The translations under genes were made by a program, and so were the position numbers. A stretch of DNA of 64,000 nt from Apteryx mantelli (lineage: Eukaryota > Chordata > Aves > Apterygiformes > Apterygidae), in the NCBI RefSeq assembly GCF_036417845.1, contig NC_090013.1, forward strand, positions 687,001 to 751,000, read 5' to 3'. Shown one piece after another: positions 1 through 64,000 of this stretch. Every line of letters starts with the position of its first letter. Within the stretch, counting starts at the first letter, position 1. The notes beneath the pieces were generated by a model that saw nothing but the letters and a program-made list of their open reading frames with translations, had not been told where the DNA came from and did no database searches.

Positions 1-25
1 TGGTTTGTCCCGCTCCTTCCCGCAG

Positions 26-2741
26 GCTCAAGCCCATCCAGAAGATGGAGGGCATGACCAACGGCGTGGCCGTGGGGCAGCAGCAGGCCGCGGGGCTCTC
101 CGACATCAGCACCCAGGTGCAGCAGTACCAGCAGTTCCTGGGTAAGGACCGGCCGCGGCGGAATACGGGATGCGGGATGCGGAGGTCGGAGTTGGGGGCC
201 CCCCCCCCTCATCGCCCCCATCCCCGCAGACGCCTCGCGGACCCTCGCCGACTTCGCCGAGCTCGACCTGCAGGGCAAGGCGCTGCCCGAGGCGGTGAGC
301 GCCGAGGACGTCAAGGCCTTCCAGGTGCTCTACCGCGAGCACTGCGAGGTAACGCGCTCCCGCGCCGCCGCTCCGCCGCTCCGGGAGGAAGAGGAGGGAA
401 GGGAAGGGAAGGGGGAGGCCACCGGAACTCACCCCACTGCCTCCCCGCTCAGGCCATCGTGGACGTGATGATAAACCTGCAGTTCACCCTGGTGGAGACC
501 TTGTGGAAGAGCTTCTGGAGGTACAACCTCAACCAGCCCAGCGAAGCCGCCCCCGTCGCCGTGTGAGTGGGGACCTTTCCCCAACCCCCCCCACCGCGCG
601 TGAGCCGCCCCGGGAAAGGGGGGGGGGGGGACAGGTGGTTTTGGGTCAGGGGAGCGTTTCCCGAGCGTCTCCCGCGCGTCCGCAGCCACGACGAAGCGGA
701 GAAGCGCCTGCCCAAGAGCTCCCTCGTCGTCCTCTCCAAGTACGAGCCGGTGCTGAAGTGGACGAAGGACTGCGACAACATGCTCTACCAGGGGCTGGTG
801 GAGATCCTCATCCCCGACGTCCTCCGGCCCATCCCCAGTGAGCGTCCGCCCGCTTCCCGCCTAGCCGGCACTGCTGCCGCCGCCGCTCCGGCGCCAGCCG
901 CCCGCCGCCGGCTCACCGTCCCCCCCTCCAATCCGCGCAGGTGCCTTGACGCAAGCGATCCGCAACTTCGCCAAGAGTTTGGAGAGCTGGTTAACGAACG
1001 CCATGATGAACATCCCCGAGGAGATGGTCCGCGTGAAGGTGAGGTCGGGATCGCCGCGGCGGCACGGACGGACGGACGGATGGAGGACGGGGGGGAAGCG
1101 GCGATGCTGACGCCCCCCCTCCGGCCCCCCCACCCCGCTCGCAGGTGGCGGCAGCAAGTGCCTTTGCCCAGACGCTGCGGCGCTACACCTCTCTCAACCA
1201 CCTGGCGCAGGCGGCGCGCGCCGTGCTCCAGAACACGGCCCAGATCAACCAGATGCTCAGCGACCTCAACCGCGTCGACTTCGCCAACGTCCAGGTAGCG
1301 CCGCCGGCCGTGCCCTTCCCCTACCGCCGTCGCCGCGCGGGGTTGGAGGTGACCGCGGCGGTGGGGGGTTTGTCTCTGACGGCAACGGTCCCTCCGGCGC
1401 GGCAGGAGCAGGCGTCGTGGGTGTGCCGCTGCGAGGACCGCGTGGTGCAGCGGCTGGAGCAGGACTTCAAGATGACGCTGCAGCAGCAGAACTCGCTGGA
1501 GCAGTGGGCCGCCTGGCTCGACGGCGTCGTCACCCAGGTCCTCAAGCCCTACCAGGGCAGCCACGGCTTCCCCAAGGCCGCCAAGCTCTTCCTCCTCAAG
1601 TGGTCCTTCTACAGGTGCGTGTCCGTGCGTCCGTCTGTGGTTTGGGGGGGGGGTCCCGGGGGTGGCGCCGCCGCCGCCGCGGTGACGTCCCCCCCCTCGT
1701 CCCCGTCTCCCGCAGCTCCATGGTCATCCGCGACCTCACCCTGCGCAGCGCCGCCAGCTTCGGCTCCTTCCACCTCATCCGGCTGCTCTACGACGAGTAC
1801 ATGTACTACCTGGTGGAGCACCGCGTGGCCCAGGCCAAGGGCGAGACCCCCATCGCCGTCATGGGCGAGGTGGGGGGCGCTGGGGGGCGCCGGGGGGGCA
1901 GCTGGGACCCCCCCTCCCCGGGGACGGGACGGGTTCACCCCTGGGATGGGGACTGGGCTCGTGGGGGGACCCCATGGGGCAGGGGGTGGCTCTGGGGAGG
2001 CTTCTGGGACCCCCTGGGACGGGGACTGGGCTTGTGGGGGCCCCCATGGGGCAGGGGGAGGTGCTGGGGGGCTCCTATGGGGCAGGGGGGGCACTGGGGG
2101 GCTTCTGGGACCCCCCCCCCCGGGGACAGGGACTGGCTGGGACCCCCCGGGATGGGGCTTGTGGGGGGCCACCGGGTGGGTTTGGGGGGGGGGGTCTGCT
2201 CCCCCCCCCCCCCTTGCAGGGCCTCACCCGCCTCCCGCCCGCAGTTCGCCAACCTGACGAGCTCCTTGAACTCCCTGGACCCCGACAAAGGTGAGACACC
2301 CCCCGCGCCCCCCCTCTCTCCCCACAGCCCCCCCCCCCACGGCAAAGACGGCACCACCGGGGCCCGTTAACGTGCTCGGCACAGCGCCACCCGCGGGCCT
2401 CCGGGATCGTTAACTCTGAAACCTACTCTGGGAGCGTTAACTCTGAAACCTACTCTGGAGCGTTAACTCTGAAACCTACTGACACGCACGATGCGGGTGT
2501 GTGGCTCGGGGGCAGCACAGGGTGGGGGGCGGCACTCGCGGTCACGAGGTTTTTTTGTTTCCTTTTTGTGCCCCCTCCCCGCGCAGACGAGGAGGAGGAG
2601 GAGGAGGAGGAGAGCGACGAGGAGATGCCGCAGGAGCTGTCGCTCGGCGCCGCCGAGGCCGCCGACGCCATGGAGCCCCCGGCCAAACTGGCGCGGGCCG
2701 ACTCGCGGGGCATCTTCGTGCAGGCCCTGCCCTCCAGCTAA
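26..2741 (+). CDS. RFX1: RFX1, 3' half (last ten coding exons; gene enters from the left edge)
   Basis: RFX1 is a winged-helix transcription factor that binds X-box DNA in MHC class II, ciliary and other promoters. Only the C-terminal 436 or so residues are here. The RFX DNA-binding domain lies upstream of the window, and what remains is the conserved B, C and extended dimerisation regions. Exons, all with GT-AG borders and compatible phases: 26-141, 230-348, 453-562, 686-837, 941-1038, 1145-1294, 1405-1614, 1716-1869, 2245-2290, 2587-2741. Recognisable stretches are FQVLYREHCEAIVDVM, HDEAEKRLPKSSLVVLSK, SLNHLAQAARAVLQNTAQIN and SSMVIRDLTLRSAASFGSFH, nearly identical to mammalian RFX1. The last exon has an acidic run (seven Glu, then SDEE) and ends in FVQALPSS followed by TAA, as in mammals. 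Introns are mostly 90-120 bp, with one of 375 bp and one of 296 bp. Family and paralogue assignment are secure. Confidence 0.97.
1870..2220. repeat. G-rich minisatellite in an RFX1 intron
   Basis: Degenerate repeats of a unit built on GGGACTGGGCTTGTGGGG and CCCATGGGGCAGGGGG fill the intron between the exons ending at 1869 and starting at 2245. G runs make the + strand quadruplex-prone. Confidence 0.75.
2398..2480. repeat. three-copy 25-bp tandem repeat in the last RFX1 intron
   Basis: The phrase GTTAACTCTGAAACCTACT occurs three times head to tail in the intron between the exons ending at 2290 and starting at 2587. It is AT-richer than its surroundings. Confidence 0.8.
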
Positions 2742-3900
2742 GGCGGGGGGGGGCCACGCGCCCCAGCCCCCCCCCCCAAAACCGCCCCCCACCCCCACCC
2801 CGGCCCCCAAACCGAGCTCTGCCTGCCGCCGCCTGGTATGCCGCGCTTTCGTCCCCGCTCCCGCCCCCCCCCCAAACCCTCCCCCCCCCCAAAGCCAGGA
2901 CCCGGCCCAGGGGCCATGTGTGTCCCCCCCCCGCCCCGAAATAGCGTCCCCCGGGGGGAGGAAGGGGGGCGAGGGGGGGGGCGCGGGAGGCGCTCAGCAG
3001 CGATATGTGCCTTAAGCAACGCGCCGGGTTCGTGTGCCAAAGCCTGTGTGTCCCCCCCCCCTCGGCGGCCCCCCCCCGGCTGTTGGGGACGAGGGGGGGG
3101 GGGGACATGGCAGCCATGGGGCGGGGGGGGGGACAGGGGACCCCCCCCCCGGCGCTGCAGCGAGGGGAACCGCAGGACGCGGGGCCGAACCCGGGTCCTT
3201 CCCCCCCCCCCCCAAATCTCCCCTCCCCAGCTCACACCTCCCGGGGGAGGGGGGGGGGCGATTTGGGGAGCTGCCCCCCAGCAGGGCCGGAAGGACACAT
3301 GGGGGGGGGGGCAGGAAGGAGCCTGGGGGGGGGCACTTGGGGGGCAGGACAGACACCCCCGTGCAGCCATGGGGGGTGTGGGGGGGCTCTGCCCCACATC
3401 CCCCCCCCCCCAAATGCTGCCTTAGGCTGGACCCCCCCCCCCCCGCGCCCCCCTCCCCCCCCCCCCCACCTCGCCGCCCGGTCGTAACTGAGTATTTAGA
3501 TATTCTAGTTTTAACGAGGAAACGGATCTGTGCTTTCGTATGTAATTGCCCCCCCCCGCCAGCGCCCCCCCCCCCCCCCCGCAACGTCGCGCGCGTGGTG
3601 ACCGCGCCACGGAGGCGCCGCCGCCGGGGCCTTCGCGCTTTGGCTCGTTTCGCCGTGTTTTCAACCTGTGAGATAGATGTTTATTGCCCAACTCGACGTC
3701 CTGTATAAAAACCTCCCTTTGGGGGGGGCGGCGGCGGCGGCGGCGGGGGGGGGGCGCGGGGGGGGCGCGGAGTGGAGGGGGGGCGCCGGCCCTCCCCCCG
3801 CCGCCGCCGCCGCCGCCGCCGCTGCTGTGTACGTGTGTAGTCTAGGGTGCAAAAGCTGTTTTCTACCTTTTGTAGTTCTTTCTTAAGAGGAATAAATCCA
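2742..3900 (+). other. RFX1 3' untranslated region
   Basis: About 1.15 kb follows the stop codon, dominated by runs of C and G eight or more long (for example 3190-3260 and 3420-3480) and a GCG/GCC trinucleotide stretch at 3728-3825. It ends at the AATAAA at 3891. No second gene is visible here. Confidence 0.75.
3891..3896 (+). terminator. polyadenylation signal of RFX1
   Basis: Canonical AATAAA 1,150 bp after the RFX1 stop, in a locally AT-richer patch (TTCTTTCTTAAGAGG just before it). It is followed by a TG- and G-rich stretch that could be the downstream element. Confidence 0.75.
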
Positions 3901-4274
3901 GCGTGTTCTTTGCCCCCGGCGCCTCCGTCGCTCGCGGTCGCGGGGGGGGGGGGGGGGTGAAACGAAGGCACCGAGGGCCGGGAAGGGGTGTGTGTGGGGG
4001 TTAATTAGGGAGGGGGGAGGCGAAGCCGCTTGTTGGGGGGGGGGGAACGCGGCCGACCTCCTCCCCGGGCGAGGGAAAGCGCCGTCCGTCTGTCCATCCG
4101 TGGGGGCGGCGAGCTCACCCCCAGCCCGGGAGCCCCGGGAACGGCGCCGATTAAAACACGAAGGGAAAAAAAGCCCAAACTCAAAATAAAAGGGGAAACG
4201 GGGGGGGGGGAAACACGCAGGTTGTTAAAAGGAGGCGCGAGGGGGGGTGGCCAGCGGCGTCATCGTCGTCGTTG

Positions 4275-7200
4275 TCACAAGACGATCCAGGTGTAGCGCT
4301 CGTTGTCGGCCAGGACCTTGAGGGAGCAGCCTGGGGGCGGAGGCAGAGGGGGGCTGGGGCCGGGCCGGACGCCGGGGCCCCCCCGTCCCCCCCCCCCGTC
4401 CTCCCCCCCCCCCCCGGGCCCCCACCTTTGTGCAGGGCCTCGTTCGTCATCCTGTTGACGTAGCGGCCGCTGCTCTCGGGCACCAGCCACTTCATGACCA
4501 TGTCGACGCAGCCCTTGCGGTAGGAGCTCCAGACGCTGCCGCTGCCGCCGGCCGGGCCCGGGGGGGGGGACGGGCTCAGGGGGGGCGACGGCGCCCGAAA
4601 CGCCCTCGCCGGGGTGACGGCGCCCGTCCCGGCACCCCGAGGTGACCCAGCACCTGTCCCGGCGCCCGAAACGCCCTCGCCGGGGTGACGGCGCCCGTCC
4701 CGGCACCCAAAACACCCTCACTGGGGTGCCAGAGCCCATCCCAGCACCCCAAGGTGTCCCAGGGCCCGTCCCGGCGCCCAAAACGCCCTCGCTGGGGCGA
4801 CAGCACCCGTCCCAGGACCCCGAGGTTTGACCCAGCGCCCATCCCGGCACCCGAAACGCCCTCGCCGGGGCGAGGATGCCCATCCCAGCACCCCGAGGTG
4901 TCCCAGTGCCCACCCCAGCGCCCAAAACACCCTCGCTGGGGCGCCAGCGCCCATCCCAGCACCCCGAGGTGACCCAGCACCCATCCCAGTGACCAAAACA
5001 CCCTCGCTGGGGTGACGGCGCCCGTCCCGGCACCCCAAAGTGACCCAGCACCCATCCCACTGCCCGAAACACCCTTGCTGGGGCTCCAGGACCCATCCCA
5101 GCGCCCCAAGGTGTCCCAGCGCCCGTCCCAGTGCCCCCAGTCACCCTCACTGGGGCTCTGGCACCTGTCTCGGCGCCCCGAGGTGACCCAGTGCTCATCC
5201 CGGCGCCCAAAACACCCTCAACTGGGGTGCCGGCATCCATCCCAGCACCCCAAGGTGCCCCAGCACCCGTCCCAGTGCCCCCAGTCACCTGCACTGGGGC
5301 CCTAGCGCCCATCCCAGCACCCCAAATTGACCCAGCATCCGGCCCGACGCCCTGAGGTGCCCCGGTGCTCGTCCCGGTGCCCAAAACACCCTCGCTGGGG
5401 CCCCAGCGCCCATCCCGGCCCCTCGAGGCGCCCCGGCACCCCGCGGGCGGCGAGCTCACCTCGTCTGTCCCTTGACCTCGGTGAGGTCGCCGACGCTGAC
5501 GGTGACGAAGGTGCCGGTGTTGAGGTCCCAGGCGACCTTGAGGCTGGTGTGGTAGGTCTTTGGTCTGCGGGGAGGAGAGCGGTGAGCGGCGCGGCGGCGC
5601 GGCACGGCGCGGTGCGGCACGGCCCGGCCCCGCTCACCGGAGCCGCCCCTCCTCGTCGGGCGAGGGGAAGGCCAGCAGCAGCAGCCCGATGTTGATGATG
5701 ACCTGGTTGGTCTCGGGGCAAACCTGCGGGAAGGAGCCGGGAATGAGAGCGGCTCCGAGCGGCAGCCGGCCGGCGGCTCCGAGCGGTGCCCACCCCACCC
5801 CGGCGCCCACCTCGAGGATGACGATGTCGTAGTCGCTGAAGGAGCAGAACTGCCGGGACCAGGCGGCGTCGTTGCGGATCACCTCGTTGATGACGTACTC
5901 GAAATCCAGCGTCAGCTGCTCCACTGTCAGGTACTGGCCCTGCGGGAGCGGGCGGAGGTGGGAGGAGGCGGCGGCGGGACGCGGCAGCTTTCCCAGCCGG
6001 CTGTGATCCGCCGGGAGCCGGGACCCCCCCTCACCTGGGCGATCGCCTTCTCCTTCAACGGCTTCAGGTTGCGGCCTCGGAGGTCGGTGACGACGAAGGG
6101 CAGCGAGATTTTGTCGTCCTCGTACTCTGCAAGGGAAGAGGGTGAAAGGGAGCCGGGGCGGAGGCCGAGGGGAAGCGCCGGGATCGCCGGGCGAGGGAAC
6201 ACCTGCCCGGGGCCGGGACGCGCTCCGGGGCAGCCCTGCGAGCCGAAGGAGCTTCTCACCGTCCTCGGGCTCGGCGGGCTCGGCGGGCTCCAGCACGTAG
6301 CGCAGCTTGGTGTAGTTGACGTAACCCGGCTCGGCGCCGCACGGCAGCGACGCTTTGGGCGACAGCTCACCCTCGGGGGTCCCGTCACCCCGGGGCGACG
6401 CCAGTCCCGGCGGCAGGCGCCGGCGCCGGGCCTCCCACGACGCTCCGGAGGGGAGCGCCGACGACGGGGAGCCGCCAGGCCCGGCCTCGGGGCAGCAGCC
6501 GAACCCGCTCCCGCTGCTCTCCTCCTCCTCATCCTCCTCCTCTTCCTCCTCCTCCGCCGGGGCCGAGCCTTTGGCCTCCTTGGCGCGGCGGAAGATGTCG
6601 GCCACGAACTCTTTAGCCTTGGCCACGGCCGGGGAGAGCTCGGCGGCGCGGCCGGAGCTGCCGTCATCGCCGCCCAGGGCCGGCCTGCCGGCGGGCGGAT
6701 GCAGGGCTGCGCCAGGGCACGGAGCCGCACTGGAGCACGGAGCCGCACCGGGGCACGGAGCCGCACCGGGACGGGACCGGCTCTCCCTTTCTGGGGGCTC
6801 GTCCCCAGTGGGCGGCCGCTCGGGGGGCCCCGGCGCGGCTCCGCAGCCCGCCCGGCGCCAAGACTGCGCCTGGCTCCTCCTGTCGTAGAGGATCTGGCAG
6901 CCGCCGCTGTCGCCTGCGGGAAGAAGGGAGGGAGCGGCGGGTCGGGGCGGCCGTGGGGCCCCTCCGGCCCCTTTCCCCGCCGTGGCGGCGGCGGCCTACC
7001 TGCGGCGTGCACGGAGACGGCGCAGGCCACGAGCGAGTAGCTGGTGTTGAGCAGCACGACCTGGTCCTTCTTGAGCTGGAAGGCCGGCTGGAAGGTGGGG
7101 AAGGGGTACACCACCTGGTACTTGGTGTGCAGCATGAAGCCGTGCCGCAGGCAGTGGGCGTGCGGGTCGCCTGCGGGCGGCGGGGGCCGGCGGCGCTCGT

Positions 7201-9171
7201 TAGGGGCGACGAGCAGGGCCACGCGGCCCGCGACAGGGGGATGGCGCGGCACGGCGCGGCGGGGCCCCCTCGCTCACCCGGGTAGGCCAGGGCCATGTCG
7301 CGGCAGCCGGCGCAGTGCATGACGGGCGGCATGGCCACGGCGCTGATGTAGATGTCGCGGTGGTTCTCGTCGCTCATCATCATCATGTTGACGAGGAGCC
7401 CGTTGGCGGAGCGCGTGCTGCCGGCGGGAGCCGCGGTTAAGGGCCGAGCCGCCCCGCGGGGGCCGGGGGGGGGGAGCGTCCGCGACCCCCCCACCACTGC
7501 CACCCCCACCGCCACCGCCGTCGCTCACTTGAAGCCGAAGACGATGACCTTGGAGGAGTCGCTGGGCCACTCGCACACCGTCAGGTACAGGTCGCTGTAG
7601 ATCTCCTCGTCCTGGAACAGGCGGACCTGGCGCACCTGCGGGAAGGAGGGAGGGAGTCAGGGAGTCGATCCGGCGGCGCCGGGGGCGGACGGAGCGAGGG
7701 GGGGGGGCGCGCACCAGCTTGAGCTTGCTGTGGACGTTGAACTCCCACCAGTAGAGGTGGTAGATGTAGAAGGAGAAGTCGTCGTCGCCGCTGCTGCTGG
7801 TGTAGGACAGGACGTAGCGGCCGCACTTGGAGAAGCCGAGGAAGATGTGCCTGCGGCGGGAGGCAGAGGCGCAGCTGCAGCGCGCCCGGGGGGGGGCCGG
7901 TGTTGCCCCCGGAGCCCCCGGCCCACGCGCCGGAGTGGGGGGGGTCGCGGCGGCACCTCACCCCGCACACAGGAAATGCTCGTCCACGATGTTCTTCAGG
8001 GAGACGCACACCCGCGGCGGCAGCTTGCGGAAGAGCCGGGGCGAGAGCTGCCCGCTGATCTGCGGAGGGGGGACGGCGCGTTTTTTTGGGGGGGGAGAAC
8101 CGAGGCGTCCCCAAATCCCCCCCCCTCGGATCCCTGCAGCCCCTTTCTGCCCCAAGCCCCCCGACTCCCCCCAGACCACCCTCTCCACATCACCCCCCTC
8201 CAGCCCCTCCCCGGCCTCCCACCATGCCGCCCCCCTCAAGCCCCCACCATGGCCCTGCCATGTCCCCCCCCCCAATTTGAGGGCTCCTGCCGTGCTCCCC
8301 CTGCCATACCCCCCCCAAATCCCCCTGCCATATCCCCCCCCACCTCAAGGCTCCCCTCAGACCCCCCCAAACTGCTGTGTCCCCCTCCCCCAGGGACTCC
8401 CCACCATGTCCTCTGCCTCAGGGACCCCTCAGGGCCCCCCCCCAGCACCATGTCCCCCCACCCCAAAGGCTCCCTTTAGGCCTCCCCCCTCCATGTCCCC
8501 TCCCCTTAGGGTCCCTCTCTTCACATCCCTCCCCACACAGGGCACCCCATAACCCTCCCCCCACCACACCCCCCCTCAGAGAGCCCCTCAGCGCCCCCCC
8601 CCCGCCATGACCCCCCCATCAGGGACCCCCATCATGTTCCCGTCCCCCCCCCCAGGGCTCCCCTCAAGCCTCCCCCAGTCATGTCCCCCCCAGGACCCCC
8701 CACAACCATGTCCCCCCCTACTTAGGGCTCTCCTTAGGCCTTCCCCTGCCATGACCCCCCTCTCAAGACTCCCCCCGCCATTCCCCCCCCCAGGGCTCCC
8801 CTCAGGCCTCCCCCCCTCCATGTCCCCCCCTCAGGGCCCCCCTCATCCTGATCCCCCCCTCAGGGCTCCCCCCAGCCGCGTTCTCCCCACCAAGGGACCC
8901 CTAGCATGTCCCCATCCCCTCAGGGCTCCCCTCAGGGTCCCCCCCGCCATGTTCCCCCCTCAGGGTCCCCCCCGCCATATCCCCCCCTCAGGGCTCCCCT
9001 CCACCCCCCCTCCCCCCGCGGCCCCCCGCTCACCTTGACGCGGTCGAGCTGCCTCACCACGTGCTCGCGGCGGCCCCGCGGGCCCGGTCCAGCCGAAGAC
9101 CCGCCCGCCGCCCCCGCCGGCCCCCGCTTCCCCCCCGGGCCGCCCCGCTCCGATTTCGAGCTGGGCGCCAT
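4275..9171 (-). CDS. DCAF15: DCAF15, DDB1- and CUL4-associated factor 15 (complete)
   Basis: Substrate receptor of the CUL4-DDB1-RBX1 ubiquitin ligase; in human it is the target of aryl sulfonamides that recruit RBM39. Thirteen coding exons, approximate: 9034-9171, 7963-8059, 7713-7850, 7530-7635, 7281-7420, 7001-7171, 6261-6915, 6034-6127, 5811-5942, 5638-5725, 5459-5567, 4425-4555, 4275-4331. The start gives MAPSSKSER, identical to mammalian DCAF15, and the end gives ERYTWIVL then TGA. Conserved blocks include [33 protein letters not shown]-type WD-like segments, [13 protein letters not shown] and [13 protein letters not shown]. The largest exon encodes the poorly conserved middle linker. 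Here it is expanded and has an acidic run of about 13 Glu/Asp after [18 protein letters not shown]. Predicted length is about 680 residues against 600 in human. Convergent with RFX1. Confidence 0.97.
4560..5458. repeat. about 71-bp minisatellite filling a DCAF15 intron
   Basis: About twelve degenerate copies of a unit containing AACACCCTCGCTGGGG, CAGCGCCCATCCCAGCACCC and GAGGTGACCCAG. Landmarks recur near 4605, 4674, 4787, 4858, 4929, 5000, 5070, 5142, 5214 and 5285. It fills the next-to-last intron almost completely. Confidence 0.85.
8060..9033. repeat. C-rich low-complexity first intron of DCAF15
   Basis: Nearly 1 kb of + strand pyrimidine-biased sequence made of imperfect repeats of CCCCTCAGGGCTCCCCTCA and CCACCATGTCCCCCC. 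No exon is visible. The transcribed (minus) strand is correspondingly G-rich. Confidence 0.8.
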
Positions 9172-9465
9172 TTTCCCCCCGGCCCCCTCCGCTTCCGGAG
9201 CGCCCCGGCCCGCCACCGACGGCCCGCCCACGCTGCGCGCCCATTGGCTGGGACCCGGCAGCACCCGCGCCTCATTGGGAGGCGCGGCGGCGCGAGGCAG
9301 GCGACCCCCCTTCGATTGGCCGGCAGCGGCTGTCGGTCTACGCTTCGCCCCGCCCCGGCGCGGCGGGCCCGCCAATCGGAGCGAGGCGCCTTGCCCTCGG
9401 CCCCGCCGGGGAGCGTGCTGTGATTGGACAGCCCTCCCGTCCGTCAGCACTTGGGTGGTTGCCAT
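9172..9465 (-). promoter_or_regulatory. DCAF15 promoter with five CCAAT boxes
   Basis: Upstream of the DCAF15 start lie ATTGG/CCAAT pentamers at 9243-9247, 9274-9278, 9315-9319, 9372-9376 and 9423-9427 in a CpG-dense stretch without a TATA box. The first two are 31 bp apart, about three helical turns, as expected for cooperating NF-Y sites. Promoter identity is inferred from position and motifs. Confidence 0.7.
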
Positions 9466-9594
9466 GGAGAAGAGGCACCAGCGGGGCCCGGCCCCGGGGG
9501 AGTGGGCGGGGCTGCGGGCGCCCCGCAGGGCCTGGCGGGAGCCGTTGCCGAGGCGACGGTGGGGCCGTTGCCGGGGCGACCACCACCGAGCCAG

Positions 9595-10240
9595 AGACAG
9601 GCCCCGGCTTGGGGACCGCTACTGGGCCGGGGAGGTGTCACCAACATGGGGGTCACCACTCGCCTGGGGTCCTCCCAGGCCTGGGGACTGCCACCGGGCC
9701 GGGGAGGTGTCACCAACATGGGGGCCACCACCAGCACGGAGATGTGTCACCAACATGAGGGCCACCACAAGGCCGGGGACGTGTCACCAACATGGGGGCC
9801 ACCACCATCCTGAGGCCATGTCACCAACATGGGGGCCACCACCAGGCCAGGGCCATGTCACCAACATGGGGGCCACCACCTGCCTGGGGTCCTCACAGGC
9901 CTAGGGACTGCCACCAGGCCAGGGACGTGTCACCAACATGGGGCCACCACCAGCCCGGGGCCATATCACCAACATGGGGGCCACCACCAGCATGGGGATG
10001 AGTCACCAACATGGGGGCCACCACCAGCATGGGGTCCTCACAGGCCTGGGGACCGCCCCAGGGCCGGGGCTGTGTCACCAACATGGGGGCCACCACCAGG
10101 CCGGGGACACGTCACCAACCTGGGGACCGCCCTGGACCTGGGGACAGCCACCAGGCCAGAGCTGTGCCACCAGCCTGGAGATGTGTCACCGACCTGGGGT
10201 CATGCCAGTGGCCACTAATGGCCCGGGGACATGTCCCCAG
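9595..10240. repeat. about 36-bp minisatellite between DCAF15 and CC2D1A
   Basis: About fifteen copies of a unit with core GTCACCAACATGGGGGCCAC and variable tails such as CACCAGGCCGGGGAC. The repeat occupies most of the 1.6-kb gap between DCAF15 and the CC2D1A coding end. In mammals this gap holds PODNL1. Confidence 0.9.
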
Positions 10241-10379
10241 GTGCGGGGACCTGCCGCGAGGCCCAGGGCCACCCCAGCGCCGGTGTCCCCGCGCCCTCGG
10301 GGATGGCCCAGAGGAGCGCAGGAAGGTTTAACGACGCCCGGCGCAGAGGCAGAACGAAGCTTCGCCAGCGAAACCCCCG

Positions 10380-10824
10380 GGTTCTTCTTAGAAACTTTAT
10401 AATTTGTCTCTGAAAGCACAAAAGAAACCCGTGGGGGGGCGGGCGGCCCCGGCGGCCTGCTCCCGCGGCGGCTCCGGGAGCCAGGCACTTCGAGCAGCGG
10501 GAGCGGAGCCGGCCCTTTGGTTCGCGGGAAGGTCCCGGGGGGAGGGGGACGGGGGGACGAGCGGGATCCTGCGGCGCCGGAGCGGCCCCGGCGCGGAGGG
10601 ACACGTGCAAAAAAAAACCGCGCGGGACCGGCTGCGGCTGCGGCTCCGGGGAGCGGGATCAGGGAGGAGAGAGGGAATAGCAGCGCTGATCCCGCGGGGC
10701 CTGGCCTCGGCCCCCCACCGGAGCCGGGGGCTCCCGGCCGCCGGCTGATTGTCGCAGCAGGGCCGGCTCCGGGCAGGAACGGGGCTGGAGCCGGGGCCCG
10801 GCGCTGGGGTGAGGCCGGTGCGGC
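10380..10824 (-). other. CC2D1A 3' untranslated region (probable)
   Basis: From the TGA at 10825 the minus strand runs about 430 bp to an AT-richer patch at 10390-10405. Read on the minus strand, this patch contains TATAAA, a known weak variant of the polyadenylation signal. No canonical AATAAA is seen on this strand, so the end is provisional. Confidence 0.45.
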
Positions 10825-13800
10825 TCATCGGCGCAGCTTCTGCAGCTGGAAGAGAAGACGGGAATGGTGGCGGCGCTGGGCTACGGGTCGGCGGAGAAGC
10901 CAAGCTCCAGCGAGGAGCCGGCGCTGAGCCCCTCGGGAATGCGCTTACCTCGCTCTCCACCAAATTCCTCTTGTAAAGAGCTTCCTTGGCCGCATCCTGC
11001 CAAGGGAAAGCGAGCGGTTGGGGGGGGAGCCAGCCCGATCCCAATCCCAATCCCGGTGCAATCCCCCGCTAGCCAAAGTCTTACCCGGTTGCCCTCAGTG
11101 CCCAGGCGCCGCGCCGTCTCCGTGTAGAGGTGCAGGTAGCGTTCCAGCTGCGCCAGGTACTCTAGGGAGAGGGAAGGGAGCTCAGGGCCGGCTCCGGATG
11201 GCTCCCGGCTCCCCCCGGCCGCCGCTCACCTTTCCGGAAGGCCGGCGCTCCGTGCTGCAGCTGCGCCCGCAGCCACTGGCTCCGCTGGAGCACGTCCTGG
11301 TACTGCTCCAGCACCTCGTTAGGGAGCTGCCGGTGAGCCTGCTTGTACACCAGCATCTACCAGAGAGAGCGACGGGATGTGGGCGCGCGGCACGGTGCAG
11401 CCGGGAGGAGCCGACACCGGGAACCGCGCTCCCGTCCGTCCCCAGCGGCGAGCGGAGGACACGGAGCGGGCGACACCATGAGCATGGCGGCACCGGCATC
11501 GGCACCTGCCTTAGCTCCGAGCCCAACGCCAGCGAGGCGCGAAGGTGCCCGCGGCTCCGGATTCCGGATGCGGGACACAGCTCCCCCCACCGCCCCAGCA
11601 TGGCCACACGATCCGCAGGGAATCACTCACTTTCTTCTCCAGCTTCTCCCGGTCGAAGGCCAGCAGGTTCAGGCTGGGCAGCGTGCGGATGGGTTTGCTG
11701 CGAAGGGAGAAACCGCCGCGCGTGAGGCCCCGGGCAGGGGAGGCCGCTCCGGACGCGGCGCGGATGCCCGGCTCAGCCTGCTGCGGCCCCGACGGCAGAC
11801 GCCACGGCTTCCCCCACGGCGCCCCGGCGGGAGCGAGGCTGCGCTCGCCCGGGGCTCTCCGGGGACGCCACGTACCGCCGGGCTCCGTCCTTCCCGAACG
11901 CCATCTGCCAGCTCAGGCTGCTCCGCGCGGAGCCTTCGCCGGCCCTTTACGCCGCTCGCTGGCCTCCCCTGCCGGCTCCGGCACCGGCTCGCTTCCGCTC
12001 TGCCTCCCGCCTTCCTCCTCACTCCTCTCCTGCGCGCTACCCCTGCCCTTCCTCCTCCTCCTCCTCCTCCTCCCAGCGCCCAAAGCAGGCACATCCCTGT
12101 CCCCTGGCTGACAGCCGGGCCATCGCATCTCTCGGTCCTGCCGAGAGTTTAATCCCTTCCAGGGCCACCCCGGCCCAAGCGGGCGCTTCCGGCATCCTTC
12201 CCGGCAAGGAAACCTTGCTGCCGGCCCAGCCTGCTCCCGGTTCGGGCCAAAAACGGGCGCCGTGCTCCCCGGGGAGCCTGCAGCACGCGGGGGCCCTAAG
12301 TGCCACGGTCGCCCTAAGCCTCGGCTCTTCCGCCACCGGTGGGAAGCAAATCTGCTCCGTGAAAGAGCTCCCGGGGCCGGAGAGGAGGAGGAGGAGAGGG
12401 TGCGGGCAGAGCCGGCCTGGCTACAGCACTGAGCAGATGGACGTTCTGGAAGGGAATCGCAGAGACGAGAGGCCGTAAACAGCAGCCGCCAGGAAGAAGC
12501 CGCATCCCTGTCCCAGCCGCCTGCGGCAAACTCGTCCCCTGTTATTACGTGCTCTAAGCAGAGACATTCCCAGCTCCCTGCCTTGATTCCCCCTGTTGTG
12601 CCGCAGGGATAACGGTGATCCCCGAAATGACTTATTGCAGGGGAAGCGCGGAGCGGAGAGAAACCCTGGGGAGGATATTCAGCGCGCTCTTGACCCTGGC
12701 GTGTCCCGGCCGCGGTGCCAGCGAGCCGAACGAGCGCCTCCGCACGCAGCCATCCCGGACGCGAGCGGCACCGACGCCTTCTCCCCACGGCAGCCGGGGC
12801 AGGAGCGCCGCCTCCTCGCGGCCTCCAGCGCGGCAGAGCCGGCGGCACCTACCTGTTGCCCACGTCCTTTATCGGAGCGATGGCCGGTCTGGGTTTGGGG
12901 ACGGCGACCTGCGAGGGGGAGGCAGCAGATTTTAGGATGCTGCTGCTTCACCTAGGTGCTGCGAAGCAGCGCGCAAGGCTCACTGAAAGGACGGGGGGGG
13001 GTCCGAGGCCGTGCAAAAGGGGAATTTTAGTCCGGGTTGTGCCAACGGAGCGAGACGGAGGGGACCCCGCTGGCCTCCGGGAGCTGCTGCTCCGCTCTTC
13101 CCGCCCTCGCGGCTTCCGCTTTCGTCCCCCGCCGCCGCCGGGAGGCGAGGGAGGCCGAGCCACGGCCCTTACCGGCGGCATGCTGCTGGGGTTGATGACC
13201 AGCCACCTCTCTGTCCTCGTCTCCAGCTGCTGGGAGCTCAGGGGCTCCCGTATCCGTACGATCACTTCCAGCTTCCCCCCTGTGGGGCGGCGGCCGTCCA
13301 GCAGCTAGGCAGCAAGGGAGCGGAGCGGAGAGAAGGAAAAAAACAGTTAAAAACCAGAGACGGAGCCCTGGGAGCGAGCAGAGGAGAAGCCGGCAGAGCC
13401 CCGAATGCCAGTCTTGGGTGTGCTGAGTTCAGTCCGGACTCAGCCCGCCTCGGGACGCCCCTCCAGAGCGCGCCGCCCGCTCAGCACGGTTTGGGAAGTC
13501 GTTGTCCGTTTCGGTACGAAGCAGAGCAGCCGCGCCGGGGGCCGTGCCGAGGCCAGCCCGCGACGCCGAGGGCGAGGAGCGAGCCCAAGGCCGGGCGCTG
13601 GGAGTCTGCTACGACAAGAGGGCGGCCCCAGGTGAATGCGCCCCAGGCTCCTCACCTCCACGATCTCCCGGACCTCGCAAGTGGTCTCCAGGGCCTCGAG
13701 CTTCAGCTGGGCCGTGCCGACGATGCGGTCCGTCTTGAACAAGCCCCTGGGAGAAAGGGGAGACAGGGAGCACGTGAAACCAGAGCGCTCCCACCCTGGG

Positions 13801-16800
13801 CGGCCTCTCCTCTCCCTTCTTTTTCCTCCTGGGAGCTGCTTAGCTCAGGAAACTCCCCCAAATCGGGGCCCATCAGCCCGCATCCTGCACTAGCAGGGGG
13901 GAAAGCCCAGGTCGCAGCGCCGGGCACCCAGCAGGGGTGCGGAAAAGGGGGTTAAAACAACCCCCCGCGCCGGGCAGCACTGGAAAACGCACGCTCTCGC
14001 TTCTCCCAGCGCAGCCCAGCCCGTTTCAGGAAGCGAGCCGGGCAGCGAGCTGGTGGCGGCGGAGCCGATCAACGCCGGCGCTCGGCTGCCCGCGCTTATC
14101 GCGCCCACAAAGGCCGCGTGACCTTCTCAGCTGCGCCCCGATACTCCCGAGCTCGCGGGAGAGGAGAAAACAAGCCGGTTCCGCTCGGCTGCTGGAGGCC
14201 GGGTGACGTTTAGAGGCGCCGCTCCGTCCCCGCCGGGTCCCGGCGCGCTCACCCTTTGTGCGCCACCTCGAACTTGATGCCTTTGGCCTGGATGATCCGC
14301 TTGAGCCCGCGGTGGCCTCGGTTAATGTACAGCTTGAACTGCTCGTTGAATTCTGCCGGGGGAAGCAAGAGCAGAGCACGGCGTCAGCGCGAGGCCAGCG
14401 CGGCGCCTCCCGCACAACGCGAGCCAGGCGCAGATCCGCACCGAACGCCCTAGCAATTCCCGACGCCAGACCTCCGAGCTCACAAGCGCGGACCCCGCCC
14501 GATGGGCTCAGGGCAATCCAAGGCGCTTTATCCCTTGGGGTAAAACTCCTTCTTGCCTACGGGGGGGTAACACAACACCCCCAGACATTCGCACATCAGC
14601 TGATCCGTGGTAACAAGATCCCGGGTATCGGCATCCTCCCCACCTCTCCGGAAGGGCATTTACCAGGAGAGTCCGTGTTTTTGATCACGTTGGTCTTGTC
14701 CTTTTGAGCCTCCTCCTGCGAAGGCGAGGGAGGGAGGGTGATGCCGCGTCCCCCCAGCGCACCCCCGGAGCGCCTCGCAGATGGGCACGGACTTACCGCG
14801 TTGGGATAGGGGAACTCGAAGCGCACAAACGCATCCAGGTCGTTGGGAGCCACACCTTGAACAGGGACAAGCCAGGAACGCCTCGCCGGCGGCCCTCGCA
14901 ACCCACCGCGGGTCATGGCGGCGCGGAAATCCCGGCTCCCACACCCCCTTTGGACCCCTGCTCCGTCCCTGAGGAGCCGCGGCCAGCAGCGGCAGCCGGT
15001 TCTCCTCCTTACGGAGGCCGCTTGGCATAACGGCACGCTGGCGCCGTTGCTACCCATGTCCTCACCGCTCCCCGCGGGGTTTGCGTATGGGAACAGCCAG
15101 GGAAAAGCAACAAAACGTTAATGACTGCTGGTGCTGGGCCCAGCACTCTCTGGGGCATTTTAATGGGAGATAATTAAAAAAAAAAAAGGCGGTTGTCAGC
15201 GGGCACCTGGCGCGGCGAGGGGGGAGCAGACCAACCCCAGCGGCGCTCTCGTCCCCGGCACCGCGCTACGAAGAGGAGCCCAAGCCGTTATCCTCGGCTG
15301 CGACCCTGGCCGAGAGCTGCCACGCGGCGCCTGCGGCTCCGGAGCTGCTGCGACCCCGCGGAGCGGTCTCGGCTACAGCCGCCTCCGCAGTTTTGGTGAA
15401 CCGGCATTGACAGACCTCTTTTTCCCTAGGGGATGAAGGCCTGTTCCCCTCTCACCTGGTGGAGCCGGGAGATTGATCCCCTTCACTACAGACAGCACCA
15501 TGTCGTTGCTGTTCAGTTCAGGGAAGATTCTTCGAACAAAGCAGAGGAATCTCTTATGAATAACCTGCCTTCCCTTCCCGGCACCCCGGGAAGCGGTGCT
15601 CCGTCCGGGAACCTACTTGATGACGTTGAAGGTCCTCTGCTCGTAGTGGTACTTGGGCAGAGGGAAGCCTCTGGCGTGGGCCTGCTTCAGGATCTCCATG
15701 TTCTGCTTGCAGTCCTCAGCCATCTTCTCGAACCTGGAGGGAAAGGCGGGAGCGGCCCCCAGGTTATTCCGGACGGCAGCTTATGGCAGTGCCCGTGGCT
15801 TCCCCCGGACCGCAGCGAGGCATGCGCCTTCCTGCCTCGGGAAGCGATCCTGCCCTCTCCCCATCCAGAGCGCCCCAGCGCTGGGATCCAGAAAGTCGCA
15901 GTCGCGACTACAGCGTTGGAAATCCCCAGGGAAGACGACGCAAACCGAGAGAGACCTGACACCGGCGTGTAGAAGACGGCACGGCGTCTGCTGCCGCTGG
16001 CTTCTTTCCTCGCTGAAACTCTGAGGCTCAGGAAAAGCCGCCAAGTTTTAGCTCATATTTCCCCCCCTCCCCACAAACTGATCTAAAACTGAATCCCGGC
16101 AGATAAAAAGCAGCAGCCCCTGCGCCCTCCGCCCGAGCAGCCATGCCGAGCAGAGCGGCCCCTTCCCGGCCGCAGCTGCCCCGCGCAGCGAGAAACCCTC
16201 TCCCCGGCAGAGCTGCGAGGGGGGATTCGAGGCAGCCGGAACAGAATTACCCACGTGTGAATTCAGCCAGGACCCCGGGCTTGGGAGAAACGCCGTGGGG
16301 TCGTTAATCCATCTGCTCTGCCTTACAACCGAGAGGAGCAACTGGCCGTGGCGCCTCCCCAGTAACGCGGAAATCGGCAGCCGCCCCACGCCACGCACCG
16401 CCGTTTAGGAAGGGGAAAGCACGCAGCTTCCTAAGCGGAGCGCCGTGGGAGGAGCGCTGCGGGCCGCGCTCCGCGCAGCGGGATGAACGCGAAGCGCTCG
16501 GTGCCAGGAGCGGCGGCGCACGCTCCTGCCGGAGCACTCACTTGGTCGTCTCCGCGATGTTCCCCAGGTGAGTGAACTGCTTGGAGTAATTCATGCACAT
16601 CTGGGACGAGGGAGACGGAGAGGGGACGGTTACGGCATCCTGCTCTCCAGCGCCATCCCATCCCGAGGACCTCGCGGCGCTTCCATGGAGCGCTGAGAGC
16701 TCCTCGGAGCTGCTCACCCCTCCGCAGCCCTAACGCAGGGTCGGCCTGACCCAGCTCCTCCTGGACGCGTTCGTACACGGGATTTTCGCATTTTCACTTT

Positions 16801-19800
16801 CCCAAGCAATTTACTTGCCTTGAGCTACCTCCTTTCCCATCAGGAAACCCTTCCTCAGGTCTGACCTCCCTCACGCCGAGTTTAAAGCCGCGATTTCTCA
16901 CCCTTCGCAAGGGAAGCTGCTTGTTTCCTGCCTCCTTGCTACGCTGCCTTCCTCGCGCAGGGCGAGGAAGAGCCCGCCAGTTCTCCCCCCCTTCATCCCG
17001 AGGCCCCGCGCTTCCCACAGTCCCCACATCGCGCCCTGCCCCTCTGGTGCTCGATGTCTCCCCAGATTTGCCCAAAAGCAGCCTGTTTTCCTGCCGTGAG
17101 TTTTAGGTCTCCCAGGGCCCGGCTGAGGAGAGGGGAATAAGGCGGCGGAGGAGCCCGGGAAACGCCGCGCGGTCGCTCCAAGCCCTCTACCTCGTGCTGC
17201 TGCCTGATCAGCTTCATGAGCTCCAGGTACTGGCTGGCCGCCTCCGGGGAGATGGCAACGCCCCGACGCTGCACCAGCACAAAGTCTTCCTTGTTCACCG
17301 GGGCTTCGGGCACCTGCGAAGGAAGGAAGGAAGGAAGGCGTCGGATACGCCAGCGGCGACGGGAGGAAAACTCCTCGCTCACCCAGGACCGCCTCCCCAC
17401 ATCGCGCGATGTCCGGGCACCCGCAGAGGAAATAGTTTATCCAGGGCCGTGCGGCGAGTCGCTACCGGAGCTCTCCCAGCACCGGCGGAGAGGCTGGCGC
17501 TCCCGAGCCCGGCGCAAGGGGAGCGGCGGCTCAGCCGTAAGCCCCGCGACGCCACGTCCCCGACGAGGGGCTCCGCATCCATCCCCGAACCTCGAGAGCC
17601 CAGGCCGGCGCGCACCTGGGGCCGCAGCTCAAAAGCGAGCGGGGACCCAGGAGCGTCGGCGACGAGTCCCGGGAAACCGCGCGGCCGGGGGCGGAACGAG
17701 CGCCAGGCCGCAGGCACGGCGGGAACCGCTCACTTTGGTTATGTCCACGGGGAGGCCGTTCTGCGACGCCTCTATCATGGGGTCGAGCCCCTTGGCCTGG
17801 CGCAGGAACAGCTTCGCCCCCTCGATGTCGTTCTTCTGCTTGGCTCGCAGCGCGGCCTGCATCAGCTGCTTCTTCCTGCCCTCCAGGAAGGCCAGCTGCT
17901 GCTGGGCTGCAAGAGGGAGGGAAACGACAGGAGGATCCCGAGCGGCCGACAGAAAGCTCGGAGCAGCCCCCTGGGATCAAGGCAGGAGGTGCCAGAGGGT
18001 CCCTGGGCTGCAAAAGCTGTGGCCGGAGCTGGCACGGGTCTACAGAGCCCTCAAACAGGCAAAGAGATTCTTAAAATGAGGTTGCCCGGATCGGACGCGC
18101 TCCGAGGACCCCCTGGTTCCCCGCCCGGGCTGTTTTCTGCAGCCTGTCCCGGGCTGAGGGCCTCCGGGAGGCGACGCGGGCCCGAAGCGGGGAGCAGCTC
18201 GTTAAAACACAGCCAGGCGTTGGCACATCCTGCTCCCGGAAGCTCCAGCAACGGAGAGTCCAACTTCCCCGGGCAAAGCATCCTGGCGTTTGCCTTCCCT
18301 TCCCATTAGGAAGTTCCCCCCCTGCAAAGTCTCCCCTCTTCTCACGATTTCCTGCCCAATCCCTCCGCCTGCGAAAGGCTCCTTCGCACCTTTGAGGGCT
18401 GCTCCCGCGCGTCCCTCAGCTCTTTCCTCCGTTAAGTCACCCCCGTCCTCCCGCTGCCCGCTCGGAGCGCCGAGCACGCCGGGAGCATCCCGGCGGCTCC
18501 AGCCTCCCCGAGGACGGAGCAGGGATCCGAGCTGGGGAGCCGGGTACCTTTCGTGGTGGTTTTGGGGGCCGGTTTGGCCACTCCCGCGGAATTTGCCGCC
18601 GAGGACGCTCGCGGGGGCTGCTGCGGCTGCTGCTTGGGCTGGGAGGCGGCGGCCGTTCTCGTCGGAGCGGGGCGGGGAGCGGGCTGCAGCCAAAAACAGG
18701 CAGAGAAGGCGTCAGAGGAGGCTGCGAAGAGGAAGAGGAGGGTAACCGGCACCCAGCGGACACGGCGCGGGCAGGCGGAGCCCTCTCCCGTCCCCGTTTT
18801 GGCTTTCTACGGCAGCCGGGGGGGAGGCGGCCAGGGGGTCCCCAGCCCGCAAAACCCAACCTTCTTCGTCTCCTCGGCCTCCTCCTCGTTGTCTCGGACC
18901 TCCTGGCTGGCCAGTTTCATGGCGGTCTCCAGCACTCCCGCGATGCTCTGGTCTCCAGACGGCGCCTCCACGCCCTGGATGGGCTGGAAGCCTGGCAAAG
19001 GGGGAAGCGAGACGAAAGCGGGGAAGCCGGGGGCGTCAGCGAGGCCGGGCTGCGGCAGTCCGCGATCGCTTAGCCCGGGCTGAATTTTGGATCGAATCTT
19101 CCTCTCCGACACGCGCACGGTTTTTAAAAAATGGACCCAAAAACCACCTGCCGCCATTCCAGACTGGGAAAATACCTGGCGGAACGGGCAGCTCCGAGAA
19201 ATCCACCGTCTTCCCTGCTTTGTGAGCCCGGATGGCGTCTTGGTATTGCTGGAAGAGACAGGCAAGCCTGAGAACGGCCGCTCTCGTGGCACGCGCGCCG
19301 GCAGCACCCTGCCCGGGGTCCCGGAGCCCCCGGAGCACGCGGTGCCCTCACCTTCACGATGCGCTCGTGCATTCTGGCCTTCCGATCGTCCCCTTTGCTC
19401 TTGGCCTGCGCCGCCGCCGTTTTGTACCTCTCCATCCTCTGCTGCAGAGCTTCCAGCGCGTCCCGAGGGGGAGGAGGGACGTCTGCTCCAGGGAGAGCGG
19501 GAGAAACGCTCCAATTACGTCTCTAACTTCCCTTTCCTCAGAGGGCAGCCAGAGGCTGGAGAACCGGCGCAGCTCCCTGGGCTCGTACCTGCCGCGGGAG
19601 AGGCCGGTTTCGCTTCGGGCGCGACCGCCGGCGTCGGCGCAGCAGGCTGCTGCCGGCCAGGCGACAGCAGCTCCTTGGGCAGCTGGTCTGGGGAAAGAAA
19701 GGGAGGAATCGGTCGGTCCGCAAGCGAGCGGCGAGGCATTCGCTAGGAACGGGGTACATTGGAGCGGCCCTTTGGAAGGAGCCCGGCGCCCCGCAGCAAC

Positions 19801-22800
19801 GCCCCTGCCATTTGCCGGCGCCTTCTGAACTCGGGAACGGCTGCCCTTCCGGAGGCGCGCCGAAAGGTGAAGGCCGAGCGGGGAGCCGGACCCAGGAGCC
19901 CCCCCTTCCGGAGGGGTCCCCAGCCCAAGCGTCGGCGCTTCCAGCCAGGGCAGGTCGCAGCCGGACAAGGCGGCTCCTTCGTGGCACCGCCGGCTCGGAG
20001 CGGAGGCTCCCCGCAGCTCTTCGGCGGCGTTTCCCTTCTTACTGGGAGGAGGGGGCACGCTGCTCGGATCCACCGGCTGGCCCTTCCCCAAAGCTTCCAG
20101 CAGGGAGTCAAAGCTCTGCAAAAGCACCAGAGAAAGATCAGAATTCTCGCTTTTTTTTAATAAACATCTCATTGCACGTTTTGCAGACTGCTCCTGCCAG
20201 CCAGATTTACCCTTGTTTTACCACAAAAACCAAAACAGGGGGCGGTTTGCTTAATATTTCATGGGGAGGAGAAATGCCGGCCTCGCTGGCTGCCCCGGGA
20301 CGCCCCACGCACCTTGGCGACGCGGTAGTATTTCGTGGCCATCTCCAGGTTTCCCTGCTGCTTCGCGTGCAGGGCTGCCAGCTTGTATTCCCGCTGCCGG
20401 CCCTGCAGCAGCGCCGCGGCGCCGGCTCCGCCGGGACCTGGGGGGCAGAGCGGGCAGTCGCTAGGCTTGGGGCGGGCTTCCCCCCTGCCGCGAGGAGGGA
20501 CAAGGCAAGGCCTCACCTGAACGAGGAGGCGGCGAGGCAGAAACCGCGTTTTTCTCTGGAGAACCGACGGGCAAAGCAGGGCCGGGCAAGACCTGAGGCT
20601 TTGGGAGAACAGGAGGCGGCTGCGACTTCGGTAGGGGCTTGGGGGCAGAGGCAACAGGCGGCTGCGCAGGAGGCGGCGTCGGCGGCGAGCCGGGGCTTGC
20701 GGCGGGCGCGGAGCTGTGGGGGGACGACACTGCTGCCGTAGGGGACGGCTGCTGGGAGCTCGCGCTCTTCCCCAGAGCCACCGGCGGCGGGATTTCCTCC
20801 TCGTCGATCTTCTTTCCCTTCCTCACGGAGGCCAGCATGTCCTCTAGTGTCTGGAAAGAAGGCGCGCGCAGAGAAAACCATCATCAGCTTCCGATCTTTC
20901 TCCATCTCGGCTGTGAGAAGAGAAACTTTGGAATTTGCCAGGGCTGCAGCAAAGCCCCCGAGGTGGGAAAAACCCAGAATCTGCTTAAAAACAACAGCCA
21001 ACCGTGGCCTGAAACATGGCGAAGGGGCTCCCTGATCGGGAAGCCGTTCCCTAACTGCGCAAGTTCCTCACTTTCCCATATTTCCGGAGAACGGAGAGCA
21101 CCTTGAGCCGCGTACCTGCTTTGGAAGAGCAGTGCCACGCTCCCCCAGCCTGCGGGACAAAATCCGAGGGAAAGAGGGAGGTCTGCCCTTGACAGCACAG
21201 AGGTGCACGAAAAACTTTAACGTGGCAGAAAAGACTTCGGCAAGGTAGAAATTGGCCCCCCAGAAAAACCCCAAACAAAACAGGCTGGTGCTCAAAATTA
21301 AAAACCAAAAGTCCTCAGACTCTTCGCAGGGTTTAAGCGACCACAAGGAATCAGGAATGTGAGGCTGTGTTTTAGCCAAAAGCCAAGCCTGCAGCAGGAT
21401 AAGGCGATCAGGGCCATGCCGGAGACCTCTGTGCGTAACGGGGTCTCGGAGACAGCTCCAGCACAGGCCGCGGCATCCACTCGTTCCTCAGGTTACGTTA
21501 TCGCCCACAATTAGGCACCGAAATCAGAACGACACGATTTTCCAAGAAGTCTGAGTAAATTCTACTTCCGTTTGAAGCAGCGGGAGCTGGAAGCGCTCAC
21601 CACCGCGGGGGAAAAAACCTGCCTTAACGCAGATGTAAGCGCAAACTCCTGGAGCGTGGAAACGCTGGCCGTGCTCAGCGGTGAACTCAGCACCAAGCGG
21701 GTTTCGCTTCATTAGAGATTAAGCACGAAAGTCTTGTCTCCGGCGCCCGCGGGAGCGGCGGTTCGCGAGCCGCCGGCCGGCAGGGCGCTCTTTGGGGCTC
21801 ACCTTGAGGCCTCTCTCGTAGCGGCGCACTTTGGAGCCGTCTCCGGCCTGCCTGGCGTTGGCGACGGCCGTTCTGTACATGTCCGCCCTCTCCGCCAGCA
21901 CGGACTCGACGCTGCCGAGCTCGGGAGGCGCTTCGCCCACCTGCAGGAGCCCAAAGCAGGAGGCGGCTGAGCTACGGGACAACGGCAGAGCATCCGGGCT
22001 TCCTCGCGGCCGATAGCCGCTCGGATCCGGGGCTCGGAGCGGACGCAGCTGCTCGGCCCTTTGCTTTTTTTACAAGCTCGGGTCGAAACAGCTCTAGCGC
22101 AGCTGCAGTATCTGATCTCCGTCTCCTTGTTTTCCACCATGCTTTTGCGCAACGGATTCGCGTTTACTCGCCAGGGAGATCCAACAGACGCCGCTGCGGA
22201 CGTAGAAGTGCTCCGACACCAGGAGCAGCAGAGGAAGCAAAGCGGAAAGACGAGTTTCCTACCTTTGCAGCCGGTGCGGGGGCATCTGCACTCTCCTCCT
22301 CTTCGCCAAGCACTTCCTGGAGCTCTGCCTACGAGCAGGAATTCCGTTAATGATAAACCGGGACCAAAAATCTCTTTCGGAGAAAATACGTGCCATTAAT
22401 CCCAAAGCGGGTAGAGCAAGGAAAAGCTAATACGGGGGAGGGATATAAGGGCTAAGGAACAGCCAGGGCACAGGGATGCTCTCCCCAAACCCCTCCCAAA
22501 TCCCGCGCAGGACACCGATCGGCGGGGAACAAACCGCCAGACCTCCCGTAGCGCCCAGAGCCCTTTATACCATGAGATCATCTTCGTCTTCCAGATCTTC
22601 CTCATCGTCTCCCTCCTCTTCATCCAGGTCCTTCATGCAGAGAGCAGCCATTCTCTCGATCGCTTCCATTGGCAAGGGCGCTGGAGAGGGAGAAGTCCGG
22701 TGTTTGCGTCCCGCAACCGCTTCCTACCCCAGCTTAGGCCCGTGCCCGGGAAGCCGAGGAAAGCCAGGCCGGGCAGCGAGTCCGGCCCGGAGGGACCCGC

Positions 22801-23748
22801 GAACTCGTCAGGCAGGAAACGAACCACTGTGGGTTGTTTTCCAGGCGGCACATCGTTAACTAGCCAAGGAAATTCACGGCAGACGGGCCCCCCCGTGCGG
22901 ATATACTCTTCCCACGAGGTCGCGCCGCTTACTTTTCCCCTTGGGTTTTCCTTTCGGATCAGGCTGGCCTCCCACAATAGCCAGCAGCTCTGCCTCCAGC
23001 TCGGCCGCGTCGTCCCCAGCGTCGTTCACCATCATCCCCTCCGGAGAGAAGCCCATGAGCAAAGGCACCTGCGGGGGAGAAACAGCAGCTGCCCCGAGGG
23101 ATCCCAGCAAAGGAGGCGGCGATGCCCGGCTGGCCCGTGGGAAGGGCGGGATCGGCCCGGATCCTCAGGGATCAGACTCGAGCAAGGACAACGCGTCCCA
23201 CGGTTCAGGACCGGCCTGCCACACCCTGCGAGCTCGACGACGCGCGAGGCCGCGCGCTGACAGAGCTGATGATCCGACTTATAAAAGCAAACGAAGCCCA
23301 GAAGACGGGCGACGAGGATACAGGCAGCTCGGTTCTCCCAGCGGCTCCGCAGCGGAGCCCCGCGCCTGGAACGACCGCCATCACTACGAACGAGGAAGCC
23401 GCAGCCGGCACCTGCTTAAGGGAAGAACTGCCCAGTTTAAGCAAAATCCCGCCGGAGACTGCAGCTGCTTGGATCTGAGTCTTGCATAACGCACGCCCCA
23501 GCTTCCCTGTGCGGAGGGTGCGGCCAGGACGCCTCAGGTTTCCCTGCGGTTGTTTAAAGGATCTTTCCGCCCGTGACCTCTCCCTCCTAGGCAGGCGGAG
23601 GCGTAACTGCAGGTGCGCGCCCTGCTTCGGCGCCAGGGCCCGGAGCAGGCTGAGGAGGGGGGCCGGGAGGCGACCCCGGACGTACCTGCCTGCCGGCGGC
23701 AGTGCCGCCACGTCCCGGCGGTGGAGGCGGCCTCCTGGTTTTGCTCAT
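10825..23748 (-). CDS. CC2D1A: CC2D1A, coiled-coil and C2 domain protein 1A (complete)
   Basis: CC2D1A (Freud-1, Aki1) is a DM14/C2 scaffold that binds ESCRT-III CHMP4 proteins, modulates NF-kB and PDK1-AKT signalling and represses the 5-HT1A gene. About 29 coding exons match the human number. The first (23686-23748) starts MSKTRRPPPPPGRGG, the second (about 22935-23069) has SPEGMMVNDAGDDAAELEAE, and the last (10825-10845) gives LQKLRR then TGA. The four DM14 repeats sit in exons near 21803-21940, 20315-20440, 19353-19490 and 17733-17908, each with a (Y/R)-x-A-(L/V)-x-A-(K/R) core. The C2 domain is spread over exons near 15455-15530, 14797-14860, 14663-14720, 14252-14355 and 13655-13748, with NDLDAFVRFEFPYPN and KTNVIKNTDSP. 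Other exons lie near 22571-22680, 22263-22330, 20518-20851, 20040-20115, 19588-19688, 19172-19250, 18861-18990, 18548-18685, 17190-17312, 16540-16600, 15618-15735, 13171-13304, 12853-12910, 11630-11698, 11230-11356, 11083-11160 and 10949-10998. Divergent with BRME1. Confidence 0.97.
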
Positions 23749-24479
23749 TTCTCCTTTCCTCCTTCAGACAGAGCTGGAGGGAAGCGGCGCGTGAGGGGGG
23801 TGCCGGGTGCGAGGGGGCCGCTCGGGTGCCGTCCCCGCGCCCCAGCACCCTCTGGGGACGGACTCAGCCCCCCCATTTCCAGCCACCCTTCGGGCTCAGC
23901 CCCCCACAGAGCCCTCTCCCTTCATCTTACGGGACTTTCTTTGCCCTCCAGCCCTGCACAACCACAGGGCCTCCCCTGCAAGTGCCCCAGGGGGCTGCCT
24001 CCTGGCACCCAGAGCCCTTATCCCCACCCCAAACCCCTCTATCACCCCCCAAAGCCTCCTTACAACCCCTCAAAGCCTCCCTATAACCCCCCAAAGCCAC
24101 CTATAAGCTCCCTAAGCCCCTCTATAAGCCCCCCAAACCTCCCTATAAGCCCCCCAAACCTCCCTATTGGCCCCCAACCCCTCTCCAACCCCCTCAAACC
24201 CCTCTATAGCCCCTCTATAACCTCCCCTACAACCCCTTCCCCACAGGCTCCCCCTCCCCAGAGCCCCCCACAAGGCCCCGCTGCCCTCACACAGACCCCA
24301 GTCCCCTGCGCCCCCCACACCCTCCCCACCAATGACACCCCCAGCAGCCCCCACCCCGGCTCTGCCCGCTCCTCAGGGCCTCCGGCCCCGCCGGGAGCCC
24401 CCCGGTACCGGCGGCTTTGCCGGCGCCGGGCCCCTCCGCCCTCACGCACTCACTTCCAGCTCCGCCGGGGCGGCTGTCA

Positions 24480-24690
24480 ACAACACGCCGCGCTTTGCGG
24501 CGCCGCTGTCGCAAAAAGCCCCCTTCCCTTTGCGCTTTGCGACGCTCCCTTCCCCTCCCCGCCCCCGGCCTTTTCGGCGCCGCTAAGCGAGGCGGCGGAG
24601 CAACATGGCCGCCGTCCCCCGTGTGTGTGTGGGAGACTACAACTCCCAGCATCCCCTGCGCGCTGCGGGAGCATGCGCGTGGGAAGGTGA
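24480..24690. promoter_or_regulatory. bidirectional CC2D1A/BRME1 promoter with a ZNF143-type site
   Basis: CC2D1A and BRME1 are divergent and their first exons are about 1 kb apart. ACTACAACTCCCAGCATCC at 24635-24653 is a close match to the ZNF143/THAP11 (SBS) motif common in bidirectional housekeeping promoters. Just before it, AACATGGCCGCC (24601-24612) resembles a YY1 initiator-type site. A splice donor, GAAG|GTGAGC, after 24686 marks the probable end of a noncoding first exon of BRME1. Motifs are seen directly; promoter activity is inferred. Confidence 0.65.
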
Positions 24691-25427
24691 GCAGGGGCTG
24701 AAGGAAAAGGCGGGAAAAGCCGTTGGCGTCGCCCTGAGGTGAAGGGGGGGGGGGGGGGCGGCGGCGGCGGCGATGGCGCATCCCCCTGAGGGGGGGCGGG
24801 GGGGGGAAATTCCTCGCCTTTCCCCTCCTTTCCCCTCGAGTCTGGAGGCTGCGGGGGGCCGAGAGCAGCGCCCCGATGCCTCGAGGCCCTCTCTGCGAGG
24901 AGAAGGGCGGCTGGCAAGTGAGCCCCCGGTCCCCGAGCTGGCCATTCCGCCCTGTGGCGAGGGGCTGCGGGCGGCCGACGCGTGCCACTGCGGCGCGGTG
25001 ACGCGGGGGGCTGCCTCAGCGAGCCCAGCGCTCTTCCACATCCCCGCTCGTTCCTTGTCGATAAGGCGCTAGCGCCCTGATTAAAAAAGGCCAGGGTGCA
25101 GCCCGGGGTCTGCAGCGCCCCGGCTGGATGCTTTCGGCTCTTTGGAGAGTGTACGATGGGGGCTTTGCAGGTGCGGGTGGGCCTAAAATCCTCCCCGCGC
25201 GTTAACCTGCTTGTGGGAAGAGTGTGGTTAAAGGGGGAGGTGCTGGGACAACTGGACAGTGTCACTGGCGTTTTCCATCTCAGGCACTGCAAAAAGGGGT
25301 TTGCCAGAGCGATGCATGATCCCGTTACGGAAAACTTCAACGCTGAAGGCAAAATGCTCTTTGGAGGTGCTATAGGGCCGATAGTTGAGTGTTCTTATCT
25401 GTTTTTCCCACTCAGGAGAGCAGTAAG

Positions 25428-28400
25428 ATGAGCAAAAGGAAGAATGGCCAAGGACCAGGTAACAACACGAGCTCGCGCCTCCTTCACTGCTACACGTGGG
25501 CAGTGTTTGACAGATGCCAGCGTCCCCTTGCAAGGAGGCGGTCTAGCTGTCAAGGAGCCTAACCAAATGATTTCAAGTCTCACTCGTTATACTTGGTAAT
25601 AAGCGAGAGATTGCACGTCTAAAAATACCCAGGCGCCTAATTATTATGCGGATGCTGCAACTGCAAACAGTTCCCCACGTGTGAGCAAACTGACATCTAA
25701 TGTCGCCTGTAAACTCTTACCTTTCCCACACCTGTTTCACCAAAGTCCCCCCCCCCGGGCTGCTCTCTGTATTTCCACGGTTTGCTGGTGCCTGCTACAA
25801 AAACACCTACGTATAACGCTTTCTAAGCGGCTTTTATCTAAACGCAGCAAAGCGCCTCCCAAACGTCACTTCAGCTCACTACAGCTCCGAGGAAAACACG
25901 GGTTAGGGGTAGCCCCCTGTTTCGCAGATGGAAAAACCGAAGCGCCTCCCCCCTAGCTGTTGACAAAGCAGGGACCGGCGCCCGCTAACTGCCCCTGCCT
26001 CGCGCGGCCGCTCCCGTCACTTTGCTTTGCTTTGCCGAGCTGTTCCAATAAGCGCTGCGCGGTGACACACGCAGCTTTGCGCCAGGCCTCCCTCCGAGAC
26101 CGCAGGAGCTCATCTGTCGCGTAGCAAACCCCATTTCTCCCCGTTTTGGAACAGAAGAGGCGCCGTTTGCGTTGTGCGGTCCCGCTGTCTCTCTTGATTG
26201 CGGTTATTCTTCCTCCGCAGCATCTCAGGAGGGACCCTGGCACGGTGCCTCTTAGCGCGGCGGGTAATAAAGGGACTAGATTTGACGAGCTTTTCAAGCG
26301 GGATGCGCAATCCGTGATTCTTTGCCAACGGGCCTCTTCTCCCCCCCTCCCCACCTACCTCAGCAGCCTTTGAGGGATCCCTAAGTGCGGCAGCTTTAAA
26401 AATCAAGGCACAGCGGGACAAGGCCGCGCGAAACGCGGCCTAGAATCGGCGAGGGCTGCTCGAGCCTTTCCGCCTTGGTGGGGAGGAAAGGAGGAAGGTG
26501 CTTCGAAGGGGCCTGGCAGCGCCTGAACTTCGCCCTTGCCGGGGCACGAATTTCGGCGCAAACACCCCGCTAACAGGCCGCAAAGGCTCCTATTCCGTTC
26601 ATCCTGCGTTGCGCCACTGTGCGGAAGCGGAGAGTCGAGGCGAAAGGTGCATCCAGAGGCCGATAAAACAGGTCTGTGCTTCTGTATTTGAAGGATAATT
26701 TTTAAGGCTGTCTACAAAACTGCTTTAGGCACAGCTTCCTCCCCCGAGCAGGGCTTGACTAATCCCCCCAGACACTGGGTTTTGTCCGATTATACTGCAC
26801 GGCACCGGCAGGGAGCAATCTGTGCTGCACCGCTCTTGGGTCGGCGCAGGGTCGCTAGTGCTTCGGCTGGCAGCGTTCAGATGAGATGTTGCATCTCATT
26901 TAGCACCGCCTTTGATTAAGAAAATACTGTTTTATCCTAGAAAAGAGCGCTGGAGTTCGACCACTGTAATTAACTTTGAGCGCTGGCAGCACGCTCGAAG
27001 CCTCCTGCGCACAAAACACGCGAGGCCGCCCCGTCGTGCGGGGGCCGCGGTAATGCAGGGTTTCTTCGGATTTCTCGCTTCCGTTTTAATTTCTGTCTCT
27101 CTCCGTCAAAGCACCAGCCAGAGTCCTGCGCAGTGGCAGACGCCTGCGGCCTCGGGGTCAGAACGAACCTTCGGGCGATTACTACTGACAAAGACAAAAT
27201 CTTCCTCATCTGCTAGGGGTGTTTTCATTCTTAAAAGCCAGGTTAACGTTTTACGAAGGCGCCCGTGCCCCGGTGCCCCCGCCAAAGTCAGAACTTACCA
27301 GGAGTTAGGGACAGGCCTCGTGTTGCTAGCGGGTTTTAAAAGCTTCCTTAGTTCAAGTGTTTTCATAGGATTTAGCGACAGGAACGAATGCCGAGCCTGC
27401 GCGGGCGGCCTGTCGCCACGGTGGATAGTGCTTTAAGCTTCAGACGTTTTTTTTCATGGGGTTTGATAAAATTGCTGCTGCTACGCGGCAGTTCACCAAA
27501 CAGCTCGACAACCCTGCGTCCCCGTTCTAGTCACGCTTAGGGCCAAGGCTGTTTACTAACGACTTTTTCCCCTAAAAGCAGGAGACAGCGAGTGCCAAGT
27601 TTCCGAAGCGAAAAGAAGTTTTAGGGAAGATCCTGAGGGGACAGAAGGCTTAGACGCAACAGGACAGGCTGAAATCACGGATTCCAAAGGAGAACCAAAG
27701 CCAGCCATGGGAGAGGCGGAGGAACGGGAAGAGAAGGACCAGGGAAGCACCGAAAGCTCGGAAGCAAACTCGCCAGCAAGGTAACCGAGTTTGCGCCGCG
27801 CAACTTGGAAATCACCAGGACGCGAGTCCGTGGGTGACGCAACCCGCAGCGCTCGTGCCCTGCGGAACAGGGACGCAGCCCCCATCGGGGCGATCATCCC
27901 TTACCGAGGACAACGCGTCCCCGCGAGCTAAAGCGCACGTTACTGCGTTCTCTCTAATAGCTCCAGCGGCGACGGAAAGGCAGCTGCCATGGAGGGAAGT
28001 CAGCCGAGGCAGTTCACCTCCGTTTCTTCATCTCAGGTAAGCCTGCTCGGAAGCTCCTGCTCGGAAGCTCCTGCCCGTAGCAGCGCATTGCACTGCGACC
28101 TCCTCGATAGCGTCGAAGCCCGCAGCCGGCCAGAAATTCCTTCCGCGGCAGAGCTAGGTTTTGCCTTTGCGTCGCCGTTTTTCCTCTGGGGGCAAATCCA
28201 CTGGAGCTGCTTGATTGCTGCCACTGTAGCTCCCTCAAATCTACGCTCCGGGGCACGCGGCAGCATTGCCAACGTTTCTGGAAGGATCACGTGAGAAAAA
28301 AATTGCACCTGGAAAGAGCGGGTTTAACTGAAACCCCGCTTTCATTGCGAAACCGAAGTGCGTTATTAAAACGTACCTAATTCCAACTGTTGCTGCAGTG

Positions 28401-31400
28401 TAAAATAATGCATTTCAAACACGCACAATCTGCATTGCCCGGAATTTTAAGTGTTCGGCTTGTTCTCTGTTACACAGAGAAAGCCCGTACGCGCGGCTTC
28501 GGGCTCGGCGCAGCGTCGTAGGCTTCTCGGGGACGGTTCGCGGGGCGGTGGGGTTACAGAGGCGGAGGATCGCTCGGGCCCCCGGGGAGCAGCTGCTCTT
28601 TACGCTCATCACCATTGTAGAATTCAGCGGGGAAGTTTGTGCCAGTCTTCACAAAGCCGAAGGAGGCTTCGGCGGAGAAACGGAGGCGACACAGCGGCGT
28701 CGCTCCGAGGAGTCGAACGGAGCAGGTAAAACGGTGCATCCCAGTTAACCATCTTCCTATGCACAGGGATTTTTTAATAAACTGTACGATTTAGAGCTAC
28801 TTCTTGCTGTGCTGCAGAGCGGAGCTGTGAGACCTTCCGGCTTTGTCGCACCCTGCCGCATAAACGTGGCTTTCGTTAGAGCTCTGGTGGTTCCTGTACA
28901 GTGTTTGGTGTTTGTACAAAATGGAGTCAGCGCTGCAGTTTATTAAAAAAAACAAACCAGAAGTGGCTGTTTTTTAAGGCATTAATGATGCATTCACCTT
29001 ATTATTTCAGGAAGGAATAGACTGTAACCCCCAACGTACGGATACCAGTCCGGAACGGAAGCCACCAGCGGCAGCTACCCAGGAAGCCAGGTCTCAGGCA
29101 GAGGCACCTGAGCAGGCAAATTTAATTGCGGTCAACAGGGAAGAGGATCGTTCCGGGGCAACTCTGGAGTGTCAGGGGAGTGTTTGCGAGGAGCTGGACA
29201 AACCCCAGACTTGCCACAGAACGGAGAATATTAGCGACGATCCTGAGACTAATTTAGAGCTGCCGGAACAACAGGGAGAGGGGGCAGCGTGCCGTTTACA
29301 AGAAGCCCCCTGTGAAAACCCCTCGCTGATCGAAGCCCCTTCTGTGTTTCCCGGTGTTCCGGATCAGAGCGCTGGCAGCTCTCCGGGCGGGAGCCTCTCG
29401 GGAGAGTTGCCCGAACGTCACCGTGAGGAGGAATTAAACAGTGACGACCAAGCCGAGGGCCGAGGCAGAGCCGATCACGGCGAGGCCCTGCTGCGCGCGC
29501 CCGGTGGAAGCGCAGAACAGAGTAAACCTGACGCCGCGTCGCGCGGCTGGGTTAAGGACGAAGGCAGCGGGGAAGACGTCAACGGGGAACAGCAGAGCGC
29601 GACTGAAACGGAAGGTAAAACCGACACGACGGAAAACACAACTGGATCTTCGTTAAAAGGTACCGCCGCAGCCGAGGAGAACGACTCCCCTGCTCGGGAG
29701 CCTGCCGAAAATCAGAGCGTTAGTCCGGTTTGCCCGGAAGCCGAGAGCGTGAGTCACCTCCCGAGCTGCGGTACCTCGCTGCCTGCGACTTCTTGCCAGG
29801 GAGACGCTGACAGGGGCAGAGGAGAGGCAGAAGAGGGGGGAATTCCACCTCCAGGGACCAGCTCAGCGTCCGAACCCAATTCAGCTGTCCCCATTCCTGG
29901 GGCTTCCGTGCGGAAACAAGAAGATCTTCCAGAGGAACGGAAAGAAAATGGAAGCGAGAAAGCGAGACCTAGCAAAGAGCACTCGGGGCTCAGCGCAGGC
30001 GAGCCCGGTCTCGAGGGGCTCGGAGAGGAACCTCCAAGCACAGGCGTCCCCCAGGGAGAGATCCGAATCCTGGGGGCGGAAGGGAAGGCTGCTCCCTGCT
30101 CGCGCGCCCCCCGGCTCGGCGGGGAGAACGCCAAAGACACGGCGCTCGCGGGAGAAACCGCGGAGCCCGTTCCCTCGGGAAGCGCTCTCCCCGCTAGCCG
30201 TGCTCCCGCGCAACTGGAGAAAGAAGGAGCGACGGCCGGCTGCGCTGAAAAACCCGACGCTAATTCGGGTGATGGGAAACGCCCTTCCGCAGCAGACGGG
30301 GATTCGCCCGCAGACACGGACCCCGAGGACAAAACCTGCTCGACGGCGGGAGACGAACCGTCCCGCGAATTAGCGTTGCTGCCTGACGGCCATTTGCAGG
30401 CTGACCTTAAAGACAGCGGCCTCGCGATTGCACCGCAGCAGGTAACCTGGCTCGCTCGGGACCGTCGCGTTAACGTTAAACATAAGCACCCGTTTTCGGG
30501 CGACGTTGCAGGAGAGCAGCGTTCGCGGCGCATCTGGCCAAACGCGCCAGTCACACGGGCACCGCGGTGGTCTGACCCGTCCTTCCGGAAAAGCCCCAAA
30601 TGCGCATTTTGGCCATACTTTCCCCAAAACGCCCAAAGCAGCAGTGTGGGAATAACCCGAAGGGGGCCAAAAAAACCCAACCAAACAACCCCCCCCCCAC
30701 CTTGTGCTGCCATTTTAGGCCGCCCAGCTCGAAACCCCTTCGCACTGGAGCTGCCTACGCCCCTTCTGTTCCTTAATGCGGAACTGTCTCGTCAAAGCCC
30801 TGCTCGTCACCACCGCTAATTACCCTCGGAAGACGCCCTGGTGCCACGCTAGGAATGCGTATGGATGCACCTGCAAGCTAGGCTAGATTTGCTCCCTGCT
30901 CACTTGAACCCGGCCGGGGATCGACTCCTCCCTGGAACCGGTTCTTGGCAGTTCCGTTGCTGAACGCATGTTTCCATTTTCCTATTAACTTCTTCCCCCC
31001 ACCCAGCCATTTTCTGCCGACAGCAAAGGTGACCCTTCCGTGCCCGAAAGGGAACCGTGCGCCGAAGGGGGACAAAGCCACTGCGAAAACGGTTTTGGTG
31101 ACAAAAACACAGTTCTGGTCGCTGACCTACGCGACCCAGACGAACCGCAGCCCAGGTAGGCCGATTTGTGACCCTGTCACGCTCTTTCACAGACACAGGG
31201 GCCGAGACGTCTGGGCGGTCCTATGCACAGGATACATCCGCAGACAGTGTAACAAGAGCGGAGACTTGCACTTTGCCCCCTTACAATTCCCCTCTGGTTT
31301 TAGGTGGAGGCCTTGTTTTCCATAATGATGAGTAAAGTCATGGGGGTGTCACCGAAATTGGGAGTATTTGGCAATTTGGGGCGGGGGGGGTTAAGGGATC

Positions 31401-33006
31401 CCTTCTCACGTAGGGTGCTGTAATCGTTAGGGTGTTGTTTCCTAACAAAATAGCAAACCCGAGGAACTTCATGTCCGGAATGATATGCGCTAGACGAACC
31501 CCGCTGCACGGCTGCTGCGAGCAAGCAGCAACGTTCTGCAGCATCTGATAGACTTGAAAAGTAAGAACGGGATCTAAGCGGAAGCAGATGCTCGCTCCAC
31601 GAAACGTACCTGGTTGGCATCCAGGCGTTTTCAGATACGTTACGCTATCACGGAAAGGAACCTTAGAAGGGAGCTAAATCCCACGTGAATAAATACAAGG
31701 GACTCTGGGGAAGAATAAAGCCATTATTTGAAGTAAGAGGGGGCCGAGTTGGCTATTGGAAACCTCCTAATTCTCCCTCCCTTTTTCTTTTCGTTAGCGC
31801 TGAGGTGACGGAGGGGATTCACGAGCCCTCCCAGAAGGAAGATGCCACGGATGTTGTCTGCGGTCTGATTGCTGAGCTCTCTAATCTCAAGTAAGAACGC
31901 ACCGCGCGCCGGGGAGGGGACGCGGCGCCGGCTGGCCCGGCTGCGGCCACCGAGGAAGCAGGGGAAGCAGCATGGTCCGGGCCGTTCTTAAACGCAAGGC
32001 TTTAAAAATAGCGGTTTTCTGCCTGCAGGCCTCCCTTTAGCCCTAAATAACTGCAAATTGAGGCGTTTCAGGTGGATGCTGCAAACAAACGTGTCGTCTC
32101 GCACCACTCACCTTGTGGCCCGGCCTTGCCGCCTTCCTTGTCCGCAGCGCAGTTCCTTTCCCACCCGAAGTAAAGGCTTTTCATCTTCTCTAGGGAAGAG
32201 ACAAACAGATAAAGCAAACCACGGTTTTAACACAAGTTAAAGTCTGTGAAGGAAATCACCATTCGTTCGCTTGTTGCTCCACGTTTACTAATTTACCTGC
32301 GTTTCACGAGCTTTTGTTGAAACGCAGTTTTTGGCTAGCAGAGAACGCCCCCCCCCCCCCCCGAGTAGTTTACACGGCAAAGACAAGAGGGAAGGATTCC
32401 ACTTGTAGAGCTTGAGTCTCCTTGGGAATTTGAATGAAGTAAGTGGGTAAACAAGCCGTAAAATTTAAAAAACAAAATCTTTGGAGCGGGGGTTCGTTAA
32501 GGAGTTAAGGTCAGTCCCTGCAGCAGGCTCCTCCTCAGCCTCTTTCTTTGCCCGGTTTACCTGTTTGCACCTACTTAATCCAAATTCTTTGTAAGCATTT
32601 GGAAGAAAAGCTCTTTCTGCAAAGTCCCCCCTGACGGACTTCCCGTTCACTCAAAGGCCAGTCGCCAATGGAAGGAAATTGCCTTAGGAATTCTGTGGCT
32701 TCCCGACAAGCCACACATGAACGAACAGCACTGTCCGCGCAAAGCTTTTAAATAAATATATATTTATACTGTCCGTTGTGAATGTGTACGTGTGTGTATG
32801 TGTGTGTATACGTATGGTTTGTTATTAACGTGAAACACACCGTTCTCGTTCCTTGCAGTCGCCTGATAATGAGCGCGCACAGGGACCTGGAGTCCCTGAA
32901 GAGGCTGAAGTACCGAAAAAGCAGGAGATCGGGCAAGTTCCCCCCTCACCCTCCCAGGGGGGCTCCGACCAGTTTGACCACCAGGAGAAAACGGAAGGAC
33001 CCGTAG
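25428..33006 (+). CDS. BRME1: BRME1, break repair meiotic recombinase recruitment factor 1 (complete)
   Basis: BRME1 (C19orf57, MEIOK21) joins HSF2BP (MEILB2) and BRCA2 at meiotic double-strand breaks and helps load RAD51 and DMC1. Seven coding exons: 25428-25458, 27582-27780, 27961-28036, 29011-30441, 31007-31155, 31798-31890, 32859-33006. All borders are GT-AG and the phases (1, 2, 0, 0, 2, 2) join without a shift, giving 708 codons; human has 668. The start MSKRKNGQGP resembles human MSKRKK. The end contains DATDVVCGLIAELSNLNRLI followed by MSAHRDLESLKRLKYRKSR, the best conserved part of the family, which carries the HSF2BP-binding helix. The 1.4-kb exon encodes an acidic, Ser/Glu/Pro-rich disordered middle with little expected conservation. 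The exact 31007 acceptor was chosen because it alone keeps frame with the previous exon and has a strong pyrimidine tract. Confidence 0.92.
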
Positions 33007-33096
33007 GACTGCGCAGGAGCCAGGCAACAGCTTGCTTTAACAGTTTATTAACACAACAGCAGAACAGCATTTCAACAGAATAACCAAAAAATGGCA

Positions 33097-33102
33097 AATA
33101 AA
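33097..33102 (+). terminator. polyadenylation signal of BRME1
   Basis: AATAAA lies 91 bp after the BRME1 stop. It is followed by a TGTATGTGTAAC stretch, a plausible GU-rich downstream element. Confidence 0.8.
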
Positions 33103-33109
33103 ACAACTT

Positions 33110-34135
33110 TGTATGTGTAACATATAAAATTTCTTTTGGTTAAAACAAAAGTCTTGCAGATGTGCCCTTTTCTTCAGGGAAAAGACGGTTCTGAGCTACT
33201 CGCCCGCTTGACGCTGCCGGTGAGTTACTGACCCTCGTCACCCTCCCTCGGACCCGAGCGGGAGAACAGCCGGGTCTTCGGGGCTAGTCAAGCCGCTGTG
33301 AAACCACCCGGAAACGGGCAAAACGGCCGCAACGGGCCGCTCCCCCCGGGGCCCCAGTTCTGCTGACACTCGTTCAGCGGAGGGGAGCGAGGCGCAACCG
33401 CCCGACGAGGGGCATCGGGCCGAGGGCGCGCGCGTCCCCACGCTGGCGGGCGCCCCGCCGCTTAGCCGCGCTCGCGCAGCCTTTGGGGGCGAGCGAGCAG
33501 ATTTTTCGGTGCCCAAAAACCGCTTTTTAAAACCCAACTGAACCACAACTCAGAACTCCTGTCTGAACCAAACAATAAGCTCCGCTGCTCCAGCCGCCCC
33601 TTCTCCTCGGCCTTGCTGCTGCTCCGGTGTGGCTTCTCCGGCGGGCGGCGGACGAAGGCCGGAGCAGCCACCTGGAACGCTCCTCCGAAGCCAAAGCGCC
33701 CACGGCACCACATGGGGAGGAAGGCAACCTCCAGCATCATCCTCGAGGAAGCGCCCGACGCAGTCTGCCTGCTTCCCGGCGCTCTTCCTCCCTCGCCTGC
33801 TTCCAGCATCCTTCGCAGCCGCCGGAGCCGGGAGCAGCCAGGAGGCTCCTTGGAAGCGGAGGTGGAAAGGCGGCCGCTGGCTCAGCGCTGCCCCCGCCGC
33901 AGCGGCAGGTCTCGGCGCTCGCTGCCTTTGAACGCCGCGGGGAGCCGCCGCCGCCAGCGCAGCGGGTCCGGGGGGGCCCGAACCCGCCGCGGGGGGGGCC
34001 CGAACCCGCCGCCGGCAGCGGAGCCGCGAGCGCAGCCGGGGCCCCGGCAAGTCCCGTGCGCCGCCGCCGCCGCCGCCTCGGCGGCTCCGCGTCGCTCGCA
34101 GCCGCTTCGGGGCTGCTGCCGCCGCCGGCGAGTTT
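33110..34135. other. BRME1-NANOS3 intergenic segment, no gene recognised
   Basis: About 1 kb that becomes steadily more CpG- and GCC-rich from 33,300 on. Open frames exist on both strands (for example 33550-34050, minus), but their Arg/Pro/Ala composition is that expected from GC-rich noncoding DNA, and no family motif is seen. A further NANOS3 3' exon here cannot be excluded. Confidence 0.5.
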
Positions 34136-35070
34136 GAAAAAAAACAGGAAAAAAAAAAAAAAAATCCCGTTGCAGATGTTCAAGCGGGTGAAATTAAGAA
34201 AAAGGAAAAAAAAAATCCCGTTGCAGATGTTCAAGCGGGTGAGTTTGAAAAAAAAAAAACAGAAAAAAAATCCCGTTGCAGATGTTCAAGCGGGTGAGTT
34301 AAGAAAACAAAACAAAACAAAACCCATCACAGATGCTCGGGGCAGGAGTTTAAAAAAAAAAAGAATCCCATCAAATCCCGTTGCAGATGCTCAAGGGGAG
34401 CAGGTGAGTTAAAAAAAGAAAAAATCCCATAAAACCCCATTGCAGGCGATCGGGGGGGTTAAAAAAAAGTAAAATCCCGTAAAATCCCATTGCAGGCGCT
34501 CAGGGGGGCAAGTTAAAAAAAAACCCAACTCATTGCAGGCGCTCGCGGGGGGTGAGTTAAAAGAGAAAAATCCCATAAAAATCCCATTGCAGGCGCTCGG
34601 GGGGGTTAAAAAAAGAAGAATCCCATAAAACCCCATTGCAGGCGCTCGGGGGGGGTGAGTTAAAAGAGAAAAATCCCATAAAAACCCCATTGCAGGCGCT
34701 CGGGGGGGGGGGCGAGTTAAAAAGAAGAAAAACTCATTGCAGGCGCTCGGGAGGGGTGAGTTAAAAAAGAAAAAATCCCATAAAACCCCATTGCGGACAC
34801 TCAGGGGGGGCGAGTTTAAAAAAACCAACAACTCATTGCAGGCGCTCGGGGGGGTGAGTTAAAAAAGAAAAATCCCATAAAACCCCATTGCGGACACTCG
34901 GGGGGGCGAGTTAAAAAAACCCCAAACAACTCATTGCAGGCCCTCGGGGGGGGGATTTAAAAAAAAAAGAAAAAACATCTCATTAAACCCCATTGCCGAT
35001 GCTCGGGGGGGGGGTTAAAAAAAAAAAGAAAACTCATTAAACCCCATTGCCGATGCTCGGGGGGTGCGGA
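34136..35070. repeat. about 51-bp minisatellite at the 3' end of NANOS3
   Basis: About 18 copies of a unit combining a (G)AGTTAAAAAA(G)AAAAA block, AATCCCATAAAACCCC, and ATTGCAGGCGCTCGGGGGG. The TTGCAG-type landmark recurs near 34170, 34221, 34276, 34381, 34440, 34489, 34532, 34587, 34636, 34688, 34737, 34833, 34934 and 35046. Alternating A-rich and G-rich blocks are unlike any other repeat in the window. Confidence 0.92.
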
Positions 35071-35642
35071 GGGGGGGGCGCGGAGGCTCCCACCCGTGGG
35101 GCGCGGGGCGGGGGGGGGTCCCTAGCGGTGTCGCGGCTGGAAGCGTCGCGGCACCGCCATGCGCCGTCCCTGGGGCGCGGCGCCCCCCCCGACCCCCCCC
35201 CCCTGCCCCTGCCCCTGCCCCTGCCCCTGCCCTTGCCGCCCCCCCCCGCGGCGGCGGTGGAGGTGAAGCAGCGGTAAACGGAGATGTAGCCGGGGCGCGT
35301 GAGCGGGCAGAAGCGCCGCGTGTGCGCGCCGTCCTCCGTGGCCCCGCACTGCGGACACACGTAGTTGCGCAGCACCGGGCACTCGACGCGGCCGCCGGGG
35401 CCGCGCAGGTTGTGCGCCGTGTAGATGTGCCGCGCTTCGCCGTTCTGCTTGCAGAAAACGCACAGCGACGGCCGCGGCGCCGGAGCCCGAGCGGCCGCCC
35501 GCAGCCCCGCCAGCACCGCCGCCAGGCCCAGGTAGTCCCGCCACATGTCGAAAACGGGGAAAGGCTCCGTGCGCGACGCCCCGCAAAAGCCCCTCGCACC
35601 CGCCGCTCTTGCGCCGACGCCCCGGGGCCGCCCCGTCTGCAT
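35037..35642 (-). CDS. NANOS3: NANOS3, nanos C2HC-type zinc finger 3
   Basis: NANOS proteins bind RNA with Pumilio and recruit CCR4-NOT; NANOS3 maintains primordial germ cells. The tandem CCHC zinc fingers are intact. Finger one, starting CVFCKQNGEARHIYTAH, has C-x2-C-x12-H-x10-C; finger two, CPQCGATEDGAHTRRFC, has C-x2-C-x7-H-x4-C. The motif FDMWRDYLGLA matches human NANOS3 FDLWTDYLGLA, the NOT1-interacting motif. The Met inside it (codon at 35544-35546) would drop the key Phe, so I place the start at the next in-frame Met upstream, 35642 (201 residues). Starting at 35546 gives 169, close to human 173, and 35726 gives 229. The C-terminal third is Gly/Arg/Pro-rich, and its last residues and stop come from the flanking minisatellite. 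A short spliced second exon, as in human, is possible. Tail-to-tail with BRME1. Confidence 0.9.
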   Translation of the reverse strand: MQTGRPRGVGARAAGARGFCGASRTEPFPVFDMWRDYLGLAAVLAGLRAAARAPAPRPSLCVFCKQNGEARHIYTAHNLRGPGGRVECPVLRNYVCPQCGATEDGAHTRRFCPLTRPGYISVYRCFTSTAAAGGGGKGRGRGRGRGRGGGSGGAPRPRDGAWRCRDASSRDTARDPPPPRAPRVGASAPPPPHPPSIGNGV

Positions 35643-35729
35643 CGCGCCGCGCCGCGCCGTCGCCGCCACCGCCGCCACCGTCGCCACCCGGCGCCTTCGG
35701 CGGGAGCGCTGGGAAAAAGCACCCAAACC

Positions 35730-37515
35730 CAGCAGGGGAAAAAAAAAAAAGGAAAGGAGGGGAGGGGGGAAGGGCCCCGCCCCCGCCCTGCCCCCGCCCT
35801 GCCCTGCCCTGCCCCACTGACAGCTTCTGCCCCCAAAGGCCGATGCCCCCCCTCCCCTCCCCTCCCTCCCTCCCTCCTCCCTCCCTCCTCCTCCTCCTCC
35901 TCCAGGACCTGCCCCTTCTGGCCAGCGCCGCCGCGCGCAGCTCGGACACGCGGGTTTGGGGGAGTTTAGGGGTTTTTTTTGTTGTTGTTTTTTTTGTTTT
36001 TTTGCTACATCCCATCAGTGCAAATAGTCCCCCGCGGTCGCAGGGTCGAGGGGGAAAAAGGGGGCGAAGCCGCGGCTGCTGGCGGCCTCGCTCGCCGTCT
36101 GCAGGGACCCCGAATTGTGTCGTGTCCCCCCCCCCCCGCCAAGAGGCATTTCCCCCCCCCCCGCTCAACGTCCCCCAGGGCCTCGTCTCCTTCCCTGCCC
36201 TCAGGTTTCCTCCGGCCGCGGCCACCCGGCCGGCGGCGGCTCCCTGCGGGAAGCCCCGGCGCCTCGGCGCCTCGCCGCCGGCATCGGTTTTGGGGGCCGC
36301 GAGCAGGAGATTGGGTCGAGGAGCGTCGCTTTTGCGGGGAGCGGCGCGGACGTTCCCTTCTGGAAAAGGGGCGCGTCGTCGTCGCGGGGCCAAATCCCGG
36401 CCCCGGGCGCGACGCGGACTCACGTGTCAAGCCCTGGACACGCGGCTCCCACCAGCCTGCGCGGCGCCGTCGGGAGTTTCGGCCGCGCGATCCGGTTTAC
36501 AGGGCCGGCCGAGCCGCCGAGGGCTCCTCGCTCCCAGCCTGCGCGATGGGAACTCCTCAGCATCCTCCCGGCTCCGCACGCCGCTCCGGCCGGGCGCGCT
36601 GCTCCCCAGTGCAGCCCGTCTTGGAAAAACCTGCAATAACCCTCGACGAGGTGTCAAAGCGGCTAAAAAAAGAGAGTTTTTGAGGACAGTGACAAGAGCA
36701 CAGTTAAAGTTCTTCCTAGCAGAGGAACGAGGATCCCAAAGGCCGTTCCGTCCCATCCCATCCCGTCCCATCCCGTTCCCTCCGCGTCCTCCGCTGCTTC
36801 CTCCCTCCTGCTTCAGCCTTTTCCCCGGCCAAAGCACTTGCTAATGGGCCGCAAAGAGCAGCCGATATTTGAGGAACAATAGCGGAGTTTAACCCCCAGT
36901 TTAACCTTTTGGGCTCAATTCCAGGAGAACCGGTGCAAAGGTTTAACTCCCACCAAAAAATAAATAAATCGATAAAGGAAAAGCCAAGCGTGCAACATTC
37001 CTTCCAGGGTCCTTGTTTTTAAAGGAAAGGTCACGTTCACCTCTCGGCTACCTCGGAAAGCCCCTGCGCTTCCCAGGCATCGCCCGCGGCGCGGATCCAG
37101 CGAGCCAAGACGCCCGGTAATTCGGACTCCTCGCACGCCGGGAGGAGCAGCAGCGCTGTCTATCCGCCCCTTCGGAGCGGAACGGAGCTTCCCGCGCGGA
37201 AGTTATTCCGAAGAAAAGCACCCGCGTCCCCGAATAACCCCGATCGCTCCAGACTGAGGGGGTTTCTCATCCGGAGCGGCTGCACTGAGGGCCGTGCTGG
37301 AAAACGGCAGCAATCCCTCTTCCGTAACGGAAGCTCCAGTTACTCCCTCACCTGGAGGAGCCGTAGAATTAACTGCCCAAACGGCACTAAATCCCAGCTA
37401 AAGCAGCCGAACTAACGCGTTCGGCCAAGGAGGAGCGATGGCGTTTCGGAAGCACGGGAAACGCTCGGAGAAGCCTCCGGAGGGTCGTTCCGAGCCCCGA
37501 GCTGAGCCGCTCCTC
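35730..37515. other. NANOS3 upstream region, no gene recognised
   Basis: Contains a pyrimidine mirror-type tract (TCCC/TCC repeats, 35845-35905), a T-rich run (35970-36003), a CpG-rich stretch to 36,640 and ordinary sequence after that. If miR-181c and NANOS3 share a primary transcript, this is its intervening part. No coding signal is seen. Confidence 0.5.
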
Positions 37516-37600
37516 AGGGCCCCGGGGTCCACTCAACGGTCGATGGTTTAACCTCAGCGACAAAACTCACCGACAGCGTTGAATGTTCACCGAGACCTTT
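37515..37600 (-). ncRNA. MIR181C: miR-181c hairpin
   Basis: On the minus strand the 5' arm (37587 down to 37565, 23 nt) begins AACATTCAACGCTGTCGG and is identical to mature miR-181a-5p. The 3' arm (37548 down to 37527, 22 nt) begins AACCATCGACCGTTGAGTGG and is identical to human miR-181c-3p. The loop between them is only 16 nt, and the flank after the 3' arm (CCC...GGGCC) also resembles the human miR-181c precursor. Position and strand (upstream of NANOS3, same strand) match human MIR181C. Mammalian miR-181c-5p lacks one G present here. The partner miR-181d is not found. Confidence 0.95.
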
Positions 37601-40600
37601 GCCGCCGTCGCGGCTCCGCGGGGGCTTCCGGAGGCGCCGGCACCGCTCCGCGCGCGCTTCCGCCTTCTTCCTCCCGTTCCTCCTTGCTTCCAGCCCGTCC
37701 ACGCAGGGTTTCGCCTAAGGACAAACAAAACGTTGCTGGCGGTGCCGATTTTGCGGGAAACCGCCCGGATTTACGGCGCCGGGCCGGTCCGGCTCTTCGC
37801 GCACGGCTCACGCGCATTCCCGCCGGCAGGAGCGCTGCTTTCGGCAGCGTCCGATCCCCGTCGCTCCCTTCCGCTCCCTCCAAGCAGCCTGGATAACCAT
37901 TGGCAGGACCGCAGGCAGCGAGCGGGTTTTCCTAAACGGAGCCGGGTTAAAAACTAGACTTTTTTTGTGTGTGTTTTTAACCCGGATGGGTTTCCCGATT
38001 CCACCGACCGCGTGGCAAAACGGAGCCCCAGCACGGCTTTCCGGAAGAGAAAAGCTCGCGCTAAAGTCCCCTTTTCCCAATGCCGGGAGCAAACACCGAA
38101 AATCCAGAGCCGACATCGGATCGCACCCGCTGGGAAACGCTTCCTGCTGGGAAACGCTTCCCGCTGGGAAACGCTGCCCCCTCGCCGCAGCCAGGCTGCT
38201 CCCGACGCCTGGATGGGGCCAACGTGGGATCACCTGCCGGGATCACCCGGCTCTCGGCAGCGAATGCCCCCTCGCTCCGGCAACGTCCACCTCACGAGCC
38301 ATAAAAACCGGAGCGGGGAGAACCAGAAAACAGGGGGAAAAAAGGGGGGAAAAAGGCAGCGCGCGCAGCGTCAGCACTAGGAAAAGGAGCGACTTTCACG
38401 CCGGAATAACCCAGGCGGCAGCAGCCCCCGGGCGCCGCGTCCTTAATCCCGAACACCGAAACCGGAGCAAGACCGGAGGGAAATAAATCTCCTTTATTAA
38501 TTATAAATTCGATGCTGCCGCTGGCGCTTCCAGCCGGGCTCCTGAATCGTTAACGCCGGCCTTGAGCTGCCTGGCTCCGGATCTGGAGCAGGACAGAGGC
38601 AGCCGAACCTCGGGAAAGGCAAAAACGGGGCTTTCCGGGCGCCCGGACCTGGAAACACCGGGAGAGACTGTGCAAACGCCCAGTCTCCCCCCCAAAACCT
38701 TTACGGTTTATTTATTTTCTCCCCCGCCACCGGGGCAACCGTTCCCATCGGCTTCCCGTGCTTCCGGGCAGGAGCTGAGCCGGCGCCCACGGCCGAGCCC
38801 GGCGAGCGCTGCACCTTCCCATTGGCCCGCAGTGACGCAACGGTCTTTACAGTTGAGCAATAAACCTCAAAGGGGCCCCCAAGAGAAAAAAAAAAGAGGG
38901 GAAAAAAAAGGGAAAAAAGTCCTGGAAAGGCAAATAATGGCCACTTTGTGTGGCGGTAGCGGGAGCGACGGCGGAAACGTGCCCCCTCCCCGCCGGAGGC
39001 TGCCGGCGCCCCGGCACGAAGAGCCGCTCCCTGAAAACCTTCGCGGGAAAACACGACGCAAAGTCACCGAATCCAACGGGATGGGGGAAAAAAAGAGGGA
39101 AACGGCACCGAAAGCGCAATTGGGGCGGCCGCGAGCAGAGCCGGAGCTGGAGCCGGAGCCTCCTCCTGGTGCGGGGTCATCCCGGGGGATCGGCCACCCG
39201 CGCCGAGTCCCTCCGCCCCGGGAAAGTTGGGAATTCGAACTGCGGTGGTCGGGCTCGCCGCCGGCATGGGCAGGCGCGTTTGGGAGGAATCGGCCCGTTT
39301 TGGGAGAAATCGGCCCATTTCCAGGTCACTCGCTCGGGTTTTGGGCAGATCCGGGGTGAAACCTGTCCCCTTGGCTGGGTGGCTCTGCTCGATCCCGCTC
39401 CGCCGGAGCGGCGGTTCCCGGGGAGCACGGCTGGACGGAGCAAAAGCAGCCGCTTCCCCCGGCCCAGCATCCACTCGCGAAGCTTCCAACAAACCGAAAA
39501 AAGGGGGAAAAGAGGAAAACAGGCGAGCGAGGCAGCACCTGCTCCGGGAGGGACACGCTCCGGACGGGGACCCAGCGCCAGCAGGAGCGAATCCCGCCCG
39601 GAGCGCGCCTTAATCCGGACGCAACCCAGTTAGACGACGGGAGCAACCGGCCTGATCCTTTGCATCCGTTTAACGTGATTTTTTTTTCTTTTTTCCCCCC
39701 AAAATCAAGCCTGGTGCTTGGGAATGGGATGGGAATGGGATGGGAATGGGAATTCAGGGGCCGGACGCAGAAGTGGCGGGAGACGCTGTCCCAGCGCCGC
39801 GTCACGCCGCAGGTGGGGCGGAACGACGCTGCCGGCCCCGGCCGCCTCGCGGCTCAAGGACCAAGAACGAGGTTTCCACCCCAAAACGCAACCCCCCCCC
39901 CAACGCCGGCGCGTTCGCTCCCGCTGCCGAGCGTGGCGTCCGGGAGCCCTCGGAGCGAGATGCTCCGGAGCCGCCGGGCCCGGCAGCGGCATCTGTCTCT
40001 TTAAAAGCGCTCCGTGGGCCTCCGAAAAGGGGCCGTTTTCTCCCTTTTTCCCTTTTTATAGCAAACTGGGGTGGGCGGGTTCCTCCGGGCGAACCTCGAG
40101 CTATAAATACGGCGCAAAGGAGCCGTAATTACAGGCCGGCACGGAGGCGGCCGCTTCCCGCTTCCCGCTTCCCGCTTCCCACTCCGGGGCCGCCCGCGCC
40201 GGCAGCGCCTCCGCTAAAAATAGAGCCCGGTCGAGGGACGAGCTCAAAAGCCCCCAAATCCCCCCGAACAGGAGCGCGGGGCTGCCCTCGCCCGGCTCCC
40301 GGCTCCCCGAACGCGGGGAAAAGCCCCGGAAGGGAGAAACGGCAGCAAATCGCCGGTCGGGGTCGGAGCCGGCGGGGAAGGCGCCTCCCTGCCGAACGCT
40401 CCTGGGTTTCTCTGGGAATGCGGGAATTGGGGTGCCGAACGGAGGAGCCGCCGCGGCTGCTCCGGTTCAGCCGATTTACGGGAACGCGCTCGTGCCCTCT
40501 TCCTCCGACCGCTTCCCTCCTGGGTCCCGGCACGCGCAGAGCTTCCAGCCGCGGCCGGTCCCGGCACCAAGCCCTTTCCCGTCCACCGGGGTTTATTCCC

Positions 40601-41940
40601 GACCTCTTCCCTTGTGTTCCGTCAGGGCGAAAGACGGATTCGTGCTTTAGAAATGAAGCAAATCCTCCTTTTCCCTAAGTGCCAGATCCGGGCAAAGCCC
40701 ATGGAGAGGCAAGAGCCGCCGGTTTGCCTGACCTCGAGGCCGTGGGAACAGCTCCCGGCCCGGCCGTTCCCGTTTCCCTCCCAATTCAGGAGAAAGTCGC
40801 TGGACGCCACTGGAACGACGGCGGCTCGCGGCCGTGTTTGGGGACAAACCCAGGCTTTTCGGCGCTTGTTGCATCCCGGCCGGGAGGCGAACGGGGGGCT
40901 CCGAGAGCACCGAACCCTTCCCAAACTTCCCCAGGAGCGTTTGCTCCTCCTGTCCCTCCTCACTCCCGTATTTTAATGCCGGGGATCAGAGTCATCCCCG
41001 GCGCAAGCGGAGCTGCTGGAATTACGGAGCGGCCCGGCAAGGGCCGTGCGGCGACGCTTCCCGCGTTATCGGCCGCACCGAAGCGCCGAGGGAAACGCCG
41101 AAACCCCTCCGAGCGGGCAGCCGCCTTCCCGCGGGAGCCGTGAGCTCCCGGCCTCCGGCAGCGCGCGAACCCGGAGCGCGAAGAGCCGAGGAGACGCCTC
41201 ATCCCGGCTGCAGCCCCGACCTTCCCGCGGGGCCGGCCGAATCGGAGCCGTTCGGGGCGCGCCAGCCCCATCCGGCGACGGAGCGGCACCGTGGGAACTC
41301 CGGCACCAGGAATTGGAGCCGTTCGGGACATGCCAGCCTGACAACATGGACAGTCCGGCACCGGGAATTGGAGCTGTTCGGGACACGCCAGCCCAATCCG
41401 ACACTGAACCGACACCGTGGGAACTCCGGCACCGGGAATCGGAGCCGTTTGAGGGTCCCCAGCCCGCTCCGGCGCTGGACCAGCACCGGGAATCCCGGGA
41501 GTTCCGCAGCCGGTGGGAGACGTCGCCCTCCGCATGGCGCTCGCTTCGCAGGCAGATGTGCTTAAAAAAGGGGAAAAAGGCCGGAGCCGGAAAGCGGCTC
41601 CCACCCGGCCTTTCCCACCTGCCTCCGACGAGGCACATATATCCCAGCCTATATGTCCCGTATAGCCGTGCCCCCCCCGACCGCTGCGGCACGGCCTGCC
41701 TACGGATCCGGCCTCCGTGCCCCGGGAATGCCTCCCTGGCTGCAGCATCCCTCGGGAAGAGCTTTTCCCCACCCGTTTTGGGATGGAGGGGGGGGGAGCG
41801 CAGCAGGATGCAGGGCCGGGAATGCTGCCATAGGGGCTGTGCCCCCCCCCCCCCACCGGCCCTTTTCCAGCTCTTCTCCCCCCAAAACACCCACGGGAAT
41901 GGGTTGGAGCTGGGCGTCGTGGGCAGCCCGGCAGCACCTG
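37601..41940. other. 4.3-kb segment upstream of miR-181c, no gene recognised
   Basis: Unique-looking sequence, less repetitive than what follows. Visible items: AATAAA-type hexamers on both strands near 38,480-38,505, AATAAA at 38859-38864 followed by an A-rich run (38,886-38,917), a TATA-type box at 40,101 and a MEF2-type site at 40,214. It could hold the promoter and first exons of a miR-181c primary transcript on the minus strand. Open frames are short and Arg/Pro-rich, with no recognised family. Confidence 0.45.
40101..40223 (+). promoter_or_regulatory. TATA-type box with a MEF2-type site, candidate promoter
   Basis: CTATAAATAC at 40101-40110 is a strong TATA sequence in otherwise GC-rich DNA. 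CTAAAAATAG at 40214-40223 fits the MEF2 consensus exactly. No transcript is identified; the function is inferred from motifs only. Confidence 0.3.
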
Positions 41941-41944
41941 GGAC

Positions 41945-42535
41945 ACAGGATGGGATGGGAATGGGATGGTGATGGGATGGTGATGGGATGGGGATAGGAA
42001 TGGGGATGGGGATAGGAATGGGGATGGGGAGGGGGATGGGGATAGGAATGGGGATGGGGATAGGAATGGGATGGGGATAGGAAGGGGATGGGGATGGGGA
42101 GGGGGATGGGGATAGGAATGGGGATGGGGATAGGAATGGGATGGGGATAGGAAGGGGATGGGGATAGGAAGGGGATGGGGATGGGGATGGGGATAGGAAT
42201 GGGATGGGGGTAAGAATGGGATGGGATGGGGATGGGGATAGGGATGGGGATGGGATGGGGATGGGGATAGGGATGGGGATAGGAATGGGGATGGGGATAG
42301 GGATAGGGATGGGGATAGGAATGGGATGGGGATAGGAATGGGATAGGGATAGGAATGGGGATGGGGATGGGGATGGGGATGGGGATAGGAATGGGATGGG
42401 GATAGGGATGGGATGGGGATAGGGATGGGGATGGGGATGGGGATAGGGATAGGGAAGGGGATAGGGATGGGGATAGGGATGGGATGGGGTTGGGGATGGG
42501 ATGGGGATAGGGATAGGGATGGGAATAGGGATGGG
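41945..42535. repeat. hexanucleotide-based GGGATG/GGGATA array
   Basis: Almost 600 bp of GGGATGGGGATAGGAATGGG-type sequence with a basic 6-bp step. On the minus strand this reads CCCATCCCCATCCC. Regular runs of three or four G every six bases make it strongly quadruplex-prone. Confidence 0.93.
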
Positions 42536-42539
42536 GATG

Positions 42540-43080
42540 TCCCGGGGGGGGGGGGGTGTCAGTCCCTGTCCCAGCACCCTGAGGATTTGGGGGGGGGGGG
42601 GGGTCATTCCTTGTCACCTTGTCAGATCATTGGGGGGGGGGGGAACCTGTCCCAGCACCTGGGGGGGGGGGAAGGGGTCAGTGCCTGTCCCAGCATTTTG
42701 GGGGGGGGGGTCCCAATCCCAGCACTCAGGGCAATGGGGGGGGGGGGGTCAGGCCCTGTCACACCATTGGGGGGGGGGGTCCCTGCCCCCGCATTGGGGG
42801 GGCCCAGTCCCAGCACCTGGGGAAATGGGGGGGGGGTGTCAGTCCCCATCAGAGCGTTTGGGGGGTCCCCAGTGCCGGTACCCGGGGGGGGGTCAGACCC
42901 TGTCACCGAAACGCCCCCCCCCCCCCCCGGGATGGGCCCCCCCGGCCCGAGCTCCGGCCCGGTCCCGTCCCGTCCCCCCCCCCCGCGGGGGAAAACGGAG
43001 GGGGGGGGCACCCCAAAACCGGGCGGAAACCCCCAAAATGGGGGGGAAAAACCCAAAATGGGGCGGGGGGGGGGGCACGG
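42540..43080. repeat. G-run minisatellite
   Basis: Degenerate units of about 40-60 bp, each with a run of 8-13 G and a phrase such as TCAGTCCCTGTCCCAGCA. From 42,960 it becomes C/G homopolymer-rich. No gene. Confidence 0.8.
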
Positions 43081-43274
43081 TACTTACGGCCGGGCTCGGA
43101 GCTCCTGCAGGGTGTGTGTGTGGGGGGGGGGGGCTCCGCGGCCCGGATCCCGATCCCGATCCCGGATCCCGATCCCGATCCCGGCGCGCACCGGCCGCGG
43201 GGGGGGGGGGGAGGGAGGGAGGCGGTGGCGGGTGGGGGGGGGTGGGGTCATGTCAGGGCAGGAGGCGCCGCGCG

Positions 43275-43375
43275 ATTGGCCGCCCGCGCCGCCCAGGCCG
43301 CCGCTCATTGGCCGCCCGCGCCGCCCAGGTCTCTCCTCATTGGCCGCCCGCGCCGAGCAGCTCGCCGCTCATTGG
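43275..43375. promoter_or_regulatory. four CCAAT boxes spaced exactly 32 bp apart
   Basis: ATTGG (CCAAT on the minus strand) occurs at 43275-43279, 43307-43311, 43339-43343 and 43371-43375. The surrounding GGCCGCCCGCGCCG is repeated with it, so the array is a 32-bp tandem repeat as well as a cluster of NF-Y sites in helical phase. A TATTTTTGTAG-type AT-rich patch follows at 43,396. The transcript it would drive is unknown. Confidence 0.6.
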
Positions 43376-43477
43376 CTGCCGGCGCCGCAGACTGATATTT
43401 TTGTAGCCGTTTTGTTGCCGAGCTTTAACCCCTTCGGCGCCGCCTCCTTCCCCCCCCCCCCCGCGCCGGGGCCGGGA

Positions 43478-43610
43478 ATTGGGGGGGGGGGGAGGTTCGG
43501 GGGGGCCCCGATTCCCGGGAATTGGGGGAGGGGGGGAAGTTCGGGGGGGCCCCGATTCCCGGGAATTGAGGGGGTGGTTGGGGGGTCCCCAATTCCCCGG
43601 AGCGGGCGGG
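43478..43610. repeat. 45-bp three-copy repeat
   Basis: Units contain GGAATTGGGGG, GTTCGGGGG and CCCCGATTCCCG, head to tail, immediately after the CCAAT cluster region. From 43,680 to 43,950 a C-run sequence with GGCTCTGGACCCCC/GGCAGCTCC phrases follows. Confidence 0.75.
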
Positions 43611-44014
43611 GGGAGGGTCTCCCAAGCGGTGGGGGGGGCTCGGGGTTACCCCCCCCGGCGGCCCCCCCCCTCCATTCCCGGGGCTCCCCGACTGCGCCCT
43701 GGGTGGGGGGGGGGGGCTCGGCACCTCCGGACCCCCCCGAAACCCCCCCGGCACCTCCGGTGCCCCTCGGCAGCTCCAGGCCCCCCCCCCAGTGGCTCTG
43801 GACCCCCCCCCCCGGGGGCTCCAACCCCCCCCCCAGCAGCCCCCAGCCCCTCCGGTGGCTCTGAACCCCCCCTGGCAGCCCCAGCCCCCCCCAGGGGCTC
43901 CAGCCCCCCCGGGTGCCCCCCCCGCTGCCCCCCCCCCCGGGCCTGGCGACAGCGCGGCGGCCTCCAGCAGACGGCGCGGCAGGCGCGCGGCACGATGGGC
44001 CCCGGCGTCCGGCG

Positions 44015-44580
44015 CCGCATGGCATCGCTTGGCACGGCACGGCCTTGCCCGGCATTGCACGGAATGGCACAGCCTTGCCCGGCATTGCACGGAATGGCAT
44101 GGCATTGCCTGGCGTTGCACGGCACGGCATGGCACGGCCTTGCCCGGCATTGCACGGAATGGCATGGCTTGGCACAGCCTTGCCCGGCATTGCACGGAAT
44201 GGCATGGCATTGCCTGGCGTTGCACGGCACGGCACGGCACGGCCTTGCCCGGCATTGCACAGAACAGCATGGCTTGGCACGGCCTTGCCCGGCATTGCAC
44301 GGGACGGCATGACTTTGCACGTCATCGCCCGGCATTGCATGGCACGGCACGGCTTGGCACAGCGTTGCACGGAATGGAACAGCATGGCATTGCCTGGCAC
44401 GGCACGGCATTACCTGGCACGGCACGGCTTGGCACAGCATGGCATTGCCCGGAATTGCACGGAGCGGCACAGCATGGCATGGCATTGCCTGGCATGGCAT
44501 GGCCCAGCATCGCCCGCACGGCCCGGCATGGCATCACCCGGCATGGCATTGACTGGCATGGCATGGCCCAGCACACTGCA
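44015..44580. repeat. GGCAC/GGCAT pentamer-based array
   Basis: Higher-order phrases such as TTGCCCGGCATTGCACGGAA and TGGCATGGCATTGCCTGG recur irregularly, all built from GGCAY pentamers. Confidence 0.92.
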
Positions 44581-44989
44581 AGGGGGAAACTGAGGCACGG
44601 AGCTGGGCATGGCCCCGGGCTGTGCCAGGCATTGCCCCCCCCCCTGGCAGCACGGCCCCCCCCCCCGGCCCCTTGCAGTGGGGGAAACTGAGGCAGGGAG
44701 CGGGGCTGCACCACGCATTGCCCAGCCCGGGTGTGCTTTGGGGCGGATTTGGGGCGGTTTTGGGGCGCTTTGGGGGGTTTGGGGTGGATTCGGGGCACTT
44801 CGGGGCGGAGGGGCCACGCACCGGGGGTGGGAGCAGGATTCCCAGGCCCCGGCCGCGACTCCGCTGCATTTTCTCACCTCGACTTTCCGGCGCATTCGCC
44901 GGCTCGGATGCTCGCAGCTGCCGGCACCGGGGGCTGCTGCAGCCCTTCCCCGGCACGGCCCCGGGCAGCTGCCGGGGGGACGACGTGGA

Positions 44990-45615
44990 AACCCTGCACC
45001 ATGCACAAACCCTGCATGATGCACAAACCCCACACGAAGCACAAACCCCGCACAATGCACAAATCCTGCACCATGCACAAACCCCACACGAAGCACAAAC
45101 CCTGCACCATGTGCAAACCCCACACGATGCACAAACCCCACACGAAGCACAAACCCTGCACAATGCACAAATCCTGCACCATGCGCAAACCCCACACGAA
45201 GCACAAACCCTGCACCATGTGCAAACCCCACACGATGCACAAACCCCGCACAATGCACAAACCCTGCACCACGTGCAGACCCTGAATGACGTGCAAACCC
45301 CATATGATGTGCAAACCCCGCACGATGCACGAATCCTTCACCACGTGCAAACCCGCACGATGTGCAAACCCCACATGATGCACAAACCCTGCACCATGTG
45401 CAAATCCTGAATGAGGTGCAAACCCCATATGATGTGCGAACCCCGCACGATGCACGAATCCTTCACCACGTGCAAACCCCGCACAGTGTGCAAACCCGCA
45501 CGATGCACAAACCCTGCACCATGTGCAAATCCTTCACCACGTGCAAACCCCGCACAATATGCAAACCCGCACGATGGGCGAAACATGCACAATGTGCAAA
45601 ACATGCACAATTTGC
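44990..45615. repeat. 18-bp minisatellite (CACAAACCC family)
   Basis: About 34 copies of an 18-bp unit such as GCACAAACCCTGCACCAT or GCACAAACCCCACACGAA. The period is divisible by three, which creates six-residue repeats in open frames on both strands (for example 44410-45330, minus). I regard these as noncoding. Confidence 0.93.
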
Positions 45616-46029
45616 AGGACGACGGGAGCCGGAGCAGAGGTGGCGGCGCCCCGAAATCCCGGCGGCGCCAGGGCGCGGTGGCACCGGGTGGCCCCCATCA
45701 CCCCACATCCCTGCAGGAAGCCCCCCTGGGGCGCCCGGCTGGGGGAGAAGGAGGGGGTGAGGCATTTCCATCACCCCCCCCCCCGGGTGAGCCGAGCGTG
45801 CCAGGCCTCAGCGGCGGGCGCCACCCGGGCGTGGCGGGACGATGAGTCACGGGGCGGATCCGGCGCCCCGGCCGGGCCGGCCGCTCCGAGGGGTTTCCTC
45901 GGCAGGAAAAACCCCCCGGCCACCTCGTGTCCTGGCCAGGCTTCCTGCACCGCGAGGGCCGCTGCTGCGCGCGGGGGCTCCGGGGGGCTCCGGGGGGGCT
46001 CCGGGCCCTGCCCGCCCCCAAAGGGCCCC

Positions 46030-46695
46030 CGGCCGTGCCGAGGCGCCGGCCCCCGGCTGTGCGGAGCCGCGAGCCCCCGGCCGTGCGGAGCTGTGGGCCG
46101 GCGGCCGTGCAAAACCGGGGGCCGCCGGCGGTGCAAGCCCGCAGGCCGCCAGCCGTGCAAACCCGTGGGACGGCGGTCTTGCAAAACCGCGGGCCGCTGC
46201 CGGTGCGAAACCGTGGGTCGGCGGCTGTGCAAAACTGGGGGCCGCTGTCGGTGCGACGCCGCGGGCCCCCGACCGTGCAAAGCCGCGGGCCACCGTTGGT
46301 GCGAAGCCGCGGGCCACCAGCCGGGCAAAACCGTGGGTCGGCGGCTGTGCAAAACCAGGGGCCGCGGTCGGTGCAAAGCCGAGGGCCGGTGGCCATGCAA
46401 AACTGGGAGCTGCCAGCGGTCCAAAGCCGGGGGCCAGTGGCTGTGCAAAACCAGGGGCCGCCGACGGTGCAAAGCCGAGGGCTGGTGGCCGTGCAAAGCC
46501 GGGAGCCGCCGGCGGTGCAAAGCCGGGGGCCGGTGGTTATGCAAAGCCGCGGGCCACCATCGGTGCAAAGTCACAGGCCACCGTTGGTGCAAAGCCGGGA
46601 GCCGCCGTCGGTGCAAAGCCGGGATCCAGCGTCCGTGCAAAGCCGGGAGCCGCCGTTGGCACAAAGCTGGGAGCCGCCGGCGGTGCGGAGCCGGT
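46030..46695. repeat. 24-bp minisatellite (GTGCAAAGCCG family)
   Basis: About 27 copies of a unit such as GTGCAAAGCCGGGAGCCGCC plus four bases, with GTGCAAA as anchor. The 24-bp period gives eight-residue repeats in several frames at once (open frame 45523-46917 and its minus counterparts). These are interpreted as by-products. Confidence 0.93.
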
Positions 46696-47149
46696 GGCCG
46701 CCGCGGGGGCGCAGCGGGGGCTCCGTCCGGCGCCCGCTCGGGTGCCGGCGGCTCTGCGGCACCGCGGGGACCCCCGGGCCCCCCCCCCGGGGCCCCCCCC
46801 CGGCCCGGTGCCCCCGCGCTGCATCAAAGCGCCTTTGTGCGGCGGCGGCGGCGGCGGCGGCGCGTGGGAGCCGGGTCCCACCCTGGCGGTGACTCACGGC
46901 GCGTTGCTGCGCCCTGACTCACCGCCGCGCTCCCTCCCCGCCGCCGCCGCCGCCGCGGGGCCCGGCGCCAACGGGGCCCCCGCCGCCACGGCACCCTGGG
47001 GCGCCCGCCTGCCCCGCCGCGCCATGCCGCACCCCCCCGGGCCGCCTGGGGTGACACGAGCGGGGCCGGTCTCAGCTCGCACCCCCCCCCCCCCGTCCCC
47101 ATCCCCGTCCCCGTCCATCTGCTGCTGCCACCGAGGGGAGGGAACCTGG

Positions 47150-47570
47150 GGGGGCCCGTGGGTGCGGAGGGGGACCTGGGGGGGGCACAGGGGGCCCATG
47201 GGTGCAGGGGAACGCGTAGGTGCAGGGAGAGACCCGTGGGTGTGCAGCGGGGCCCATGCATGCACGGGGGACCCACGGGTGCGCGGGGGACCCGTGGGTG
47301 CATAGGGTCGCCCACGCATGCACAAGAGGACCCGTGGGTGCACGGGGGACCCGTGGGTGCACAAGAAGATCCACGCATGCATAGGGCACCCATGGGTGCA
47401 CCAGAAGACCCATGCATGCAGAGGGCACCCATGGGTGCACAGGGGACCCATGGGTGCACAGGGGCACCCACGCATGCACAGGAGGACCCATGGGTGCACA
47501 AGAAGACCCACGCATGCACAGGGGCACCCGCGCACGCGCAGGACACCCGTGCACACGCCCGCACCGGCGC
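47150..47570. repeat. about 20-bp minisatellite (CCCATGGGTGCAC family)
   Basis: Units such as GACCCATGGGTGCACAAGAA alternate with CATGCATGCA-bearing variants. Near 47,690-47,760 a GGGTGC/GGGCGG run follows, and 47,935-48,140 has CCTGCACCCTGCTCCCTGCA-type repeats. Confidence 0.9.
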
Positions 47571-48299
47571 AGCCCCGGCGCCCCGAGGTGCCTCGCGCGG
47601 GGGCCCCGGGGGCCGCCTGCACCTCGCGTTCGCTTCTGCAAGCGGCCCGAGGGGCGCCGCAACGTGCAACGGGCGCGCGGGGTGCGGGGTGCGGGGTGCG
47701 GGGTGCGGGGTGCGGGGCGCCGGGGGCCGGGCGGGCGGGCGGGCGGGCGCGCGGGGCGGGCGCTGGCCCCCGGCCAGCCTGGATGCTTCTGGGCCGGGTG
47801 AGTCACGGCGCCGTGACTCAGCCGCGCCGGCCCGCGCCAACAAACACCGCGTCGCCCAGCAACGCGCCGCCGCCGCCACCGCCGCCGCTGCTGCCTGCGC
47901 CCCGCGGCCCCGGGCCTGCGTCCCGCGTCCGGCGTCCCGCGTCCGGCACCTGGCACCTTGCATCCTGCGCCCCAGGGCCTGCACCCCGCGTCCTGCTCCC
48001 TGCACCTTGCACCCTGCTCCCTGCACCCTGCTCCCTGCGTCCTGCATCCTGCATCCTGTACCCTGCTCCCTGCACCCTGCATCTTGCATCCTGTGTCCTG
48101 CAACTTGCACCCTGCGTCCTGCACCCTGCACTGGCCTCCGCCGTGTTCCCTGCTCCTGCCCCCTGTGCCGCTCCCAGTGCTCCCGGTGCTCCCGGTGCTC
48201 CCGTGCTGGCCCTGTTGCTCCCCGGCAGCCCCTAGACCCCATTTTCCCCCCCAGCCCCAGCTCGTCCCAGCCCCAAGTGCCCTCGGCACGGTCCTGTGG

Positions 48300-48670
48300 G
48301 CTCTGCACCCCACGGCATGGCATGGCATGGCACGGCACAGCACCCCATGGCACAGCACCCCATGGCACGGCACCCTATGGCACAGCACCCCATGGCACAG
48401 CACCCCATGGCACGGCCCAGCACAGCAGCACGGAGCAGGAGAAGCCAGGCCGGCCCCGCTCCCAGCAGCGGCTTTCCCAGCGCCGGGGTTCTCCCAGGAG
48501 CCGTTCCCGTGTTCCCGTTTTAGCACCCGCCCGGCGGCGGGGCCGGGAGAGCAGGCGTTGGCCCGGGAGCGCGGCGCAGGAAGGAAGGAAGTGGAGGAGG
48601 AGGCAGGGCGCGCGGCTCGGCTCGGCTCGGCGCAGCACGGCTCGGCGCAGCTCGGCACCGCGCGGCAGCC
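48300..48670. repeat. short CCCCATGGCACGGCA and GGCTCGGCGCAGC arrays
   Basis: Two short arrays (48,310-48,425 and 48,610-48,665) flank about 180 bp of non-repetitive sequence. The first is related in sequence to the GGCAY array at 44 kb. Confidence 0.75.
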
Positions 48671-48744
48671 GGAGCAACGGGAAAGCCCTTCCCTGGCTCC
48701 CTGGCTCCCTGCCGCCGTGCCGCTGCCGGCCCCGGCTCGCGGGG

Positions 48745-49560
48745 GTGCTGGGGCCACGTGCGCTGCACGGGTGTCCGGGTGTCTGGGTGCACGTGTGTCC
48801 GGGTGCACAGCTGCACGAGTGTCCGGGTGCACAGGTGTCTGGGTGCACAGGTGTCTGGGTGCTCGGGTGTCCGGGTGCACAGCTGCACTAGTGTCCGGGT
48901 GCACGAGTGTCTGTGTGCACGAGTGTCCGGGTGCTCGGGTGTCCGGGTGCACGGGTGTCTGTGTGCACGAGTGTCCGGGTGCATGGGTGTCCGGGTGCAT
49001 GGGTGCACGGCTGCACGAGTGTCCAGGTGCACGGGTGCTCGGGTGTCTGGGTGCACCGGTGTCCAGGTTCACGGGTGCACTTGTGCACGGCTGTCCATGT
49101 GCACAGCCATACTTGTGCATGGTTGCACGGGTGTACCTGTGCACAGCCGTACTTGTGCATGGTTGCACGGGTGTACCTGTGCACAGGCATCCATGTGCAT
49201 GGTTACACAGGTGTACATGTGCACAGCCGTACTTGTGCATGGGTGCACGGGTGTAGCTGTGCACAGCCGTACTTGTGCATGGTTACACAGGTGTACATGT
49301 GCACAGCCATACTTGTGCATGGGTGCACGGGTGTACCTGTGCACAGGCATCCATGTGCATGGTTACACAGGTGTACTTGTGCACAGCCGTACTTGTGCAT
49401 GGGTGCACGGGTGTAGCTGTGCACAGGCGTCCGTGTGCATGGGTGCACGGGTGTGCAGCCACACGGGTGTACCTGTGCACGGGTACGCGGGTGCACGGCT
49501 GCACGGGTGCCCCGGCGCCCTTGTGCGCGGGTACGTGGGTGCACGAGCGCCTGGGCAGGC
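48745..49560. repeat. alternating purine-pyrimidine minisatellite (GTGCAC family)
   Basis: The first part repeats GTGTCCGGGTGCACGAGT. From 49,081 it has 40-bp units containing ACTTGTGCATGGTTGCACGG and GTGTACCTGTGCACAGCC (landmark at 49,111, 49,151 and 49,191). Long alternating TGTGCA stretches are Z-DNA-prone. Confidence 0.92.
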
Positions 49561-49759
49561 ACGGTGACGTCCGGCTGCTCCCAGCCCTCGTGCCAGCAGG
49601 TGGCACGGTGCCAGCCCGCGGCGGGACTCCCTGGCGCTCCAGCCTGGCTCCGGTGGCACCCGGCCGGGGCGTCCCCGCGGGCCTGGCTCCGGTGGCACCG
49701 GCTCCCGCGCTCTCCAGCCGCTCACCCCAGTCCCGCACAGGACCCGGGCCTGGGGCCCC

Positions 49760-50640
49760 AGCATGGGGCACGGGGAATGGGGCACAGGGAATGGGGCACA
49801 GGGGATGGGACATGGCACATGGCACAGGCACAGGGAATGGGACATGGGACTTGACATGGGCACAGGGAATGGGGCACAGGGGATGGGACATGGGGCACAG
49901 GGCATGGGGCACAGGGGATGGGACATGGCACATGGCACAGGCACAGGGAATGGGGCACAGGGAATGGGGCACAGGGGATGGGACACGGGGCACAGGGCAT
50001 GGGGCACAGGGAATGGGACATGGGACTTGACATGGGCACAGGGAATGGGGCACAGGGAATGGGGCACAGGGAATGGGACATGGCACATGGCACAGGCACA
50101 GGGAATGGGGCACAGGGAATGGGGCACAGGGAATGGGACATGGCGCATGGCACAGGCACAGGGAATGGGGCACGGGGAATGGGGCACAGGGAATGGGACA
50201 TGGCACATGGCACAGGCACAGGGAATGGGGCAGGGGGCATGGGACATGGCACGGGCACAGGGCGTGGGGCACAGGGAAAGGGGCACAGGGAATGGGGCGT
50301 GGGACATGGCACGGGCACAGGGAATGGGGAATGGGGCACAGTTACAGGGCATAGAACATGGCACAGGAATGGGACATGGGACATGGCACAGACGTGGGGC
50401 ACAGGCAGGGGCACGGAGATGGGAATGGGAATGGGAACGGGGCACAGTTATGGGGCACGGGACATGGCACAGACGTGGGGCACCGGCAGGGGCATGGGAA
50501 AGGGGGCTCGCCTATGGGGCAGGGCATGAGCACGGGGCAGGGCATGGGAGAGGGGACATGGGGAATGGGGCACAGGGAATGGGGCAGGGCACGGGGAATA
50601 GGGCGCGGCTATGGGGCACGGGCACGGAGCAGGGCACGGG
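49760..50640. repeat. 15-bp minisatellite (GGGAATGGGGCACAG family)
   Basis: About 55 copies of a 15-bp unit (GGGAATGGGGCACAG, GGGACATGGCACATG and variants). The period is divisible by three, so the + strand is open throughout. Confidence 0.93.
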
Positions 50641-50999
50641 CAGGGGGCCGGGCAGGGGGCAGCGGCGGGGCAGGCACACGGGGGGACCCAGCCCAGCCCG
50701 ACCCGGCCTGACCCGACCCGCTCGGCGGCTCCCGCTGCCGCCGGCCGCTTCCCACGGGCTCAATCTCGGCTCAGCCCTGGGCACCGGCGGAAGAGCCGCC
50801 CGGCCGCCCCCCCGCCCGCCCCAAATATTTGGCTTTTCCTATGCCAACGGCGGCCGGGGCCGCGCCGCCCTTCCCTGCCGCCGCCGCACGCGGCCCCGCT
50901 CCCAGCTGAGGACCGGCACTGAGTCACGGGCCGGGAAAGGCCGGCGAGGGCGACGGGAAGCGGCAGGCAAGGGGGGGGCCGGGGGCCGCGCGGCGTCCA

Positions 51000-51997
51000 G
51001 CTCTGCATGGCACCCGGGGCTGCATTGCTCCGCGGCGTCCGGCTCCGCACAGCACCCGGGGCTGCATTGCTCCGTGGTGTCCGGCTCTGCACGGCACCCG
51101 GCGCTGCATTGCTCCGTGGTGTCCGGCTCCACACAGCACCCGGGGCTGCATTGCTCTGTGGTGTCCGGCTCCGCATGGCACCCGGCGCTGCATTGCTCCG
51201 TGGTGTCCGGCTCCACACAGCACCCGGGGCTGCATTGCTCTGTGGTGTCCGGCTCCGCACAGCACCCGGGGCTGCATTGCTCCGTGGTGTCCGGCTCTGC
51301 ACGGCACCCGGCGCTGCATTGCTCCGTGGTGTCCGGCTCCGCACGGCACCCGGCGCTGCATTGCTCCGTGGTGTCCGGCTCTGCACAGCACCCGGGGCTG
51401 CATTGCTCCGCGGCGTCCGGCTCTGCACAGCACCCGGCGCTGCATTGCTCCGTGGTGTCCGGCTCTGCACGGCACCCGGCGCTGCATTGCTCCGTGGTGT
51501 CCGGCTCTGCATGGCACCCGGGGCTGCATTGCTCCATGGTGTCCGGCTCTGCACAGCACCCGGGGCTGCATTGCTCCGTGGTGTCCGGCTCTGCACAGCA
51601 CCCGGCGCTGCATTGCTCCGTGGTGTCCGGCTCTGCACGGCACCCGGGGCTGCATTGCTCCGCGGCGTCCGGCTCCGCACGGCACCCGGCGCTGCATTGC
51701 TCCGTGGTGTCCGGCTCCACATGGCACCCAGCGCTGCATTGCTCCGCGGTGTCCGGCTCCACATGGCACCCAGCGCTGCATTGCTCCGCGGTGTCCGGCT
51801 CCACATGGCACCCGGCGCTGCATTGCTCCGTGGTGTCCGGCTCTGCACGGCACCCGGCGCTGCATTGCTCCGTGGTGTCCGGCTCTGCATGGCACCCGGG
51901 GCTGCATTGCTCCGCGGTGTCCGGCTCCGCACAGCACCCGGGGCTGCATTGCTCCGCGGTGTCCGGCTCCGCACAGCACCCGGGGCTGCATTGCTCC
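51000..51997. repeat. 42-bp minisatellite, about 24 copies
   Basis: Very regular head-to-tail copies of a 42-bp unit with anchors GCTGCATTGCTCCGTGGTGT and CCGGCTCTGCACGGCACCCG. Variation is mostly C/T or G/A at CpG and TpG/CpA positions, as expected from methylcytosine decay between young copies. Both strands are open in frames that encode 14-residue repeats (for example PGLHCSVVSGSARH). I treat these as noncoding. Confidence 0.96.
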
Positions 51998-52424
51998 GGG
52001 AACCGGGTGCCCATGCACACGAGCTGGGTGTGGAGCCGGGAGCTGCATTCCCGTGCTGGGAGCCGGGTGCCCATGCACGAGCCGGGTGCCCACGCTGGGA
52101 GCTGGGTGCCTGCGCTGCAAGCCGGGTGCCGGCACCGGGAGCCGGGCGCCCGCGCCAGGTGCTGCCAGCGGGCCGGGACACGGAGCGGCGGGCGCCGGCG
52201 GGTGCCCAGGAGCACGCGGCCGGGTGACGCAGGCGGCAGGAATGTGGCCCATCCGGGCGCGGGGGCGGGCGCCTGCCCCGCTGCCACTGCCGCCGCCGCC
52301 GCCACTGCCGCTGGGAAAGGACATTTCTGCGCCGGCCGCGCGTGTCCCCGCACCACGGCTGCGGGCAGGATGGGGCCCGTGGCGGGCGAGGGAGGGGGCA
52401 GCGAGCGAGGGCACGTGTGCGCGT

Positions 52425-53460
52425 TGCAGGGTGCGCGCCTTGCAGCGTGCGTGTCTGTGCAGTGTGCGTGCGTTGCAGCACGTGCACACTGCCACGTGTG
52501 CGTGCATTGCAGCGTGCGTGTGTCCATGCGGTGTGCGTGCATTGCAGCGTGTGCACACTGCCACGTGTGCGTGCATTGCAGCGTGCGTGTGTCCATGCGG
52601 TGTGCGTGCATTGCAGCGTGTGCACACTGCCACGTGTGCGTGCATTGCAGCGTGCGTGTGTCCATGCAGTGTGCATGCATTGCAGCGTGTGCACACTGCC
52701 ACGTGTGCGTGCATTGCAGTGTGTGTGTGTGTCCATGCAGTGTGCGTGCGTTGCAGCACGTGCACACTGCCACGTGTGTGTACATTGCAGTTTGTGCATT
52801 GCAGTATGCGTGTGTCCATGCAGTGTGTGTGTCCATGCAGTGTGCATGCATTGCAGTGTGTGCATTGCAGCGTGCGTGTGTCCATGCAGTGTGCGTGCAT
52901 TGCAGCGTGTGCACACTGCCACGTGTGCGCGCATTGCAGCGTGCGTGTGTCCATGCAGTGTGCGTGCATTGCAGTGTGTGTGTGCATCGCAGCATGTGCA
53001 CACTGCCACGTATGTGTGCATTGCAGTGTGTGCGTGTGTCCGTGCAGTGTGCGTGCATTGCAGTGTGTGCACACAGCCACGTGTGCATGCATTGCAGTAT
53101 GTGCATTGCAGTGTGCGTGTGTTCGTGCAGTGTGCGTGCATTGCAGCGTGTGCATGTGCTGCAGCGTGTGCACACTGCCACATGTGCATGCATTGCAGTG
53201 TGTGCATTGCAGTGTGCGTGTGTCCGTGCAGTGTGCGTGCATTGCAGCGGGTGCATGCATTGCAGCGTGGGTGCATTGCGGTGTGTGCGTGCACTGCAGC
53301 GTGTGTGTGCATGGCAGCAGGTGCGTGCATTGCAGTGTGCGTGTGTCCGTGCAGTGTGCATGCATTGCAGCGGGTGCGTGCATTGCAGCGTGGGTGCATT
53401 GCGGTGTGCGGGTGCACTGCAGCGTGTGTGTGTGCACGCTCTGCCACGCGTGTGCACCGC
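52425..53460. repeat. 69-bp minisatellite with repeated CACGTG E-boxes
   Basis: About 14 copies built from GTGCATTGCAGCGTGTGC, ACACTGCCACGTGTGCG and GTGTGTCCATGCAGTGTG. The TGTCCATGC landmark falls at 52,521, 52,590 and 52,659, a 69-bp period. The palindrome CACGTG is present in most copies (for example near 52,493, 52,561, 52,631, 52,699, 52,770, 52,919 and 53,080). Confidence 0.94.
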
Positions 53461-53929
53461 AGCGGGCGCCCCGTGCGCCCCTCCGTGCAGCGCGCCGGGC
53501 GCGTGCGTCCCTGCGCCTCCCCGCAGCCCTGCGCACACCCGGGATGCGCGGCTGGAAAGCCCCTGCCCGCCGCCGTCACCGGGGCCCCGCGGCGCTGCCA
53601 CCTCCCGCCCGGCACCGCGGCCCGGGGGAGCAGCGGCAGGAGCCAGCGGGTGCATCGGGCCGGGGCCGGGGCTGGGATGGGGACGGAATGGGGACGGGGA
53701 CGAGGACCAGGAGGGAGCCCCGGGACCTGGCTGCGTCTCCCCGTGGGCACGGGCAGGCGGGGGGTGGTGGGACGTGGGGGACCCGTGGGGACCCAGGGGG
53801 ACGTGGGGACATGAGGACACGAGGCCAGGCAGGACAGACCCATGGGGACCTGTGGGCACAAGGGTCCGGGCAGGAGGGACATGGGGACCTATAGGGACAC
53901 CAGGACACGGGGCTGGGGCAGGAGGGACC

Positions 53930-55485
53930 CATGGGGACGTGGGGACACCTGGGGCCATGGCTGTGCCGTGGGGACCCCCGGAGCCGTGGGGACACTTCAA
54001 GCCGTGGGGATATCCGGAGCTGTGGGGACCCCCGGAGCCACGGAGACACCTGGAGCTGCGGGGACACCCGGAGCTGTGGCCGTGCTGTGGGGACATCCAG
54101 TGCCATGGGGACACCCGGAGCCGCAGGGACACCCGGAGCCATGGCCGTGCCACAGGGATCCCAGTGCCATGGGGATCCCGGTGCCGCAGGGATCCCAGTG
54201 CTGCAGGGATCCTGGTGCTGTGGGGATCCCGGTGCTGTGGGGATCCTGGTGCCGCGAGGATCCCAGTACCGCAGGGACCCCAGAGCAGCAGGGACACCTG
54301 GAGCCATGGCCATGCCACAGGGATCCCGGTGCCAGGGGGATCCCGGTGCCATGGGAATCCTGGTGCCGTGGGGAACCCGGAGTTGCGGGGACACCTGGAG
54401 CCATGGCCGTGCCACGGGGATCCCAGTGCTGCAGGGATCCTGGTGCTGTGGGGATCCCGGTGCTGTGGGGATCCCGGTGCCATGGGGATCCCGGTGCCGT
54501 GGGGATCCCGGAGCTGTGGGGATCCCGGTGCCGTGGGGATCCCGGTGCCATGGGGATCCCAGTGATGCGGGGATCCCAGTGCCGTGGGGATCCCGGTGCC
54601 GTGGGGATCCCGGAGCCGCGGGGATCCCAGTGATGCGGGGATCCCAGTGCCGTGGGGATCCCGGTGCCGTGGGGATCCCAGTGATGCGGGGATCCCGGTG
54701 CCGTGGGGATCCCGGTGCCGTGGGGATCCCAGTGATGCGGGGATCCCGGTGCCGTGGGGATCCCGGTGCCGTGGGGATCCCAGTGATGCGGGGATCCCGG
54801 TGCCGTGGGGATCCCGGAGCCGTGGGGATCCCAGTGCCGTGGGGATCCCGGTGCCGCGGGGATCCCGGAGCGGGGGGATCCCGGTGCCGTGGGGATCCCG
54901 GTGCCATGGGGATCCCAGTGATGCGGGGATCCCAGTGCCGTGGGGATCCCGGTGCCGTGGGGATCCCGGAGCCGCGGGGATCCCAGTGATGCGGGGATCC
55001 CAGTGATGCGGGGATCCCGGTGCCGTGGGGATCCCAGAGCCGCGGGGATCCCAGTGCCGTGGGGATCCCGGTGCCGCGGGGATCCCGGAGCGGGGGGATC
55101 CCGGTGCCGTGGGGATCCCGGAGCCGCGGGGATCCCGGAGCTGTGGGGATCCCGGTGCCGTGGGGATCCCGGTGCCATGGGGATCCCAGTGATGCGGGGA
55201 TCCCAGTGCCATGGGGATCCCGGTGCCGTGGGGATCCTGGTGCTGCGGGGATCCCGGTGCCGTGGGGATCCCAGTGATGCGGGGATCCCAGTGCCGTGGG
55301 GATCCCGGTGCCGTGGGGATCCCGGTGCTGCGGGGATCCCGGAGCGGGGGGATCCCGGTGCCGTGGGGATCCCGGTGCTGCGGGGATCCCAGTGCCGTGG
55401 GGATCCCGGAGCGGGGGGATCCCGGTGCCGTGGGGATCCCGGAGCCGCGGGGATCCCGGAGCGGGGGGATGCCGGCGGTGGGGGC
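53930..55485. repeat. 17-bp minisatellite (GGGGATCCCGGTGCCGT), about 85 copies
   Basis: Before about 54,150 the units are degenerate (GGGGACACCCGGAGCC). From there to 55,485 they are nearly identical 17-mers, each with GGATCC. Because 17 is not a multiple of three, every frame passes through all phases and yields the same 17-residue repeat (GIPVPWGSRCRGDPGAV), so open frames arise in all + frames. Confidence 0.97.
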
Positions 55486-55734
55486 GCGCGGGCGCATTGT
55501 TCCTCCCCGGCTATTGTTTATCCCGCTCGGAGCGCGGAGGAAACCCAAAACCTCCCAGTAATAATTGTATTTAGGAACTTCCAAGCATCTCCACGGAGAC
55601 GGCGGTGACGGCAGCGCGGCCGGGCCGGATCCAGCGCCGGGAATGTCGCCTTAACCCCCGGCAGGCCGCGCGCCGCAGCCCCGGCCGGGCCCGGTCCGAC
55701 TCCATGGGGTCCCTGGGCGCCCGGGAACCGGAGC

Positions 55735-56660
55735 CTCCGGAGCCGACCCCGCAGGGTCCCCGGATCCCCGGGAATGGGCCCCTCCGGCGCCTCCCCCACG
55801 GGATCCCCAGGAACGGGACCCTCTGACGCCTCCCCCTGCGGGATCCCTGGGAATGGGACCCTCCAGCGCCCCCCCTGTGGGGTCCCCAGATCCCCGGGAA
55901 TGGGCCCCTCCGGTGCCTCCCCTGTGGGGTCCCTGGATCCCGGGGAACAGGACCCTCCAGTGCCTTCCCCATGGGACCCCCGGGAATGGGACCCTCCGGC
56001 GCCTCCCCTGCAAGATCCCCAGATCCCCAGGAACGGGATCCTCCAGCACCTCTCCCCCACGGGATCCCCGGGAAGGGGCCCCTCCAGCGCCTCCCCCACG
56101 GGTCCCCGGATCTCTGGGAATGGGACACTCCGGCGCCTCCCCTGCGGGATCCCCAGATCCCCGGGAACGGGATCCTCCAGCACCTCCTCCGCAGGGTCCC
56201 TGGGAACGGGCCCCTCCAGCACCTCTCCCCCACGGGATCCCCGGATCCCCAGGAACGGGCCCCTCCAGCGCCTCCCCCACGGGTCCCCGGATCCCTGGGA
56301 ATGGGACACTCCGGCGCCTCCCCTGCAGGATCCCCAGATCCCCGGGAATGGGACCCTCCGGTGCCTCCCCTGCAGGATCCCCAGGAACGGGACCCTCTGG
56401 CGCCTCCCCCGCAGCATCCCCGGATCCCCGGGAACAGGCCCCTCCGGCGCCTCCCCACGGGGTCCCCGGATCCCTGGGAACGGGCCCCTCCAGCACCTCT
56501 CCCCCACGGGATCCCCGGATCCCCGGGAATGGGCCCCTCCAGCGCCTCCCCTGCGGGATCCCCAGGAACGGGCCCCTCTGGCGCCTCCCCCGCAGGATCC
56601 CCAGATCCCCGGGAACGGGCCCCTCCGGCGCCTCCCCACGGGGTCCCCGGCCCACCCGGA
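55735..56660. repeat. 39-bp minisatellite with 12-bp expansions
   Basis: About 21 units of the type GGGCCCCTCCGGCGCCTCCC followed by CCACGGGATCCCCAGGAA. Some are lengthened by an extra GATCCCCGGATCC. Period lengths of 39 and 51 keep frames open on both strands. Confidence 0.92.
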
Positions 56661-56984
56661 TCCCGCCGGGCGCGGGGATTTGGGAGCGCGCAGGGCCGGG
56701 CCGGCCGGAGGCGCCGCGCGAGGCCTCGCCGCCCTGGAACAACCACAGTGACGCGCTGCGGTTTCGCCGCTTCCGACGCCGAGCAGTGTTTAATGTCTGT
56801 GTGTGCGGCATCGCCATGGAGATCCCGGCCGGGCCGCCCGGCGTCCGCCCGCTCCGCTCCGCTCCGCCCGGCCGCCAGCCCCGACGTCACCCGCCGCCGG
56901 CCCCGGCATCCCGGGGCTTCCCCGGAGCCCGGCCGGCCGAGCGCGGGCCTCGGCGTCGCCCGCATTCCCGGCGGCCCCTCCGTC

Positions 56985-57475
56985 CCCAGCATTGCATCCA
57001 TCCCCACGATTGCATCCGTCCCCCAGCATTGCCTCCATTCCCGGCATCGGCTCTGTCCCCGGCATTGCCTCCATTCCCACCATTGCCTCCATTCCCGGCA
57101 TCGCCTCTGTCCCTGGCATTGCATCCATTCCTGCCATCACCTCCACTCCCAGCATCGCCTCTGTCCCTTGGCATCGTCTCCGTCGCCGGCATTGCATCCG
57201 TCCCCGGCATTGCATCCGTCCCCTCCATTGCCTCCGTCCCCCGTCATTGCCTCCATTCCCGGCGTTGCCTCTGTCCCCAGTATCGCCTCCGTCCCCGGCA
57301 TTGCATCCATCCCAGCCATCATCTCCATTCCCCGCCACCACCTCCGTCCCCCAGCATTGCCTCCATCCCCGGCACACATGTCCCTGCCATCGCCTCCGTC
57401 CCCGGCACACATGTCCCTGCCATCGCCTCTGTCCCCGGCACACGTGTCCCTGCCATCGCCTCCATCCCAAGCTCC
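56985..57475. repeat. 18-bp minisatellite (ATTGCCTCCATTCCCGGC family)
   Basis: About 26 copies of an 18-bp unit. The array ends in three copies of a longer variant with GGCACACATGTCCCTGCC. Confidence 0.92.
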
Positions 57476-57499
57476 CACCCCACAGCGCTCAGGACTCCC

Positions 57500-58215
57500 T
57501 CACTGCGACGCTCGGGCTGCCCACGCTGTGGGAACAGGGTGTTTGCACCTCGTGGGGCTCGGCATTCCCACGTCACGGGGTTGGGGACACCCGTGCCCTG
57601 GGGACAGGGCTCCCACACCGTGGGGACGGGGCGTTTGCACCTCCCGGGGCTCAGCGTTCCCCTGCTGCGGGCACGGGACGCCCACGCCGTGGGGACTGGG
57701 ATTTGCACCTCCTGGGGCTCGGCATTCCTGCGCCACGGGGTTGGGACACCCGTGCCGTGGGGACAGGGCGTTTGCACCTCGTGGGGCTCGGCATTCCCCT
57801 GCTGTGGGCACGGGACGCCCACGCCGTGGGGACAGGGGTTTGCACGCCGGGGGGGCCGGGGGGCTCCCACGTCGTGGTCACGGGGGGGGTTGCACATCGT
57901 GGGCACGGGGGGTTCCCACGCCGGGGGGGGCCGGGGCATTTGCACGTCGCAGGGCCGGGGGGTTTGCGCATTTGGGGGGGCGACGGCTTGCGCGTCGCGG
58001 GCGTTTGGGGGCGTTTGCACACGCCGGGGCCGGGGCGAGGGGTTCCCACGCGGCGGGGTTCCCACGCGGCGGGGTTCCCACGCCGGGGGGGGCCGGGGCA
58101 TTTGCACGTCGCAGGGCCGGGGTGTTTGCGCATTCGGGGGACGACGGCTTGCGCGTCGCGGGCGTTTGGGGGCGTTTGCACACGCCGGGGCCGGGGCGAG
58201 GGGCTGCCACGCGGC
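57500..58215. repeat. higher-order repeat with TTTGCACCTCGTGGGGCTCG and a 162-bp duplication
   Basis: 57,530-57,860 holds four or five irregular units of about 75-130 bp containing GTTTGCACCTCGTGGGGCTC. The block starting near 57,931 is repeated almost exactly at 58,093, 162 bp later. Confidence 0.8.
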
Positions 58216-59159
58216 GGGGGTGCCACGCGCGGGGCCCGGGCGCTGCCCGGCGGCCCCGAAAGGGTGCGGAGGCGGGCGCGGCGCGGCGCGGCCTGGCCCC
58301 TCCTCTCGGCGCCCGGCCGCGGCCCTCGCGGCGCTCCCGGGGCGGAGCGAAGCTTTTAAAAAGCGTTTCCCTTCTTGGAGTAAAAAGTCAGCGACTTGGG
58401 GAGCCGCCGCGGCGCCGCGGGCCGCCCGGGCAGCACCGGCCCCAGCACCGGCCCCGGCCCCGGCCCCGGCCCCGGCGCCGCCGGTGAGTAGCGGCCCCGC
58501 GCAGCGCCGCCGCCGCCGCCGCCCGCGAGCGTGGGAAAAGGCGGCGGGAAATTCCCGGGGGAGCCGGGACCGGGCCGGAGCGCCGGGACGTCGGGGCGGC
58601 GGCCGCGGCGCCGAGGCTCCGGCGGGGCCCGCGGACGGGAGCGGCGAGTCGGGGCGCGGGCCGGGAGCGCCCACGCGTGTCCGCGCCGCGGGGAGGGGGA
58701 GCCGCGGTAAAACGGGGGGGGGGGAGTTATGGAGGGAGGGAGGGAGGGAGGGAGAGGGGGGGGCCTGGCCGCCGCTGCCGCCGCGCGTGATTCATCCTTT
58801 CCCCCCGCGGCGCTGCGTGTGCGGGCGGGCGCCGACGGGGCGGCCCTGCCTCGCTCCGCCTCGGCCCGGCCGCCGCCCACCGCTGTCCCGAGTTGGCCCG
58901 GGCTCAGCTCGCCGGCGGGGGAGGGAGGGGGGGGAAAAAGGGAGGAAAACTCGCCGCGCGGGGGGGGTCCGGACGCCGCCCCCCCCCCTCCTCCGCGCCC
59001 CACGGAGGGGAGCGCCGGCTGTGTGTGGGGGGGCGATGGGCTTCCCCCCCCCCTCCCCTCGTTCGCGCGTGGGCGCCGCCGCGCGGGGCTGAGCCCCGAC
59101 ACGCTCGTGCCGTGCCAGGGAGGCCGCGCCGCTCGCGGGGGCTGGCGAACGCGAGCCCC

Positions 59160-59575
59160 GATGCGGATTCTCCAGGGTCTCGTATGGGGTTGTGCTGCCG
59201 GCGGGGAGAAGCCGCCCCGTGGGTCAGCGCTGCTGTGGATTCTCCAGTGTCTCGTATGGGGTTGTGCTCCCGGTAGGGAGAGGCCTCCCCGTGGGGCCGC
59301 ACTGTCGTGGATTCTCCAGTGTCTCATACGGGGTTGTGCTCCCGGCGGGAAGAAGCTGCCTCGAGGGTCGGAGCTGCTGTGGATTCTCCAGTGTCCCATA
59401 TGGGGTTGTGCTCCTGGCAGAGCGGGCTGCCCTGTGGAGCAGCGCCATGGTGGATTCTCCCACGTCTCATATGGGCTTGTGCTCCTGGCGGGGAGAAGCC
59501 GCACTGTCGGGCAGCGCCGCTGTGGATTCTCCAGCATCTCATACGGGGTTGCGCTCCCAGCGCAGTCCTGGCGCG
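59160..59575. repeat. 72-bp tandem repeat, six copies
   Basis: The phrase TGGATTCTCCAGTGTCTCAT recurs near 59,164, 59,236, 59,308, 59,380, 59,451 and 59,523, each followed by GGGGTTGTGCTCCCGGCGGG. The 72-bp period gives 24-residue repeats in open frames, which I regard as by-products. Confidence 0.95.
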
Positions 59576-60049
59576 CGGGCACCGGCGCTGCGCTCCCACT
59601 CGGTCACGGCTTCCCAACGTGCCAACGCTTCCCGTCGCTGACTCTCTGCCAAGCCGGGTCCTCGGCGGAGTCCCCGGCACGAGGCCGCTGTGTCCATGGT
59701 CTATCCGGCTCCGTCCGCATCCCACCCTGCTCCAGCAGCTCTTCCCTGCGTGGGACCTCTCCCGCCGGGGGCCCAGGCGTCCGGGTGGGTGGCGTGCAGG
59801 CGGCCGCCGGGCTGTTTGCGGCGCCGCCGCCGCCGCGCGCTGTTTATCCCTCGGTTTTGGGCCCTTTCCACCCGTTTCCCTTTGAAGTGCGCCCGTTGCC
59901 GGAGCGACGGTGATGTCAGGCCGGGGCGGGCGCCGGCGCTCCCGCATGGCGACGCCAGGCCCCACGCGGCCCCGTGACACGTTTCTTCCAGGAACTGCCC
60001 GGGCGCCGGGACGCCTGGGTCCCCCGGCGCGGCCGCTGCCACCGCCGCG

Positions 60050-60430
60050 TGTGCGGGGATCCGGGGACGGCGGCGAGGGCAGGGGGCCGTCGCCCTCCCC
60101 ACGGCTCCCAGGGACGGGGACACGCGGGTGCAGGGCGATTTGGGGACAGTGGTCCCGTCCCCGTCCCGCAGCTCCCAGCCAGGGGCATGGGAGAGCGCGG
60201 GAAACTGGGGACAGCGATGAGGGCAGGGGGGTCCCGTCCCTGTCCCCATCCCCACCCGCTTCCCTGTGGCTCCTGGGGCTGGGGACAGGCGCGTGCACAG
60301 GAATTTGGGGACAGAAGCAAGGACAGGGTGTCCCATCCCCGTTCCCGTGGCTCCCCGGGATGGGGCCGCGCACGTGCAGGGGGATTTGGGGACAGGGGTC
60401 CCGTCCCCGTCCCCAGCCGCGCTGGCGGGA
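60050..60430. repeat. irregular repeat of TTTGGGGACAG and GTCCCGTCCCCGTCCC
   Basis: Four degenerate units of about 80-100 bp, each with a CCCGTCCCCGTCCC-type tract, a GGCTCCCGGGGATGGGG-type phrase and GTGCAGGGGATTTGGGGACA. They lie in the presumed host-transcript intron. Confidence 0.75.
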
Positions 60431-61287
60431 GCCACGGCACGTTTCTCGCGGAAATGACTTCGCGCTCGGCCGTTTCCTCCCAGCCGATGGGAAAAGTGGG
60501 AGCTGGGTCCCGCCCGGGCCGCGGGCCGCCGCGGGAATCGGGCCGAACGCCGGCTCCGCGTGGCCGGGGAGCGTGTGGATGACACCAGCACAGCATGTGT
60601 CCCGCCGGGCGACGCCTCCGTCCCCGCGGGCCGGGAAGGCACCGGCAGCCCAGGGGGGAGCACGGGCACCGCCGCGGTGACGCCGCTGCTACGTGCCGCG
60701 GCCGGAGCGGTGCTGGCGGGCAGGGCTGGTGGCGGATGCGGATGCGGCCGGGGAGGCCCCGGTGCTGCCCGGCTTGCACGGACGTCCCACCTTGCACGGC
60801 CGCCCGCGCTCCCCCGCGCGCCGTCACCGCGAGGCCTCACGTGTCCCCTCCGCGTGGCACCACCCGGCCGTGGCACGTGCCAGCGCGGTCCCGCGCCGTG
60901 ACTCAGCCCCGGCGCGCACACGCCCTGCCGCGCCGGCGCGCAGCCCCCCTGCCCCCCCTGCCCCCCCCCCCACCGGCACGTGGCCGGGCCGGGTTATTTT
61001 TGCCGGCGCCGCTGGCACCCTACAAGGGGCCGCTGGAGCGGGCAGCGGCCGCGCCGTGTCCCGGCCTGACTCCGGCGCCGGGAAGCGGGGCCAAACCTCC
61101 CCCTCCCCGGGAAGGGGAACCCGGCCAGGGCTGGGCCCAGGCGTCCGGGCCCCGGTGGCGGCGGGGACCCCGGGCTCGGCTGCCGGTGGCCTCGGGGCCG
61201 GGCGAAGGGAGCTGCCGACGGGTGCCAGCGCCGGACCCCACCCTGCCAAGCCGCCGCTTCCGGCCCCAATCTCGGCGCGCTCCGACG

Positions 61288-61297
61288 CTATTTTTAG
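61288..61297. promoter_or_regulatory. MEF2-type site upstream of miR-23a
   Basis: CTATTTTTAG matches the MEF2 consensus exactly and is one of few AT-rich words in this region, about 400 bp before the miR-23a hairpin. The motif is seen directly; its use is inferred. Confidence 0.35.
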
Positions 61298-61687
61298 GGC
61301 CGGCACGGAGCCGAGACGGCTGCTGCCGGCCGGGGGGGGGGGACGACGACACGCCGGGGCCGGCGGGACCCTGCTCACGGCACCTTCCTTTCCCCAGGTG
61401 ACACCGGGAGACCCCGACGCCGGACACCAGGAGCCGCCGGAGAGCCGGACGCCGTCCCGCCAAGGCCGCAGTGCGAGCTGGGGGCCCAGGCGTCCGGGCC
61501 GCCCCACGGGGGCGCGGGCGGGCGGGCGGTGGCTGCGGTTTGCCGGGCGGCTGTCGCTAGCGGCTTCGAGGAAACGGCGTCAGCCGGCCCGGCAGGCAGC
61601 GAGACGCTTCCGCGCCGGGTCCCGCCGCCCCCCGGCCCCCCGCGCCGCCCCCCCGCGCTGCCACCGCTGCTGCCGCTGCCTGCTGCC

Positions 61688-61765
61688 GCCCGCCGGGGTT
61701 CCTGGCGATGCGATTTTTTTACTCTGCTGCCCAAAATCACATTGCCAGGGATTTCCAACGGGCGC
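61688..61765 (+). ncRNA. MIR23A: miR-23a hairpin
   Basis: The 3' arm (61736-61756, 21 nt), which begins ATCACATTGCCAGGGATT, is identical to miR-23a-3p. The 5' arm (61695-61716) differs from human miR-23a-5p at two positions (G to C at positions 12 and 17). The loop holds a T run (61714-61720). Strand and order, with miR-27a and miR-24-2 following on the same strand, match the mammalian cluster. The 3' terminal C rather than ACC supports 23a over 23b. Confidence 0.96.
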
Positions 61766-61814
61766 CAGCTCCCACGACGAGGACGGAGCCCCCCGAGGGG
61801 GCCGGGGACGGATG

Positions 61815-62040
61815 GGGGGGGACATGGGCAGGATAGGGGGGCCGGATGGGGGGGATGCAGGGACCGTCCGTGCCCGGAGCAGGGGGACAGACAGGGGGAC
61901 ATGGGGACCGGACCGGCCATGCCCGGAGCAGGGGGACAGATGGGGGGATGTGGGGACTGGCTGTGCCCGGAGCAGGGGGCTGGATGGGGGGACGTGGGGA
62001 CCAGCCGTGCCCGGAGCAGGGGGACAGACGGACGGACAGC
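61815..62040. repeat. 44-49-bp minisatellite between miR-23a and miR-27a
   Basis: The phrase TGCCCGGAGCAGGGGGACAG starts near 61871, 61920, 61964 and 62008, separated by GGGGGGACGTGGGGACC-type sequence. It widens the spacing between two hairpins that are close together in mammals. Confidence 0.93.
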
Positions 62041-62082
62041 CGGCCGGCCGGGGCGGGGGGCAGCGGGCGCCAGGCCCCGGGG

Positions 62083-62160
62083 CGCAGGGCTTAGCCCACC
62101 TGTGAACAGCGTTTGCCGCCGCCTCCTGTTCACAGTGGCTAAGTTCCGCTCCCCGGCGCC
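62083..62160 (+). ncRNA. MIR27A: miR-27a hairpin
   Basis: The 3' arm (62129-62149, 21 nt), beginning TTCACAGTGGCTAAGTTC and ending CGC, is identical to miR-27a-3p. miR-27b ends in TGC, so this is the 27a paralogue. The 5' arm starts AGGGCTTAGC at 62086, as in human miR-27a-5p, then diverges (CCACCTGTGAACA). Confidence 0.96.
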
Positions 62161-62249
62161 CTGCCGGCGGCACGGCACGGCATGGCACGGCGTGGCGCAG
62201 CGCAGCGGGGCCCCCCGGACGCCGGGGCCCCCGGCCGCCGGGGCCCGCT

Positions 62250-62332
62250 CTGGGCGCTGCCTCCCGTGCCTACTGAGCTGATACGCAGTTGCTTTGCCTA
62301 AACTGGCTCAGTTCAGCAGGAACAGGAGTCTG
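62250..62332 (+). ncRNA. MIR24-2: miR-24-2 hairpin
   Basis: The 3' arm (62304-62325, 22 nt), beginning TGGCTCAGTTCAGCAGGAAC, is identical to miR-24-3p. The 5' arm (62267-62288) starts TGCCTACTGAGCTGATACG, differing from human miR-24-2-5p (TGCCTACTGAGCTGAAACA) at two of the first 19 positions. The lower stem CTGCCTCCCG is also shared with human. Confidence 0.97.
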
Positions 62333-62854
62333 GCCCCGCGCGCCGGCACGGGCGGCACCGCCGGCGGGGAGCCCGGACACCTGGGCCCCGGCCGCCGGCC
62401 TTCTCCCCTCCGCTGCGGGTGGCGACGGTGAGTGGAAGCGGGCGGGAGCCGGGAGCCCGGACGCCTGGGCCCCGCGGCAGGAGCTGGGCCCGGCGAGGGA
62501 ATCGGTTCCTCATTCGCGCGCGGGGCGGGGAGGAAACCCCCCTCCACGGGCGCCCGGCCGGGCCCGAGGGACCGTTGGGAGACCGCAGGCGTCCCGGGGC
62601 TTGTGGGAGCGCGGAGCCGCAGCCGGGCCCGGCCGGCCCTGCCTCGGTTTCCCCACGGCGCCGTGGGAGAGGGGCCGGCGGCCCGGCCCTGCGCCCCGGG
62701 GCCGGCAAGCCGCGGCAGCGCCCGCCCGCCCGGCCTGGCGCCGCCGCAGGGAGGCTCCCGGCGCCCCGGCAAGTCGGGGCGTCGCAGGCAATTAGGGGAT
62801 TACGGGGAGCCGGTCGCGCCCGGGCTGAGTCACCGCGGCCCCCGCGCTCACGCG

Positions 62855-63330
62855 GCCAGGGCCCAGGCGTCCGGGCCGCCCCTCGCGCCCCCCTGCCCGC
62901 CCAGCGCTGCGGCGAGGGCCCAGGCGTCCGGGCCGCCCCATTCCGACCCTCGCGCCCCCCTGCCCGCCCAGCGCTGCGGCGAGGGCCCAGGCGTCCGGGC
63001 CGCCCCATTCCGCCCCTCGCGCCCCCCTGCCCGCCCAGCGCTGCGGCGAGGGCCCAGGCGTTCGGGCCGCCCCATTCCGCCCCTCGCGCCCCCCTGCCCG
63101 CCCAGTGCTGCGGCGAGGGCCCAGGCGTCCGGGCCGCCCCTCGCGCCCCCCTGCCCGCCCAGCGCTGCGGCGAGGGCCCAGGCGTCCGGGCCGCCCTGTT
63201 CCGACCCTCGCGCCCCCCTGCCCGCCCAGCGCTGCGGCGAGGGCCCAGGCGTCCGGGCCGCTGTCTCCCCCCCTGCTCTAACCGCTAGGCCCCACTGCGC
63301 TCGGCAGAGGACCCAGGCGTCCGGGCACCC
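62855..63330. repeat. 57/67-bp repeat with core CCCAGGCGTCCGGGC, related to a sauropsid tRNA-like repeat
   Basis: Seven units carry CAGGCGTCCGGGCC near 62864, 62921, 62988, 63055, 63122, 63179 and 63248, separated by GCGCCCCCCTGCCCGCCCAG. After the last, the minus strand reads CCTAGCGGTTAGAGCAGGG (63274-63292), followed by another core copy at 63,310. Such a pairing, GTCTAGTGGTTAGAGCAGG plus GACTCCTGGGTTC in its less CpG-rich form, is familiar from turtle, crocodile and bird DNA and resembles the A-box and T-arm of a tRNA. The family link is from memory of such sequences. Confidence 0.7.
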
Positions 63331-63383
63331 CGCCCAGCCCCCGCCAGCAGCGGAGGCGCCTCCTCCATTAAACTTTTTCCCAA

Positions 63384-63389
63384 AATAAA
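63384..63389 (+). terminator. polyadenylation signal, probably of the miR-23a~27a~24-2 primary transcript
   Basis: AATAAA in a sudden AT-rich patch (63,365-63,440), the first on the + strand after miR-24. A TGTCACAG/G-rich stretch follows. Assignment to the host transcript rests on strand and distance. Confidence 0.55.
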
Positions 63390-63609
63390 GCTGAGAAATG
63401 AGTCTATAAAATGCAGGAAATTTCAGGGAATTTCCCTGATGTCACAGCGAGGAGGGGGGGCTGAGGGAGGGACGCCCCAGGGAGGGCGGGGCTTAATGAG
63501 TGGCCCCGCCCACTCTTGGAGGGCGGGGCCCACGCGGCGGCCTCACCCAGGCGGGGCGGGACTTGCCCACGTGGCCCTAGGGCGCGGCGCCTTTAAGAAG
63601 CTCGGTCCC

Positions 63610-63850
63610 CGCCTCGCTCTCCGCTGCCGCCGCCGATTGGCCGCGGGGGGGCGGCCGCCTCAGCTCCTCATTGGGCTTCGCCGCTGTCAATCAGCGCGGC
63701 GCCCTAACCCCCGTGAGGCAGCAAAGCCGGGGGGGGGGGCGCCTGTCAATCGTGGCTGGGGCCCACCAATCAGCGGGGAGGCGCCTGCAGCTGGGGGCGT
63801 GGCCTCGCCGGCTCCATTCACAACTTTGCGCCGGCGCCAGAAGCGGCAAC
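63610..63850. promoter_or_regulatory. CCAAT/E2F-type promoter near the right edge
   Basis: ATTGG at 63636-63640 and 63670-63674 (34 bp apart), CCAAT at 63766-63770, two GTCAAT variants (63,686 and 63,745), and TTTGCGCC at 63825-63832, an E2F-type word. The combination without a TATA box is typical of growth-regulated promoters. The gene it serves lies outside the window or starts at its edge; direction is not determined. Confidence 0.45.
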
Positions 63851-64000
63851 AATGTAACGAGGGAGCCGCGACCCCCCGACGCCGCCGCGGGGACCCCCAC
63901 AGCGTCCCGATCCCGGGGAGCCCTGGCCGCCCCAATTCCGGCCCCGGGACCCCCCCCCCCAGTCCCAGCCCTGGGGATCCCTGGCAGTCCCGGGACCCCC

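Follow-up and report, generated by a model that had tools for sequence, protein, structure and literature searches.

The miR-23a~27a~24-2 microRNA cluster of Apteryx mantelli lies in a 64,000-nucleotide stretch of DNA, which was analysed as a whole and is referred to here as the window (contig NC_090013.1, positions 687,001 to 751,000 of the forward strand), and which belongs to a GC-rich contig of 1,333,486 bp. The precursors mir-23, mir-27 and mir-24 (3/3) are complete at 61687-62328 of the plus strand, score above their Rfam gathering scores and follow each other in cluster order on a single strand, as full-length members of an intact cluster, in agreement with the original prediction. The features of the cluster and its surroundings are presented in Table 1.

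Table 1. Positions of the cluster, its spacers and the neighbouring features, in coordinates of the window.
Feature	Position	Strand	Evidence
RFX-family exons, RFX1 by position	567..2254	+	Pfam PF25340, two reading frames
DCAF15 exon (WD40)	7277..7957	-	Pfam PF14939, E 8e-20
CC2D1-family exons (DM14 domain), CC2D1A by position	20779..21898	-	Pfam PF21528, 2/3 frames
NANOS-family reading frame, NANOS3 by position	35040..36014	-	Pfam PF05741, E 6.7e-23; zinc finger ~35304-35462
mir-181 hairpin, oriented away from the miR-23a cluster	37516..37598	-	Rfam RF00076, 83.2 bits
MEF2 consensus box CTATTTTTAG, candidate site	61288..61297	+	~390 nt upstream of the cluster
Candidate 3' and 5' splice sites of a putative 1,030-nt exon around the cluster	61386..62433	+	AG 61396-61397, GT 62428; predicted exon 61398-62427
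pri-miR-23a hairpin	61687..61764	+	Rfam RF00642, 70.0 bits; local MFE -39.0 kcal/mol; 3p arm 61736-61756
23a-27a spacer	61765..62076	+	312 nt, 77% G+C, G-rich on the + strand; G4Hunter mean 1.03
Minisatellite in the 23a-27a spacer	61849..62031	+	TRF score 216, period 44, 4.0 copies, 77% matches
pri-miR-27a hairpin	62077..62156	+	Rfam RF00644, 76.9 bits; 3p arm 62129-62149; 5p arm diverged
27a to 24-2 spacer	62157..62258	+	102 nt by Rfam bounds
pri-miR-24-2 hairpin	62259..62328	+	Rfam RF00178, 82.6 bits; 3p arm 62304-62325
Second minisatellite, a short way 3' of the cluster	62852..63261	+	TRF score 688

The arms of the hairpins were compared with the known mature microRNA sequences. Against these references the 3p arms have no mismatch with miR-23a-3p, miR-27a-3p and miR-24-3p, so their proposed identity with the mammalian mature microRNAs stands for all three, and they have one mismatch with each of the paralog forms 23b-3p and 27b-3p. 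The 5p arm of 23a has two mismatches with 23a-5p and six with 23b-5p, and the 5p arm of 24-2 has two with 24-2-5p and five with 24-1-5p. The mir-27 5p arm is a poor fit to both references, with six ungapped mismatches to 27b-5p and, for 27a-5p, nothing at this arm that beats an 8-mismatch match located elsewhere. With the exception of this arm, the arms are of the "a" type rather than of the "b" paralog. Mature miR-24-3p is not assignable to a single cluster. The hairpins have 23-31 predicted pairs each, and CNNC motifs are found at +16 after all three 3p arms, which is weak evidence because such motifs are expected often in sequence this rich in C. Neither the 27a arm nor the 24 arm has an exact match in the viral contigs scanned.

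The genes around the cluster are arranged in the order RFX(+), DCAF15(-), CC2D1(-), NANOS(-), mir-181(-), cluster(+), IF-2B(-) and Yju2(-), where the last two are Pfam domains of the minus strand that lie some 5 to 9 kb beyond the cluster. The human order at 19p13, which is RFX1, DCAF15, CC2D1A, NANOS3, MIR181C/D, MIR23A, ZSWIM4, MRI1 and YJU2B, gives the neighbours their exact paralog names in Table 1, and in mammals mir-181 is divergent from the cluster as well. The gene neighbourhood is thus conserved with respect to this order, and since it fits the mammalian miR-23a locus, the cluster is most likely the ortholog of mammalian miR-23a~27a~24-2, with which it shares the hairpin order, the 3p arms and the neighbours, including the divergent mir-181 (human chr19p13). 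The human locus differs in having ZSWIM4 next to the cluster, as the SWIM domain of this protein was not found by Pfam on the minus strand of C36:751001-771000, the 20 kb that follow the window and thus start beyond its last 1.7 kb. A loss of ZSWIM4 next to the cluster is possible.

These neighbours come from Pfam scans in which 3/10 reading frames of the window matched in one set and 1/10 in another, and from read-through frames of the minus strand, of which 0/3 matched at 9001-18500 and 2/3 at 18001-28000. After the window the scans were confined to minus strands, where 3/3 frames matched in the first stretch, which also holds one further weak DUF2462 match below the cut-off, and 0/3 in the second. 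The mir-181 hairpin occupies the position of 181c, and its 5p arm is identical to miR-181a-5p and not to 181c; a second mir-181 on the same strand, which would be a 181d, is absent within 36600-38400.

Candidate sites for transcription and splicing are also found near the hairpins. The MEF2 box is perfect and lies in very GC-rich sequence, and when 60000-62000 is shuffled 1000 times, a box of this kind arises once. The available text of PMC11130849 describes MEF2C as acting on the upstream region of the cluster via a -1830 element and not via -776, so the position of the box disagrees with that report. Each of the two candidate splice sites, which would bracket the cluster, is the sole strict match of its kind in 60-64 kb on both strands, and shuffled sequence gives 0.30 (3') and 0.18 (5') strict matches per 4 kb of one strand, so the pair may be due to chance. 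An A+T-rich island at 63370-63450, which lies in very GC-rich sequence, contains an AATAAA (63384) and an NF-kB-like palindrome, and is a candidate for a 3' end or a conserved element.

The spacer between the 23a and 27a hairpins, predicted to be about 320 bp long and largely made of a 44-49-bp repeat, has a single array with a TRF score above 50. The distances between the starts of its units are 49, 44 and 44, and a 15-nt core, which starts at 61872, 61921, 61965 and 62009, is identical in all four units. The array fills 59% of the spacer (183/312 nt), which makes "largely" a fair description, and it is separated by 84 nt from the hairpin of 23a and by 45 nt from that of 27a. The highest TRF score among 500 dinucleotide shuffles of the spacer is 80, compared with 216 for the real sequence. 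The second spacer, between 27a and 24-2, is short as predicted, and its length is 102 nt by Rfam bounds rather than about 90 bp. In the literature on bird microRNA clusters, minisatellites and microchromosomes, no repeat in the miR-23a cluster appears among the matches listed.

Two further readings of the spacer were considered and rejected. There is no signal that the hairpins gave rise to the repeat unit, whose similarity to them is equalled in 183, 140 and 170 out of 200 shuffles. An 18-nt near-repeat that flanks the spacer (61756 and 62061) was matched at first by none of 300 local shuffles, and was dropped because 52 of 100 shuffles of the region match as well once the array is removed. 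Around the cluster, the 15-mer CCCAGGCGTCCGGGC occurs ten times at 61136-63312 (nine on the plus strand and one on the minus strand), six times within the second minisatellite and four times outside it, and could be an interspersed unit akin to this minisatellite.

An assembly artefact, in the array itself or in its copy number, has a very slim probability. Regions of this kind are hard to sequence and technical artefacts are possible according to the text available of PMC12954441, and N occurs in three of eight sampled stretches of the host contig; against this, the units are 69-84% identical in pairwise comparison, where a duplication error would give exact copies, and among the 18 matches to the cluster region in its own assembly (1.50 Gb, 408 contigs) only one is full length.

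It is about equally improbable that the G-rich spacer, as RNA or DNA, forms a G-quadruplex or another structured element that regulates the transcript. Its mean G4Hunter value is at the 97th percentile (signed) of the 312-bp segments of the window and it holds two canonical G4 motifs, but 254 of 300 shuffled spacers contain at least as many motifs, and such motifs are common in the window, with 102 on the plus strand and 105 on the minus strand. Both spacer motifs fall within 61797-61862, a segment that for the most part precedes the periodic array. A G-quadruplex enrichment of the spacer was therefore rejected as not above shuffles.

The array was also compared with its chromosome, where strong arrays, defined by a TRF score of at least 200, are abundant. 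They make up 20.3% of the window, and 24.6% of its 312-bp intervals contain at least 100 bp of strong array, a density from which a repeat within the 23a-27a gap is expected. The spacer array is the second shortest of the 25 strong arrays of the window, whose median is 410 bp. Very dense arrays are seen at 49763-58234, between mir-181 and the miR-23a cluster, with 65% strong-array coverage at 48-56 kb. Along the host contig, 7/8 ten-kb stretches taken by place have strong arrays, which cover 5-30% of bases; three of the eight adjoin or nearly adjoin the window, and the eighth, which is half N, is the one that has none. The 11 stretches that were likewise chosen by place on nine other contigs have no strong array. 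Strong arrays are present in 5/7 loci of other contigs picked by similarity to a GC-rich query, which is a biased sample, and dense arrays are therefore not confined to the host contig.

The tiny, GC-rich and dot-like contig, which is dense in local tandem arrays and may be a whole chromosome, has a published counterpart in chicken. Hron et al. (2026; PMC12954441), in the portion of the text available, describe "sequence stuttering", the presence of such imperfect local arrays on the dot chromosomes of chicken, where 86% of introns vary in length, compared with 11% of those on macrochromosomes and 18% of those on the remaining microchromosomes. The spacer array fits this description. It shares with the published stuttering, as far as that text goes, the imperfect tandem blocks of tens of bases, the tiny GC-rich chromosome and the sparing of the functional element, here the hairpins, and it differs in its place, since the published cases are in introns of protein genes and this one separates hairpins within a microRNA cluster. 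Neither "miRNA" nor "non-coding" is used in the main text of PMC12954441. Copies of adjacent functional sequence, which belong to the exon form of stuttering, are not found in the array; the exon form is one subtype, seen in a subset of genes, and the form restricted to introns or spacers needs no such copies. By analogy with the chicken introns, the length of the spacer array likely varies between individuals.

A second comparison is given by the paralog 23b-27b-24-1 cluster, which has the same three families in the same order and is found in the same genome at C44:32929364-32930210, on an 88-Mb contig. Its gaps are 162 and 462 nt, its spacers have about 40% G+C and no array, and its hairpins have pairing probabilities of 0.951, 0.907 and 0.934. 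A gap wider than 312 nt therefore occurs naturally within the family and in the same genome. In human the 23a-27a gap is about 70 nt, compared with 312 nt with the array in Apteryx.

The original prediction also proposed that the number of repeat units alters Drosha processing or co-processing of the cluster, with an effect that differs between individuals. The pairing probabilities of the hairpins in predicted folds with 0, 1, 2, 3, 5, 8 and 12 full units are 0.888-0.911 for 23a, 0.921-0.926 for 27a and 0.774-0.875 for 24-2, and show no trend with the number of units from 0 to 12, in models that ignore proteins and co-transcription. With a 150-nt pairing limit, 24-2 has a pairing of 0.41-0.42 at all copy numbers and of 0.93 in a construct with a 69-nt spacer, and 23a has in this construct 0.67 with the limit and 0.82 without it; these values are unexplained. 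Shuffled spacers (n=20) give mean pairings of 0.83, 0.84 and 0.69, somewhat below the real spacer, which indicates that the sequence of the spacer has some influence in the folding model.

The proposed effect on Drosha is unsupported, because pairing has no trend and the gap of the paralog is wider yet free of repeats, and overall we consider it quite unlikely. Two published observations speak for it, each in the part of the source available: the length of a VNTR in MIR137HG is associated with splice forms from which miR-137 is lost (PMC6692358), and XPO5 binds between hairpins in closely spaced clusters, and not in a cluster with hairpins more than 600 nt apart (PMC7160132), so spacing can matter in principle. 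A third paper argues in the other direction, as cluster assistance concerns suboptimal hairpins in the text of PMC13041536 available, and the three hairpins, which exceed their Rfam thresholds and have the predicted pairs given above, appear ordinary and unlike the kind that needs such assistance. The human MIR137 VNTR and the spacer array have in common a tandem repeat near a pre-miRNA in the primary transcript; in human the length polymorphism is documented and the effect occurs by alternative splicing, according to the same portion of PMC6692358. If the array had any effect, splicing would probably be the more plausible route. Stuttering inside a conserved polycistronic pri-miRNA might produce a natural allelic spacing series, through which splicing, or the amount of miR-23a relative to miR-27a/24-2, would differ from bird to bird; to this reading, which is made by analogy, we give a similarly low probability.

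The locus is thus very probably an ortholog of mammalian miR-23a~27a~24-2, placed on a dot-like microchromosome, with a local and probably neutral minisatellite in its spacer. The hairpins, the array, the gene order, the chromosome context and the predicted folding are established here. The structure of the hairpins and their family suggest that the cluster would be transcribed as one pri-miRNA, which the Microprocessor would cut into three ordinary hairpins. The minisatellite, which is known from one assembly, would have arisen by a tandem expansion confined to the spacer DNA, in the manner of stuttering, and leaves the hairpins intact. It would most likely be neutral for processing, and the repeat is probably a typical product of its chromosome.

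The expression of the microRNAs of the cluster in birds is already in print. Small RNAs were sequenced from facial neural crest of chicken, duck and quail, and the miR-23a-27a-24-2 cluster is among the microRNAs with higher levels in the neural crest of duck than in that of the other two birds, in the available text of PMC3327661. The same text suggests that most of 35 newly predicted avian orthologs fall in gaps of the chicken assembly, and PMC4378963, as far as available, attributes missing avian ncRNAs to problems in the assembly of microchromosomes, although its main text names none of mir-23, 24, 27 and 181. Both sources agree with the original prediction that loci of this type are often missing from short-read bird assemblies, and the cluster lies in sequence of the sort that is lacking in older ones. 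The miR-23a cluster, together with the neighbours it has in mammals, is thereby placed on a dot-like chromosome rich in repeats, a location that helps to explain its possible absence from bird annotations and older assemblies. The sequence gives no sign that the array alters microRNA production. If the array varies, it would offer a natural test of the importance of hairpin spacing inside a polycistronic pri-miRNA.
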